48,268 nt of DNA from Chromatiales bacterium (GTDB lineage: Bacteria; Pseudomonadota; Gammaproteobacteria; Thiohalomonadales; Thiohalomonadaceae), in contig QKFD01000047.1 of the NCBI GenBank assembly GCA_003251535.1, positions 1 to 48,268 of the forward strand, written 5' to 3'. The translations under genes were made by a program, and so were the position numbers. Under the pieces are notes generated by a model, which saw nothing but the letters and a program-made list of their open reading frames with translations, was not told the origin of the DNA and searched no databases. Numbering within the stretch: the stretch's first letter is position 1; each line of letters starts with the position of its first letter. Of the stretch, positions 1-48,268 are shown piece by piece.

Positions 1-1848
1 GCGGCCACCGGTAGCGTGGGTGGCACCATCTACCAGGATATGAACGGTAACGGCCTCTTCGACGCTGGCGATGTCCCGCTGGCGGGGGTCGAGGTGATCG
101 TCACCACCGCGGATGGTGGTGTGATTACCCTGGTGACCGACGCCGCTGGCCAGTTCAGTGCCACGGTGGCGGCAGGTAGCACCATCGTCGATGTGGTGGA
201 CGGCACCCTGCCGGCCAACCTGACTCTGACCACCGACACCAATGGCGAGGGCAGCGACTACACCGTGGTCACCGTCCCAGCCGGCGGCAGTGCGACCGAC
301 AACACCGGTTATGTGGCGGCCCCGGTCGGCACCACCGGCACGGTCGATGGCACGGTCTACCAGGATCTAAACGGCAATGGCGTCTTTGATGCCGGCGATA
401 CCCCGTTGGTGGGGGTCGAGGTGGAGATCACCACCAGTGAGGGCGGCATCATCACCGTCGTCACCGATGGGGCGGGCCACTTCAGCGCGGTCGTGCCGGC
501 GGGTAGCACCCTGATCGACGTGGTGGATAGCACCCTGCCGGTGGGCCTCACTCTCACCACCGATGCCAGTGGCGAGGGGAGCGATGCCACCCTGGTCAAT
601 GTCCCGGCCGGCGGCTCGGTCACCGACAACACCGGCTATGTAGCGGTGGCACCGGCGACCATGGGCAGCGTGGATGGGGTGGTCTACCAAGATATGAACG
701 GTAACGGCCTCTTCGACGCCGGCGATGTCCCGCTGGCGGGGGTCGAGGTGCAGATCAGCTCTCCGCTGGGGGGTGTCATCCTGCTGATCACCGATGGTGC
801 CGGTTACTTCTCCAGCCCGGTTCCAGCAGGTAGCGCCATCGTCGATGTGGTGGATAGCTCTCTGCCCGCCGGTCTCGCGCTGACCACGGACGTCAATGGC
901 GAAGGTAGCGACTACACCATCGTCACCGTGCCCAGTGGCGGCAACGTGACCGACAACACCGGTTATGTGGCGGTGCTGCCGGCGGTCATGGGTACCCTTG
1001 ATGGCCGCGTCTACCATGACGTAGATGGTGACGGTCAGTGGCTCTCTGGCACCGATATCCCGTTGGCAGGGATAGCGGTGGAGGTGACCACCAGTGAGGC
1101 AGGTCTCATCAACCTGATCACCGCTGCCGATGGTACCTACTCCACTGTGGTGCCCAGCGGCTCTACCACGGTCGATGTGGTGGATGGAGATATCCCCGCC
1201 GGTCTGGTGTTGACGGTGGATACCTTCGGCCAAGGGCACGACCCGGCCGTCGTCAATGTCCCTGCTGCTGGCAGCGCCACGGTCTACACCGGCTACGCCG
1301 ATCCGGTAGTCGCTGCCTTGGCTGGCCCCTCTGGCGTCAAGACGGCGACGGCTACCCTGCCGGTCATCCACTGGCGCATCGTCTGGATCAACGACCAGAA
1401 CGCGGTACCGCTCCTCACCCTGATGAGCGACCCGATCCCGGTCCACACCACCTACGTGCCTGGCAGCCTCCTCTGTGCCCCGGCCGGCAGTAGTACGGTG
1501 GTGAACTGTAGCTACGATGCGGTGAACAACCAGATCGTCTACGAAGGGGTTATCGGTCCAGACTTGGGGGCCGCCGATGAGACTCAGGCCAACAACGAGG
1601 TGGTCATCACCTACCGCACCCTGTTGACCGAGACCACCAACCAGGTGGAGAACATCGCCTACCTCAACTGGGATAGCAACGACGATGGCTCGGTGGTAGA
1701 CGACATGGGTTCAGGGCAGTTGGCGGTGGCGGCAAGCTCGCTGCTCAACCCCAACATTGCAGGGATCCCGCTGATGCCGCCGCTGCTGTTCGTGTTCATG
1801 GCCGGAGGGGTGTTGCTGTTTGGCTTGCGCCTAGTACCGCGTCGCTGA
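1..1848 (+). CDS. Large repeat surface protein, SdrD B-like repeats, C-terminal sorting helix (5' partial)
   Basis: The reading frame is open from the first base, so the true start lies upstream; the GTG at 16 is only an internal codon. Four tandem 109-residue repeats each start with a motif like VYQDMNGNGLFDAGD, the DxNxNGxxDxxD pattern of SdrD B/Cna B-type repeats, which bind calcium in that family. The repeats end near base 1317. A non-repeat beta-rich domain resembling DUF11 follows, with VNCSYD and NEVVITYRT. The C-terminus is IPLMPP, a hydrophobic helix of about 17 residues and RLVPRR, resembling Gram-negative IPTL-CTERM-type sorting signals. I infer an exported, surface-anchored stalk or adhesin. 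The number of upstream repeats is unknown. Confidence 0.8.
   Translation, partial: AATGSVGGTIYQDMNGNGLFDAGDVPLAGVEVIVTTADGGVITLVTDAAGQFSATVAAGSTIVDVVDGTLPANLTLTTDTNGEGSDYTVVTVPAGGSATDNTGYVAAPVGTTGTVDGTVYQDLNGNGVFDAGDTPLVGVEVEITTSEGGIITVVTDGAGHFSAVVPAGSTLIDVVDSTLPVGLTLTTDASGEGSDATLVNVPAGGSVTDNTGYVAVAPATMGSVDGVVYQDMNGNGLFDAGDVPLAGVEVQISSPLGGVILLITDGAGYFSSPVPAGSAIVDVVDSSLPAGLALTTDVNGEGSDYTIVTVPSGGNVTDNTGYVAVLPAVMGTLDGRVYHDVDGDGQWLSGTDIPLAGIAVEVTTSEAGLINLITAADGTYSTVVPSGSTTVDVVDGDIPAGLVLTVDTFGQGHDPAVVNVPAAGSATVYTGYADPVVAALAGPSGVKTATATLPVIHWRIVWINDQNAVPLLTLMSDPIPVHTTYVPGSLLCAPAGSSTVVNCSYDAVNNQIVYEGVIGPDLGAADETQANNEVVITYRTLLTETTNQVENIAYLNWDSNDDGSVVDDMGSGQLAVAASSLLNPNIAGIPLMPPLLFVFMAGGVLLFGLRLVPRR
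22..1317 (+). repeat. Four tandem 327-bp coding repeats
   Basis: Equivalent codons of the Ca-loop start at 22, 349, 676 and 1003, exactly 327 bases apart each time. Copies 1 and 3 are almost identical in DNA over the loop; copy 4 is the most diverged (VYHDVDGDG). More copies may lie upstream of the window. Confidence 0.9.
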
Positions 1849-1854
1849 GGTGAC

Positions 1855-1879
1855 AGGAGGGGGAGTTTTTCCCCCTCCT
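1855..1879 (+). other. Short perfect hairpin after the repeat protein gene
   Basis: AGGAGGGGG (1855-1863) and CCCCCTCCT (1871-1879) pair across AGTTTTT. There is no T-run after it, so it may be an RNA 3'-end structure rather than the terminator itself. Confidence 0.45.
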
Positions 1880-1916
1880 AAGACCGAAGCAGGTTCGGGG
1901 TTAACCCCGCTTCTAC

Positions 1917-1955
1917 AACGCCAAACCGCCTCTTAGCAGGCGGTTTGGCGTTTTT
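1917..1955 (+). terminator. Strong intrinsic terminator
   Basis: A perfect 15-bp stem AACGCCAAACCGCCT / AGGCGGTTTGGCGTT with loop CTTAGC is followed by a T-run ending at 1955. It closes the plus-strand gene ending at 1848. The symmetric stem may also stop the minus-strand gene ending at 1973. Confidence 0.9.
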
Positions 1956-1972
1956 GTGTGCCGGAAATGGAG

Positions 1973-2299
1973 CTAGCTCTTCGGCGGGGGCGCGCCGCGG
2001 GGTTGCAGTGAACGGGCCACAGCAACAAACCGCTCGGGATCCGGTGGGGTGAAGCGCAGTTGCCACCGGCTGCTGCGGCGAGTGATCCCGACGTGAGGAA
2101 AGAGATCCGCCAGATCCAGTTTGAAGGCTCGGAAGGTGGTACGGATCACCGGTGGCCGATAACTGCGCACCTCCTGGATCTCCTCCCGTGGGATCCGCAC
2201 CGTACCCAGCAGGGTCTCTAGCTCGATCCGATCCCCATAGATGCGGTACTCCTGCCATAGGCTACGGGCGGCCCGGCGCGAGCGGTAGAGCAGCGTCAT
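1973..2299 (-). CDS. Small PH-domain-like protein of unknown function
   Basis: 108 residues with the pattern [23 protein letters not shown], a short beta-rich string typical of bacterial PH-like (bPH) folds. No signal peptide or membrane helix is visible. The start codon at 2299 overlaps the stop of the upstream YkgJ-like gene by four bases (ATGA), so the two are probably translationally coupled. The role is unknown; the fold is an inference from composition and spacing, not from a search. It ends just before the terminator shared with the opposite gene. Confidence 0.65.
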
Positions 2300-2655
2300 G
2301 GCGCCGTTGCCTGCTCCAAGGCGGTGAGCCAGGCCAGCGCCGCCTCCCTATCTTCCCCACACATCTGCGGCTCTGGCCGTAGACTGCTACAGACCCGCGG
2401 CCGCTCTGGCTGACCGAATAACCGGCAACCCTGCTGCGGATCCAGCTGCACACAGCGCACCCCCGCCGGTTTCCCGGTTGGCATCCCTGGGATAGGGGAG
2501 GCGATGGAGGGGGCGATACAACAGGCGCCACAGCCGGGGCGACACGCCATTTGAGTGGGCTCTGTCGGGGGCTGCGGTGGTGCCTGATGGGCTCGTTGGG
2601 CGATGCGCAGGGTATCGACTAGGCCGTTAGAGATTGCCGGATATCGGTGGGGCAT
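2296..2655 (-). CDS. YkgJ-type cysteine-cluster protein
   Basis: The protein has CRPGCGACC near its N-terminus, then [29 protein letters not shown] and MCG. This is the cysteine pattern of the YkgJ/UPF0153 family, thought to bind zinc or an Fe-S cluster. Three starts are possible: ATG 2715 (139 residues), ATG 2655 (119 residues, given here) and ATG 2550, which begins directly at MACRPGCG. None has a clearly convincing ribosome site; 2715 has a weak GAGGA upstream. It is coupled to the PH-like gene downstream. The biochemical role is not established for the family. Confidence 0.75.
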
Positions 2656-2826
2656 GGGGCGTTCTTGAGGTGATAGAGGGGGAGACGGCGGCATGAGGAG
2701 CGGGTGTACCCGCAACGCAAGGTGTCCTCAAGGCGCCGCTTCAGAACCGGGTGGTCCACTAAATAACATGAATCATGAGGGGACGAGGCGGAGGGAGTGC
2801 GCAGTGCTCTCCCCCATAGCCAGCGG

Positions 2827-3444
2827 TTAAAATGTTTGCAGCAGTTCTGTTTTTTTCTGCTGAAATTCATTTTCGGTGATAATCCCCTCATCTCTTAAAC
2901 TGCGCAGCTCTCTGAGTTTCTGTGACACGGAGGGGCTTACGGTCTCTTGGGATGTGGTGGGAAGGGCGGCGAGGGTATCTAACGGCATGATTTCATCCCC
3001 CGATATGGCGGTGGCAATTAATTTTGATTCCATGATGCCGGCGCGCCCCAGCGTCTCATCCATTTGTTGTAATAGGCTGCGCGCCATCCACATGCCCATC
3101 TTGACTTCCTGCCAAACGAAGTAGTTCTTGCCCGCCTCGGTGACCAATGACAGAGTAGAAATGTTCTCCGCATGAGATTCGATGTCGTATTTTCCCGGTG
3201 TGAGGTTTAGCTGGAAATAGGTGTATGCGGCTGTTTGTCCCAACAGGGTTCCATTCACGGAAACGGTCATGGGGATTGCTGCGCCAAAGGTCTCATTTCG
3301 ATAGATATATAGGGCGGCTTTGTCGGGTGAGGGCAGGAAGGCTTTCGCTTTGGCATCTTGTTCTGGGGAGGCCATGGGTACAGAGGCGCAGCCGGAGAGT
3401 AATAAAATAAAAATGCCTAACGATAGGCTGAGTGAAGTTTTCAA
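2827..3444 (-). CDS. DUF2846-like lipoprotein with C-terminal SHOCT domain
   Basis: 205 residues starting with MKTSLSLSLGIFILLLSGCAS. LLSGC is a lipobox, so the mature protein should be an envelope lipoprotein beginning at Cys19. The middle part (ALYIYRNE, VSVNGTLLG, YFQLNLTPGKYDIE) matches the DUF2846 pattern. Residues about 170-204 (LRELRSLRDEGIITENEFQQ) are a SHOCT motif, often found at protein ends and linked to oligomerisation. The DNA is visibly richer in A/T than the neighbours, which may mean recent acquisition. It is preceded by about 260 bases without a gene. Confidence 0.85.
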   Translation of the reverse strand: MKTSLSLSLGIFILLLSGCASVPMASPEQDAKAKAFLPSPDKAALYIYRNETFGAAIPMTVSVNGTLLGQTAAYTYFQLNLTPGKYDIESHAENISTLSLVTEAGKNYFVWQEVKMGMWMARSLLQQMDETLGRAGIMESKLIATAISGDEIMPLDTLAALPTTSQETVSPSVSQKLRELRSLRDEGIITENEFQQKKTELLQTF

Positions 3445-3708
3445 TGTGATGCTCCTGTTGCTGTGAAAGGCGATGGCCTGGAAGGCTCTGTCGCGTTTGC
3501 TATGGTGTCCCCTCTGTCCGACCAGGCTATGGCGCGAAGCCGCCCACCTGCTGGGCTTCAGCCGGATAGCGCGGTACGCGCACCAAGCAGCGGGGAGATC
3601 TACGTTGCGCTCAAATCTTCAATCAGTGACCGGAAGAGACCGCCGGACAGGTGAGACACACTCTGGTTGTTTCACTATGAAGGGTGCCGACACCTCTCCT
3701 GAATGGAT
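3445..3708. other. Gene-free interval
   Basis: I see no convincing coding frame, RNA gene or long hairpin here. It must contain the promoter of the minus-strand lipoprotein gene that starts at 3444 and the end of the SnoaL-like gene's neighbourhood. Confidence 0.5.
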
Positions 3709-4155
3709 TCACCCTAGTGTCTCATTGCCAGGGCGTGGGTCCGCTTGGCTCGCCGCTGGGGCTACTTGCTGGAGCCAGTCATTGAGGTTGTAGTAGTTGC
3801 TGATGCGCGCCACCTGGCCGTCGCGGATCTCAAAGAAGGCGCCGGCGGGCAGTTGATAGGTCTGTCCTCTGGCCGGGGGGAGCCCCTCATCATCGGCGAG
3901 ATACTCGCCATGGACTACAAACTCCGCCGCGGCGCGGGTCCCCTCTTCATGGGTCATCACCACGATCTCCTGTAGGGTCTCGCGGTAACAGCGATTCATC
4001 TTCTCCATGAAGGTGGCAAATGCCGCTTTGCCGATCTGGCGCTCGCCCTGGTTGATATCGTGGATCACATCCTCGGCCAGTAGGGCCAGGAAGGCGGGCA
4101 TGTCGCCGGCGTTGAAGGCGGCGTAGTAGGCCTGGATCAACTCTTGGGTTGTCAT
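3709..4155 (-). CDS. SnoaL-like / NTF2-fold protein
   Basis: 148 residues. The start (MTTQELIQAYYAAFNAGD) and later segments (LLAEDVIHDINQG, GKAAFATFMEKMNRCY, AAAEFVVHGEYLADDEG, GAFFEIRDGQVARISNYYN) follow the SnoaL/ketosteroid-isomerase-like pattern of an alpha-beta cone fold that binds small molecules. Conserved Asp/His residues are present, but the substrate cannot be told. No signal peptide. It stands alone, with short gaps on both sides. Confidence 0.8.
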   Translation of the reverse strand: MTTQELIQAYYAAFNAGDMPAFLALLAEDVIHDINQGERQIGKAAFATFMEKMNRCYRETLQEIVVMTHEEGTRAAAEFVVHGEYLADDEGLPPARGQTYQLPAGAFFEIRDGQVARISNYYNLNDWLQQVAPAASQADPRPGNETLG

Positions 4156-4239
4156 GATGGGGGATCCGCTGGGGTAGGTGGGGGCACATGATAGCAGTGC
4201 GTGGTGTGCCCGCCGAACCCACCCCCTCGCCCGCTGATG

Positions 4240-4644
4240 CTAGTCGCTAGGGGAGGGTGGGGAGGCCAAGTGGTAGCAGAGGGTGGGTAAGAGGGCCAGC
4301 CAGAGCAGAAACAGCACCCACAATCGCCCCGCTGCCAGGTTGTAGTCGTCGAGTAGACGCTCCCAGGGGTGGCCAACGCCGTAGTGCCCAAACAGGAACT
4401 CAAACAGCACGGTCTGGATAACCCATAGCCCCCCAACCACCAACGCCTCTCGCCGGGAGGTGAGTGGCCAGCGCCGTAACAGTGTCCAGACAGCGAAGCC
4501 GATGAGCGCCATGCCCGTGAGGGTAGAGAGTTGATGGCTGTGCAACTCGTTCAGCCAATGACCGTAGGTGCTCTCCCGTAGTACCCCATTGGCAATGGCC
4601 ACCAAGGTCAGCGGAAACCAGAACAGGAGGTAGCGAAGGCGCAT
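4240..4644 (-). CDS. Four-helix inner-membrane protein of unknown function
   Basis: The start MRLRYLLFWFPLTLVAIANG is chosen because the longer frame back to 4758 adds a Pro/Gly-rich stretch with no hydrophobicity and no ribosome site. The 134-residue product has about four membrane spans and ends WLALLPTLCYHLASPPSPSD. Motifs such as NELHSHQLSTLTGM and WVIQTVLFEFLFGHYGVGHPW suggest a conserved but uncharacterised family with membrane-embedded His and Glu. Function unknown. Confidence 0.7.
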   Translation of the reverse strand: MRLRYLLFWFPLTLVAIANGVLRESTYGHWLNELHSHQLSTLTGMALIGFAVWTLLRRWPLTSRREALVVGGLWVIQTVLFEFLFGHYGVGHPWERLLDDYNLAAGRLWVLFLLWLALLPTLCYHLASPPSPSD

Positions 4645-5085
4645 GATGGGACCCGCGGGCTCGGTGCCGAGGGGCCCATCATAGCCTGTGGTCGGCCCAC
4701 CTAGACACGGAGGCTGACGGGGGGCGCAGCCAGAGCGGCGCGAGGTGACGCCATCCACTGCCCGCTGGAGAACGATACTTATCTAATTTGTGATGGGCGC
4801 CTTGCGGGAGTGGATTTCAATAATTTGTATCAGACCCACACTTAAGCCCGTCTGCCACAGAATGTGTGGGTTGAGCGGCTCCTCACTTGGGATCGGCTGC
4901 CCCTCATGCCGAGGCTCACCGAGCGATACGGTCACCGTGTCCTATTATCCATGGAGCGTGGCTGGGCGACCTATCTACTTTCAAAGTAGGGCGTCATGGC
5001 CGCGCCTGGCTCGGCCGTCGCGGGGACGGTGGTCGCTACCTTGCGGGCCGGAATAACACGGATGACTCATAATTGGAGCAACTCA
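4645..5085. other. Gene-free interval of about 440 bases
   Basis: It holds divergent upstream regions for the membrane protein (minus) and the collar protein (plus). The only symmetric element I see is CTACTTTCAAAGTAG (4975-4989), a 7-1-7 palindrome about 100 bases before the collar gene; it could be an operator. No RNA gene or riboswitch pattern was recognised. Confidence 0.45.
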
Positions 5086-5805
5086 ATGACCGAGAATACG
5101 CACGCTCAGCACGCACGCCCCTCTTTCAGCTCTGCTCGCGCCCAGTGGCGCAGGGGGGCGGTGGCGCTATTTAGTCTGGTGACGTTGGGGGGCAGCGGAA
5201 CGGCGTTGGCCTGTTCGGCCGAACCCCTTATCGGCTCCGTCTGCTTTATGGCCACGGACTACTGTCCACAGGGCTATGTGGAGGCCAATGGCCAGCTGTT
5301 GGCGATCACGCAATATCAAGCGGCCTACGCCCTGTTCGGTACGATGTTTGGCGGCGATGGTCACACTACCTTTGGGGTTCCCGATCTAAGGGGGCGCAGC
5401 CCTGTCGGGGTGACCGCTAACACCACTTCTGGTGATACCCCGATCTCTGCCGTCGCACGCGGGGCGTTGCGTGGGCAGGAGCAATCTAAACTGCAAGCGG
5501 CCAACCTGCCCCCGGCTGGTGAGTCCGGTGATGCGGCCACGGTACAAGCCACCACCTCGCCAGGCACCACTGACATACCGAGCGCCACCGTTCAGTTGGC
5601 CAAACCGCTGCTGACTGGGCGCGACGCCGGGAGTGCCTATATCTATGCCCCCATCGGTGGCACCCAGGTGGCGCTGGGCGGTGTCTCCGGTGGAGGCTCC
5701 AGCTCCGGTGGTACCAGCGCCCCCTTCACCAATCTCCCGCCCCAGATTGCCCTCCGCGCCTGCGTTGCCCTGGATGGCACTTGGCCGACTCGCCCAACCT
5801 ATTGA
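5086..5805 (+). CDS. Secreted phage-tail-collar domain protein (microcystin-dependent-protein type)
   Basis: The start at 5086 (MTENTHAQHARPSF) is preceded by GGAG at good spacing. A Sec signal is visible (RRGAVALFSLVTLGGSGTALA, residues about 22-44). The mature part has GSVCFMATDYCPQGYVEANGQ, then LFGTMFGGDGHTTFGVPDLRGR, the classic tail-collar fold motif. The glycine/serine-rich C-terminal region ends in PPQIALRACVAL, also typical. Collar proteins are usually trimeric fibres. The signal peptide implies an exported surface or cell-wall role rather than a phage particle, and no phage genes are nearby. Total 239 residues. Confidence 0.85.
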   Translation: MTENTHAQHARPSFSSARAQWRRGAVALFSLVTLGGSGTALACSAEPLIGSVCFMATDYCPQGYVEANGQLLAITQYQAAYALFGTMFGGDGHTTFGVPDLRGRSPVGVTANTTSGDTPISAVARGALRGQEQSKLQAANLPPAGESGDAATVQATTSPGTTDIPSATVQLAKPLLTGRDAGSAYIYAPIGGTQVALGGVSGGGSSSGGTSAPFTNLPPQIALRACVALDGTWPTRPTY

Positions 5806-5838
5806 TGGGGCGGGTGGCCGGAGCGGTAGAGCGGCGAC

Positions 5839-8016
5839 CTATCGGGTGGGTCTCGCCTGGGCCGCTACGTTGACCCTAAGGCGAGGCCGGCCCTCTGTCG
5901 CCTCTTCTGTGGATGGCTCCCCCTTACTCACTGGGTGCGTGGGTAAGGGGGGGCCGCCACTGCCGGCGAGGGCGTTGAGCAGGATACCGACGGTGGTGCC
6001 GTTGTGGAGGATGGCGCTGGCCACCGGTGAGAGGCGCCCGAGCATGGCGCCGGCCAGGATGCCGCTGTTGATGCCGACGGCCAGATTGAAGTTGGTGCGG
6101 ATGAGGCGCATGGTGCTGGCGGCGATGCGGCGTGCCTCCACCAGCGCGGCGAGGTGGTCATCCAGCAGCACAATATCGGCGGTGGCGCGGGCGATGTCGG
6201 CGCCGCGAGGCATGGCGATACCGACATCGGCGGCGGCGAGTGCCGGGCCGTCGTTGACACCATCGCCGACGAAGGCCACCCGTCGCCCGGCCCGCTTCAG
6301 CTCGGTGACAATCTGTGCCTTGTGCTCCGGTTCCATCTCGGCATGGACCTGATCCAGCCCCAGCTCTGCCCCTAGCGCCTCCGCCTTCTGGCGGCGGTCG
6401 CCGGTGATCATCACCAGCTGTTGCACGCCGAGGTGGCGTAGCTGCTGCAAGGTGCTGAGGGCGTCGGCGCGGAGGGTGTCGCGGAGGGCGATGAGCCCCA
6501 CCGGGCCGCTGGCGCTACCGACGTAGAGCAGGGTCTTACCCTCTGCCTGGAGGCGGGCGATGAGCCGTTCGTGGGGGGTGAAACAGATCCCCTCATGTCC
6601 CTCCAGGTAGTGGCGACTGCCGATGAGGATGCGCTCGCCCGCTACACTGGCGGACATGCCATGGGCCACCAGATAGTCCACCTCGCCATGGCTGATGTGT
6701 TGTAGATCGCGCTCCCGCGCCGCCTCCACCACCGCCTGGGCCACCGGGTGGCTGGCGTGCTCCTCCACGGAGGCGACGAGCGCTAGTAGCTGCTGCTCGT
6801 CGCAGCCCCCGCCGCGCAGCGCCACCACGTTGGTCACTATCAGCTCGCTGTGGGTGAGGGTGCCGGTCTTGTCAAAGACGACGGTATCCACCGCCGCCAG
6901 CTGTTCTATCGCCTCACCCCCTTTCAGTAGCAGACCGCTGGCCGCGGCCCGATACATGGCCGACTTGAAGGCGATGGGGGTGCCGAGTTTGAGGGCGCAG
7001 GAGTAGTCCACCAACAGGACCGACTCCAGGCGACGCAGGTCGCGGGTCAGGGCGTAGGCGAGACCGCCGGTGGCAAGGGTGATGTAGACCCGCTTGTCCG
7101 CCAGCTGATCGGCGAGCCGCTGGGTGGGTGAGCGCTGCCCGAGGGAGTCGCGGATAAAGCTGGCCACGCGGGCGGTGGTGGTCTGCTCTCCCACCTGAAG
7201 CGCCTCGATCCGCAGCCGCCCCTCCACCACCACGCTGCCGGCCACCACCCGCCGCGGCGCCTCCTTGCGGACCGGCAGCTGTTCGCCGGTGACGGCCGCC
7301 TGGTTGACTAGGGCGGTACCGCTGATGACTCGACCATCGACGGCGATGCGTTCACCACTGCCGACGACGACGATATCGCGCTCCTGTACCTCGCTGTCGG
7401 GGAGTTGTACCAGCTCGCCACCCCGCTCTACCCAGGCCAAGGTGGGCTCTGGCCGCAGCAGACGGCGCAGCATCTGGTCTGACTGGCGGGCGGTGCGCCG
7501 CTCCAGGTACTCCCCCAGTGCCAGCAGCAGGCCGGTGATGGTGGCGGTGTAGTGTTCGCCGCGAGCGGCGGCGAGGCCCACTGCCACGGCATCTAGCACC
7601 TCCATTTTGACGCCGTGGTTGATGAGGGTCTCCGCCCCCTTGGCCAGGGTACCGCCGACACTGGCCAAGGTGAGCAGCCGCTGGGCCGAGCTTGGCAGGA
7701 GGGGTAGCGCCGCCAGGGTGGCGACGCTACTCACCAGCGGGCCGATGGTCGGCTCCTCCTCCTCTGCCTCACCGGTGGCGGCGGCCTCCGGGCGGAACTG
7801 CTGTAGGCGCTGGAGGAGGGCGTGACGGGTGGTGGGCTGCCCGTCGTGCATCACAATGAGGCTGAGGGCGGGGCGGCTGATGCGTACCTCGCGCACCCCA
7901 GCCACCCCCTCCATCCACAGCTCCAGGTAGGCACTGCTGAGGCTGCCATCCCCCAGTTGGGGCAGGCGGAAACGGATGCGATCAGGCAGCTCATGGACGA
8001 CGCTGAAGCGGCTCAT
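5839..8016 (-). CDS. fezB: P1B-type metal ATPase, P1B-6-like (FezB-like)
   Basis: 725 residues. Residues 5-75 form an HMA-like domain with HELPDRIRFRL in place of the usual CxxC. The core shows the actuator TGEQLP (243-248), the membrane metal motif SCALKLGTP (339-347), the phosphorylation site DKTGT (Asp382), the HP motif (423-424) and the GDGVNDGPAL hinge (584-593). SCA instead of CPC/SPC is the mark of P1B-6 ATPases. FezB of ferrosome clusters belongs to that group and is linked to iron loading of intracellular membrane-bound granules. It is the last gene of a seven-gene minus-strand operon and its ATG overlaps the previous stop (ATGA). The ATPase class is sure; iron as cargo and the fez name are inferred from family and context. 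Confidence 0.85.
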   Translation of the reverse strand: MSRFSVVHELPDRIRFRLPQLGDGSLSSAYLELWMEGVAGVREVRISRPALSLIVMHDGQPTTRHALLQRLQQFRPEAAATGEAEEEEPTIGPLVSSVATLAALPLLPSSAQRLLTLASVGGTLAKGAETLINHGVKMEVLDAVAVGLAAARGEHYTATITGLLLALGEYLERRTARQSDQMLRRLLRPEPTLAWVERGGELVQLPDSEVQERDIVVVGSGERIAVDGRVISGTALVNQAAVTGEQLPVRKEAPRRVVAGSVVVEGRLRIEALQVGEQTTTARVASFIRDSLGQRSPTQRLADQLADKRVYITLATGGLAYALTRDLRRLESVLLVDYSCALKLGTPIAFKSAMYRAAASGLLLKGGEAIEQLAAVDTVVFDKTGTLTHSELIVTNVVALRGGGCDEQQLLALVASVEEHASHPVAQAVVEAARERDLQHISHGEVDYLVAHGMSASVAGERILIGSRHYLEGHEGICFTPHERLIARLQAEGKTLLYVGSASGPVGLIALRDTLRADALSTLQQLRHLGVQQLVMITGDRRQKAEALGAELGLDQVHAEMEPEHKAQIVTELKRAGRRVAFVGDGVNDGPALAAADVGIAMPRGADIARATADIVLLDDHLAALVEARRIAASTMRLIRTNFNLAVGINSGILAGAMLGRLSPVASAILHNGTTVGILLNALAGSGGPPLPTHPVSKGEPSTEEATEGRPRLRVNVAAQARPTR

Positions 8017-8153
8017 CGCTCTCCACCGCGCCGCTGGCCGAGTCCCATCGCCTTACCAAAGAGGTAGAAGAGGCCCACGGTGGCCAGGGCGCCGATCAGC
8101 CAGCGATCGCGTTTGGGCGGCCGGGCCGCCCGGGTCGTTGCCTTCTGCCCCAC
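8013..8153 (-). CDS. 46-residue single-span membrane protein
   Basis: A frame starting at GTG 8153, five bases after the upstream stop, encodes a basic N-terminus (KATTRAARPPKRDR), one hydrophobic helix (WLIGALATVGLFYLFGKAMG) and a basic tail (QRRGGER). Its TGA overlaps the ATPase start as ATGA, so translation is probably coupled. It fills the only gap in an otherwise packed operon and shares the I/V-G-A pattern of the other small proteins. A candidate accessory subunit of the ATPase. It may be missed by gene callers because of its size and GTG start. Confidence 0.6.
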   Translation of the reverse strand: MGQKATTRAARPPKRDRWLIGALATVGLFYLFGKAMGLGQRRGGER

Positions 8154-8158
8154 AGTGA

Positions 8159-8590
8159 TCACTCGCCGGTCTCGCTATGACCGGCCTGTAGCTCTGCCTC
8201 CGCATCATGGAAGCGCTCTTTGAGTTCGGCCAGGCCACCTTGGAGCAGACTCCAGGCCTTGACCGCCCCCTTGATGGCGCTGGTCTGCACCTGTTCGTTA
8301 GTGAGCAGATAGGCAGCGGCGGCGCCGATGGCGAGCCCTTTGAGGAAGCGGTTGCTGGGCAGCAGGCTGCTGCTGGCACTGCTATTGGGCGCAGCCGGGT
8401 AGCCGGGAGCGGCGGGATAGGCCGCTGCCGCAGGGTAGGCGGGGGCTGAGGGATAGGCGGGTGGGTAGGGCTGAGTCGGTGGCGTTACGGGCTGCCCATA
8501 GGGGTAGCTGGGGTAGCCGTTGGGGGTCGCCGCCGTCTGAGGGTGGGGGCCGTGGGGGGCCGGAGCGGTGGGGGGATAGGGATAGTACAT
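8159..8590 (-). CDS. Pro/Tyr/Ala-rich small membrane protein, ferrosome-cluster accessory
   Basis: 143 residues. Residues 1-70 are low-complexity (Pro, Tyr, Ala, Gly with repeated YP/YPAA units) and look disordered. A hydrophobic span FLKGLAIGAAAAYLLTN follows, then an amphipathic charged helix (LAELKERFHDAEAEL). The span motif recurs in the gene at 9144-9734. GGAG lies about nine bases before ATG 8590. The C-terminal helix loosely resembles DUF5132/YtxH-type small proteins, but I cannot assign a family. Operon position suggests a membrane-shaping or scaffold role next to the ATPase; that is inference. Confidence 0.75.
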   Translation of the reverse strand: MYYPYPPTAPAPHGPHPQTAATPNGYPSYPYGQPVTPPTQPYPPAYPSAPAYPAAAAYPAAPGYPAAPNSSASSSLLPSNRFLKGLAIGAAAAYLLTNEQVQTSAIKGAVKAWSLLQGGLAELKERFHDAEAELQAGHSETGE

Positions 8591-8640
8591 GGCAAATATT
8601 CTCCAGTTGTTCTCTATTGGCGGAAGGCCGTGGTTGACGG

Positions 8641-8823
8641 CTACTTCCCGTCCTGGGAGGGGGCGGTTGAGGGTGTGTCGGCGGAGCTGGCTGCCGCGGG
8701 GCGTTTGAAGAGGTTGGCGAGTAGTAGCAGTGCCGCTGCACCCACCACCAGACCGCCCGCCAGGTCGAATAGGTTCTTCTTCACGCCGTGGTGGTGCATG
8801 TAGCCACCGCTATTGGTCGCCAT
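8641..8823 (-). CDS. 60-residue His-containing single-span membrane protein
   Basis: The N-terminus MATNSGGYMHHHGVKK carries a short histidine cluster that could bind metal. One membrane helix (DLAGGLVVGAAALLLLANLF) follows, then a Ser/Ala-rich tail. The start overlaps the end of the upstream gene by 14 bases. The helix has the same V/I-G-A-A-A-x-L-L core as its operon neighbours. Function unknown. Confidence 0.7.
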   Translation of the reverse strand: MATNSGGYMHHHGVKKNLFDLAGGLVVGAAALLLLANLFKRPAAASSADTPSTAPSQDGK

Positions 8824-9151
8824 GCCTCGCCTCCTGCTGCGTCCAGTGGTGGAAGCCGTAGAGCAGGGCGGCGCCGCTGGCCAGCATCACCCCGAGGCGC
8901 GCCACCCCCTGCTCCGTCACCGTATTGGCCAGGGCGCCGGCGGTGGCGGTGGCAACGGCGCTGGCCACCGCGGTTCGGCCACTCTCCCAGAGGGCCGGGC
9001 CGAGCGTGGTGTGACCGCTCTGGACAGCGTGCAGCTCACGGGCCAGGGCCACTGAACCGCCCACCACTGCACCCAGGGTGGCCAGCTGCATCACGGCAGC
9101 GCAGCCATCGGCGGCTGCCGGGGGGTAGGGGGTGTAGTAGGGATCACTCAT
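8810..9151 (-). CDS. Small membrane protein with two or three hydrophobic segments
   Basis: The likely start is ATG 9151 (MSDPYYTPYPPAAADG), because it matches the Pro/Tyr-rich N-termini of the neighbours; ATG 9178 would add nine basic residues inside the upstream gene. The 113-residue product has hydrophobic Ala/Gly-rich helices (MQLATLGAVVGGSVALA, AVASAVATATAGALANTV, GVMLASGAALLYGF) and an acidic His-containing end. It overlaps the preceding gene by eight bases. No recognised family; operon context suggests a ferrosome-type membrane component. Confidence 0.7.
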   Translation of the reverse strand: MSDPYYTPYPPAAADGCAAVMQLATLGAVVGGSVALARELHAVQSGHTTLGPALWESGRTAVASAVATATAGALANTVTEQGVARLGVMLASGAALLYGFHHWTQQEARHGDQ

Positions 9152-9734
9152 GGCTCGCTTCCGGGCTGTTACCGCCAAAGGCGCGGCTCACCCCCTGCTT
9201 GGCCTTGGCGCCGGTACGGAATAGCGCCTGTTGTACCCCGCTGTTGGTCAGGAGCAGGACCGCGGCGGCGCCGATGGCGGCCCCTTTCCAGAATTCGGTA
9301 TCGCTGAAGTCGATCAGCCGACTGAGGCTGGTCAGGGCGGAGTCACTGGCTGTGCCCTCGCTGGCGGCAAGCGGGCGGCCTGGCGCATAGGCGTTCGGCG
9401 GCGGTACTCCGTTGGCAGGGGCTGGGGCGGCGTGGCCATGGCCCCAGGGTGGTGGGTAGCCCATGGGCGGATGGCCGGCCCAGTGGGGGCCAGCTGGGTA
9501 GGGCTGGCCCTGCGGCGGGAGCTGGCCGACGGGGAGCGGTTGGGGTGCCCAGGTGGCCTGCTGTTGGCCCGGCTCGTAGGGTGGCGCACCTTGTGGCAGG
9601 GGGGCGCCACCTACGCCCGCGGTGGTCTCGGTGGCTGGTTGCGGGGCAGCGGCCATGCCGCCTTGGCCATAGGCGGCGCCGGTGGCTCCCCCTGTGGGGG
9701 GGGCGCCAGCGGCGCCGTTGTTGTGGTCACTCAT
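9144..9734 (-). CDS. Gly/Pro-rich small membrane protein, paralog-like to 8159-8590
   Basis: 196 residues. Residues 1-130 are rich in Gly, Pro, Ala, Gln and Tyr and should be disordered. Then comes FWKGAAIGAAAVLLLTN, nearly the same span as in the 8159-8590 protein, and a basic C-terminal helix (GAKAKQGVSRAFGG). It has the strongest ribosome site of the operon (AAAAGGAGGT, about seven bases before ATG 9734), which suggests an abundant product. A low-complexity tail on a small membrane anchor resembles the design of organelle-surface proteins, but no known family can be named. Confidence 0.75.
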   Translation of the reverse strand: MSDHNNGAAGAPPTGGATGAAYGQGGMAAAPQPATETTAGVGGAPLPQGAPPYEPGQQQATWAPQPLPVGQLPPQGQPYPAGPHWAGHPPMGYPPPWGHGHAAPAPANGVPPPNAYAPGRPLAASEGTASDSALTSLSRLIDFSDTEFWKGAAIGAAAVLLLTNSGVQQALFRTGAKAKQGVSRAFGGNSPEASHE

Positions 9735-9748
9735 GGATAGACCTCCTT

Positions 9749-10105
9749 TTAAGGGTGGGTGGGATCAGATGCTTTGGGCGAGGTGTCGGGGGGCGCTGGC
9801 CTTAGGTAGTGCGTCAGCAGTGCCTGCGCCTCATCGTCGCTGCCATGGATCAGCTGCTCCCAGAGATGGCTGGGGAGCTGGGTTGGGTCGTAGTGGATGA
9901 CGGCGGTGGCGGCCGCGGCATTGATGCGGATCTCGCCAATCCCGGGGAGCTGGCCCACCGCCGTGCGCATGGCGCCGGTATCGAAGCCGCGCAGGCGTTG
10001 CAACAGCGGATTGGTGAGCCGCAGCCGTATCCGCCCCGGCAGATGGTGGGCGATGGTGAGGTGGCGGCGCAGGGCCAGTAGGTCGCTGTTCGGTTGTGGG
10101 TCCAT
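9749..10105 (-). CDS. HMA-like (HMA_2-type) protein with LPGRIRLR motif
   Basis: 118 residues. It has HHLPGRIRLRLTNPLL, GIGEIRINAAAATAVIHYDP and a charged Pro-rich tail. The fold pattern is that of heavy-metal-associated domains, but the CxxC metal site is replaced by the LPGRIR loop, as in the N-terminus of the ATPase at the operon end. It is the first gene after the divergent Fur-like region. It is probably a partner or regulator of the ATPase; HMA-like proteins with a GR motif occur in ferrosome clusters. Whether it equals FezC cannot be decided from sequence alone. Confidence 0.75.
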   Translation of the reverse strand: MDPQPNSDLLALRRHLTIAHHLPGRIRLRLTNPLLQRLRGFDTGAMRTAVGQLPGIGEIRINAAAATAVIHYDPTQLPSHLWEQLIHGSDDEAQALLTHYLRPAPPDTSPKASDPTHP

Positions 10106-10191
10106 GGTGGGGCTCGGTACTTGGGGTGGTGGAGTCTTACCCGGTGGTGGCGGGTTCAGCGGGCCTTAGCCGGGGGGAATAGGATGTCGCC

Positions 10192-10210
10192 GTATAAGCT
10201 AATCATTATC
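10192..10210. promoter_or_regulatory. Candidate Fur box
   Basis: GTATAAGCTAATCATTATC matches 14 of 19 positions of the Fur consensus GATAATGATAATCATTATC, including the last ten without a break. It sits midway between the two iron operons, so both could be repressed by Fe-Fur. Confidence 0.65.
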
Positions 10211-10278
10211 ATTTGCTTGTGCAAGAGGGCGATATTCAGCGACTACCCCCTTGCATCCGAGGGGCACAAAGGATATAC

Positions 10279-10297
10279 AATGCGAACTGTTCGCATT
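10279..10297. promoter_or_regulatory. Perfect 9-1-9 palindrome, Fur-family-like operator
   Basis: AATGCGAACTGTTCGCATT is a perfect inverted repeat 28 bases before the plus-strand HMA-like start. Its layout equals the Fur-family 19-mer AATGAGAATTATTCTCATT (15 of 19 positions match). It could be a second Fur site or that of another metalloregulator. Confidence 0.5.
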
Positions 10298-10324
10298 TAG
10301 TTTCCGATTTTGGAGAGCTTACCC

Positions 10325-10654
10325 ATGTACGTCCACCACGTTCCCGGCAGATTGCGGATCAGCCACGTCAGCTTCCGCTGTGCGCCGGCCAGGGCCGAGG
10401 CCCTGGTCGCCCTCCTTGACGAGGTGGCAGGGGTGCGCTCTGCCGCCATCAACCCCAAGGCCGGCAGCATCACCATCCACTACGACCCGCAGCGCCAGAG
10501 CCGGGCCGGGCTGCTGCTGCTACTGGAGCAGTACGGTTGTCTCGGGGTGGATCGGCCGGCCTCGGCCGCGGGTCTGGGTACCCTGTTTGGGCGGGCGTTG
10601 ATGGGGGCGTTGGCCCAGCGCACCGCCCACTCCATCGTGGGAGTGATCCTCTGA
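10325..10654 (+). CDS. HMA-like (HMA_2-type) protein with VPGRLR motif
   Basis: The start ATG 10325 (MYVHHVPGRLRISH) follows GGAGAG by seven bases; an upstream TTG frame start at 10310 is less likely. 109 residues: an HMA-like fold (HHVPGRLRIS, GVRSAAINPKAGSITIHYDP) and a hydrophobic C-terminal segment (LFGRALMGALAQRTAHSIVGVIL). The CxxC site is missing, as in the divergent homolog. Its stop overlaps the feoA start (TGATG). Being first in the feo operon suggests it links iron uptake with the neighbouring ATPase. Confidence 0.75.
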   Translation: MYVHHVPGRLRISHVSFRCAPARAEALVALLDEVAGVRSAAINPKAGSITIHYDPQRQSRAGLLLLLEQYGCLGVDRPASAAGLGTLFGRALMGALAQRTAHSIVGVIL

Positions 10655-10917
10655 TGGTGCTGGGGAACGAGGCAGTTCAGGGCGAGCAGCACCCCTTTCC
10701 GCTGGCGATGGCGGGGGAGGGGGAGGCGCTGCGGATCGTCGGTTTGCGGGCTGGGCGCGGGGCCGATCGGCGCCTCACCGAGCTGGGTCTCAATGTGGGG
10801 ACTGAGGTGGTGGTGCGGCAGCGGCAGCCGGGAGGTGGTCTGGTGGTAGGGCGGGGTGAGGTGCGTCTCGCCCTGGGGGGCGGTATGGCCCACAAGATTT
10901 TGGTGATCCGCGCCTGA
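10654..10917 (+). CDS. feoA: FeoA-type SH3-like protein (first copy)
   Basis: The start ATG 10654 overlaps the previous stop. The 87-residue product has EALRIVGLRAGRGADRRL, TELGLNVGTEVVVRQRQ and GEVRLALGGGMAHKILV, the SH3-like barrel of FeoA, an activator or partner of FeoB. The region before residue 15 is not conserved. It is followed by a second feoA-like gene, then feoB. Regulation is probably by the divergent Fur-like region. Confidence 0.88.
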   Translation: MVLGNEAVQGEQHPFPLAMAGEGEALRIVGLRAGRGADRRLTELGLNVGTEVVVRQRQPGGGLVVGRGEVRLALGGGMAHKILVIRA

Positions 10918-10948
10918 GAAGGCGGGTGGTTGGGTAGGAGTGTGTCGA

Positions 10949-11185
10949 ATGAGTATGCGTCTGAAAGAGTTGGCCGTTGGTGAGCGGGGCCGGGTATTGG
11001 GGTACGACGCGGGGGGGCGGATCTATCGCAAGAAACTGCTCTCCATGGGGCTGACGCCCGGTACCGAGTTTGCCGTGGTGCGCTGCGCCCCGATGGGCGA
11101 TCCGCTGGAGCTGCGGGTGCGCGGTTTCGCCCTCAGTGTGCGCAAGGAGGAGGCGGCGGCGCTACTGGTGGAGCGGCAGCCGTGA
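10949..11185 (+). CDS. feoA: FeoA-type SH3-like protein (second copy)
   Basis: The start ATG 10949 (MSMRLKELAVGERGRV) has AGGAG eight bases upstream. 78 residues with RKKLLSMGLTPGTEFAVV, PMGDPLELRVRGFALSVRKEEA, a textbook FeoA. This copy is closer to the standard family pattern than the first. The feoB GTG start overlaps its stop (GTGA), indicating coupling. Two FeoA proteins before FeoB occur in various bacteria. Confidence 0.92.
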   Translation: MSMRLKELAVGERGRVLGYDAGGRIYRKKLLSMGLTPGTEFAVVRCAPMGDPLELRVRGFALSVRKEEAAALLVERQP

Positions 11186-13533
11186 GCGCCGCCTACACCA
11201 TCGCCCTGGTGGGCAACCCCAACTGCGGTAAGACCACGCTGTTCAATGCCCTCACCGGCTCCAAGCAGCAGGTGGGTAACTGGCCTGGGGTCACCGTCGA
11301 GCGCAAGGTGGGTTACTACCGCCACGCCGACGGCCAGGTGGAGGTGGTGGATCTGCCGGGCACCTACTCCCTGGATGTGACCGATCACGCCATCTCGCTG
11401 GATGAGAAGATCGTCCGGGACTTTGTCCACGCCAGCGAGGCCGATCTAGTCGTCAACATCATTGATGCCTCCAATCTGGAGCGCAATCTCTACCTCACCT
11501 CGCAGTTGGTGGAGAGTGGCACGCCGCTGGTGGTGGCGCTCAACATGATGGATGTGGCCGCTGAGCGCGGTATGAAGGTCGATGTGGCGCAGCTGGCGGC
11601 CACCCTGGGTTGCCCAGTGGTGCCGCTGGTGGCGGCCGCTGGCCAGGGGGTGACCGATCTCAAACAGCTGCTCCAGCAAGCGGCCGCCCGCCCGCCCCAT
11701 CCCACCGCGGAGATCCGCTACGACAACGAGTTGGAGCGGGCCATCGCCAGCCTGTCGCCGCCGCTGGAGGCGGTGGCCAAGAGCCATAAGACCCCGCTGC
11801 GCTGGCTCATTGTCCGACTACTGGAGGGGGACGATTTGGCACTGCGCCTGGCCACCGAGGCGCTCGGGAGCCGACGCGACGATATCCTCCAACCGCTGCA
11901 CGAGGCGCTGGGGGAGGATATCGACATCATCGTGGCGGATGGGCGTTATGGCTTCGCCAACCGGGTGGCGCAGACGGTGGTGCAGCGCCAGGGGGAGATG
12001 GGCCGGGACCTGACCGATCGCATCGACCGGGTGGTACTCAACCGCCTCTTTGGCATCCCCATCTTTCTGTTCGCCATGTATCTGATGTTCATGCTGACCA
12101 TCCACATCGGCGGCGCCTTTATCGACTTCTTCGATATGTTTGCCGGCGCCCTGTTTGTGGATGGCTTGGGGGCGCTGCTCACGGCGGCCGGTGCCCCGGA
12201 GTGGTTGACGCTACTGCTGGCCGATGGGATCGGTGGTGGCATCCAGGTGGTGGCCACCTTCATCCCGGTGATCGGTTTCCTCTACCTGTTCCTCTCGGCG
12301 CTGGAGGACTCCGGCTATATGGCGCGGGCCGCCTTCGTCATGGATCGCTTCATGCGTTGGGTGGGTCTGCCGGGCAAGTCGTTTGTACCGCTGATCGTCG
12401 GTTTTGGCTGTAATGTCCCGGCCATTATGGCCACCCGTACCCTGGAGCATCAGCGCGATCGCATCATGACGGTGGTGATGGCGCCATTCATGTCGTGCGG
12501 GGCGCGGCTACCGGTCTATGCGCTGTTTGCCGCCGCCTTCTTCCCGGTGGGGGGGCAGAACGTGGTCTTCGGGCTCTACCTCATCGGGATTGCCGTGGCG
12601 ATCCTGACCGGCCTGCTCCTAAAGCACACCCTGCTACAGGGGGAGGCGACCCCCTTTGTCATGGAGTTGCCGCCCTACCACCTGCCCACCTGGAAAGGGG
12701 TATCCCTGCGCACCTGGGACCGCTTGAAGGGGTTCATTGTCCGTGCCGGGCGGGTGATTGTGCCGATGGTGCTGGTGCTCAACGTCCTTAACGCAGTGGG
12801 GACCGATGGCAGCTTCGGCAATGAGGAGAGTGACAACTCTATCCTCAGTGAGTTGGGCCGTGACCTCGCGCCGCTCTTCTCGCCCATGGGGCTCAATGAG
12901 GAGAACTGGCCTGCCACCGTGGGGATCTTCACCGGTGTGTTGGCCAAAGAGGCGGTGGTGGGCACCCTCGACGCCATGTACACCGCCTTGGCCGAGGGGG
13001 ATGCCGCGGCAGCGGGCGAGGCGACCGAGGAGGCCCCCTTTAACCTGACGGCCAGCATCGGGGCCGCCTTTGCCACCATCCCGGCCAACCTGACTGACGC
13101 CGTGGCGACCTGGGCCGATCCCCTCGGCCTGAGCGTGGGGGAGATCGAGTCGGTGGATGGTGCGGCCGCCGAACAGGGGGTGGCTACCGGTACCTTCGGG
13201 GCGATGGTGGCGCGCTTTGATGGCGCAGCAGGCGCCTTCGCCTATCTGCTCTTCATCCTGCTCTACGCCCCCTGTGTGGCGGCCATCGCCGCGGTCTATC
13301 GTGAAACCAGTGCCGGTTGGACGCTGTTTGTTGCGGGTTGGACCACGGGAGTCGGCTACGCCACGGCAACGCTCTTCTATCAGGTGGCCACCTTCGCCCG
13401 CCATCCGCAGGCGTCGATGGGTTGGATTGCGGGGATCGTGCTGGTGCTGCTGGGGCTGTTTGTCGGTCTGCGGTGGTGGGTCCGGCGGCGGGTAGGGCTG
13501 TTGGGCGAGCCACTGCCCTCTTGTGCACAGTGA
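11182..13533 (+). CDS. feoB: Ferrous iron transporter FeoB
   Basis: 783 residues, GTG start. The N-terminal G domain has GNPNCGKTT (11-19), DLPG (57-60) and NMMD (121-124). A GDI-like helical part follows, then about ten membrane helices with the Gate motifs around FGCNVPAIMATRTLE and MSCGARLPVY, and LAKEAVVGTLD. FeoB moves Fe(II) across the inner membrane and needs GTP hydrolysis. The length is normal for the family; a negatively charged Ala/Glu-rich stretch (AEGDAAAAGEATEEA) is a loop insert. Co-transcribed with feoA and feoC. Confidence 0.97.
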   Translation: MSAAYTIALVGNPNCGKTTLFNALTGSKQQVGNWPGVTVERKVGYYRHADGQVEVVDLPGTYSLDVTDHAISLDEKIVRDFVHASEADLVVNIIDASNLERNLYLTSQLVESGTPLVVALNMMDVAAERGMKVDVAQLAATLGCPVVPLVAAAGQGVTDLKQLLQQAAARPPHPTAEIRYDNELERAIASLSPPLEAVAKSHKTPLRWLIVRLLEGDDLALRLATEALGSRRDDILQPLHEALGEDIDIIVADGRYGFANRVAQTVVQRQGEMGRDLTDRIDRVVLNRLFGIPIFLFAMYLMFMLTIHIGGAFIDFFDMFAGALFVDGLGALLTAAGAPEWLTLLLADGIGGGIQVVATFIPVIGFLYLFLSALEDSGYMARAAFVMDRFMRWVGLPGKSFVPLIVGFGCNVPAIMATRTLEHQRDRIMTVVMAPFMSCGARLPVYALFAAAFFPVGGQNVVFGLYLIGIAVAILTGLLLKHTLLQGEATPFVMELPPYHLPTWKGVSLRTWDRLKGFIVRAGRVIVPMVLVLNVLNAVGTDGSFGNEESDNSILSELGRDLAPLFSPMGLNEENWPATVGIFTGVLAKEAVVGTLDAMYTALAEGDAAAAGEATEEAPFNLTASIGAAFATIPANLTDAVATWADPLGLSVGEIESVDGAAAEQGVATGTFGAMVARFDGAAGAFAYLLFILLYAPCVAAIAAVYRETSAGWTLFVAGWTTGVGYATATLFYQVATFARHPQASMGWIAGIVLVLLGLFVGLRWWVRRRVGLLGEPLPSCAQ

Positions 13534-13557
13534 GCCAACGGGTAGGGGAGAGGGCAC

Positions 13558-13794
13558 ATGATACTGTCGCAGTTGAGTCGTCACCTCGAACAGCAACGTC
13601 GGGTCGCCTTGGCTGATCTCGCCTGCCGCTTCGGCACCTCGCCCGATGCGGTGCGGGGGATGCTCAGCGTCCTAGAGCGCAAGGGGCGGGTGCGCAAGGT
13701 GGCCCTGAGTGGCGGTTGTAGTAGTGGCTGTTGCAAGTGTGATCCGGTCGCACTGGAGGTGTATGAGTGGGTGAACACAGAGCTGGAGCACTAG
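13558..13794 (+). CDS. feoC: FeoC-like winged-helix protein with four clustered cysteines
   Basis: 78 residues. The first part is a winged-helix pattern (ILSQLSRHLEQQRRVALADL, PDAVRGMLSVLERKGRVRKV). It ends in GGCSSGCCKCDP, with Cys54, 58, 59 and 61, the Fe-S-binding position of FeoC. FeoC is thought to regulate or stabilise FeoB. GGGGAGAGGG lies before ATG 13558. The next gene starts one base after its stop. Confidence 0.9.
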   Translation: MILSQLSRHLEQQRRVALADLACRFGTSPDAVRGMLSVLERKGRVRKVALSGGCSSGCCKCDPVALEVYEWVNTELEH

Positions 13795-13795
13795 G

Positions 13796-14791
13796 ATGAG
13801 CGAATGGGCCCACGATCTCCGCTCTTGGCAGCACTCCCACGAGTTTGGGCTCGATCGGGAGCAGGGGGCGGAGCGGCGTACCCGCTACGTGGTCTTGCTC
13901 ACCTTCGTCACCATGGTGGTGGAGTTGGCGACCGGCTGGTGGACCGGCTCCATGGCGCTGCTGGCCGATGGTTGGCACATGGGGAGCCACGCGGCCGCCC
14001 TCGGCATCAGCGCCTTTGCCTACGCCTTCGCCCGACGACGGGCGGGTGATCGGCGCTTCACCTTTGGCACCGGCAAGGTGCCGGTACTGGCCGGCTTCTC
14101 CAGCGCCCTGCTGCTGGGGATCGCCGCCCTCTGGATGGCCGTAGAGTCTTTGCAGCGGCTGGTGGAGCCAGTGACCATCCACTATGCGGAGGCGATGGCG
14201 GTGGCGGCACTGGGGCTGCTGGTCAACCTCGCCAGCGTCTGGCTGCTGGGGCATGGTGACGATGGCCATCATCACCACCATCATCATGACCATGACCATG
14301 ACCATGACCATGACCATGACCATGACCCCCATGCCGTCGATCACAACCTGAAGGCGGCCTATCTCCATGTCTTGGCGGACACCTTCACCTCGCTGCTGGC
14401 AATCGTGGCGCTGGGGGCGGGGATGGGGCTGGGTTGGACCTTCCTGGATCCACTGATAGGTCTGGTGGGGGCCGCGGTCATCGCCCGCTGGGCCTGGGGT
14501 CTGGCGCGGGAGTGTGCCCAGGTGCTGCTGGACGCCGAGGACCACGGGGCGACTGCACAGCAGATCCGCGGGTTGATGGCGGCGGAGCCGGACTGCGAGG
14601 TGGCCGATCTCCACCTCTGGCGCGTGGGGCCGGCCAGCCGGGCCTGCATCCTCTCGCTGGTGACCCACCGGCCCGCCATGGTGGAGCACTACCGTCGGGT
14701 GATCGGTGCGATCCCAGGGATTGATCACCTGACCATTGAGATCAACGAGTGTCGCCACCAACAGTGTTTAGATCAGTTGGATAAGTCGTGA
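13796..14791 (+). CDS. CDF-family metal transporter, DmeF-like, with His/Asp repeat loop
   Basis: 331 residues, six membrane spans. SMALLADGWHMGSHAAALG and HVLADTFTSLLAIVAL carry the two HxxxD-type metal sites of cation diffusion facilitators. The start (WAHDLRSWQHSHEFG) and span 2 resemble DmeF (Co/Ni exporters). The loop between spans 4 and 5 has seven histidines then seven Asp-His steps. Its place after feoC is unusual for DmeF and suggests iron or manganese as cargo, either export or loading of an internal store. Substrate is inference. The C-terminal cytosolic domain (EVADLHLWRVGP) is normal. Confidence 0.88.
   Translation: MSEWAHDLRSWQHSHEFGLDREQGAERRTRYVVLLTFVTMVVELATGWWTGSMALLADGWHMGSHAAALGISAFAYAFARRRAGDRRFTFGTGKVPVLAGFSSALLLGIAALWMAVESLQRLVEPVTIHYAEAMAVAALGLLVNLASVWLLGHGDDGHHHHHHHDHDHDHDHDHDHDPHAVDHNLKAAYLHVLADTFTSLLAIVALGAGMGLGWTFLDPLIGLVGAAVIARWAWGLARECAQVLLDAEDHGATAQQIRGLMAAEPDCEVADLHLWRVGPASRACILSLVTHRPAMVEHYRRVIGAIPGIDHLTIEINECRHQQCLDQLDKS
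14285..14326 (+). repeat. Seven tandem CATGAC hexamers coding for (His-Asp)7
   Basis: Seven perfect copies of CATGAC in frame. Such a pure hexamer array is prone to slippage, so copy number, and with it metal-loop length, may vary between strains. Confidence 0.9.
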
Positions 14792-14833
14792 GGCGGGCGA
14801 CGGTGCCTGCCCACACCTATGTAAGGAGTCCCT

Positions 14834-15394
14834 GTGTCGACATCGTTGGCTACGGTATTGAGTGAGGCGTTGGATGATGAGTACAAGGCGCGGGCCACCT
14901 ATTACCAGGTGTTGCGCCAGTTCGGGCCTGTGCGGCCATTTACCAACATCGTGCAGGCGGAGGAGCGCCATGTGCAGGCGCTGCTACCACTGTTTGCCCG
15001 CTATGGCGTGAGTGTGCCGGCGGATCGCTGGGCCGGATCGGTGGCGCCGCTTGGCTCACTGCTGGAGGCAGCACAGCTCGGTGTCAGCGCCGAGATCGAG
15101 AATGCCGCGCTCTACCAGCGTCTTCTGGCGGCCACTGCCACCTACCCCGATGTGCAGCGGGTGCTGCGTAACCTGCAACGCGCCTCCCAGGAGCACCATC
15201 TACCTGCCTTCCAGCGGGTGGTGGCCCGCTACTCCCAAGGGCGGAGTGAGCGCTATGCCGCCCCCCTACTGCCCGCTCTCACCCCCTGGTCCAGCAGCAG
15301 AGGTGGCGATGCTGTCGATAGTGGTTGCGGCGGCCATCGGCATGGCGCTGGTTGGGGGGGTGGTGGGGGCTGCGGTAGACGCGGGCGTTGGTAA
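14834..15394 (+). CDS. Ferritin-like DUF2202-type protein
   Basis: GTG start with AAGGAG upstream (the preceding in-frame ATG is followed by a stop). 186 residues. Residues 8-145 form a four-helix bundle pattern with DDEYKARATYYQVLRQFG, VQAEERHVQALLPLF, SAEIENAALYQRLL and ASQEHHLPAFQRV, giving Glu/His ligands for a di-iron site. The tail is Gly/Cys/His-rich (HRHGAGWGGGGGCGRRGRW) and looks unlike a folded domain. Another frame over the tail also codes well; see findings. Probably an iron oxidase or store working with Feo. Confidence 0.8.
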   Translation: MSTSLATVLSEALDDEYKARATYYQVLRQFGPVRPFTNIVQAEERHVQALLPLFARYGVSVPADRWAGSVAPLGSLLEAAQLGVSAEIENAALYQRLLAATATYPDVQRVLRNLQRASQEHHLPAFQRVVARYSQGRSERYAAPLLPALTPWSSSRGGDAVDSGCGGHRHGAGWGGGGGCGRRGRW

Positions 15395-15416
15395 GCGTAT
15401 CCCTGACACCAATTAG
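15309..15416 (+). CDS. Possible 35-residue membrane peptide overlapping the DUF2202-type gene
   Basis: In the frame overlapping the end of the previous gene, ATG 15309 opens MLSIVVAAAIGMALVGGVVG, a Gly-zipper hydrophobic helix, ending GKRIPDTN at 15416. AGGTGG lies too close to the start for a good ribosome site. It may be real, the original C-terminus after a frameshift, or chance. It resembles the small-span proteins of this island. Confidence 0.3.
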   Translation: MLSIVVAAAIGMALVGGVVGAAVDAGVGKRIPDTN

Positions 15417-15437
15417 ATCCCAGACAGGAGAGATCCC

Positions 15438-15689
15438 ATGCCTTTCCCTCTAATACCCCTGTTGATCGGGGCCGCCGCCGGTGCGGTGACCACCTACCTG
15501 ATGATGGATGAGTCGGGGCGGCGCCAGCTGCGCGAGAAGGCGGGCAGTGTGCCGGCCCGTTTCCGCACCACTCCAGCCGCGGCTGAGGAGCCGTCCGAGA
15601 CGGCTCCTGTGGAGAAGGTGGTGGTCGCTGAAGAGCCGGCCGTGGAGCGCTCCACGGCCACTGACGCGGCGGCAGAGCGGCCCGACTAG
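15438..15689 (+). CDS. Small single-span YtxH-like membrane protein with acidic tail
   Basis: 83 residues. GGAGAG lies before ATG 15438. One membrane helix (PLIPLLIGAAAGAVTTYLMM) with a GAAAGA glycine-zipper, then a short basic part (SGRRQLREKAG) and an Ala/Glu/Pro-rich acidic tail. The helix design matches the small proteins of the divergent ferrosome-like operon, although it is at the end of the feo operon. Function unknown. Confidence 0.75.
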   Translation: MPFPLIPLLIGAAAGAVTTYLMMDESGRRQLREKAGSVPARFRTTPAAAEEPSETAPVEKVVVAEEPAVERSTATDAAAERPD

Positions 15690-15691
15690 CA

Positions 15692-15746
15692 CGACGCCCC
15701 ACCGGCCTGCTCCCCTGCGCCGGGGCAGGCGGTGGGGGCGGCGTCA
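15692..15746. terminator. Long imperfect hairpin between convergent genes
   Basis: CGACGCCCCACCGGCCTGC pairs with GCAGGCGGTGGGGGCGGCGTC with small bulges; an inner CCCC/GGGG stem closes it. It lies exactly between the ends of the feo operon and the bacterioferritin operon and has no T-run. It may block read-through in both directions. Confidence 0.5.
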
Positions 15747-16214
15747 GCTCATTTGTGACTGGAGGTAGTTGCCCAGGCCTATCTGATCGATGAGGCGGAG
15801 CTGGGTCTCTAGCCACCAGGTGTGATCCCGCTCGGTGTCGTCCAGCATCTTCTGTAGGATGCCGCGGGTCACATAGTCTTGCACCGATTCGCAGTAGGCC
15901 ATCACCTCCCGCAGGTGGTTGATCACCGTCAGCTCCAAATCGAGATCGGCGCGCAACATGGAGGGGACATCGTGGCCGACGTGCAGCGGGGTGCGCTGGC
16001 TGAGATCGGGGCTGCCCTCCAGAAACAGGATGCGCTGGATCAGGGCATCGGCGTGCTCCTGCTCCTCCCCCATCTCGTGCTTGGTGTGTTCATAGAGCTG
16101 CCGATAGCCCCAATCCTGGTACAGGCGGGAGTGGGCAAAATATTGGTCCACCGCAGTCAACTCGCCGGCGAGCAGCTGCTGAAGATGGTGGATGACGGTG
16201 CTATCCCCCTTCAT
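15744..16214 (-). CDS. bfr: Bacterioferritin subunit lacking the heme-ligand Met52
   Basis: 156 residues, clear Bfr pattern ([19 protein letters not shown]). Ferroxidase ligands Glu18, Glu51, His54 and Glu94 are present; the last Glu/His pair sits in DDTERDH with one extra residue versus E. coli Bfr. Position 52, Met in heme-binding subunits, is Gln. Such subunits store iron but cannot bind heme in the usual way and often form mixed 24-mers with a Met52 partner. Its ATG overlaps the stop of the Met52-bearing gene upstream. Confidence 0.93.
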
Positions 16215-16687
16215 GACGCCTCTCCCATCTGCGACTGGAGGTAGTTTTGGATACCGACGCTCTCCATCAGCGCGAGTTGGGTCTCCAACCAGTCAACATG
16301 CTCCTCCTCGTCTTCGAGGATCTCCTGTAGCAGATCGCGGGTCACGTAGTCCTGCACCGACTCACAGTAGGCGATCGCCTCTCGCAGGGGCGCTAACGCC
16401 GCCAACTCCAGCTTCAGATCGAGAGAGAGCATCTCCTGCGGGTGCTCTCCTACCATCAGCTTGCCCAGGTCTTGGAGGTTGGGGAGACCTTCGAGGAAGA
16501 GGATGCGCTCGATCACCTCATCGGCGTGTTTCATCTCCTCAATGGACTCGTGGTAGGCCCTCTTGTTGAGCGCCTGGTAGCCCCAGTTTTTGTACATCCG
16601 GGCGTGCAGAAAGTATTGGTTGATGCCGGTCAACTCATTGGTCAGCACCTGGTTGAGGTAGCTGATGACCTTGGGATCCCCCTTCAT
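16211..16687 (-). CDS. bfr: Bacterioferritin subunit with heme-ligand Met52
   Basis: 158 residues, very close to E. coli Bfr ([36 protein letters not shown]). Ligands Glu18, Glu51, His54, Glu94, Glu127 and His130, and heme-ligand Met52, are all present. Bfr oxidises Fe(II) and stores the mineral in a 24-subunit shell, with heme helping iron release. It is the first gene of a two-gene operon; a Fur-box-like site lies about 220 bases upstream. Confidence 0.96.
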
Positions 16688-16908
16688 GTGTCACTCCTCG
16701 GTAGGCGCGCTGAGTGGGCCCAGCGGCGGATCACGCTCCGGCCCGAACGCCCGCGGTGTGTCGAGCGGATGATGGGCGTGGCGACGGTGGTACAGGCCCC
16801 CACGCTAGATGATGGTGGGGAGATAAAACGTATAGCTCGCCCCATAGGGGCGTGCTGCCTCTATGGGGCGGAGGCGGCTGCTATTGTGCCACATTTACAA
16901 TATGAAAT

Positions 16909-16927
16909 GAGAAGCCATATCATTATC
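16909..16927. promoter_or_regulatory. Candidate Fur box upstream of the bacterioferritin operon
   Basis: GAGAAGCCATATCATTATC matches 13 of 19 Fur consensus positions, with a perfect CATTATC end. It lies between the 3' end of oxyR and the bfr genes, and could act on bfr directly (Fur can activate Bfr genes) or be a remnant. The flanking 263-base interval has no gene. Confidence 0.45.
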
Positions 16928-16950
16928 ATGATGGCGAGATCCCATGGGGG

Positions 16951-17865
16951 CTACTGCCCCGAGGGGGTCGGCTGGAGCGCTTGGATGGTCTCCCCTAGGG
17001 TGCGAAACGCCTCGGCCCGGGCCGAACCGCGGCGCCACGCCAGGGCGATGGTGCGATGGGGGTGGTTGTGCAGGGGACGGGTGGTGATATGGGTGCCGGT
17101 GAGTAGGCTGGAGCCCACTGCCATCTGCGGCAGGAAGGTGACACCGAGGTCGCTCTCCACCATCTGGAGTAGGGTGAAGAGGGAGGTGGCGGCAAAGCGG
17201 CTCACCGTCTCTGCCTCCCGCAGCCGGCACGCCTCGATGGCGTGGCCGCGTAGGCAGTGCCCCTCCTCCAGCAGTAGCACGCTATCGGTCGGGAGGGTGG
17301 TGGGATCGATGCGCTGCGGATCGAGCCGCTCGGTCCCCTCGTGGTAGGCGAGTAGAAAGGGGTCGTCGAACAGTGGCATCACCTCCGCCTCGCGCAGGTC
17401 GTAGGGGATGGCGACCACGATGAGATCAACCCGCCCCTCCAGCAGCTCTTCGTGCAGCCGTTCGGTCATCTCCTCGCGCAGGAATGGCTCCAGCTTGGGG
17501 TAGTGCTCGCGTAGGCCGGGGAGTACCCGCGGTAGGAGAAAGGGGGCGATGGTGGGGATCACGCCGATCCGCAGGGCCCCTGCCAGCGGCTCGCGCCCGG
17601 CCCGTGCCTCGTCAACCAGGGCGTTCAGCTCCTCCAGGACCCGCCGTGCGTGGATCGCCACCGCGTGCCCGACGGGGGTGACGGTGACCCGGCGCGGGGT
17701 GCGATCCACCAGGCTGACGCCCAAGGTCTCCTCCAGCTCCCGGATGGCGAGGCTGAAGGCGGATTGACTGACAAAACAGCTGGCTGCGGCGCGGCCGAAA
17801 TGGAGCTGCTCGGTGAGCGCCACCAGGTAGCGCAGGTGTTTGACGGTGGGGAGCTGTTGGGCCAT
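16951..17865 (-). CDS. oxyR: LysR-family peroxide regulator OxyR
   Basis: The start ATG 17865 (MAQQLPTVKHLRYLVALTEQ) aligns with the E. coli OxyR start; ATG 17910 would add 15 residues, and neither has a good ribosome site. 304 residues. HTH: HFGRAAASCFVSQSAFSLAI. The redox pair is in GHCLRGHAIEAC (Cys204 and Cys213), matching the Cys199/Cys208 pair that forms a disulfide on peroxide. OxyR would activate defence genes; the divergent DUF2061-dps-prx genes are likely targets. Confidence 0.93.
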   Translation of the reverse strand: MAQQLPTVKHLRYLVALTEQLHFGRAAASCFVSQSAFSLAIRELEETLGVSLVDRTPRRVTVTPVGHAVAIHARRVLEELNALVDEARAGREPLAGALRIGVIPTIAPFLLPRVLPGLREHYPKLEPFLREEMTERLHEELLEGRVDLIVVAIPYDLREAEVMPLFDDPFLLAYHEGTERLDPQRIDPTTLPTDSVLLLEEGHCLRGHAIEACRLREAETVSRFAATSLFTLLQMVESDLGVTFLPQMAVGSSLLTGTHITTRPLHNHPHRTIALAWRRGSARAEAFRTLGETIQALQPTPSGQ

Positions 17866-17910
17866 AGCGGGGTGGGGGTGGCGTGGGTCGGTGTTGAGCG
17901 GGTGCCCCAT

Positions 17911-18064
17911 CTTAAGCCATGGCCAAGGGCCACCGATGCCCCGCAGTGAATTCTATTTTTTAAATCGCTGCCTTTAGAACAATCAATTTCACTAAACATT
18001 GGATGGCCGCCATACTCTGTTCCAACGACCACCCACTAGACCGCTTACCGAGAGGAACACCGCG
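17911..18064. promoter_or_regulatory. Divergent oxyR / DUF2061-dps promoter region
   Basis: A 150-base A/T-rich gap with tracts such as CTATTTTTTAAATCG near 17950. An OxyR site is expected here by context, but I could not align the full four-part ATAGnt motif with confidence. Confidence 0.4.
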
Positions 18065-18286
18065 ATGGCCAAGACACTTTCATTCGCTGCCGTCCACTTT
18101 TCCGTTGCCTTTTCGGTGGGTTACGCCATGACGGGGAGTGTTGCCATCGGCGGCGCCCTCGCCTTGGTGGAGCCGGCGGTCAACACCGTCGCCTACTTTT
18201 TCCACGAGAAAGTATGGGACTATTTCCGGCGCCAGCGGGGCGTTACTGCGGAGCGCACGGAATACCTTCCCATGCACCACGCCTGA
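18065..18286 (+). CDS. DUF2061 membrane protein
   Basis: 73 residues from ATG 18065, preceded by AGAGGA. It has [20 protein letters not shown] and [19 protein letters not shown], the hallmark of DUF2061 (two membrane helices ending in a His-Glu-Lys-x-Trp motif). Function unknown. Upstream of dps and divergent from oxyR, so it may belong to the peroxide response. Confidence 0.88.
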
Positions 18287-18308
18287 CCTACGACAAAGGA
18301 GAGACGCC

Positions 18309-18782
18309 ATGAGCAGCAATATCAATATCGGGATTGCCGAGGCCGATCGAGTGGCTATCGCGCAGGGTTTGTCACGCCTGTTGGCCGATACCTACACCCT
18401 CTATCTGAAGACCCATAACTACCATTGGAACGTCACGGGGCCGATGTTCAACACCCTCCACCAGATGTTCATGACCCAGTACACCGAGCTGGGCTTGGCG
18501 GTGGATGAGATCGCTGAGCGTATCCGCGCCCTGGGTGAGTTTGCCCCGGGCTCCTATCGCGCCTACTCCACCCTCACCTCCATCCAAGAGGAGGAGGAGG
18601 TGCCGGCGGCAGAGGAGATGTTGCGCCGGCTGGTGCAGGGGCAGGAGGCGGTGGTGCGCACCGCCCGGGAGCTATTCCCCACGGTGGAGGAGGCCAACGA
18701 CCAACCGACGGCGGACCTGCTCACCCGGCGGATGGATATCCACGAGAAGACCGCCTGGATGCTGCGCTCCATGCTCGGCTGA
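18309..18782 (+). CDS. dps: Dps-family DNA-protecting ferritin-like protein
   Basis: 157 residues from ATG 18309 after AAAGGAGAG. The interface ferroxidase ligands are His39 ([10 protein letters not shown]), His51, Asp66 and Glu70, with the same 12-15-4 spacing as E. coli Dps (His51, His63, Asp78, Glu82). The 12-mer uses H2O2 to oxidise Fe(II), protecting DNA. It lacks the long Lys-rich N-terminal tail of E. coli Dps, so direct DNA binding is uncertain. Likely part of the OxyR regulon. Confidence 0.95.
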
Positions 18783-18849
18783 TAGCCGGGGGCGCAGGTA
18801 GCGGAGCCGGCGGTGGTAGACCAACGTTAATCAATGCAGGAGATGAGTC

Positions 18850-19584
18850 ATGTTTGAAAATCGTGAAGGGCAGCGGGTCCCCCAGGTCACCTTTAAGACC
18901 CGCCAGCAGGGCCAGTGGGTCGATGTGACCAGTGACGAGGTGTTCAAGGGCAAGACGGTGGTGGTCTTCTCACTGCCGGGCGCCTTCACCCCCACCTGCT
19001 CTTCGGCCCATGTGCCGCGCTACAACGAGCTGGCGCCGGTGTTGAAGGCCCATGGGGTGGATGAGATCGTCTGCATCTCGGTGAACGATACCTTCGTCAT
19101 GAACGAGTGGGCCAAGAACCAGAATGCCGATCGCATCACCTTCCTGCCCGACGGCAACGGCGAGTTCTCCGCCGGGATGGGGATGCTGGTGGACAAGGAT
19201 GACCTTGGCTTCGGTAAGCGCTCTTGGCGCTACTCGATGTTGGTGAAGGATGGGGTGGTGGAGAAGATGTTCATCGAGCCGCAGAAGCCGGGTGACCCGT
19301 TTGAGGTCTCCGACGCCGACACCATGCTCGACTACATCGCCCCCAACGCCACCAAGCCCCACGCGGTGTTCATCATCACCCGCCCCGGCTGCCCCTTCTG
19401 TGCGCGGGCCAAGGGGATGCTGCGGGATCGCGGTATGGAGTGGGATGAGATCGTGGTGGGCGAACAGGTGGCGGCGCGGGCGGTGCGAGCTGCCACCGGC
19501 AAAGAGTCGGTCCCGCAGGTGTTCATCGATGGCCAGCTCATCGGTGGTTCTGATGACCTGGGTAACTGGTTGGAGAGCCACTGA
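18850..19584 (+). CDS. Peroxiredoxin-glutaredoxin fusion (Prx5/Grx hybrid)
   Basis: 244 residues. Residues 1-165 are a Prx5-type peroxiredoxin with [16 protein letters not shown]; Cys50 is the peroxidatic residue. Residues 172-244 are a glutaredoxin with [11 protein letters not shown] (Cys181/Cys184) and [18 protein letters not shown]. Such hybrids reduce peroxides with glutathione, without a separate Grx. AGGAGATG sits before ATG 18850. It follows dps, consistent with peroxide control. Confidence 0.95.
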
Positions 19585-19593
19585 CGGGCCGCT

Positions 19594-19614
19594 GCGGGGG
19601 GCTCTGCCCCCCGC
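19594..19614. terminator. Hairpin between convergent genes
   Basis: GCGGGGGG and CCCCCCGC pair around CTCTG. It lies between the ends of prx-grx (plus) and the porin gene (minus). There is no T-run, so termination is inferred from position. Confidence 0.5.
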
Positions 19615-19647
19615 ACACCTCCCACTGGGGAGGGCGGCGGTTGCTTC

Positions 19648-20742
19648 TTAGAACTCCGCCGCCAGCTGCATGGTGAAGGCGCTCCCGGAGTCGCCGCTGC
19701 CACCCTCACTCTTGGAGTAGTCGTCGGCCACGGCAAACTCAAAGTTGACCGCGACATGCTCCACCATCGCCACCGAGAGGGTGGCCAGGGTGACCGACTC
19801 CGGCAGGCCGAGGGCAACCGCCTCGTCACTGCGCTGGTGGCCAACACTGAAGCTCGCCTCCCGCTCCCAGAGTTCAAAGCCGTAGCCCGCCTCGATATTC
19901 CAGGCCATCGGTTGAGCGCCGCCATCGCGGTAGGCCAGTTCATCGGCCCCAAAGCGATCCAGGGCGCCAACATACTCGCCGATGATGTTCCACGGCCCTT
20001 GGCTATAGCTGGCGTGCAGGCCGATACCGGCCACCTTGTCTTTTATCTCCCCCGGTACCGTCCCCTCCAGATTGTCGGATTCGGCGATGTTGGAGATGTA
20101 GCTGGCGCCCACATTGAGGGAGCGCTCATCCCCCTCCATCACCCAGTCGAGTTGGGCGCCAAAGTTCTCGAAGGCGTGCTTGTCGCCGCCATCCTCCACG
20201 GTGCCATCAAATAGGTAGGCGGAGCCCACCAGGTGGCCGTAGGCGGCCCCTAGTTGCAGGGCGCCCTCGCGGGTCTCGCCCAGCTCCAGGGTGAGGGGAT
20301 CGGAGACCATGTTGGTGTCAAAACGGCCGAACGGCACATACATGCGGCCCGCCGAGGCGAAGGGAACCAGATGGGCGCCGCCGCCCGAGAAGCCGGCGGC
20401 CATGGCGTCCTCATCCCCCCAGGCGAGGAAGAACTGATCCACATCTATCGGTTCAGTCTCATCCTGCTCGAACAGCAGCACCATCTCGGCCCGAAGCTGA
20501 TCGGTGAGCTGGGCACCGGCGGTCAGCTCGAAGGTGGCGATGGAGAAGCTGTCGTCGCGTTTACTCCCATCGTAGGGATCGACGATGCTCCACTCTCCCT
20601 CCACCACCCCCTCCAGTGAGAAGCGCTCCTCCAGTGCCATGGGGGCGGCATCGGCGGATCCTTGGGAGCTGGCAGATTCTTCGGCCCAGGCAGGGGTGGA
20701 GCAGCAGGCGGCAATTGCCGCAGCGAGGCAGTGCCAACGCAT
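19648..20742 (-). CDS. LbtU-type siderophore porin
   Basis: The start ATG 20742 (MRWHCLAAAIAACCSTPAWA) has GAGGAAAG upstream; the 8 extra residues of the next ATG are unlikely. 364 residues with a Sec signal (cleavage after AWA), then a beta-barrel pattern with VEGEWSIVDPYDGS, VDQFFLAWGDED, GRMYVPFGRFDTNMVSDPLT and a C-terminal AAEF. This fits the LbtU family, TonB-independent outer-membrane proteins for siderophore iron first described in Legionella. It would widen the iron supply of this island. A substrate-specific claim is not possible. Confidence 0.8.
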   Translation of the reverse strand: MRWHCLAAAIAACCSTPAWAEESASSQGSADAAPMALEERFSLEGVVEGEWSIVDPYDGSKRDDSFSIATFELTAGAQLTDQLRAEMVLLFEQDETEPIDVDQFFLAWGDEDAMAAGFSGGGAHLVPFASAGRMYVPFGRFDTNMVSDPLTLELGETREGALQLGAAYGHLVGSAYLFDGTVEDGGDKHAFENFGAQLDWVMEGDERSLNVGASYISNIAESDNLEGTVPGEIKDKVAGIGLHASYSQGPWNIIGEYVGALDRFGADELAYRDGGAQPMAWNIEAGYGFELWEREASFSVGHQRSDEAVALGLPESVTLATLSVAMVEHVAVNFEFAVADDYSKSEGGSGDSGSAFTMQLAAEF

Positions 20743-21208
20743 AATTCTTTCCTCTTTCAGTGTCATACCCGCGTCGAGTCGCGGAGGTGGTCGGTGTCAA
20801 TCACTTGGATGGGCTACCGTTGGGACCGGCGTAGCAAGGGCTGCGGCGGGCGGTGTCAGTGATGGCCGGCCAGTACCTCCCAGCCTCTCCTGAGAGGCAG
20901 GGCACTATCGTAGCCGGTCGTGCCTGCGCCGCTTGCGGTCGAACACTGGGTGGTAGCGCGCGGCCAACGGAAGTATCCCGAAGCGTGGGATTCCCAGCAA
21001 GCGGGCGTGCGCCGCCATACAGTAGTCCATGCCCCGAGGGCGTCTACCTGGGGATAATAAAATTATGCACTGACAAGTGCAACTCATTCTCGTTTAGGCG
21101 GGGCGGCTATCTGGGGTGTGAAAGGGCGATACGCTTGGGTGGAGGGGGCGGGTGCGCCCCGCTCCACCGCTGCGGTGGTTTGGCGGCTGATGACTTAAGG
21201 GGTTGCGG
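20743..21208. other. Gene-free interval of about 465 bases with a possible Fur-like site and hairpins
   Basis: It is the upstream region of the LbtU-type gene (minus). The stretch 21081-21091 (AACTCATTCTC) fits half of a Fur site; the full 19-mer scores 11 of 19. GCACTGACAAGTGC (21067-21080) is a small hairpin. GTGGAG/CTCCAC (21139-21167) forms a G/C-rich hairpin just after the stop of the next gene, a possible terminator. No gene is seen. Confidence 0.4.
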
Positions 21209-22087
21209 TTAGGGCTGTCGGCACTCCTGGGCGATCAAGGCGACAAAGGCCTCCGCCACCTGCCGGAAGAGTGGACCGGGTGCGGCGGGGAGTGGCCGGC
21301 CGTCGATGGATCGCACCGGGATGAGTTCGGCACCCGTGCCGCAGAGAAAGCACTCATCCGCGGTGTATAAGTCATAGGGCGCAAGAGAGCGTTCACTTAC
21401 GTTAAGTCCACTCTGTTTGGCCACCTCCATCACCGCCGCACGGGTGATACCGGCCAGCGCGCCGTCGATCACTGGTGGGGTGTAGAGCTGACCCCCTTGG
21501 GCGATGAATAGATTCTCCGCGGTCGCCTCTGCCACCGTGCCGCGGTTGTTCAGGAGTACCGCCTCATCTGCCCCGGCGTGGCGCGCCTCCAGCTTGGCCA
21601 GGATGTTATTGAGGTAGTTGAGGCTCTTGATGCGGGGATCCAGGACATCGCTGGCCGGTCGTCGCACTGCCGCCGTGATGAGGGTGATCCCGTGCTGGCG
21701 CTGCTCACCCCCTACCACCGCCACCCCATCGGCGATGAGAAAGAGATTGGGCTGGGGACAGAGGCCGGGATCGAGCCCTAACCCGCCGCTGCCGCGGGTG
21801 GCAACCAGGCGCAGATAGCCGGCATCGGCACCATAGGCGGCTATCACCTCTGTCACCGCTGCGCACAACTCTGCCCGGGAGAGGGGTAGGGTCAGTGCCA
21901 GGGCGCGGGCCGAGGCCTCGAAGCGGGCCAGATGGGGATCGAGGCGGAAAGGGGTGCGCTGATAGAAGCGGATCCCTTCAAACACCCCATCGCCATATAG
22001 CAGGCCGTGGTCGGTCAGCGGGAGCACTGCCTGGGCGCTATCCACCAGGCGGCCATTGAGCCAGTAGCAGGGGGCAACGGGTTTCAT
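21209..22087 (-). CDS. Fold-type IV aminotransferase (branched-chain / aminodeoxychorismate lyase type)
   Basis: The start ATG 22087 (MKPVAPCYWLNGRLV) gives 292 residues; the longer frame adds an unrelated stretch inside the next gene. Key features: DHGLLYGDGVFEGIRFY, KSLNYLNNILAKLEA (Lys154 binds PLP), NNRGTVAEATAENLF, GALAGITRAAVME, and CFLCGTGAELIPV near the end. This matches BCAT/D-amino-acid aminotransferase-like enzymes. IlvE is possible, but paralogs are common and the substrate is open. The ATG overlaps the stop of the EamA gene, so they are co-translated. Confidence 0.85.
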   Translation of the reverse strand: MKPVAPCYWLNGRLVDSAQAVLPLTDHGLLYGDGVFEGIRFYQRTPFRLDPHLARFEASARALALTLPLSRAELCAAVTEVIAAYGADAGYLRLVATRGSGGLGLDPGLCPQPNLFLIADGVAVVGGEQRQHGITLITAAVRRPASDVLDPRIKSLNYLNNILAKLEARHAGADEAVLLNNRGTVAEATAENLFIAQGGQLYTPPVIDGALAGITRAAVMEVAKQSGLNVSERSLAPYDLYTADECFLCGTGAELIPVRSIDGRPLPAAPGPLFRQVAEAFVALIAQECRQP

Positions 22088-22980
22088 GGTGTGGCAACTC
22101 TCTTTTTGGGTTGGGGGAGTCGGGGGCGTTGGGTGAGCGCCACGCTGGCGACCACCACTAAAGCGAACAGCGGTAGCTCCGCCGACCACGGCTCTCCCAA
22201 CCAGATCACCGCTAGGGCGATGGTGAAAAAGGGTTGTAGGAGCTGGAGCTGACTGATCTGGGCAATACCCTGGGCGAGGGCGTGGTACCAGGCGAAAAAG
22301 GCCGCAAACTGACTTATCAGGGCGAGATAGACCAGGGCCAGCCAGGGGGCTAGGGGCGTGCTGGAGGGCCATCCGCTGCCACTCAAGAGTAGGGCGAGCA
22401 GCGCCAGCGGCGCCGCAAAGATGATGGCCCAGGTGATCACCCGCCAGCCGCCCACCTCACGGGCGAGGGCCCCCCCTTCGGCGTAACCGATCCCGCCGGC
22501 CACGGCCGCCAACAGCAGCCAGCCGTCGTCATAGACCAGTGGCCGGGCCATGAAGAGCGCAACGGCGGCAGCGCCGGTCAAGGCGCCGATCCAGAAGCGG
22601 CCGCTCGGCCGCTCGCCAGCCCGAAAGCGGGCCCAGAGCGCCGTAATAAGGGGGAGACCAGAGAGGGCTACCGCGCCGGAGGCGGCGCCGTTCTCCTGCA
22701 TGGCGAGGGCGGAGCAGAGTGGGAAACCGAAGCTCACCCCTGCCACCACCCACACCAAGCGGCGCCACTGTGCCCGGGTGGGGAGGGGGGAGCGGGTGAC
22801 CAAAAGCAGGGCCAGTGCCGGCAGGGCCGCCAGGACGATGCGGCCTAGGGCGATCTCGGTCGGCGCAAAGAGTTCGAGGGCGACGCGGGTGGCCGGCAGG
22901 GTGGCGGAGAAGGCGGCGATGGCGGTACCTCCCCAGAGGAGGGCGCTGCTCGGGAGGGGGGAGGGGGGGGCGTGACTCAT
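22084..22980 (-). CDS. EamA/DMT-family transporter
   Basis: The start ATG 22980 (MSHAPPSPLPSSALLWGG) with GGAG upstream gives 298 residues. Ten hydrophobic helices in two EamA repeats, with typical signatures SGLPLITALWARFRAGERP and LQLLQPFFTIALAVIWLGEP. DMT proteins export amino acids or other metabolites. The link to the aminotransferase and to the divergent MocR regulator suggests an amino-acid or amine substrate. Confidence 0.88.
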   Translation of the reverse strand: MSHAPPSPLPSSALLWGGTAIAAFSATLPATRVALELFAPTEIALGRIVLAALPALALLLVTRSPLPTRAQWRRLVWVVAGVSFGFPLCSALAMQENGAASGAVALSGLPLITALWARFRAGERPSGRFWIGALTGAAAVALFMARPLVYDDGWLLLAAVAGGIGYAEGGALAREVGGWRVITWAIIFAAPLALLALLLSGSGWPSSTPLAPWLALVYLALISQFAAFFAWYHALAQGIAQISQLQLLQPFFTIALAVIWLGEPWSAELPLFALVVVASVALTQRPRLPQPKKRVATP

Positions 22981-23033
22981 GGTGAACTCCTCGTACTGGG
23001 TGAGTGACACCGTAACGGGAGTGGCCTGACCAA

Positions 23034-23117
23034 TACAGAATCAGGAAAATCGATAGCGTATTGGTACAGTTGCCCATTCAGTCAGACTGTACTGATGGAT
23101 CCTGGGGGTAACTGTAT
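23034..23117. promoter_or_regulatory. Cluster of RTACAGT-like half-sites, probable MocR operator
   Basis: Half-sites AATACAG (about 23032), GTACAGT (23064-23070), ACTGTAC (23086-23092, inverted) and ACTGTAT (about 23111, inverted) lie within 85 bases of the divergent promoters. The two central ones form an inverted pair. Such repeated sites fit a MocR-type regulator. Confidence 0.55.
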
Positions 23118-23194
23118 GTTGAGGGGGGCGTTGGTGGCGGGCACTCTGATTAGACTCCAACCAGCGGGGATTGCCGACGTGACTCACCTGACCC

Positions 23195-24634
23195 ATGGGC
23201 GCTGATATGGAGCCCGCAACGGATCCCCTCCGCTACCGCCAGGTGGCTGACCACATTCGGGCGCAGATGGGGCACGGTCTGCTGCGGCCGGGCGATCGCC
23301 TGCCCTCGGTCCGGCGGTTGGCCGCCACCCTGCGGATGAGTGTCTCCACGGTGGTGCAGGGCTATGCCCTACTCCAGGACGAGCGGGTGATCGAGTCGCG
23401 CCCACAATCGGGCTTCTACGTGCGGGAGCTGCGTGCCCATCCGCCACCGCCGGCCATGAGCCGCCCCGTGGCGCGGCCCACGGCGGTCTCCATCAGCCAA
23501 CTGGCGGTCCAGGTGGTACAAGCGAGTGATCGCCCAGGGGTGATCCAGATGGGGACGGCGCTGCCGCGGACCGACTTCCCCGCGGTGCGGCGGCTCCATG
23601 CCCAACTGGCCACCTTGGCACGGCGGCCCGATCCACGCCTCTCCAGCTACGATATTCCGCCGGGATATGCCGGTCTGCGACAGCAGATCGCCCGGCGGGC
23701 GGTGGACGCGGGTCTCATGATCGATCCCGATGAGTTGGTGATCACCACCGGCTGCCAGGAGGCGCTGCTACTCAGCCTGCGCACCGTTGCCCGGGCGGGG
23801 GATACGGTGGTGGTGGAGTCGCCCACCTTCTACGGCACCTTGCAGGCGATCGAGTCTTTGGGGCTCAAGGCGTTGGAGATCCCAACCGACCCGCGCACCG
23901 GCATCAGCCTAGAGGCGCTGCAACTGGCCCTGGAGCAGTGGCGAGTCGCCGCCTGTCTACTGACCCCCAGCTTTAGTAACCCCCTCGGGTCCTGCATGGA
24001 CGACCAGCGCAAGCAGGCGCTGGTACAGATGCTGGAAGAGGCTGGGGTCCCCCTCATCGAAGATGACATCTACGCCGATCTCTACTTCGACGGGACGCGG
24101 CCGCGGGCCGCCAAGGCGTGGGATCGCAGTGGCAACGTGCTGCTCTGCTCTTCACTCTCCAAGACGCTGGATCCAGGTTTGCGGATCGGTTGGGTGGCGG
24201 CGGGTCGCCACCGTGAGGCGGTGACCCACCTCAAGCTGGTCAGCTCCATGGCCAGCGCCACCCTACCTGCCAGGGCAGCGGCGGCCTACCTGGAGGGACC
24301 CGGCCACGACCGCCACCTCCAACTGGTCCGCCGCCTCTATCGTGAGCAGCGGGATCGCCTATTGGAGCAGGTGGCGCGCCAACTGCCGGGTAGTCGCATC
24401 ACCTGTCCCCCGGGGGGATTGGTGGCGTGGTTGGAGCTACCGGCCGGGGTAGATGCCATGACGCTCTATAGCGAATCGATGGCCTCGGGGCTCAGCATCG
24501 CCCCCGGCCCCCTCTTCTCCGCCACCGGTCGCTACCGCCGTTTCATCCGCCTCAACTATGCCGCAGTGGATCACGAGGGGCTGGTGCGGGCCCTGGCCAT
24601 TCTGGGCCGGTTGGCGGCCAGGAGCGGGGTTTAG
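23195..24634 (+). CDS. MocR-family regulator (GntR winged helix + aminotransferase domain)
   Basis: 479 residues. The N-terminal wHTH is GntR-like (YRQVADHIRAQMGHGLLRPG, LPSVRRLAATLRMSVSTVVQ). Residues about 115-479 form a type I aminotransferase domain with SSYDIPPGYAGLRQQIA, TTGCQEALL, TPSFSNPLG, DDIYADLYF and SSLSKTLDPGLRIGW (Lys323 for PLP). MocR proteins bind PLP or a substrate amino acid and often control a neighbouring transporter; the divergent EamA-aminotransferase pair is the likely target. A second start, ATG 23207, is possible. Confidence 0.9.
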   Translation: MGADMEPATDPLRYRQVADHIRAQMGHGLLRPGDRLPSVRRLAATLRMSVSTVVQGYALLQDERVIESRPQSGFYVRELRAHPPPPAMSRPVARPTAVSISQLAVQVVQASDRPGVIQMGTALPRTDFPAVRRLHAQLATLARRPDPRLSSYDIPPGYAGLRQQIARRAVDAGLMIDPDELVITTGCQEALLLSLRTVARAGDTVVVESPTFYGTLQAIESLGLKALEIPTDPRTGISLEALQLALEQWRVAACLLTPSFSNPLGSCMDDQRKQALVQMLEEAGVPLIEDDIYADLYFDGTRPRAAKAWDRSGNVLLCSSLSKTLDPGLRIGWVAAGRHREAVTHLKLVSSMASATLPARAAAAYLEGPGHDRHLQLVRRLYREQRDRLLEQVARQLPGSRITCPPGGLVAWLELPAGVDAMTLYSESMASGLSIAPGPLFSATGRYRRFIRLNYAAVDHEGLVRALAILGRLAARSGV

Positions 24635-25116
24635 GGGTGGGTGAGGTGTGTCGTGCGCCGCCGTTTGGGTCGGTGGCGGTGGCTGTAGAGTGCGCCATTC
24701 GGGTGATCCCTGAATTGCCTAACCTGCACTAACTCCTTAGCATGGAACCGATTTATAACGATCGATGACTCCATGAATCGTCACGCTGCCTGTGCCGCAA
24801 CGTGGGCCGTCATGCCGCCAAGGATGGTCTCTCCAACTGCTCTCCCCTTCGTTTCCGGTGTGCCCCCCCATTGCGTGGTACCCCAGCGGATGGTCGGGGA
24901 GGCGCCGCTTGGCAGCCGCCACGTGGCTGGTCCTCCAGCCACGCTGTACCCCCTCGGGCGTCTGCGCCCCTGCGCCACCCCCTGTGTCGAGGCGATGTGA
25001 CCATCGCACCATGTCCCGCCGGTTTGCCCTCCCGCAGTCAGCGTTTGCGCACTGCGGCCGCGCGGAGCTGCCGGGTCGCGCTGAGATGCGGCGCCCTCTC
25101 CCCAGCGCTCTGGCGG
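24635..25116. other. Gene-free interval of about 480 bases
   Basis: The frame before ATG 25117 stays open back to 24802, but its composition is not protein-like. A 9-bp hairpin CGTGGCTGG/CCAGCCACG (24922-24943, loop TCCT) is present. The segment 24720-24770 is A/T-rich and could hold the promoter of the signalling genes. Confidence 0.45.
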
Positions 25117-25647
25117 ATGGTGTGGTTCTCTCTCTTGCTACTGTTGGCGGGCAATAGTTGGGCCCAGGATGAGGAGCTACGGCGCACCCTGGTGTCAACC
25201 AAGATATTCGGTGCCTTTCTCGCGGCGGACGAGGCGATTGAGGAGAAGACGGGACCCGATGGGGCGCTCCACCTGGTCGTGGTGCACCGCGGTGATCCCC
25301 AAATCCTCCGGACGGTTACCGCCCGTTTAGCTGAACTGGACTCGGTGCGGGGTATCAAGGTGGTGGTGACCGAGATGCTGCTGGTGAAGCTCTCCTCCTA
25401 CCAAGGGCCCCCCATTGCGGGAATCTTTGTGGCCGAGCGGTTGCCCACGCTTCGGCCAGTGATTGCCCTCTCTGCACGCTATCGCGCCCTGATCTTCTCA
25501 CCCTTTGCCGAGGACCTCTCCCGGGGCGCCCACGGCGGGATGTATGTGAGCGATCGCCTGCTGCCAGAGGTGAGCGACAGCGCCCTACGCAACGCGGGTA
25601 TCCAGCTTAAGCAGTTCTTTCTCGGGATAGCCAAGCATGTTCGATAA
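25117..25647 (+). CDS. YfiR-like (DUF4154-type) periplasmic protein
   Basis: The start MVWFSLLLLLAGNSWAQ at 25117 gives a Sec signal; earlier in-frame codons give no sensible protein. 176 residues with VVVHRGDPQILRTVTARL, IFVAERLPTLRPVI, SPFAEDLSRGAHGGMYVSD and RNAGIQLKQFFLGIAKHV. The last part matches the YfiR/DUF4154 end pattern (SDR-x-LP ... ALR-x-x-GI-x-x-K-x-FFL). YfiR proteins sense the periplasm and repress a membrane partner. The gene overlaps the kinase gene by 11 bases, so the two probably act as a pair. Confidence 0.7.
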   Translation: MVWFSLLLLLAGNSWAQDEELRRTLVSTKIFGAFLAADEAIEEKTGPDGALHLVVVHRGDPQILRTVTARLAELDSVRGIKVVVTEMLLVKLSSYQGPPIAGIFVAERLPTLRPVIALSARYRALIFSPFAEDLSRGAHGGMYVSDRLLPEVSDSALRNAGIQLKQFFLGIAKHVR

Positions 25648-27364
25648 GGTGAAACGGCGTCTCGACCAGCTGGCGGCCTCCAGCCCGATGAAGGTGCGCC
25701 TAGCCCTCGTCTACCTATTGAGCGCCGCTGGGCTACTCATCGCCCTGGGGGCCTACTGGTTTCTGAGTATCGAACCCCGCCTGCGTGCTGAAGCCAACAC
25801 CAGCGCCGCCGCCCTCGCCCAGGCCCATAGCCGGAATATCGCCGAGGCGGTGGTGCGTGCCGAGCGAGAGGGCAATCCCGAGCTGCTCAATATCGTATTG
25901 GATGAGATCCTGCTCATCACCGCGCCCAATACCGAGCAGCCATTTATCCGCGGGATAGAGCTTCAGCTAGACACCACCCTGCCGGGGATGGAGACGGTGC
26001 GGCGCGGGAGCTGTAACCACTGTTTTCAGCAGGAGCTACCGCTCTATGCGCCGCGCAGTGGTGAACTCATCGGTGCCGCCCACTTCCTCGCCAGCGACGC
26101 CTTTTATGCCCAGTTGAAACAAGACGTCCGCACCCGCCTCATCATGGGGGCCTTGATCACGCTGCTGGTGATTGGCCTGGGTTGGTGGTCTGTGCTTGGC
26201 CTGTTTGCCCGTCTGCGGGCCAGTGAGGCGCGGGCCCAGGCGGCGGCCAAGGCCAAAGGGGAGTTTCTGGCCACCATGAGCCATGAGATCCGTACCCCGT
26301 TGAACGGCATTCTGGGCATGGTCCACCTGCTCCAGCGGAGTGCGCCGGGTCCCCAGCACGCTGACTATATCGATACCATCGCCAGCTCCAGTAAGACCCT
26401 ATTGGCAGTGGTTGACGATATCCTCGACTTCTCCCAGATAGAGGCGGGCAAGCTGACGCTCAATAGCGAACCGCTCCAGCTGCAACCCCAATTGGAGGCG
26501 GTGCAGCGACTGTTTGAGCCCACCGCCCGAGAGAAGGGGATCGAGGTGTGCTTGGAGATCGCCGCAGATCTGCCCGCCTGGCTCATGGGGGATCCCGTGC
26601 GGCTGCGGCAAGTGCTGCTCAATCTGATGGGGAATGCCCTCAAATTTACCGAGCGCGGACGTATCACCCTCTCTGCCCGGCGACATGAGATGGCGGGTTT
26701 GGCCCGGGTGGAGATCGCGGTGGCCGATACCGGGGTTGGCATCGCAGCAGATAAACAGTTGCAGCTATTTGAGCCCTTCTCCCAGGCCGAGAGCGGGCGT
26801 CGTCGTCGTTATGGCGGGACGGGGCTTGGCCTGGCTATCTGCAAGCGGTTGGTTGACGCAATGGCCGGAGAGATCGGTTTTCACAGCCAACAGGGAAGGG
26901 GCAGCACCTTTTACATCCGCCTGCCGATCCGCTCGGCGCAGCCACCGGTGGCGGAGCTGGCCAAAGAGGTGCTGCCACCAGAACCCAACCGCAGTTTGCG
27001 GGTGCTGGTGGTGGATGACGACCCCATCAACCGGCGGGTTGCCTGTGGCCTCCTTAGCCAGCGGGGTCATGTCTGCACCCAGGCCGTGAATGGACGGGAG
27101 GCGCTCGCCCGGATTGGGGGCGAGGCGTTTGATCTGGTGTTGATGGATCTCCACATGCCGGAGATGGATGGTATCGAGGCGACCCAGGCCATCCGTGCCT
27201 TGGCTGTATGGGAGCGGGCCCACATCCCCATTCTCGCCCTCTCCGCCGATATCATGCCGGAGGAGCGGCAGGCCTGCCTCAATGCCGGTATGGATGGTTT
27301 TATTGCCAAACCGTTTCATCCCGATAAGTTGGAGGCGGAGATGTTGCGGCTCACTGCGGCGTAG
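25637..27364 (+). CDS. Hybrid sensor histidine kinase
   Basis: 575 residues. Two membrane helices (residues 22-43 and 168-188) enclose a periplasmic sensor domain with SCNHC (125-129). The core has TMSHEIRTPLNG (His216), NALKF (N-box), DTGVGIA, GGTGLGLAI and then a receiver domain with VVDDDPINRRV and phospho-Asp504 in MDLHMPEMDG. The paired cysteines could respond to redox state or metal. No separate response regulator is next to it. It is coupled to the YfiR-like gene and probably reads it. Confidence 0.93.
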   Translation: MFDKVKRRLDQLAASSPMKVRLALVYLLSAAGLLIALGAYWFLSIEPRLRAEANTSAAALAQAHSRNIAEAVVRAEREGNPELLNIVLDEILLITAPNTEQPFIRGIELQLDTTLPGMETVRRGSCNHCFQQELPLYAPRSGELIGAAHFLASDAFYAQLKQDVRTRLIMGALITLLVIGLGWWSVLGLFARLRASEARAQAAAKAKGEFLATMSHEIRTPLNGILGMVHLLQRSAPGPQHADYIDTIASSSKTLLAVVDDILDFSQIEAGKLTLNSEPLQLQPQLEAVQRLFEPTAREKGIEVCLEIAADLPAWLMGDPVRLRQVLLNLMGNALKFTERGRITLSARRHEMAGLARVEIAVADTGVGIAADKQLQLFEPFSQAESGRRRRYGGTGLGLAICKRLVDAMAGEIGFHSQQGRGSTFYIRLPIRSAQPPVAELAKEVLPPEPNRSLRVLVVDDDPINRRVACGLLSQRGHVCTQAVNGREALARIGGEAFDLVLMDLHMPEMDGIEATQAIRALAVWERAHIPILALSADIMPEERQACLNAGMDGFIAKPFHPDKLEAEMLRLTAA

Positions 27365-27390
27365 GCCGCCTTTCATTGGTGGGCCAAGCA

Positions 27391-27421
27391 CCCATTTCCC
27401 CGTACCCATATATGAAATGGG
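27391..27421 (+). other. Inverted repeat after the kinase gene
   Basis: CCCATTTC (27391-27398) pairs with GAAATGGG (27414-27421), loop 15. It lies 30-60 bases after the kinase stop; no T-run follows. Could be a weak terminator. Confidence 0.35.
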
Positions 27422-27547
27422 GCGTCAGGGGGGCAGATGGATACTTGCCCAACGCCTCGCGGTGTGGGAAAACGTGGGCTCCGTGCCACCCTGCTGGGGG
27501 CCATCGGACGTTCATACCGTTTAATTACAAGGAGTAGAGGAGAACCC

Positions 27548-28024
27548 ATGTACGCACGTCTACTGCCCCTGCTGTTACTCATCGCCCCCCTGGCCGCCCC
27601 GGCCACCGAGTCTGAGGTCCGTCAATGTAGTTGGGAGGGGGATCTCTATCGCCTGGACCTGACCATTGGGGCCGGTAACGATCCGGCGGCGGTGGTGGGT
27701 AAGCTCAGCCAGCTGTTGGCAACCGCTCAGGCCTGCACCAACCCCGACTGCCTACCGGAGGCCGCTCAGCGTCCTCGGCTCATCAGTGGGGTGGTAGAGC
27801 AGCAGCTCTATTGGGATGCGGAAGTGGAGGGGGCGCGTTACTACGGCGATCTGCTCGTGGGCCGCCAGCCGGCCGAGCTAGTGGTGGAGGGCATGACCGG
27901 GGGGGCCACCCTCGCCATCGGTGCTGCGGGGGCCGAGGTGGAGCAGATCACCTTGGAGCACTTCGCGGGTTGCAGCGATCCGGCCCAACTGGCCGCTGAT
28001 CCCAAGGCCGGGGCCCAGATGTAA
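27548..28024 (+). CDS. Secreted periplasmic protein of unknown function
   Basis: The start ATG 27548 (MYARLLPLLLLIAPLAAPATES) has AGAGGAGA upstream. 158 residues. After the signal peptide come four cysteines, CSWEGDLYRLDLTIG, ACTNPDCLPEA and GCSDPAQL, probably in disulfides. No recognised domain. It is encoded between the kinase and the GGDEF gene, converging with the latter. Confidence 0.75.
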   Translation: MYARLLPLLLLIAPLAAPATESEVRQCSWEGDLYRLDLTIGAGNDPAAVVGKLSQLLATAQACTNPDCLPEAAQRPRLISGVVEQQLYWDAEVEGARYYGDLLVGRQPAELVVEGMTGGATLAIGAAGAEVEQITLEHFAGCSDPAQLAADPKAGAQM

Positions 28025-28049
28025 GCCGGTGTTGGGGTATTACGCACGT

Positions 28050-29567
28050 TTACCCCTCACGCGGAGGGGTTGGCGTGCCGTGTTGCGGTCGGTAGAAGCA
28101 GAAGCGCCCTTTGCCGAGGGCCTTGGCCTGGTACATCGCCTCATCGGCAGCGTGTAGCAGCGTCTCCACGCTATTGGCATCCGTAGGGGCGAGCGCAATC
28201 CCGATGCTGGCGCTGAGTAGTAGCACCTGTTCATCCACCTCGAACGGCTCAGCACACAGATGCACCAGCTTGGCGGCGAGCGCCGCTGCCGAGTCCTCCG
28301 CGGCATCCTCCATGAGTACGACAAATTCATCACCCCCATAGCGGGCCAGCGTATCGTGGCCACGTAGGTGGGTGCGTAGCCGCTCTGCCACGGCCTTGAG
28401 AAGGTGATCGCCGACGGAGTGGCCAAGGCTGTCGTTGATCGGTTTGAAGCCGTCGAGATCGATAAATAGCACGGCCACCTGGATACCACGCCGCTGCACC
28501 AGCGAGAGGGCCATGGCACTGCGCTCGCCGAAGAGGGCGCGGTTGGGCAGGCCCGTTAACACATCGTAGTTGGCGAGCATTGCCACCCGCTCCTGCATCC
28601 GCCGGAACTCGCCCTCCAGGCGTCCGAACTCATCGTCCCCTAGCTCCGGCGGGGCCGTGGCGAGATCCCCGGTCTCGGCCATCCGTTGGACATGGCGGGT
28701 GAGCTGCTCTACGGGCCGTAGCACCATGAGACGCAACCACAGCAGTGTGGCAGCGAGTACCACTATCCCGGTCAGCACCATCAGCTCTAAGGCGTAGGTA
28801 GTCACCTCTCTCCCGAGGGTGGTGGCCTCCTGGGGTAGCGCGGCCAGCAGTTTGAACAAGAGGTTACCCCGTAGATCGGTCACCACTGTCTGGACCCAGA
28901 GTGTCTGATCGGCGGCGACCTGCTCTTCATCGACCGGGGCAATGGGTTGGAGCGTCAGGGAGAGGTCCAGCTGGTGGCCCAGGGCCTCCAAGCGCTCCGC
29001 GGTGAGGAGCCTGCCCATTATCAGCGTGCCGTGGTTGGGTCCCTGCTGGGTGGAGGTGAGGATGGGCTCGGCGGTAATCCACATCGGGCCGTGGGTGGAG
29101 GCGATGAAGCCGCTGGCACCGGCCATAGGATCAGGACGCGCCAGGAGGGGGTGAGTAGGGGGGAGTCCGCCGGGGATCAGGTCATCCAGAGCGATGGGCG
29201 TGAGTTCGGGTAGAAGCAGGAGCTGGCCGGCAAACAGCTGACCTTTGACATCGAAATAGAGGATGACTTCGAGATCCAGGGTCTCCCAGGTGCTAGGCAC
29301 TAGATTGGCTTTTACATAGGCCGGATCGCGCTGTTCAGCGAAGTGCCAAGTGTCGTCCCAGTATGCCCAGTCGCGGTTGTGGCGGGAGAGATCCGTCAGC
29401 TCTTGCTGGAGGGCCCGCTGGATCCGCTTGACGGTGGCATCAACTTGACGCTGCTCCAGCTGGGCAAAGCCACTCCCCACCACCACATGCAGCAGATAGC
29501 CGTGGAGGGCCGTGAGGACGGCAAAGAGCGCTATCAAGGTGAGAAGGACCTTGCGCTGAATGGACAT
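28050..29567 (-). CDS. CHASE4-like sensor diguanylate cyclase (GGDEF)
   Basis: 505 residues. N-terminal span (KVLLTLIALFAVLTALHGYLL), a periplasmic CHASE4-type domain with HNRDWAYWDDTWHF, second span near residues 255-280, HAMP-like segment, then a GGDEF domain (YDVLTGLPNRALFGERSAMA ... YGGDEFVVLMED near residue 408). The intact GGDEF signature and no EAL domain indicate c-di-GMP synthesis. An RxxD-type inhibitory site was not clearly found. The YfiR-like gene nearby also belongs to c-di-GMP-type signalling families. Confidence 0.92.
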   Translation of the reverse strand: MSIQRKVLLTLIALFAVLTALHGYLLHVVVGSGFAQLEQRQVDATVKRIQRALQQELTDLSRHNRDWAYWDDTWHFAEQRDPAYVKANLVPSTWETLDLEVILYFDVKGQLFAGQLLLLPELTPIALDDLIPGGLPPTHPLLARPDPMAGASGFIASTHGPMWITAEPILTSTQQGPNHGTLIMGRLLTAERLEALGHQLDLSLTLQPIAPVDEEQVAADQTLWVQTVVTDLRGNLLFKLLAALPQEATTLGREVTTYALELMVLTGIVVLAATLLWLRLMVLRPVEQLTRHVQRMAETGDLATAPPELGDDEFGRLEGEFRRMQERVAMLANYDVLTGLPNRALFGERSAMALSLVQRRGIQVAVLFIDLDGFKPINDSLGHSVGDHLLKAVAERLRTHLRGHDTLARYGGDEFVVLMEDAAEDSAAALAAKLVHLCAEPFEVDEQVLLLSASIGIALAPTDANSVETLLHAADEAMYQAKALGKGRFCFYRPQHGTPTPPREG

Positions 29568-29818
29568 GGCAATGCCACCATTAAGTTATCCCGTTGATGG
29601 TACCACCGAGCCATCGTCAGGTAACTCGCCTTAAAACGGCGTTGGCGCCGGCGCCCCCTGTCAGGTTAGCCAAATCAGGGGCGGTGGGCCGAGGGGGGCA
29701 ACCGTCCAGCACTCAGGCACCTTAGCCAAGGCAGAAAGATCCACTCAAAAGGGGTAGAATTCCCCCGCCGGTTACACCGGACCGGTACCGCTCTTTTCAA
29801 CAGATAGAGGCAACTTGA
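29568..29818. other. Divergent upstream region of the GGDEF gene and the small basic-protein gene
   Basis: 250 bases, no gene. It contains a G/C palindrome TTGGCGCCGGCGCC near 29642 and no clear operator. Confidence 0.4.
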
Positions 29819-29995
29819 ATGGCCAAGAAACGTAAATCGGCGCCCACCCTGCTGACCCGCTGGCGCAACCCCCTGCACGATCACCCACTCATGAAGAAAG
29901 GTGCGGTCCACGAGAAGGGACACAAGGCCGAGCGGCGCCAGAACAAGGTCCGTCTCATGCGGCAGTGGGATGACCCCAGTCGGCTTGTAGCCTGA
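29819..29995 (+). CDS. 58-residue very basic conserved-type protein
   Basis: ATG 29819 after AGAGG. The product begins MAKKRKSAPTLLTRWRNPLH and goes on with DHPLMKKGAVHEKGHKAERR; it is rich in Lys, Arg and His with no hydrophobic segment. It may bind nucleic acid. I recall similar small basic proteins in gammaproteobacteria but cannot name a function. Short, so easily missed by gene callers. Confidence 0.7.
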   Translation: MAKKRKSAPTLLTRWRNPLHDHPLMKKGAVHEKGHKAERRQNKVRLMRQWDDPSRLVA

Positions 29996-30168
29996 GCCAA
30001 TTGCGGTCATCCCATTGAGCAATATGGATATTTATCGGCAGAGCTGCTGTTAGCCGCGGCCTGCCAAGCCCCTCAGCGTCTACCTGCTGGCAACACCGCG
30101 ATATCGGAGTCACCCGCTTTCCGGTACAATCCGCCGCCATTTACCCCCCTTCACCCGGTAACTCCCTC

Positions 30169-31989
<1,821 letters not shown>

Positions 31990-32039
31990 CCCTTCCGCCC
32001 CTCCTCCCCATGTGCTTGGGGAGCGCAGGGCGTGAAGTC

Positions 32040-32076
32040 AGAGGGCCCCGGCTGGTACTGCTAGCCGGGGCCCTCT
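32040..32076. terminator. Strong hairpin between convergent typA and hemJ
   Basis: A perfect 14-bp stem AGAGGGCCCCGGCT / AGCCGGGGCCCTCT with a nine-base loop. No T-run follows, but its place between two convergent gene ends suggests bidirectional termination. Confidence 0.65.
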
Positions 32077-32096
32077 CCGCTTGGGGAGGCCCATTT

Positions 32097-32522
32097 TCAG
32101 AAGGGTTTGACGATGACCAGGATGACCACGCTCACTAAAATGAGCACTGGAAACTCATTGAACCAGCGATACCAGACATGCCCGTGGCGATTGCGATCCG
32201 CGGCAAAATCCGCCACCAGGCGGCCGCAGTAGATGTGGTAACCGATGAGGATGGCCACCAATAAGAGCTTGGTGTGCAGCCAGCCAGAGCGACTCCAGGC
32301 CGCCCAGGCGTAGTCGTAGAGCAACCACACCCCCATGGCCGTAGCCACCACCGCGCTCGGCGTCATGATGCCGCGATAGAGCTTGCGCTCCATCACCTTG
32401 AAGCGCTCCTTGCTGATGGTGTCCTCACTCATGGCGTGATAGACAAAGAGCCGCGGCAGATAAAACAGCGCCGCAAACCAGGTGATGACGGCGATCAGAT
32501 GAAACGATTTGATCCAGAGCAT
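32097..32522 (-). CDS. hemJ: Protoporphyrinogen oxidase HemJ
   Basis: 141 residues with four membrane helices. MLWIKSFHLIAVITWFAALF, YLPRLFVYHAM and KLYRGIMTPSAVVATAMGVW are strong HemJ (TIGR00701) marks, with conserved His8 and a Lys/Arg-rich loop. HemJ makes protoporphyrin IX in heme synthesis in bacteria lacking HemG/HemY. It lies one base after the thioredoxin-like gene on the same strand, so they form an operon. Confidence 0.93.
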   Translation of the reverse strand: MLWIKSFHLIAVITWFAALFYLPRLFVYHAMSEDTISKERFKVMERKLYRGIMTPSAVVATAMGVWLLYDYAWAAWSRSGWLHTKLLLVAILIGYHIYCGRLVADFAADRNRHGHVWYRWFNEFPVLILVSVVILVIVKPF

Positions 32523-32523
32523 C

Positions 32524-33039
32524 TCACCCCACCTTGGTCTTCAGCATTGCTTGAATCCGCTGCTCCAGCTGTCCCATATCCAGCTCTCCCAAGGTGTGCT
32601 GGACGATGCGCCCATCCGGTGAAATAAGGAATGAGGTCGGGGTCAAACTGACGTTGCCGAAGGCCGCGGCGGCACTCCCCTGGAGATCATGGGCCACGGT
32701 GTAGGGGAGTTGGCGCTGGCGCACCATCTCCGCCACATGGTTGGGGTCGTCATAGGGCATGGCGATGGCCAAGATCTTGAAGCCCTGGGGGGCAAACATC
32801 TGGTAAAGCTCCACCAGGTGGGGCATCTCCGCTACGCAGCCGGGGCAGGTAGTGGCCCAGAAGGTGACCAATACCGGTTTACCGCGATAGTCGGCCAGAT
32901 TGACCGGCTTGCCATCCAAGCTGGTCAGCGCCAGCGGCGGCGCCGTCTGTAGTCCACTGGAGGGCGAGAGCCACAGCCAGGCGACCGCAGAGATAAGCGC
33001 GAGGCCGCAGATGGCAAAAAAAATCTCTTTTGCTTTCAC
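32524..33039 (-). CDS. Membrane-anchored thioredoxin-like protein (TlpA/ResA type)
   Basis: 171 residues. An N-terminal helix (IFFAICGLALISAVAWLWL) anchors it in the membrane with the domain in the periplasm. The fold shows VLVTFWATTCPGCVAEMPHL, with active-site CPGC, and later LTPTSFLISPDGRIV (cis-Pro loop). TlpA/ResA proteins reduce disulfides, often for cytochrome maturation. Operon with hemJ makes a heme-related role sensible, but that is inference. Confidence 0.9.
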   Translation of the reverse strand: MKAKEIFFAICGLALISAVAWLWLSPSSGLQTAPPLALTSLDGKPVNLADYRGKPVLVTFWATTCPGCVAEMPHLVELYQMFAPQGFKILAIAMPYDDPNHVAEMVRQRQLPYTVAHDLQGSAAAAFGNVSLTPTSFLISPDGRIVQHTLGELDMGQLEQRIQAMLKTKVG

Positions 33040-33565
33040 TCTATTAGCGTCCTTTGGCAGTGTGCTGAGAGAGGTATTCTAGCGGGATCTCAGGGCGCGG
33101 TGGCGCCTGTATATCGGGTGGGTCAAGAACATAGGGACGGTGGCGCCACAGAAAAAACAAAATCATGTCGTCGTGGACACAAGGCAGGGGTAGAGGGCGC
33201 ATGAAAATAGCTGAAAAAGCTGTCATTTCTGACAGGGTTCAAAGAGAAGTCCTTATGCTAAGGTGATTTCCCCGATGGGACTGAGGTCGCCGCGATGGTG
33301 ATGATGGCAGTCGGGTGAGATCCAGTAGTGGGAGGGCGTTGTGGCGCTAAGCCCGTGGTGGCCCTGATCCATTAGGAATCGTTTGGTGTAGCTGTGGGTC
33401 ATTCCGCTGCCCAAGTGGGATGTTGCCGTTTCCCCGGGGCCATACACTCCCTTCACTGGATCCCTTACACATGTAGCCAGAGACCGCCGGTTGGGGAGTA
33501 AGTTTCATTACTGCCCGCCGTAGATCCTACGTCGCTGCACGCAGGCAGCCACTTTCGAGGTTTTT
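33040..33565. other. Gene-free interval of about 525 bases upstream of the surface locus
   Basis: It contains the promoter of the minus-strand thioredoxin gene and of the plus-strand surface locus. I searched for GEMM-type riboswitch marks and found none. A/T-rich tracts near 33150-33170 and 33205-33230 could be promoter elements. Confidence 0.45.
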
Positions 33566-36500
33566 ATGGGCAGTAGCACCATGGCACTGTTTCTCTCTTC
33601 CGGGTGGCACGCCCTGGGCGCGTGGTGGTTGACGTCAGTTGATCCGGCGCGAGGACGGAGACCGAAGCGGCGCTCTACAAGCGGGTGGTGGCAACTACTG
33701 GTGCTGCTCAGTTTAGGGCTGGCGTGTGGTGAGCAGGAGGCTTCAGCGGCAGATGCGGTGTGTGCTGAGGTCAAGATTGTGATTGAACAGAAGCTATCGT
33801 TAGAACGCCAAGCGTTCGATGCCCACATGGTTATCTCCAACGGATTGGATGGCGCCGCGTTGGAAGATATCCAGATAGATCTCACCTTCCAGGATAGCAA
33901 TGAGCAGCCGGTCGTTGCCACGACCGATCCCAATGCTGTAGGGGCCAGTTTTTTCTACCGCACAGACTCCCTGAATGGGATTGCCGCCATTGATGGCAGT
34001 GGTGAGGTAGCGCCCAAGACCGACGCCGATATTCACTGGCTCATCATTCCGGCGGAGGGCACCGGTGGCAGCAGCGTGGAGGGCGTAATCTACTATGTAG
34101 GGGCAGCGGTGACCTATACGCTCAACGGTCAGACCAATACCGTTGAGGTAACGCCTGACTACATCATAGTGCGTCCCCAGCCGTCGCTAGATCTGGACTA
34201 TTTCCTGCCTACGGATGTTCTGGCTGACGATCCCAATACTGCCGAAATTGAGCCGCAAGTCCCCTTTACATTAGGGGTGCGTATCACCAACGTGGGCTAT
34301 GGTACTGCTTTTAATACCTCTATCGAGTCGGCCCAACCGAAAATTGTAGAGAACGAGCACGGTCTTCTGATTGGGTTTGAGATTCTGGGGGGGTATATCG
34401 CTGACGAGCCAGCAGGCAAGAGCTTGCTGCTCGATTTTGGCGATATTCCTCCAAGTACCGCTGTGGTGGGCCGTTGGAATATGGTGACCACCCTCGTGGG
34501 TCAATTCACTGAATTTGACGCCACTTACACCCATGCCGATACCTTGGGTGGTGCCGTCACCTCGCTATTGCGTTACGTGACTACCCATACCTTGGTACAT
34601 GACGTCAAAGTCGATCTCCCCGGACGCGACGCTATCCGTGATTTTCTCGCCCTAGATACCGATGTGATGCGGATCTATGAGTCTGAAGGGGGTAAGACCG
34701 ATGTCACCGATCAGAGTGCCATTGCCCAGTTATCCCTCAGTGGTAACAACGGCGTCCTTACCTTTCCGGCAACACCGGGATTCGTTTATGCCCAGGTGAG
34801 AGATCCCTATAGAGGCGCTAAGCGGCTGGTGAGCGTGGTGCGCTCCGATGGCAAGGTGCTCTCTTCCGAGAACTTCTGGCTCTCCAAGACCCGCGATACC
34901 AATAATGTATGGTGGTACTACATCAACCTCTTTGATGCTAACTCCACCGGCAGCTACACCATCACCTTTACCGATGGCACAAGTGCCTCTTTGGCCGGGG
35001 TGGTCTATGACGATCAAAATGCCAACGGGATCCGAGAGCCGAGTGAGTCGGGGGTCCCCGTACTGTTAGTCACCCTCTCGGGGTTGGGCGAGGATGGGGT
35101 CGGCAGCTCGGCCAGTGGTTACACCGATGCCTTGGGAGAGTTCTCCTTCGGCTCTTTGGCCCCTGGTACCTATAGCCTGACGGTCGCACCGCTCGACGGT
35201 AAGGTGGATGGTGTAGCGTTGGCCGGTTCCGCGGGGGGAGTGGCTGGTGAAGGGAGCATAACCAACATCGTGTTGCTGGCGGGTGCCTCCGCTCAGGGTT
35301 ACACCTTTGCTAAGCGGATCGGTACCGGCAGTGGCAGTGACAGCGCCGATCTTGCTGTGACCTTAGGGGCCACGCCACTGGTGGTGGGCGAAGGCGATAG
35401 CGTGACCTTTGAGCTGACCGCCAGCAATAGTGGTCCTTCAAGCGTGGCCGATGCCTCTCTCACTTTCACTCTGCCGGATGGATTACTGGAGCAGAGTGCG
35501 AGTGCCAGCAGCGGTAGCTATAGCGCCGGCAGTTGGGGTATTGGGACATTGGCTAGTGGACAGAGTGCAACTCTCACTGTGACCGCGACAGCAGAGAGCG
35601 TGAGCGAAAACATGCTGGCTCTGGCCAGCATCGGCTCATCGGTAACGGACCCTGCGCTGGCCAACAATAGTGCTTCTATTACGCTGCAAGCAGACCAAGG
35701 CAGCTTCGATGCGTCACAGTCGGTCATGCCAGAGTTGCGACTACTGCTGTTGGCCTCGTGTCAGGACCAGCAGGGGGCTGAGGATGCCGTTTGTGCCGCA
35801 GGCCGAGCAACTTTTGCCGCCGATTGGCTGACCGAGCACGGCTATCCCACTCAAGCAGTGACCTCTCTGTCCGCTTTCCGCACCGCCCTGCGTAGCGGTC
35901 AGTACAACGGGGTATGGCTCGATGCGGGTGCTGACAAGTTAACTACTTCGGTGCTAGAGGAGGTCCGGGCACTGGTGCGGCGTGGGGGGGCTTTGGTGTT
36001 GGAGGGGGCGCCTGACAGTGCCATTGCCACGCTGGACGATCTCTGGGGTGGAAGCTTCGTTATCCCAGCGGTGGGTCAGGATCAGCTACTGACAATTAAC
36101 GACGGCGGCGCCACGGTGCAGACCGTGGGTGATGGTTGGCAGCTCAATTTGACGGGGGCTGCTGAGCTGGCTCAGTTCAGTGCTGGTAGCGCGGTAGCCA
36201 TGGCCGGTTATGGCGAGGGCAACACCTTGGTCTTTGGTTTCAACGTCCTCGATACGCTGCAAGATGAGGGGGCTGAGCCGGTACTGGGGGCACTGCTGGT
36301 AGACCAATTGGAGCTCTTTGTCCCACCCAGTGCCGATCCGATATTGGCCTACAGCGTGGCCACTATCGAGACCACTGTTATGAACGCCAGCGACAGCGCG
36401 GGTGAGGCTGCTTTGGCCATGACGCTACCGGTAGGCGTGAGCTACCTCGATGCGACACCACAGCCCACCAGTAGTGGTAGTCAACAGGTGCAATGGGATC

Positions 36501-38089
36501 TGCCGTTGGCCGCAGAGGAGTCGCAGAGTGTGCGCCTGGCGGTGATGATGCCGTCAACGAGTGGGATGTCGAATATCGAAAGCGAAATCACCGATAGCGC
36601 TGACGATAGTATCGTTGCCACCTTCACTCAGGAGTTCAATGTGCTGGGGGCCGACATCCTGATCGCCAGCGTGCAGAGTGAATTGGCAGCCTTGGCAGCC
36701 AGCTCAACGGAGACGGCGCTCATGAGCAGTGCTGTCGATGCTGCACAGGCAGCACAGGTCGCCTTTGAAGCTGCCGACTACGACACGGCCATCACTCAGC
36801 TCATCCTCGCAGAGCAGGCGCTGCGTGCACTCACTGAAACTGATGCTGAGTTGGTGCGGCTCGATATTGCCCAGTGGATGGCACTGGCCGAGGGGGCATG
36901 GCAGGACAATGGCACCACTCCCTCCAGCATCACTGCTACCTCGGGTACGCCGCAGTCAGCCGTAGTGGAGCAGCCTTTTGCTGCGTCGCTAGTGGTGACT
37001 GTACGCAATGCTGAAGGCGATGGAGTGGCCGGAGTTGAGGTGACCTTTATTGCACCAGAGACGGGGGCAGCAGCCACCTTTGCCGGCGGCCTCAATAGTG
37101 CCACTGCTGTAACCGATGTTGATGGTGTCGCCACAGCTCCGGCGTTGACCGCCAATGCTACCGAGGGAAGCTACACCGTCACCGCTAGCGTGACGGCATT
37201 GGCAGCCGTTGCGGAGTTTGAACTCTCCAATCTCAGCGCGGTTCAACTGCCCAACTCCATTACCGCTGTGGCGGGTGATGGACAGACCGCGATGATTGGT
37301 ACTCAATTTGCTTCTACGCTTCAGGCGCAGGTGCAAGATAGCAATGGTCTGCCTATTGCTGGGATTGATGTCACCTTCACGTTGCCGGAGGGTTTGGCCT
37401 CTGCAACCTTTGAAGGTGGTACAACCACCGCTGTGGCGGCGACAGATAGCAACGGTATTGCAACTTCACCGCTATTAACTGCTTCCGCCACTGCAGGTAG
37501 CTACGAGGCAACGGCATCCGTGGCGGGGCTAGAGCAGTCCGCCAGCTTCGCCTTGTTCAACGCTGACTCAGTGCTGGCAACCACTACCACATTGCTCTCT
37601 CATATGCCCAATCCCTCTGTCCCAGGGCAGGTGGTGCTCGTGGTCTATGACGTAGCCGTTACCCAGCCAGAGATGGGTAGTCTGAGCGGGAACGAGGAGG
37701 TCGTGGTGAGTTATGCCGGAGCGCTTAGTGGAACGCTGTGTCAAGCAACAGTGGCCGACGGTAGCTGTAGTGGTACCCTGCCAGAAGCAGGGGAATACAC
37801 CTTGACCGTCAGCTTTGCCGGTGGCGGACAATTTGCTTCCAGTAGCGCCACCGATCCCCACGTGGTGATGGTGTCAGAGAGTTGCAGCGGCGATCCGCTG
37901 ACCATCAGCGATCACACCTTTGCGGCAGGTACCGCCACCCTCTGTAACTCCACTATCTCTATCGATACCTCCGGCAGTGTGGAGGTGGAGTCTGGGGCGA
38001 CCGCAGAGTTCAATGCACCTGCAGTGCATTTGACTCCGGGCTTCCATGCCACGCCGGGTAGCTACTTCCGGGCTGGGCCAGCGCAATGA
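33566..38089 (+). CDS. Giant exported multi-domain surface protein (Ig-like, DUF11, Big-1)
   Basis: 1507 residues; GAGG lies before ATG 33566, but the signal helix (WWQLLVLLSLGLACG) begins only near residue 42, so a later start is possible. Order: N-terminal beta-rich domain (60-470) with PDYIIVRPQPSLDLDYFLPT; SdrD B-like repeat (475-580, VVYDDQNANGIREPSESG); DUF11 (592-712); a Rossmann-like GATase1-type region (720-920, VRRGGALVLEGAPDS); second DUF11-like part; a helical segment (1030-1110); two Big-1/invasin-like Ig domains (1120-1330); C-terminal beta region. Probably a surface adhesin or stalk. Its stop overlaps the next gene (ATGA). Confidence 0.85.
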   Translation: MGSSTMALFLSSGWHALGAWWLTSVDPARGRRPKRRSTSGWWQLLVLLSLGLACGEQEASAADAVCAEVKIVIEQKLSLERQAFDAHMVISNGLDGAALEDIQIDLTFQDSNEQPVVATTDPNAVGASFFYRTDSLNGIAAIDGSGEVAPKTDADIHWLIIPAEGTGGSSVEGVIYYVGAAVTYTLNGQTNTVEVTPDYIIVRPQPSLDLDYFLPTDVLADDPNTAEIEPQVPFTLGVRITNVGYGTAFNTSIESAQPKIVENEHGLLIGFEILGGYIADEPAGKSLLLDFGDIPPSTAVVGRWNMVTTLVGQFTEFDATYTHADTLGGAVTSLLRYVTTHTLVHDVKVDLPGRDAIRDFLALDTDVMRIYESEGGKTDVTDQSAIAQLSLSGNNGVLTFPATPGFVYAQVRDPYRGAKRLVSVVRSDGKVLSSENFWLSKTRDTNNVWWYYINLFDANSTGSYTITFTDGTSASLAGVVYDDQNANGIREPSESGVPVLLVTLSGLGEDGVGSSASGYTDALGEFSFGSLAPGTYSLTVAPLDGKVDGVALAGSAGGVAGEGSITNIVLLAGASAQGYTFAKRIGTGSGSDSADLAVTLGATPLVVGEGDSVTFELTASNSGPSSVADASLTFTLPDGLLEQSASASSGSYSAGSWGIGTLASGQSATLTVTATAESVSENMLALASIGSSVTDPALANNSASITLQADQGSFDASQSVMPELRLLLLASCQDQQGAEDAVCAAGRATFAADWLTEHGYPTQAVTSLSAFRTALRSGQYNGVWLDAGADKLTTSVLEEVRALVRRGGALVLEGAPDSAIATLDDLWGGSFVIPAVGQDQLLTINDGGATVQTVGDGWQLNLTGAAELAQFSAGSAVAMAGYGEGNTLVFGFNVLDTLQDEGAEPVLGALLVDQLELFVPPSADPILAYSVATIETTVMNASDSAGEAALAMTLPVGVSYLDATPQPTSSGSQQVQWDLPLAAEESQSVRLAVMMPSTSGMSNIESEITDSADDSIVATFTQEFNVLGADILIASVQSELAALAASSTETALMSSAVDAAQAAQVAFEAADYDTAITQLILAEQALRALTETDAELVRLDIAQWMALAEGAWQDNGTTPSSITATSGTPQSAVVEQPFAASLVVTVRNAEGDGVAGVEVTFIAPETGAAATFAGGLNSATAVTDVDGVATAPALTANATEGSYTVTASVTALAAVAEFELSNLSAVQLPNSITAVAGDGQTAMIGTQFASTLQAQVQDSNGLPIAGIDVTFTLPEGLASATFEGGTTTAVAATDSNGIATSPLLTASATAGSYEATASVAGLEQSASFALFNADSVLATTTTLLSHMPNPSVPGQVVLVVYDVAVTQPEMGSLSGNEEVVVSYAGALSGTLCQATVADGSCSGTLPEAGEYTLTVSFAGGGQFASSSATDPHVVMVSESCSGDPLTISDHTFAAGTATLCNSTISIDTSGSVEVESGATAEFNAPAVHLTPGFHATPGSYFRAGPAQ

Positions 38090-39033
38090 GTTGGCTAACT
38101 GCCCGATCATCGGTGCTATGGCGCAGGGAGCGTCAGTCAACTACCCATCATCGTTGGCTGTGGCAGCTCACAACGGCACTACTGCTCTGCAGTAGTTGTG
38201 TGGCGGGGGCCGTCGGGGCAGATGAGCGTATTGAAACTAGCTGCCAGGGCACGGAACCCCTCGTATCCTCTGCCGTGGTCTGGCCTCGCAGCGCTCAACA
38301 ACGGCCAGAGCCTACTGCCAACTGTTGGCTGGACTGGGAGCAGGCCGAGCTGCTCTCCAGAAACACACCCATCACCTGGGTAGATGTGCGGACAGCTGGC
38401 CGAGCGCGTCTCCACCCTTTGAGTGGTGCACTCCAGATCCCTTTAGCCCAGCTGCCTGAGCGCACCTTCCTACAGGGGGCGTCACTGCTATTGATCGGCT
38501 CGGGCTTTGACCGGGCGCAATTGACCAATGTCTGTCGCCAGTTACGTGCCGCCGGCTTCCTACATCTCTATCTCCTGGAAGGAGGCGTGCAGGCATGGGC
38601 CGAAAATGGCGGTTTTATCGGGGGAATGGGATTTGTTCGGCAGCAGTTGTCGGCTGAGGAGTGGGCGGCAGCCAGCACCACAGAGCAGTGGCGCATCATT
38701 ACCGTCGGCGTGCCTGCCAGTGTGGTCGATCGGTTGCCGCAACCGCCTGAATACCAGCTCACTTTCTCCACTGCCCCGCAGCTGATCTCTACCCTCGAAA
38801 CCCTGCTCGAACAGGAGCAGAAGACAGGGAAGCATTCGATGTTGGCCACGATAGTGGTGGCCAGTGATGCCAATTACTTGCAGTTCTTGCGGCGGCAGCT
38901 GCCATTGCCTCGTGCGGCCCAGTCGATCTTTTGGCTGGAGGGCGGCTGGGAAGGATATTGGCGGTATGTTGAGCAGCAGCATCGCATTGTAACTAACACC
39001 GGTCGCTCGCTCCGGCGGCCCTGTGGCGCCTGA
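38086..39033 (+). CDS. Exported tandem rhodanese-like protein without catalytic cysteine
   Basis: 315 residues with a late signal helix (WLWQLTTALLLCSSCVAG, 24-41). Residues 85-175 fit a rhodanese domain: ITWVDVRTAGRARLHPLSGA and YLLEGGVQAWAENGG. The active loop, normally Cys-x-x-G-x-R, reads IGSGFDRAQ (137-145), so the sulfur-carrying Cys is absent. A second degenerate rhodanese-like half ends in FWLEGGWEGYWRYVEQQ. A binding or structural role is likely. It overlaps the giant gene and precedes the next one by 16 bases, so it belongs to the same operon. Confidence 0.75.
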   Translation: MSWLTARSSVLWRRERQSTTHHRWLWQLTTALLLCSSCVAGAVGADERIETSCQGTEPLVSSAVVWPRSAQQRPEPTANCWLDWEQAELLSRNTPITWVDVRTAGRARLHPLSGALQIPLAQLPERTFLQGASLLLIGSGFDRAQLTNVCRQLRAAGFLHLYLLEGGVQAWAENGGFIGGMGFVRQQLSAEEWAAASTTEQWRIITVGVPASVVDRLPQPPEYQLTFSTAPQLISTLETLLEQEQKTGKHSMLATIVVASDANYLQFLRRQLPLPRAAQSIFWLEGGWEGYWRYVEQQHRIVTNTGRSLRRPCGA

Positions 39034-39049
39034 AAGAAGGAAATACTAC

Positions 39050-42000
39050 ATGTCTCTCCGTGCCGATGTTCTCCCGCCAAGTTCTAGCGTGTCCACCTTA
39101 TGGATGGTGCTGGTGGCTTTTTTACTACTGGCCAGCATGGTCATGGGCAATGAGGTCAAGGCCGAGCAGGTGGTATCCGGTGATATCACCGCCAATACCA
39201 CTTGGTTGGCAGGTCAGTCGCCCTATGTCGTTGTAGGGGATGTGACGGTGGTTGACAACGCCATCCTGACCATTGAGCCGGGGGTGACCATCCTGATGGC
39301 TACCAACACGAACCTCACGGTTCGCCAAGGGGCGCTGCAGGCGATGGGAAGAAGCGATAGTCCCATTCTCTTTACCTCTGGCGCATCCTCTCCCGCGCCT
39401 GGAGATTGGGGGCAGATTCGCTTTCTGGACAATACCCTAGATGCAGTGACCTACCTCCGCTATGTCAATATTGAATATGGCTCAGGGAGTGTGATCGAGC
39501 GGGCATCCCCCCAACTAGAACACGTAACACTGACAGACAATCGTGGTGCGGCCATCACCACTGACCTCGCTTCTTCTCCTTACGGCACAGGTTTGATGGC
39601 AAGTGGTAACGATCTGAATGGCATTTTGGTCCCAGCCGGTACCATCGGCGATGAGGTGCAGTGGGGACTAATCGGTATCCCCTATGTGCTGGACATGGGC
39701 GTCATCCAGATCGGCAGCGGGCCTATTGTGTTGACACCAGCGGCCCTCCGGTTGAGTCCTGGAGTGACGGGTAATATGCGGATCGGGGTTGATCAGGTGG
39801 CACCCGCTGGTGGGTGGAACATCGATCTGACCAGCCGTGTGCCGCTCATCGCCGATGTACCGGCCACCGCCACCATCCCTGAGGGGAGTGACTGGGTAGA
39901 CTTCACCATCACGGCTGGGAATGAGGAGGGTGACACTACCATCACTGCGAGCAACGCCTCGCTTGGGGTGGTGACCGCTGCGGTAAGGGTTGCAGCACTT
40001 CCCACTCTGCAGATGTTACCGACAAGTGCCACCATCGGGATTAATAGTCCAAAGACAATGACCCTGCGGTTACCGGATTCTGCGGATCGAGCAGTGACGG
40101 TAACCTTAAGTAGCTCGAATCCCAATATAGTGGCCATTCCGGGTACCGTCACCATTCCAGCTGGGACGCAATCTGTTACCTTCGATGCCACGGGTCTGAG
40201 CGATGGCGAGAGCTTAATCACAGCACAGGCGTTGGGATATACCAGTGCTACAACGAGTTTGACCGTCAACGCACGCGCCATTGTGCTTCCCATCTCTGCG
40301 CTAGTTGCCCCGGGGGGCAGCATAGATATTCCCGTTTCACTCACCTCCCCAGCCCCCGTGGGAGGCTTAACGCTCAATCTAGCTGCATCACCTGCCACAC
40401 CTCTCTCACTATCTACCCCCACCATTACCCTGGCTGAGGGGGCAACCAGTGGTTCCTTCTCCGTCCAAGGTGTTAGCGCGGGCTCTAGCGTGGTAACAGT
40501 CACCGCGGAGAACTATTTAGGGGCCGACGTCGCCATCACGGTAGATAACGTCTCTGCCTACCTGAGCCCTACGGGTGCAATAGAGATCCCCATCAACCTG
40601 ACCGCTACTCGCCGTGTCAGGCTCTCTGCTCCAGCACCCGCTGGGGGGGTAACACTCTCTCTCGCTGTCAGCGATCCTGGTGTGATAGGCGTCACCCCTG
40701 CTGAGATCCATGTGCCCGAAGGTCAGTTGGCTTCGGTCGAGAGCGTCTTTGTGCAAGGCCTAGCCCAGGGAACAGCAACGGTGAGCGTGGTGTCACCAGG
40801 GTATGACAGTACGGCAGTAAACGTGACCGTGATTGGCCCGCTGACAATAAGTATCTTGGCTCATGCGGGCAGTACGACTAGCACCATAGTGGGTAAACAG
40901 TTAAATACGTCTTTGAATGATATTATTGTTAGGCGTTATGTTAATGGTGTCCTTTACGCAGGGAGCGAGCCCTTATCAATTACATTGACGAGCGAACATC
41001 CTGGTAGTGTTGGTGTACCTGCAAAGGTAGAGATTAATGCGGGTAGTTCCTTGCGTTATCTCTCTGTTACAGGCAAAGAGCTGGATTCAAGCGTAGCTAT
41101 AACGGCTAGTTGTGACGGTTGTTTGGTCGGAAATGATGTCGTAAGTGTTGATGTAGTGCAAAGCACATTAACCATTTCTGGCCAAAGCGATGTACGTGCC
41201 ATTGGTAGTGAGCGAGATGGTATAAACGTAACTATCTCGCCTGATGGAAGTGCGTGGGGGGTTCAGTTGGCTGCAGAAGATGTGGTGATTGCTCTCTCTA
41301 TTGCCGATGCGTCCCCTGCTGGAATTGTCGATGGAATTTATGGCGTTCGTACAGGGGGAGAGGCTATTGGCCAGGCAGTCATTAGTGCAGGGACAAAAGA
41401 AACCCCTTCTCCGTCTGGAACATATAGTATCTATATCGGTGTGCCTCAGGCCGCTGGTACCTATTACATTAATGCCACTGCGCCGGGTGTCGGGAGTGCA
41501 ATATCACCTCAACAGCAAGTTGAGGCCCCAATGATTCAAGTGCGCTCCAATAACAGTCTGAGTGATCCGGGAAGTGCCGAAGTTGGAAAGTATATGAGGA
41601 CGGGGATAACGGACCTATATGTTGAACGTGTCACCTCGAGCGGTTTGGTTTTCAAGGGGGCAGAAGCACTGACTGTCTCTGTGGTCAGTTCTCAGCCCAG
41701 CCTTGCTTCTGTTGTCCAGGCAGATGGAGTCGTAGAAATCTTGGCTGGGCAAAGTCGTGCCTATTTCTCGGTCGCCGGAAAAGCAATAGGTGCCGGTGTG
41801 CAGCTGACAGCAAGTGCGCCAGAATATGGAACTATAGGCAATCCCCTCTCGGTGACAGTGAGCGAACCAAGAGTACGTATCGCCAATTTAGCTAATTCTA
41901 GAAGTATCGAAAGCGAACGGGATCGTTTTAATGTGTATTTGGACTCCTATCAAGGCGCACAGCTGGCGGATGTAAATCTACATGTTGTTCTAGAGGCCAT

Positions 42001-43540
42001 TGATCAAGTGCCCGCGGGGGGGCTTGGGGGCGTCGTGGTGGAGGGGGTGTATGATGCCCTAACGGATGGTAGCCTTGTGAATAGTGCTGAAATAGAGGCC
42101 GGAAGAAACGGAACTATATCGACTAGCGGAACCTATGGCTACCGTTATATAGGGACTCCAGTCCAAGCGGGTGAGTATACCGTGGGTGCATATATCGATG
42201 GCTCCCTGGTCGGTAGCTCGGCTGTGCAGTCTGTGCTGCCACCTCAATTGAGTATTCGAGCGGACATGGGGTCAAGTGATGTGACCGCTGTAGGTAAAGG
42301 GATGCAAACAAATGCGCTATATGACTTGGTTGTCTATCGTATGGTTGATGGCGTCTCCTATAACGGCGTGAATCCCCTAGTGGTTACGCTCGCCAGCTCT
42401 GATTCGAATATCGTGGAGGTAAATGATACCGTTACTATCCCCGCCGGTAGTAGTAAATCTAGCTTTGTTGCTAGAGGTGTGGACTTGGGTTCGGCGACCC
42501 TCAGTGCTAGTGCTGAGGGGTATGTGGTTATCGGGACTCCGGTCACAGTGGGAGTCGTGGAGCCCTCTGTTACCATTAGTGGATTAGACGGTAATAGAAG
42601 TATTCTCAGCGAGCGAGATAGCTTCACTGTTAACGTCGTTCCAGCGATGTCTGGCCGAAGCTGGCAATCGCCCTGGGCACCCTTGCCCGTTGCGCTCTCT
42701 GTTATAGACCAGATGCCAGAAGGCGTAGTGTCAGGTATCTATTCTGCTCTGGCAGGTGGCGAGTCGATATCTGCAACTACCATTGACGTAGGCCAGACAT
42801 CTTCAGCGGCAGCATATGTCGAACGGCCGACTCAGAACGGTCAATACAAAATAAGTGCCCTTCCTTCAGGTGGCTCTGCCTCTGCTCTTTCCAGCATACA
42901 GTATGTTGAAACTGCAGGGCTTCGGATGACTACACATAACGTTTCCGGGACGATTGTCGTTGGCAGAGGTACAAAAACTGTGTCTGGCGACGTTAGTGTG
43001 GAGCGTGTTGCAAATGGGGAACCCTTCAGTGGCGCAGAGGCTGTGACAGTGGAGTTGTCGTGTATCACCGAATCTGAACCTATCTCCGATATTGTTTGCT
43101 CGGTCGATCCTACTGTTGTAATTCCCGCCGGTGCGTCATCTGTGCCAATTGCTGTGATAGGTGAAGGTATTGGTCAGGCACATCTTCATGCATCCGCTAC
43201 GGGGTATGATGATGGAGAACTAGGGGTTAGTGGCGTGAAGCCGTATCTGACCATCAATTCTTTGCTATCCACTATTTCTGTGGGCAATAGCGATCTGTTC
43301 TATGCCGATATTAAGGTGCCTGGTGCTTACAGTACTCCGCGTGTTGTGTCTCCTCTGTCTGTTAATCTAATAAGTTCTGTGCCGAGCGTAGGTACAGTAA
43401 CTTCCTCAGTATTAATTAATGCAGGAAGTAACACCTCTTCGAATGCGAGCTTCAGCGCGATAGCCTCTGGTACAACCGAAGTAACTGCGAGCGCGCCTGG
43501 TGTTGACGCATCGGCACCTTTTGTTGTCACGGTACCGTAG
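39050..43540 (+). CDS. Giant exported beta-rich surface protein with long internal repeats
   Basis: The start ATG 39050 (MSLRADVLPPSSSV) after AAGGA gives 1496 residues, with signal helix TLWMVLVAFLLLASMVMGN. Residues 40-150 look like a beta-helix cap (VVGDVTVVDNAILTIEPGVT, LTVRQGALQAMG). Residues 240-590 are Ig-like with TVSL/VTIPAGTQSVTFDA signatures. From about residue 600 come three and a half copies of a ~230-residue unit, each with VGK, V(Y/E)R and a S-E-R-D element (IGSERDGIN, ESERDRFN, LSERDSFT). A structural or adhesive role is likely. No enzyme motif seen. Confidence 0.82.
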   Translation: MSLRADVLPPSSSVSTLWMVLVAFLLLASMVMGNEVKAEQVVSGDITANTTWLAGQSPYVVVGDVTVVDNAILTIEPGVTILMATNTNLTVRQGALQAMGRSDSPILFTSGASSPAPGDWGQIRFLDNTLDAVTYLRYVNIEYGSGSVIERASPQLEHVTLTDNRGAAITTDLASSPYGTGLMASGNDLNGILVPAGTIGDEVQWGLIGIPYVLDMGVIQIGSGPIVLTPAALRLSPGVTGNMRIGVDQVAPAGGWNIDLTSRVPLIADVPATATIPEGSDWVDFTITAGNEEGDTTITASNASLGVVTAAVRVAALPTLQMLPTSATIGINSPKTMTLRLPDSADRAVTVTLSSSNPNIVAIPGTVTIPAGTQSVTFDATGLSDGESLITAQALGYTSATTSLTVNARAIVLPISALVAPGGSIDIPVSLTSPAPVGGLTLNLAASPATPLSLSTPTITLAEGATSGSFSVQGVSAGSSVVTVTAENYLGADVAITVDNVSAYLSPTGAIEIPINLTATRRVRLSAPAPAGGVTLSLAVSDPGVIGVTPAEIHVPEGQLASVESVFVQGLAQGTATVSVVSPGYDSTAVNVTVIGPLTISILAHAGSTTSTIVGKQLNTSLNDIIVRRYVNGVLYAGSEPLSITLTSEHPGSVGVPAKVEINAGSSLRYLSVTGKELDSSVAITASCDGCLVGNDVVSVDVVQSTLTISGQSDVRAIGSERDGINVTISPDGSAWGVQLAAEDVVIALSIADASPAGIVDGIYGVRTGGEAIGQAVISAGTKETPSPSGTYSIYIGVPQAAGTYYINATAPGVGSAISPQQQVEAPMIQVRSNNSLSDPGSAEVGKYMRTGITDLYVERVTSSGLVFKGAEALTVSVVSSQPSLASVVQADGVVEILAGQSRAYFSVAGKAIGAGVQLTASAPEYGTIGNPLSVTVSEPRVRIANLANSRSIESERDRFNVYLDSYQGAQLADVNLHVVLEAIDQVPAGGLGGVVVEGVYDALTDGSLVNSAEIEAGRNGTISTSGTYGYRYIGTPVQAGEYTVGAYIDGSLVGSSAVQSVLPPQLSIRADMGSSDVTAVGKGMQTNALYDLVVYRMVDGVSYNGVNPLVVTLASSDSNIVEVNDTVTIPAGSSKSSFVARGVDLGSATLSASAEGYVVIGTPVTVGVVEPSVTISGLDGNRSILSERDSFTVNVVPAMSGRSWQSPWAPLPVALSVIDQMPEGVVSGIYSALAGGESISATTIDVGQTSSAAAYVERPTQNGQYKISALPSGGSASALSSIQYVETAGLRMTTHNVSGTIVVGRGTKTVSGDVSVERVANGEPFSGAEAVTVELSCITESEPISDIVCSVDPTVVIPAGASSVPIAVIGEGIGQAHLHASATGYDDGELGVSGVKPYLTINSLLSTISVGNSDLFYADIKVPGAYSTPRVVSPLSVNLISSVPSVGTVTSSVLINAGSNTSSNASFSAIASGTTEVTASAPGVDASAPFVVTVP
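40841..43540 (+). repeat. About 690-bp diverged coding repeats, A/T-rich relative to flanks
   Basis: Equivalent unit starts lie at about 40841, 41531, 42245 and 42920, the last one partial. Units are similar at protein level but clearly diverged in DNA. Base composition is visibly more A/T-rich than in the first part of the same gene. Confidence 0.7.
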
Positions 43541-43705
43541 GTGAGCAGAGGGTGGGTCTGTTTTGGATAGAGATGTCATGGGCACGGGAGAACAAGCAGC
43601 TCGTCACGTGTTTATGCAGTGTGCGCAGCATGCGCTGTGCTCCAACGGTCACTAGGGGAAATCACCCGGTGACTTCGATTTCATCGCCCGTGTTGGGGGC
43701 CTGAT
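43541..43705. other. Spacer between giant genes
   Basis: 165 bases with two small inverted repeats (GTGACC-type arms around 43648-43673 and a GCGCAGCATGCGC element near 43625). It may hold a promoter or mRNA-processing site; no gene. Confidence 0.4.
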
Positions 43706-46700
43706 ATGTATCGTTTTCGTCAAACTCTGCCTGCTCCTCGTGGGCACCGAGCAATTGCCATTGCCCTGCTTAGCCTCGCCCTCATAGGGGGGGGCTCAGA
43801 CCTCAGTGCCGCTGAATTGATTCTCCAGCCTGGCGCTGTGGTTAAATTTGGGCCCCATGCAGGAATGGTGGTGCGCGATAGGCTCGTGGCAGGGCCGGAT
43901 GTGGTCTTCTCCAGTCTGTATGATGACAGCCTAGTGGGTGCCATTGGGGAGGCGCACGATCCGGCAGCAGCTGGAGACTGGAAGGGGCTGACTATCCTGC
44001 CTTCTGCTGCCACCACGGATGTGGATATCGATGGTTTGACAATTCGATATGCGGGCGCTGAAGAGAGCGCTGCACTCTCCTTCGCGGAGCATGATTACGC
44101 CTTTGATAACCTCACTATCACCCATAGTGTCGTTGGCCTCTCCGTCTCCGATGGCGGGAGTGCACTCCTCTCTGGCCTCTCGTTGACGGAGAACGGCATC
44201 GGGTTGTTGGTCGATGGTTCTGCTACCCCCTCTATCTCTGCCTCACAGATTTTTGGCAACAGCGATTATGGCGTGCAAAACTTAACGCCTGCCTCGCCAG
44301 TGGTTGCGCCAGGCAACTGGTGGGGTGATAGCAGCGGTCCTTTTGATGCAGTGGGTAATCCCTCTGGCCTAGGGGATAAGGTAAGCTCTGGTGTCGATTA
44401 TGGAACGTTCCTGAGTTATGCCCCGCTCACGGGTTGCACTTTGGCGCCCGTCAACCATGCCTATACCACCACCGAAAGTACGGTGGTGTTGGCGCTGCAC
44501 TGCCCATTAGCCAGTGAATATCGCCTATCAGAAGATGAGACCTTTAGTGGCATAGATTACTCGCCACTTACCGAGAGCGTACCCTTTACCCTCTCCGCCA
44601 GCGCTGGCACTAAAGTCGTCTATGCTCAATACCGATCTTCGGACGGTGTGACGGTCACAGTCACAACCCCACAACCCATTGTGTGGGCCCCCAACATACC
44701 CCCTACCGTCACTATTACCGCCCCAGCAGCAGGAGCGACTCTGCTCGCTAACACCACTATCAGTGCCACAGCGACCTCAGAGATTGGCATTAAGCGGGTT
44801 GAGTTCTATGTGAACGACACCCTGTTGGGTACCGATTCCACGGCTCCCTATACCGCTGTGTGGAGTGTCTCTGGTTATGAGGATGGTGAGTACACCCTTT
44901 CGGCAATTGCCACCGACAATCAGCTGCTAACGAACAGCGCCAGCCTAGTAGCTACCCTGTATAAAGGGGGTGGAGACATTACGGGGCCTGTGGTAACGCT
45001 AGCACTCAATGGCGATGCGCTTATCGACGGCGCTACCCTGACGGAGACGGGTCTACTTCACATTGAAGCCACCGATCCGGCTGGGGTTCAAGGTGTCCAA
45101 GTAAAATTGAATGGCACCACAATTACCGCTCTATCTGGCTATGGGAACACGACAGTCAGTCGTGATGTTGTGCTCTCTTTCGATGGCGTGAATGATGGTG
45201 CCAATGCCTTTGAGATCACCGCATCCGATATCTACGGTAACCCTTCAACCCAGAGCATTGCCTTTAACCTGAGTCTGGCCCCCCCATCACCGCCCACTAT
45301 CAACGCGCCGTTGACCGGTGCAACGGTCAATAGCTCATTTAGCGTGATTGGTGCTGCGTCCATTGGTAGCAAGGTTCAGCTCTACATCGATGGGACCCCC
45401 AGCGGGGCCTTACTCTCCTCCGGGAGCAATGGCACCTTCTCCAGCTCTGTTCGGCTAACGGCTGAAGGGACCTATGTGCTATCAGCCACTGCGCAGAACG
45501 CCCGTGGGCAAAGTGCTCAGAGCAACACCGTCGTAGTGACCTATGAGCCACCCCCGCCGAGCGTCAGCTTTACCTCTCCAGCGGCGGGCGCCACGCTCTC
45601 TTCCAGTACTACCTTCAGTGTGAGTGCAGTAGATGGTACTGGCATTCAGAGCGTAGAGTTCTTAATCAATGACGCCTCGTTTGCTAGCTTTACCAGTGCC
45701 CCCTACAGTACCTCATGGGATGTGACCGCCGTTGCTGACGGTAGCTACGTCCTCAAGGCAGTGGCGACAAATGGGGCTGGTAAGAGCACCACAGTGACCC
45801 GGACGGTGACGGTACAAAAAGTGATCGTACCGCCACCGGTGATTACACCCTATATCGGCCAGCTCGATGGGGTATCACCAGCACTATCCTACGGTGCGCA
45901 ACCCATCACCTTGACCGGGCGCGCACTCGGCCGCGACAACGGCGAGCTAATAACCAATGCCCCCTTGCGTATCCTCCTGACGGTGAAGGGGTTTACCCGT
46001 CGTATTGGGATTGCCACGGATTCAACCGGTGCATTTAGTTTCGAATTTATCCCACAGGAGAGCGATGAGGGTATCTATAGCATTGCCATCATCCACCCTG
46101 ATGAAACCAGTGCTACCGAGCAGGGGCAGTTCACCATCAATCGGGTGAGCTTTAAGCCGACGGCCTACAACTTAATCGCGGCGCGTAACTTTGTTTCTTC
46201 TCTATCGGTAACTGCCACGGCTAGTGAGGGTTCGGGGGTGACGGGGTTGCGGTGGATTGCGATACCCATTAACCAACCTTCTGGCTCACTACCTAGTGGG
46301 ATCACCCTTGACGGTGGCAGCGGTATCAACATCGCGAGCGGTGGGCGTGCCACCATGACCATCGATTTCACCGCGGATGGCACTGCCGCTGAGACAGGTG
46401 AGATCATAATGACTGCCTTATCAGATGATACAGGCGACTTGGTCCGGGGTACGCTACGGATCAACTATAAGCTGGTTGATGCAGCACCATCACTCTATGT
46501 AACTCCCACCTATGTTCAGACGGGGGTACAGCAGAACTCCTCAGTATCGGCGGGCGTCACATTGAGTAATCGTGGCTTAGTCACGGCTAACAACGTACAG
46601 GCAGTGCTCACCGACTCCCAGGGAGGTGAACCACCTAGCTGGGTCTATCTGGCTAGCAGCAGGCACATCGGGGCAGTGGAGGTAGGTGCTACCGTTCCAC

Positions 46701-47899
46701 TCCAGATCAACGCCAATCCAGATGCCTCGGTTTCTGATGGCGACTACCAGTTCCGCATCGTGGTGACTGCTGACAACGATAATGGTGGAAGCGTACCAGT
46801 CTCCATACAGGTCACTCAGGATGGTGCAGGCCAGGTGAAGTTTGATGTGGCTGACATCTACACCGAGACCCAAGACGAGTTCGGTCAGACCATTCCTGGG
46901 GTGATAGGTGCTACCATTCGCCTGCAAAACGAAAATGTGCTCTCGGTTCAGGAGACCCTAACCACAGGGGCAGATGGTACGGCTACCTCCAGCGAGCTAC
47001 CGCCTGGGACCTATGTCTATCGTGCCAGTGCCCCCAACCACTCGGATCGCAGTGGGCGGGTCCTAATCCGGCCGGGTATTACCGTCGCCGAGCACATTTT
47101 CTTGGAATACAACATCGTCAACATCACCTTCAGTGTTACTGAGACCACGATTACCGACCAGTACGATCTCAATCTCACTGCCACCTACAACACTCAGGTG
47201 CCGGCGCCAGTGGTTCTACTGGAGCCGATGTCCATCAACCTGCCGGCAATGCAGGTAGGTGAGGAGGTTACCGGTGAGCTGACCCTGACCAACTACGGTC
47301 TAATCAATGCAGAAGACGTGACCTTCACACCGCCGGAGAGTGACGAGTACTACCAGTACGAGTTCCTCAGCAACGTGCCGAGCACCTTACCGGCCAAGAC
47401 CCGAATCACCATCCCCTATCGAGTGACTGCACTCAAACTGCACACGCAGGGTCTCAACTACTTCCAGGCGCGTGATATCGATCCCGAGTCGGTGATAGGC
47501 GAGGCGTTGGGGAAGATGACCACTCAGGCCTCTGGCTCCTGTTCATCCTACGCGGCTCCAGCAAAATCTCAGTGCTACTGGACCTGTGCCAACGGTGATC
47601 GAACAGGGAGTGGTAGTAGTTCAATATTCAGCCACATGTCGGGCTCCTCCTGCAGCGGCACGGATGGTCCCCTGCTGAACTGCGTCAACTGTGCGGGTGG
47701 GGAGGCTGGAGGATGGGGTGGATACGGCGGTGGCGCCTCTCCCATCCCCATGGCTCCCACCTGTACCCCAGAGTGCCATGGACCATGCTGCAAAGGTCTC
47801 GGGGGGCCGCCCGGTGGTCCCCCGAGTGGTCCGCCCCAGTTTCCTGGGATTGGGGCGGGCGGGAGTCCCCCGACTGCCTTAGGCGCTGGGTCAATGTAG
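43706..47899 (+). CDS. Giant exported beta-helix/Ig-like protein with Cys-Gly-Pro-rich tail
   Basis: 1397 residues. Signal peptide near IAIALLSLALIGGGSDLSAA. Residues 30-260 form a right-handed beta-helix-like region (LILQPGAVVKFGPHAGMVVR, GNWWGDSSGPFD, GLTIRYAGAEESAAL). Ig-like domains are at about 330-430 and 614-706 (VEFYVNDTLLGTDSTAPYTA; VEFLINDASFASF), with more beta domains and CARDB-like parts (SVSAGVTLSNRGLVTANNVQ) up to about 1240. The last ~120 residues have ten cysteines and long Gly/Pro runs (CTPECHGPCCKGLGGPPGG). Probably surface-located. The following RHS-like gene suggests it is a partner or shell. Confidence 0.82.
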   Translation: MYRFRQTLPAPRGHRAIAIALLSLALIGGGSDLSAAELILQPGAVVKFGPHAGMVVRDRLVAGPDVVFSSLYDDSLVGAIGEAHDPAAAGDWKGLTILPSAATTDVDIDGLTIRYAGAEESAALSFAEHDYAFDNLTITHSVVGLSVSDGGSALLSGLSLTENGIGLLVDGSATPSISASQIFGNSDYGVQNLTPASPVVAPGNWWGDSSGPFDAVGNPSGLGDKVSSGVDYGTFLSYAPLTGCTLAPVNHAYTTTESTVVLALHCPLASEYRLSEDETFSGIDYSPLTESVPFTLSASAGTKVVYAQYRSSDGVTVTVTTPQPIVWAPNIPPTVTITAPAAGATLLANTTISATATSEIGIKRVEFYVNDTLLGTDSTAPYTAVWSVSGYEDGEYTLSAIATDNQLLTNSASLVATLYKGGGDITGPVVTLALNGDALIDGATLTETGLLHIEATDPAGVQGVQVKLNGTTITALSGYGNTTVSRDVVLSFDGVNDGANAFEITASDIYGNPSTQSIAFNLSLAPPSPPTINAPLTGATVNSSFSVIGAASIGSKVQLYIDGTPSGALLSSGSNGTFSSSVRLTAEGTYVLSATAQNARGQSAQSNTVVVTYEPPPPSVSFTSPAAGATLSSSTTFSVSAVDGTGIQSVEFLINDASFASFTSAPYSTSWDVTAVADGSYVLKAVATNGAGKSTTVTRTVTVQKVIVPPPVITPYIGQLDGVSPALSYGAQPITLTGRALGRDNGELITNAPLRILLTVKGFTRRIGIATDSTGAFSFEFIPQESDEGIYSIAIIHPDETSATEQGQFTINRVSFKPTAYNLIAARNFVSSLSVTATASEGSGVTGLRWIAIPINQPSGSLPSGITLDGGSGINIASGGRATMTIDFTADGTAAETGEIIMTALSDDTGDLVRGTLRINYKLVDAAPSLYVTPTYVQTGVQQNSSVSAGVTLSNRGLVTANNVQAVLTDSQGGEPPSWVYLASSRHIGAVEVGATVPLQINANPDASVSDGDYQFRIVVTADNDNGGSVPVSIQVTQDGAGQVKFDVADIYTETQDEFGQTIPGVIGATIRLQNENVLSVQETLTTGADGTATSSELPPGTYVYRASAPNHSDRSGRVLIRPGITVAEHIFLEYNIVNITFSVTETTITDQYDLNLTATYNTQVPAPVVLLEPMSINLPAMQVGEEVTGELTLTNYGLINAEDVTFTPPESDEYYQYEFLSNVPSTLPAKTRITIPYRVTALKLHTQGLNYFQARDIDPESVIGEALGKMTTQASGSCSSYAAPAKSQCYWTCANGDRTGSGSSSIFSHMSGSSCSGTDGPLLNCVNCAGGEAGGWGGYGGGASPIPMAPTCTPECHGPCCKGLGGPPGGPPSGPPQFPGIGAGGSPPTALGAGSM

Positions 47900-47913
47900 C
47901 CATTTGATTGGCC

Positions 47914-47964
47914 AGCTCAGGCCATCACCACCATGAGATACAGCGTGGTGGTGATGGCCGAGCC
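47914..47964. other. Long hairpin between the beta-helix gene and the RHS-like gene
   Basis: GGCCATCACCACCA (47920-47933) and TGGTGGTGATGGCC (47946-47959) pair perfectly, with the stem extendable by GCTC/GAGC. No T-run. It may terminate or dampen read-through, or protect the mRNA end. Confidence 0.6.
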
Positions 47965-48040
47965 CCACCTAGTAACTAAACACCTCAGCTTGCCCAGCGA
48001 ATGCTCCCGGTGGGCGGTAACCGTAACTGGAAATCAAGCC

Positions 48041-48268
48041 ATGAAGCCCCGTTCTCTCATCTCGTCATTCCGCTGGCTAGCACGTCTGGGCCTATTCGGT
48101 GTGGTACTGCTGTTATGTAGCCCCGCCCAAGCCGATTACTCGGTGAAGCAGCCCAACGGTGAGTACACCGAGTCGGTAGTGGATATAGCGGTGCCGGTGT
48201 TGGGGGGAGAGGTACGGATAGCCCGCACCTGGATCAACGGCCGCTGGTACAACAATCCGGTGTGGGCG
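48041..48268 (+). CDS. RHS-like exported protein, N-terminal part (3' partial)
   Basis: Frame open from ATG 48041 to the end, 76 residues. A Sec signal is visible (WLARLGLFGVVLLLCSPAQA, cleavage after AQA). The mature start, DYSVKQPNGEYTESVVDIAV then PVLGGEVRIARTWINGRWY, is the usual beginning of RHS/YD-repeat proteins (DUF6531-like). These form large beta-cocoon shells and often carry C-terminal toxins. The rest is outside the window, so toxin and immunity cannot be judged. Confidence 0.75.
   Translation, partial: MKPRSLISSFRWLARLGLFGVVLLLCSPAQADYSVKQPNGEYTESVVDIAVPVLGGEVRIARTWINGRWYNNPVWA

Follow-up and report, generated by a model that had tools for sequence, protein, structure and literature searches.

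A fez operon of common type beside feo in a Chromatiales genome, with a small protein that appears distantly related to magnetosome MamC

What kind of system is encoded by seven close-set genes that end in a P1B ATPase, and does any of the small membrane proteins among them have a relative that can be named? Gene clusters of the fez type build bacterial iron-storage granules. Magnetosomes are the magnetic organelles of some bacteria, and MamC is a well-known membrane protein there. We analysed a stretch of 48,268 nucleotides from a Chromatiales bacterium (hereafter the window), in which a sequence-only reading had proposed a Fez-like operon with an unusually large set of small membrane proteins, a candidate for a variant organelle system. 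By gene content, positions 5839-10105 are a fez (ferrosome) operon. The proteins of this operon probably do not make up an unusual set. One of them, g3, appears from sequence comparison to be a distant homologue of MamC, in a resemblance that goes beyond composition. This relationship is the new point of our analysis. If true, a shared family would offer a definite starting point for working out the relation between ferrosomes and magnetosomes, and MamC would be a relative for one unnamed small fez protein of purple sulfur, enteric and Vibrio-type bacteria. The window also places ferrosome genes next to genes for iron uptake and for ferritin-domain proteins.

Layout of the operon and its iron-gene neighbourhood

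The operon is present at the position first proposed. Seven minus-strand open reading frames, of 118, 196, 113, 60, 143, 49 and 725 aa, run from 10105 down to 5839 (g1 to g7, Table 1), separated by two gaps (14 and 50 nt) and joined by four overlaps of 4-14 nt. Chance reading frames can be excluded because the identical gene order is found in other genomes: a check suggested with the original proposal, it returned the same seven-gene order in 3 of 80 FezB loci (those most similar to the query and in many cases related, not a random sample). Five small proteins do lie between the first gene and the pump; their sizes are 49-196 residues, not 46-196. The operon had also been described as directly divergent from feo. 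The immediate divergent gene is instead a second HMA_2-like gene, d1, which heads a feoA-feoA-feoB-feoC run. FeoB was found in the examined flanks of FezB in 15 of the 80 closest loci.

Table 1. Coordinates in the window of the fez operon and neighbouring iron-related features
Feature	Position	Strand	Evidence or remark
g1, 118-aa HMA_2-like protein	9749..10105	-	HHLPGRIR replacing CxxC; PF19991 E 1.2e-6, 29 bits against cut-off of 30
g2, 196-aa Pro/Gly-rich protein	9144..9734	-	C-terminal FWKGAAIGAAAVLLLTN glycine-zipper segment; g2-type in 67/80 closest FezB loci
g3, 113-aa two-helix protein, putative distant MamC homologue	8810..9151	-	NF038051 E 9.7e-8, 32.2 bits
g4, 60-aa single-helix protein	8641..8823	-	outside six-gene set; homologues in 25/80 closest loci
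g5, 143-aa Pro-rich protein	8159..8590	-	FLKGLAIGAAAAYLLTN segment and charged tail; g5-type in 70/80 closest loci
g6, 49-aa single-helix protein	8013..8162	-	GTG start; outside six-gene set; 5/80 closest loci
g7, FezB-type P1B-6 ATPase, 725 aa	5839..8016	-	SCALKLGTP and HNGTT motifs; without N-terminal CxxC
Fur-box-like site	10197..10211		lies in the fez-feo interval; 2 mismatches of 14; sequence match only
Near-perfect palindrome AATGCGAACTGTTCGCATT	10279..10297		possible second operator
d1, 109-aa HMA_2-like protein	10325..10654	+	divergent, opens feo run; PF19991 E 1.1e-7
FeoA (first)	10654..10917	+	PF04023
FeoA (second)	10949..11185	+	PF04023
FeoB ferrous iron transporter	11182..13533	+	PF02421 and FeoB_C
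FeoC	13558..13794	+	PF09012
DUF2202 protein	14834..15394	+	PF09968; some other fez operons have a homologue within or close by
Ferritin-domain protein, read as bacterioferritin-like	15744..16214	-	PF00210
Second ferritin-domain protein, read as bacterioferritin-like	16211..16687	-	PF00210

A possible sign of iron control lies in the region between the two gene runs. Across the window we found two Fur-like sites with three mismatches or fewer against 0.36 expected, and such a site lies upstream of 26 of 78 fez loci against 2.2 expected, a count that treats related loci as independent. The pattern AATGCGAA-N3-TTCGCATT occurs at a single site in the genome, the palindrome of Table 1. A scan of 5700-10400 gave no sigma-70-type promoter (0.2 expected) and one terminator-like site (1.8 in shuffles).

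The commonest arrangement among the 80 closest loci, present in 27, is a six-gene set consisting of a divergent d1 followed by g1, g2, g3, g5 and FezB. The window contains this set, with only g4 and g6 in addition. A g3-type gene is found in 69 of the 80 loci, or in 66 of 72 once eight loci classed post hoc as short or cut by a contig end are removed, and a d1-type gene in 59; g1 was told from d1, and g2 from g5, by best score, a soft assignment (some g5 are labelled g2) that makes these counts approximate. Six of the eight genes, taking the seven together with the divergent HMA gene, thus belong to the common set, on which ground we reject a unique seven-gene organelle system, and the 60-aa and 49-aa extras are known elsewhere. 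The earlier claims of an unusually large set and a variant organelle are for the most part unsupported. We consider it highly probable that this is a ferrosome operon of a common gammaproteobacterial type, six genes plus two mini-membrane proteins, that is controlled together with feo by iron. Formation of the organelle in the Chromatiales host is predicted from these genes.

The small proteins are not all without kin, as had been supposed: one is related to MamC, and two, g2 and g5, are paralogues of one another (hhalign 98.8%). Pfam searches gave no consistent family for g2, g3 or g4. YtxH (PF12732) matches 6 of 24 g5 relatives, with the window g5 not matched, and g4 homologues come mainly from Chromatiaceae and similar MAGs. 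The first protein had been described as HMA-like with LPGRIR in place of CxxC. Indeed, it is HMA_2-like and free of cysteine, and HMA_2 matches all 25 aligned g1 and d1 proteins at E 0.01. A PGRxR stretch at the CxxC position is general to the aligned HMA proteins and not peculiar to the window genome. Hydropathy under-calls the Ala/Gly-rich proteins of the operon; even for the pump it reports no more than two stretches.

The pump and the case for storage over export

SCA-type motifs mark P1B-6 ATPases. The ATPase that closes the operon was said to carry SCALKLGTP, and the 725-aa protein does so, in the form of a non-CPC DYSCALKLGTP before the DKTGT site. It also has LHNGTT, an HN motif, in its C-terminal membrane part; excerpts of PMC9374683 name the HN motif as a P1B-6 feature. 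The protein therefore carries the marks of P1B-6, and both marks are widespread among its relatives: the xCxxK..TP motif is present in 80 of 85 FezB rows (65 start SCA and 15 start AC) and HNxxT in all 85. In a tree, seven other P1B pumps are separated by a branch with SH-aLRT 99 from 84 FezB-type rows, the window ATPase and 83 others. The 83 are FezB-type by similarity, experimentally proven FezB sequences not being among them, and the seven are three CPC-type pumps of the same genome and four plasmid pumps, none a named P1B-2 or P1B-4. The window ATPase groups with sequences from two MAGs, one Thiosymbion and the other gammaproteobacterial, amid purple-sulfur-type rows. The description of the operon as Fez-like stands, given that its ATPase clusters with FezB-type pumps and that the operon is kept in many genomes.

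Could the small proteins instead scaffold the pump in the cytoplasmic membrane, so that excess iron or another metal is exported and no organelle is formed? There is a precedent. In excerpts of PMC9374683, PacL1, a one-helix protein with DUF1490, is required for CtpC levels and shares membrane foci with CtpC, CtpC has an HN motif, and small DUF6110 proteins go with P1B-6 pumps. The likeness to the window is that of one-helix small proteins encoded next to an HN-motif P1B pump (PMC9374683, same excerpts), and g4 and g6 are similar in size to the PacL-type proteins. Moreover, a Rhodococcus DUF1490 gene precedes a pump that is 39.7% identical to FezB. However, no protein of the window matches DUF1490 or DUF6110 at E 1. 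CtpC exports zinc and has CPC, according to the same excerpts of PMC9374683, and CPC is retained by the Rhodococcus pump too. The MamC link described below and the co-location with feo favour iron storage, and a Fur-like site would switch the genes on in low iron, which would suit an iron exporter poorly. An export platform of this kind is improbable.

Far less probable is a relic, a horizontally acquired operon that no longer works as a ferrosome system. Close kin lack the operon at the threshold applied: 95 genomes were searched (19 of the same family and the genome itself included), and a FezB match at E 1e-100 was found in the genome itself and in 0 of the 94 others. One genome (G264) has an interrupted FezB frame, and the majority of its small genes were not found. 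Both observations speak for a relic, but all seven operon genes of the window are open and close-set, and gene order is preserved, as is the regulatory site.

The two-helix protein g3 and MamC

Window g3 scores well below the curated 100-bit equivalog cut-off of the MamC model NF038051. At E 0.01 that model matches 71 of 78 ferrosome g3 relatives, with seven unmatched. Profile-profile comparison of g3 with MamC gives 99.0% (E 7.2e-18). A profile built from ferrosome g3 proteins only, searched against 398 genomes at E 1e-5, returned three fez operons together with the complete set of 13 genes scoring as true MamC, and no further hit, and reciprocal searches with the MamC and g3 profiles recovered the identical 16 genomes. 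Against the PDB the g3 profile had a sole match that was not significant (E 0.068).

Glycine- and alanine-rich composition alone, with no common descent, is a very unlikely and here rejected cause of the resemblance: the low score of window g3 (32 bits) and the seven fez versions missed by the model speak for it, but at E 0.01 the MamC profile matched 74 of 83 real g3 proteins against none of 83 reversed (best 0.04), none of 830 shuffled and no g2, g4, g5 or g6 protein, the g2 and g5 profiles have no match to MamC, and the reciprocal searches converge on the same genomes.

The g3 proteins share the two-helix layout of MamC. The leading Gly of the helix-1 GG is kept in 78 of 83, Lys or Arg precedes helix 2 in 65, and Tyr closes helix 2 in 77. 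The differences are equally clear. MamC binds mineral, and its acidic pair E66/D70 is linked to magnetite. Both positions are acidic in only 12 of the 83 ferrosome proteins, compared with all eight of the MamC rows compared (of nine in the MamC alignment), and window g3 has Pro and Glu there. The g3 proteins form a separate group (100/94) in an unrooted tree of few columns, from which relative age is not readable, and window g3 sits in a fez operon, not in a magnetosome gene cluster. Nor do we take the host to be magnetotactic: its genome yielded no second MamC match at E 1, and a magnetochrome search gave nothing above cut-off, which at 95.6% completeness is not proof. The gene is not universal beside the pump. 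Eight genomes of the 398 have a strong FezB, and five of these lack a g3 match, four with the neighbourhood present and the fifth with it cut.

We suggest tentatively, as something a little short of an even chance, that the fez two-helix protein and MamC are one iron-organelle family by descent, in which MamC may have branched off, as a mineral-binding form, from an older ferrosome protein whose original task was shaping or sizing an iron-loaded vesicle. MamC may be the offshoot because the fez versions outdo the MamC rows in diversity and are found in hosts that are not known to be magnetic. A literature search, with the founding ferrosome papers outside its scope, found no paper linking MamC with a ferrosome protein.

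A possible mechanism and known ferrosome systems

How might a ferrosome operon of this type work? In low iron, Fur repression would be lifted, and feo (uptake) and fez (storage) would be expressed together. The Pro-rich glycine-zipper proteins g2 and g5 and the MamC-like g3 would gather with the pump in membrane patches or vesicles. When iron returns, FezB, with the iron specificity and direction of transport that we infer for it, would pump cytoplasmic ferrous iron into the vesicle lumen to give an iron granule. The proteins g1 and d1, which have no usual CxxC, may be docking or regulatory domains, not copper-type chaperones. For g3, the most likely role would be to shape or size the vesicle through its glycine-rich helices, not to bind mineral as MamC does. 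Vesicle formation and each of these roles are predictions.

Three known systems can be set beside the window. Rhodopseudomonas palustris forms ferrosomes from six fez genes, in excerpts of PMC12016538. Its cluster, RPA2333-2338, equals the common set described here in gene number, a likeness of number and not of sequence; the window has two more small genes, and one of its HMA genes is divergent and joined to feo. In Clostridioides difficile, FezA and FezB are under Fur repression, and the likeness is again one of description, not sequence: a membrane protein with a FezB transporter. Two proteins are named there as required, compared with seven to eight in the window (both points from excerpts of PMC12574912). 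Desulfovibrio magneticus shares a FezB-type transporter by name only, and its cluster has FezC. In excerpts of PMC11334425, DUF4405 proteins are relatives of FezC, and a FezC of Desulfurispirillum binds haem b. No protein of the window operon matches DUF4405, and we therefore reject the reading as a cluster of the D. magneticus type, with FezC encoded in the operon. Elsewhere in the same genome DUF4405 does have matches, one of them above cut-off, as do 9 of 14 control genomes.

MamC homology of g3

Homology between g3, the third protein of the seven-gene fez operon, and the magnetosome membrane protein MamC is well supported, because reciprocal profiles, controls and conserved positions point to it; with the acidic pair of MamC mostly lost, a mineral-templating role for g3 is not supported by the sequences. 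The NCBIfam MamC model matches g3 with E 9.7e-8 and 32 bits, under its 100-bit cut-off. Across 398 Pseudomonadota genomes (E 0.001) the model matches 16: 13 above the cut-off, which we took as true MamC, and three below it, all of which, the window's included, sit in fez operons. It matches none of 14 control genomes. At E 0.01, MamC is matched by 71 of 78 g3 proteins (the window's and 77 from named loci) and the next-best family by 2. Profile–profile comparison of g3 with MamC gives 99.0% probability (E 7.2e-18, 98 columns), and 98.4% (E 7.7e-15) with seven sequences.

A fez-only g3 profile, built from the 78 proteins, recovers the identical 16 of the 398 genomes at E 1e-5, in identical places: three fez operons and 13 MamC genes, with no others. 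At E 0.01 the MamC profile finds 74 of 83 real g3 proteins, 0 of 83 reversed and 0 of 830 shuffled ones, and none of the g2, g4, g5 and g6 proteins of the operon; profiles of g2 and g5 do not match MamC. In a joint tree, g3 and MamC form two separate groups (support 100/94).

The fez g3 proteins keep the first Gly of the helix-1 GG pair (78/83), a Lys or Arg before helix 2 (65/83) and the Tyr that ends helix 2 (77/83). At the position after helix 1 where MamC always has Asn, 36 of the 83 have Asn and 35 have Gln. PMC6584501 ties the Glu66/Asp70 pair of MamC to magnetite nucleation and templating; both positions are acidic in 8/8 MamC rows versus 12/83 fez g3 rows. In titles, abstract openings and passages of open-access papers, the founding ferrosome papers not among them, we found none that links MamC to ferrosomes, and an earlier mention is possible.

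The operon, its pump and its other small proteins

The operon encodes proteins of 118, 196, 113, 60, 143, 49 and 725 residues (g1 to g7). Gaps of 14 nt (g1–g2) and 50 nt (g4–g5) occur, and the remaining four junctions overlap, in order by 8, 14, 4 and 4 nt, a pattern as would be seen in a single transcript. By hydropathy, g2, g3, g4 and g6 each have one or two membrane-like stretches; g5 falls below the threshold, and the same measure under-calls the pump too. Direct evidence for this operon ends with gene content, motifs, homology and a regulatory site; we infer the metal, the direction of transport, the formation of vesicles and the role of each protein from published work on Fez and MamC.

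P1B heavy-metal models match the ATPase g7, which carries DYSCALKLGTP and LHNGTT. Among 85 FezB-type pumps, gathered from named and unnamed sources by likeness to FezB, 80 have the pattern xCxxK..TP (starting SCA in 65, AC in 15) and the other five have SCALK or SCAVK but another residue in place of the T in TP; HNxxT is present in all 85, and 83 have no CxxC within the first 100 residues. The HN motif is given as a P1B-6 feature in an excerpt of PMC9374683. A quick 91-row tree, built without a named P1B-2 or P1B-4 protein and with FezB rows chosen by FezB likeness, has a branch (SH-aLRT 99) that separates 84 FezB rows from seven other P1B pumps, three of them CPC-type pumps encoded in the same genome as the window.

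A Rhodococcus plasmid (L121) has a PacL-type gene (DUF1490) immediately ahead of a P1B pump that resembles FezB and bears CPC and HN motifs, an arrangement described for CtpC (PMC9374683, excerpt).

The Pro-rich proteins g2 and g5 are paralogues (hhalign, 98.8%, E 1.2e-16), each with a Pro-rich head and then a short glycine-zipper helix; YtxH matches 6 of 24 g5 relatives. HMA_2 matches all 25 aligned proteins of the g1/d1 type at E 0.01, d1 being a second HMA_2-like gene, divergent from the operon. The sequence-only reading had singled out an HMA-like protein lacking CxxC. This loss is a family trait, since one His and two Arg never vary in the HHxPGRxR stretch of g1/d1.

Gene order and distribution

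A FezB-core scan of the GTDB genome collection (tblastn, E 0.001) returned 443 relatives among 478 candidate stretches, of which we kept the best 80 for locus counts; some of these are cut by contig ends, and their genes were called by profile. Among these best 80 of 443, two carrier groups are the largest: purple sulfur bacteria together with MAGs resembling them, and bacteria of the enteric, Vibrio, Ferrimonas and Shewanella types. Further carriers include Thiothrix, Competibacter and Methyloligella. The same best 80 hold FezB in 78 loci, g1-type HMA in 50, d1-type HMA in 59, g2 in 67, g3 in 69, g4 in 25, g5 in 70 and g6 in 5. Their commonest order (27/80) has six genes: divergent d1, then g1 g2 g3 g5 FezB. 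The window operon is this common set plus g4 and g6. The full g1–g7 order, which the sequence-only reading proposed seeking elsewhere, does recur, in 3 of the best 80 of 443 loci (L046, L051, L062); in two of them, L051 and L062, the operon is followed by an HMA gene, FeoA and FeoB.

S. putrefaciens has a six-gene fez operon. The window is linked to R. palustris, with six fez genes for ferrosomes (PMC12016538, in part), by gene number and not by sequence. D. magneticus has FezC, a relative of DUF4405 cytochromes (PMC11334425, in part); no window operon protein matches DUF4405.

FezB is matched at E 1e-100 in 1 of 95 genomes near the window's lineage, the window's own, and at E 1e-110 in 2 of 369 genomes from the same class, the second being G264. 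Because the operon is rare near its own lineage and its carriers are scattered, horizontal transfer is suggested.

In G264 a fez remnant lies downstream of feo (L023); FezB is split into 539- and 164-residue frames, possibly by sequencing error, and only g5/g6-like small genes were found nearby.

Not every fez operon has g3. FezB at E 1e-60 occurs in 8 of 398 sampled genomes, three with g3. Four of the other five have HMA, Pro-rich and FezB genes there and no g3 match; in the fifth, a contig end truncates the locus and the FezB frame is split. The Azospirillum g3 match is weak only. Two g3 copies in one operon occur in 8 of the best 80 of 443 loci.

G398, without detectable g3, shares a genus (g362) with G501, which has mamC above the cut-off. 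Fez operons with MamC-like g3 also occur in a Magnetovibrio MAG (L088) and a Magnetospira MAG (L120), which bear names of magnetotactic genera.

Regulation and neighbouring genes

Divergent from fez, the plus strand carries d1, feoA, feoA, feoB, feoC and a His-rich cation-efflux gene. The whole window has two Fur-like sites with up to three mismatches versus 0.36 expected; 5 of 100 shuffles also have at least two. Among the window's fez operon and 77 further ones, which are related loci and not 78 independent cases, 26 have such a site upstream, versus 2.2 predicted by dinucleotide shuffles. C. difficile ferrosomes require FezA and FezB, both repressed by Fur (PMC12574912, in part). A near-perfect 19-bp palindrome, with no second copy in the genome, is a possible operator. 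FeoB lies inside the fetched flanks of FezB (up to 8 kb) in 15 of the best 80 of 443 loci.

Features and loci
Feature	Position	Strand	Remark
Seven-gene fez operon, g1–g7	10105-5839	minus	
Fur-box-like site	10197-10211		2 mismatches; between fez and feo operons
Palindrome AATGCGAACTGTTCGCATT	10279-10297		just before d1–feo run
DUF2202 gene	14834-15394		
Iron and oxidative-stress genes	13558-19584		
DUF2202 homologue near FezB, L054	3164-3559		
DUF2202 homologue near FezB, L071	1147-1512		
DUF2202 homologue near FezB, L021	4423-4857		
DUF1490 gene and pump, L121	127-2617		Rhodococcus plasmid
fez remnant, L023	7960-10637		G264
fez operons without detectable MamC-like gene			L150, L151, L153, L154 (G521, G471, G457, G398)
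Two-copy g3 loci			L042, L065, L067, L068, L072, L076, L078, L079

Past fez and feo, the window forms an island of iron and oxidative-stress genes. The DUF2202 protein encoded there may be an unrecognised fez partner.

The stretch that begins with FeoC and the His-rich cation-efflux protein also encodes the DUF2202 protein, two ferritin-domain proteins, a LysR-type regulator and a peroxiredoxin–glutaredoxin hybrid. DUF2202 homologues occur in the FezB flanks, as fetched, of 6 of the best 80 of 443 FezB relatives. In L054 the gene stands between g5 and FezB, and a further homologue is in the fez operon of an Arcobacter plasmid.
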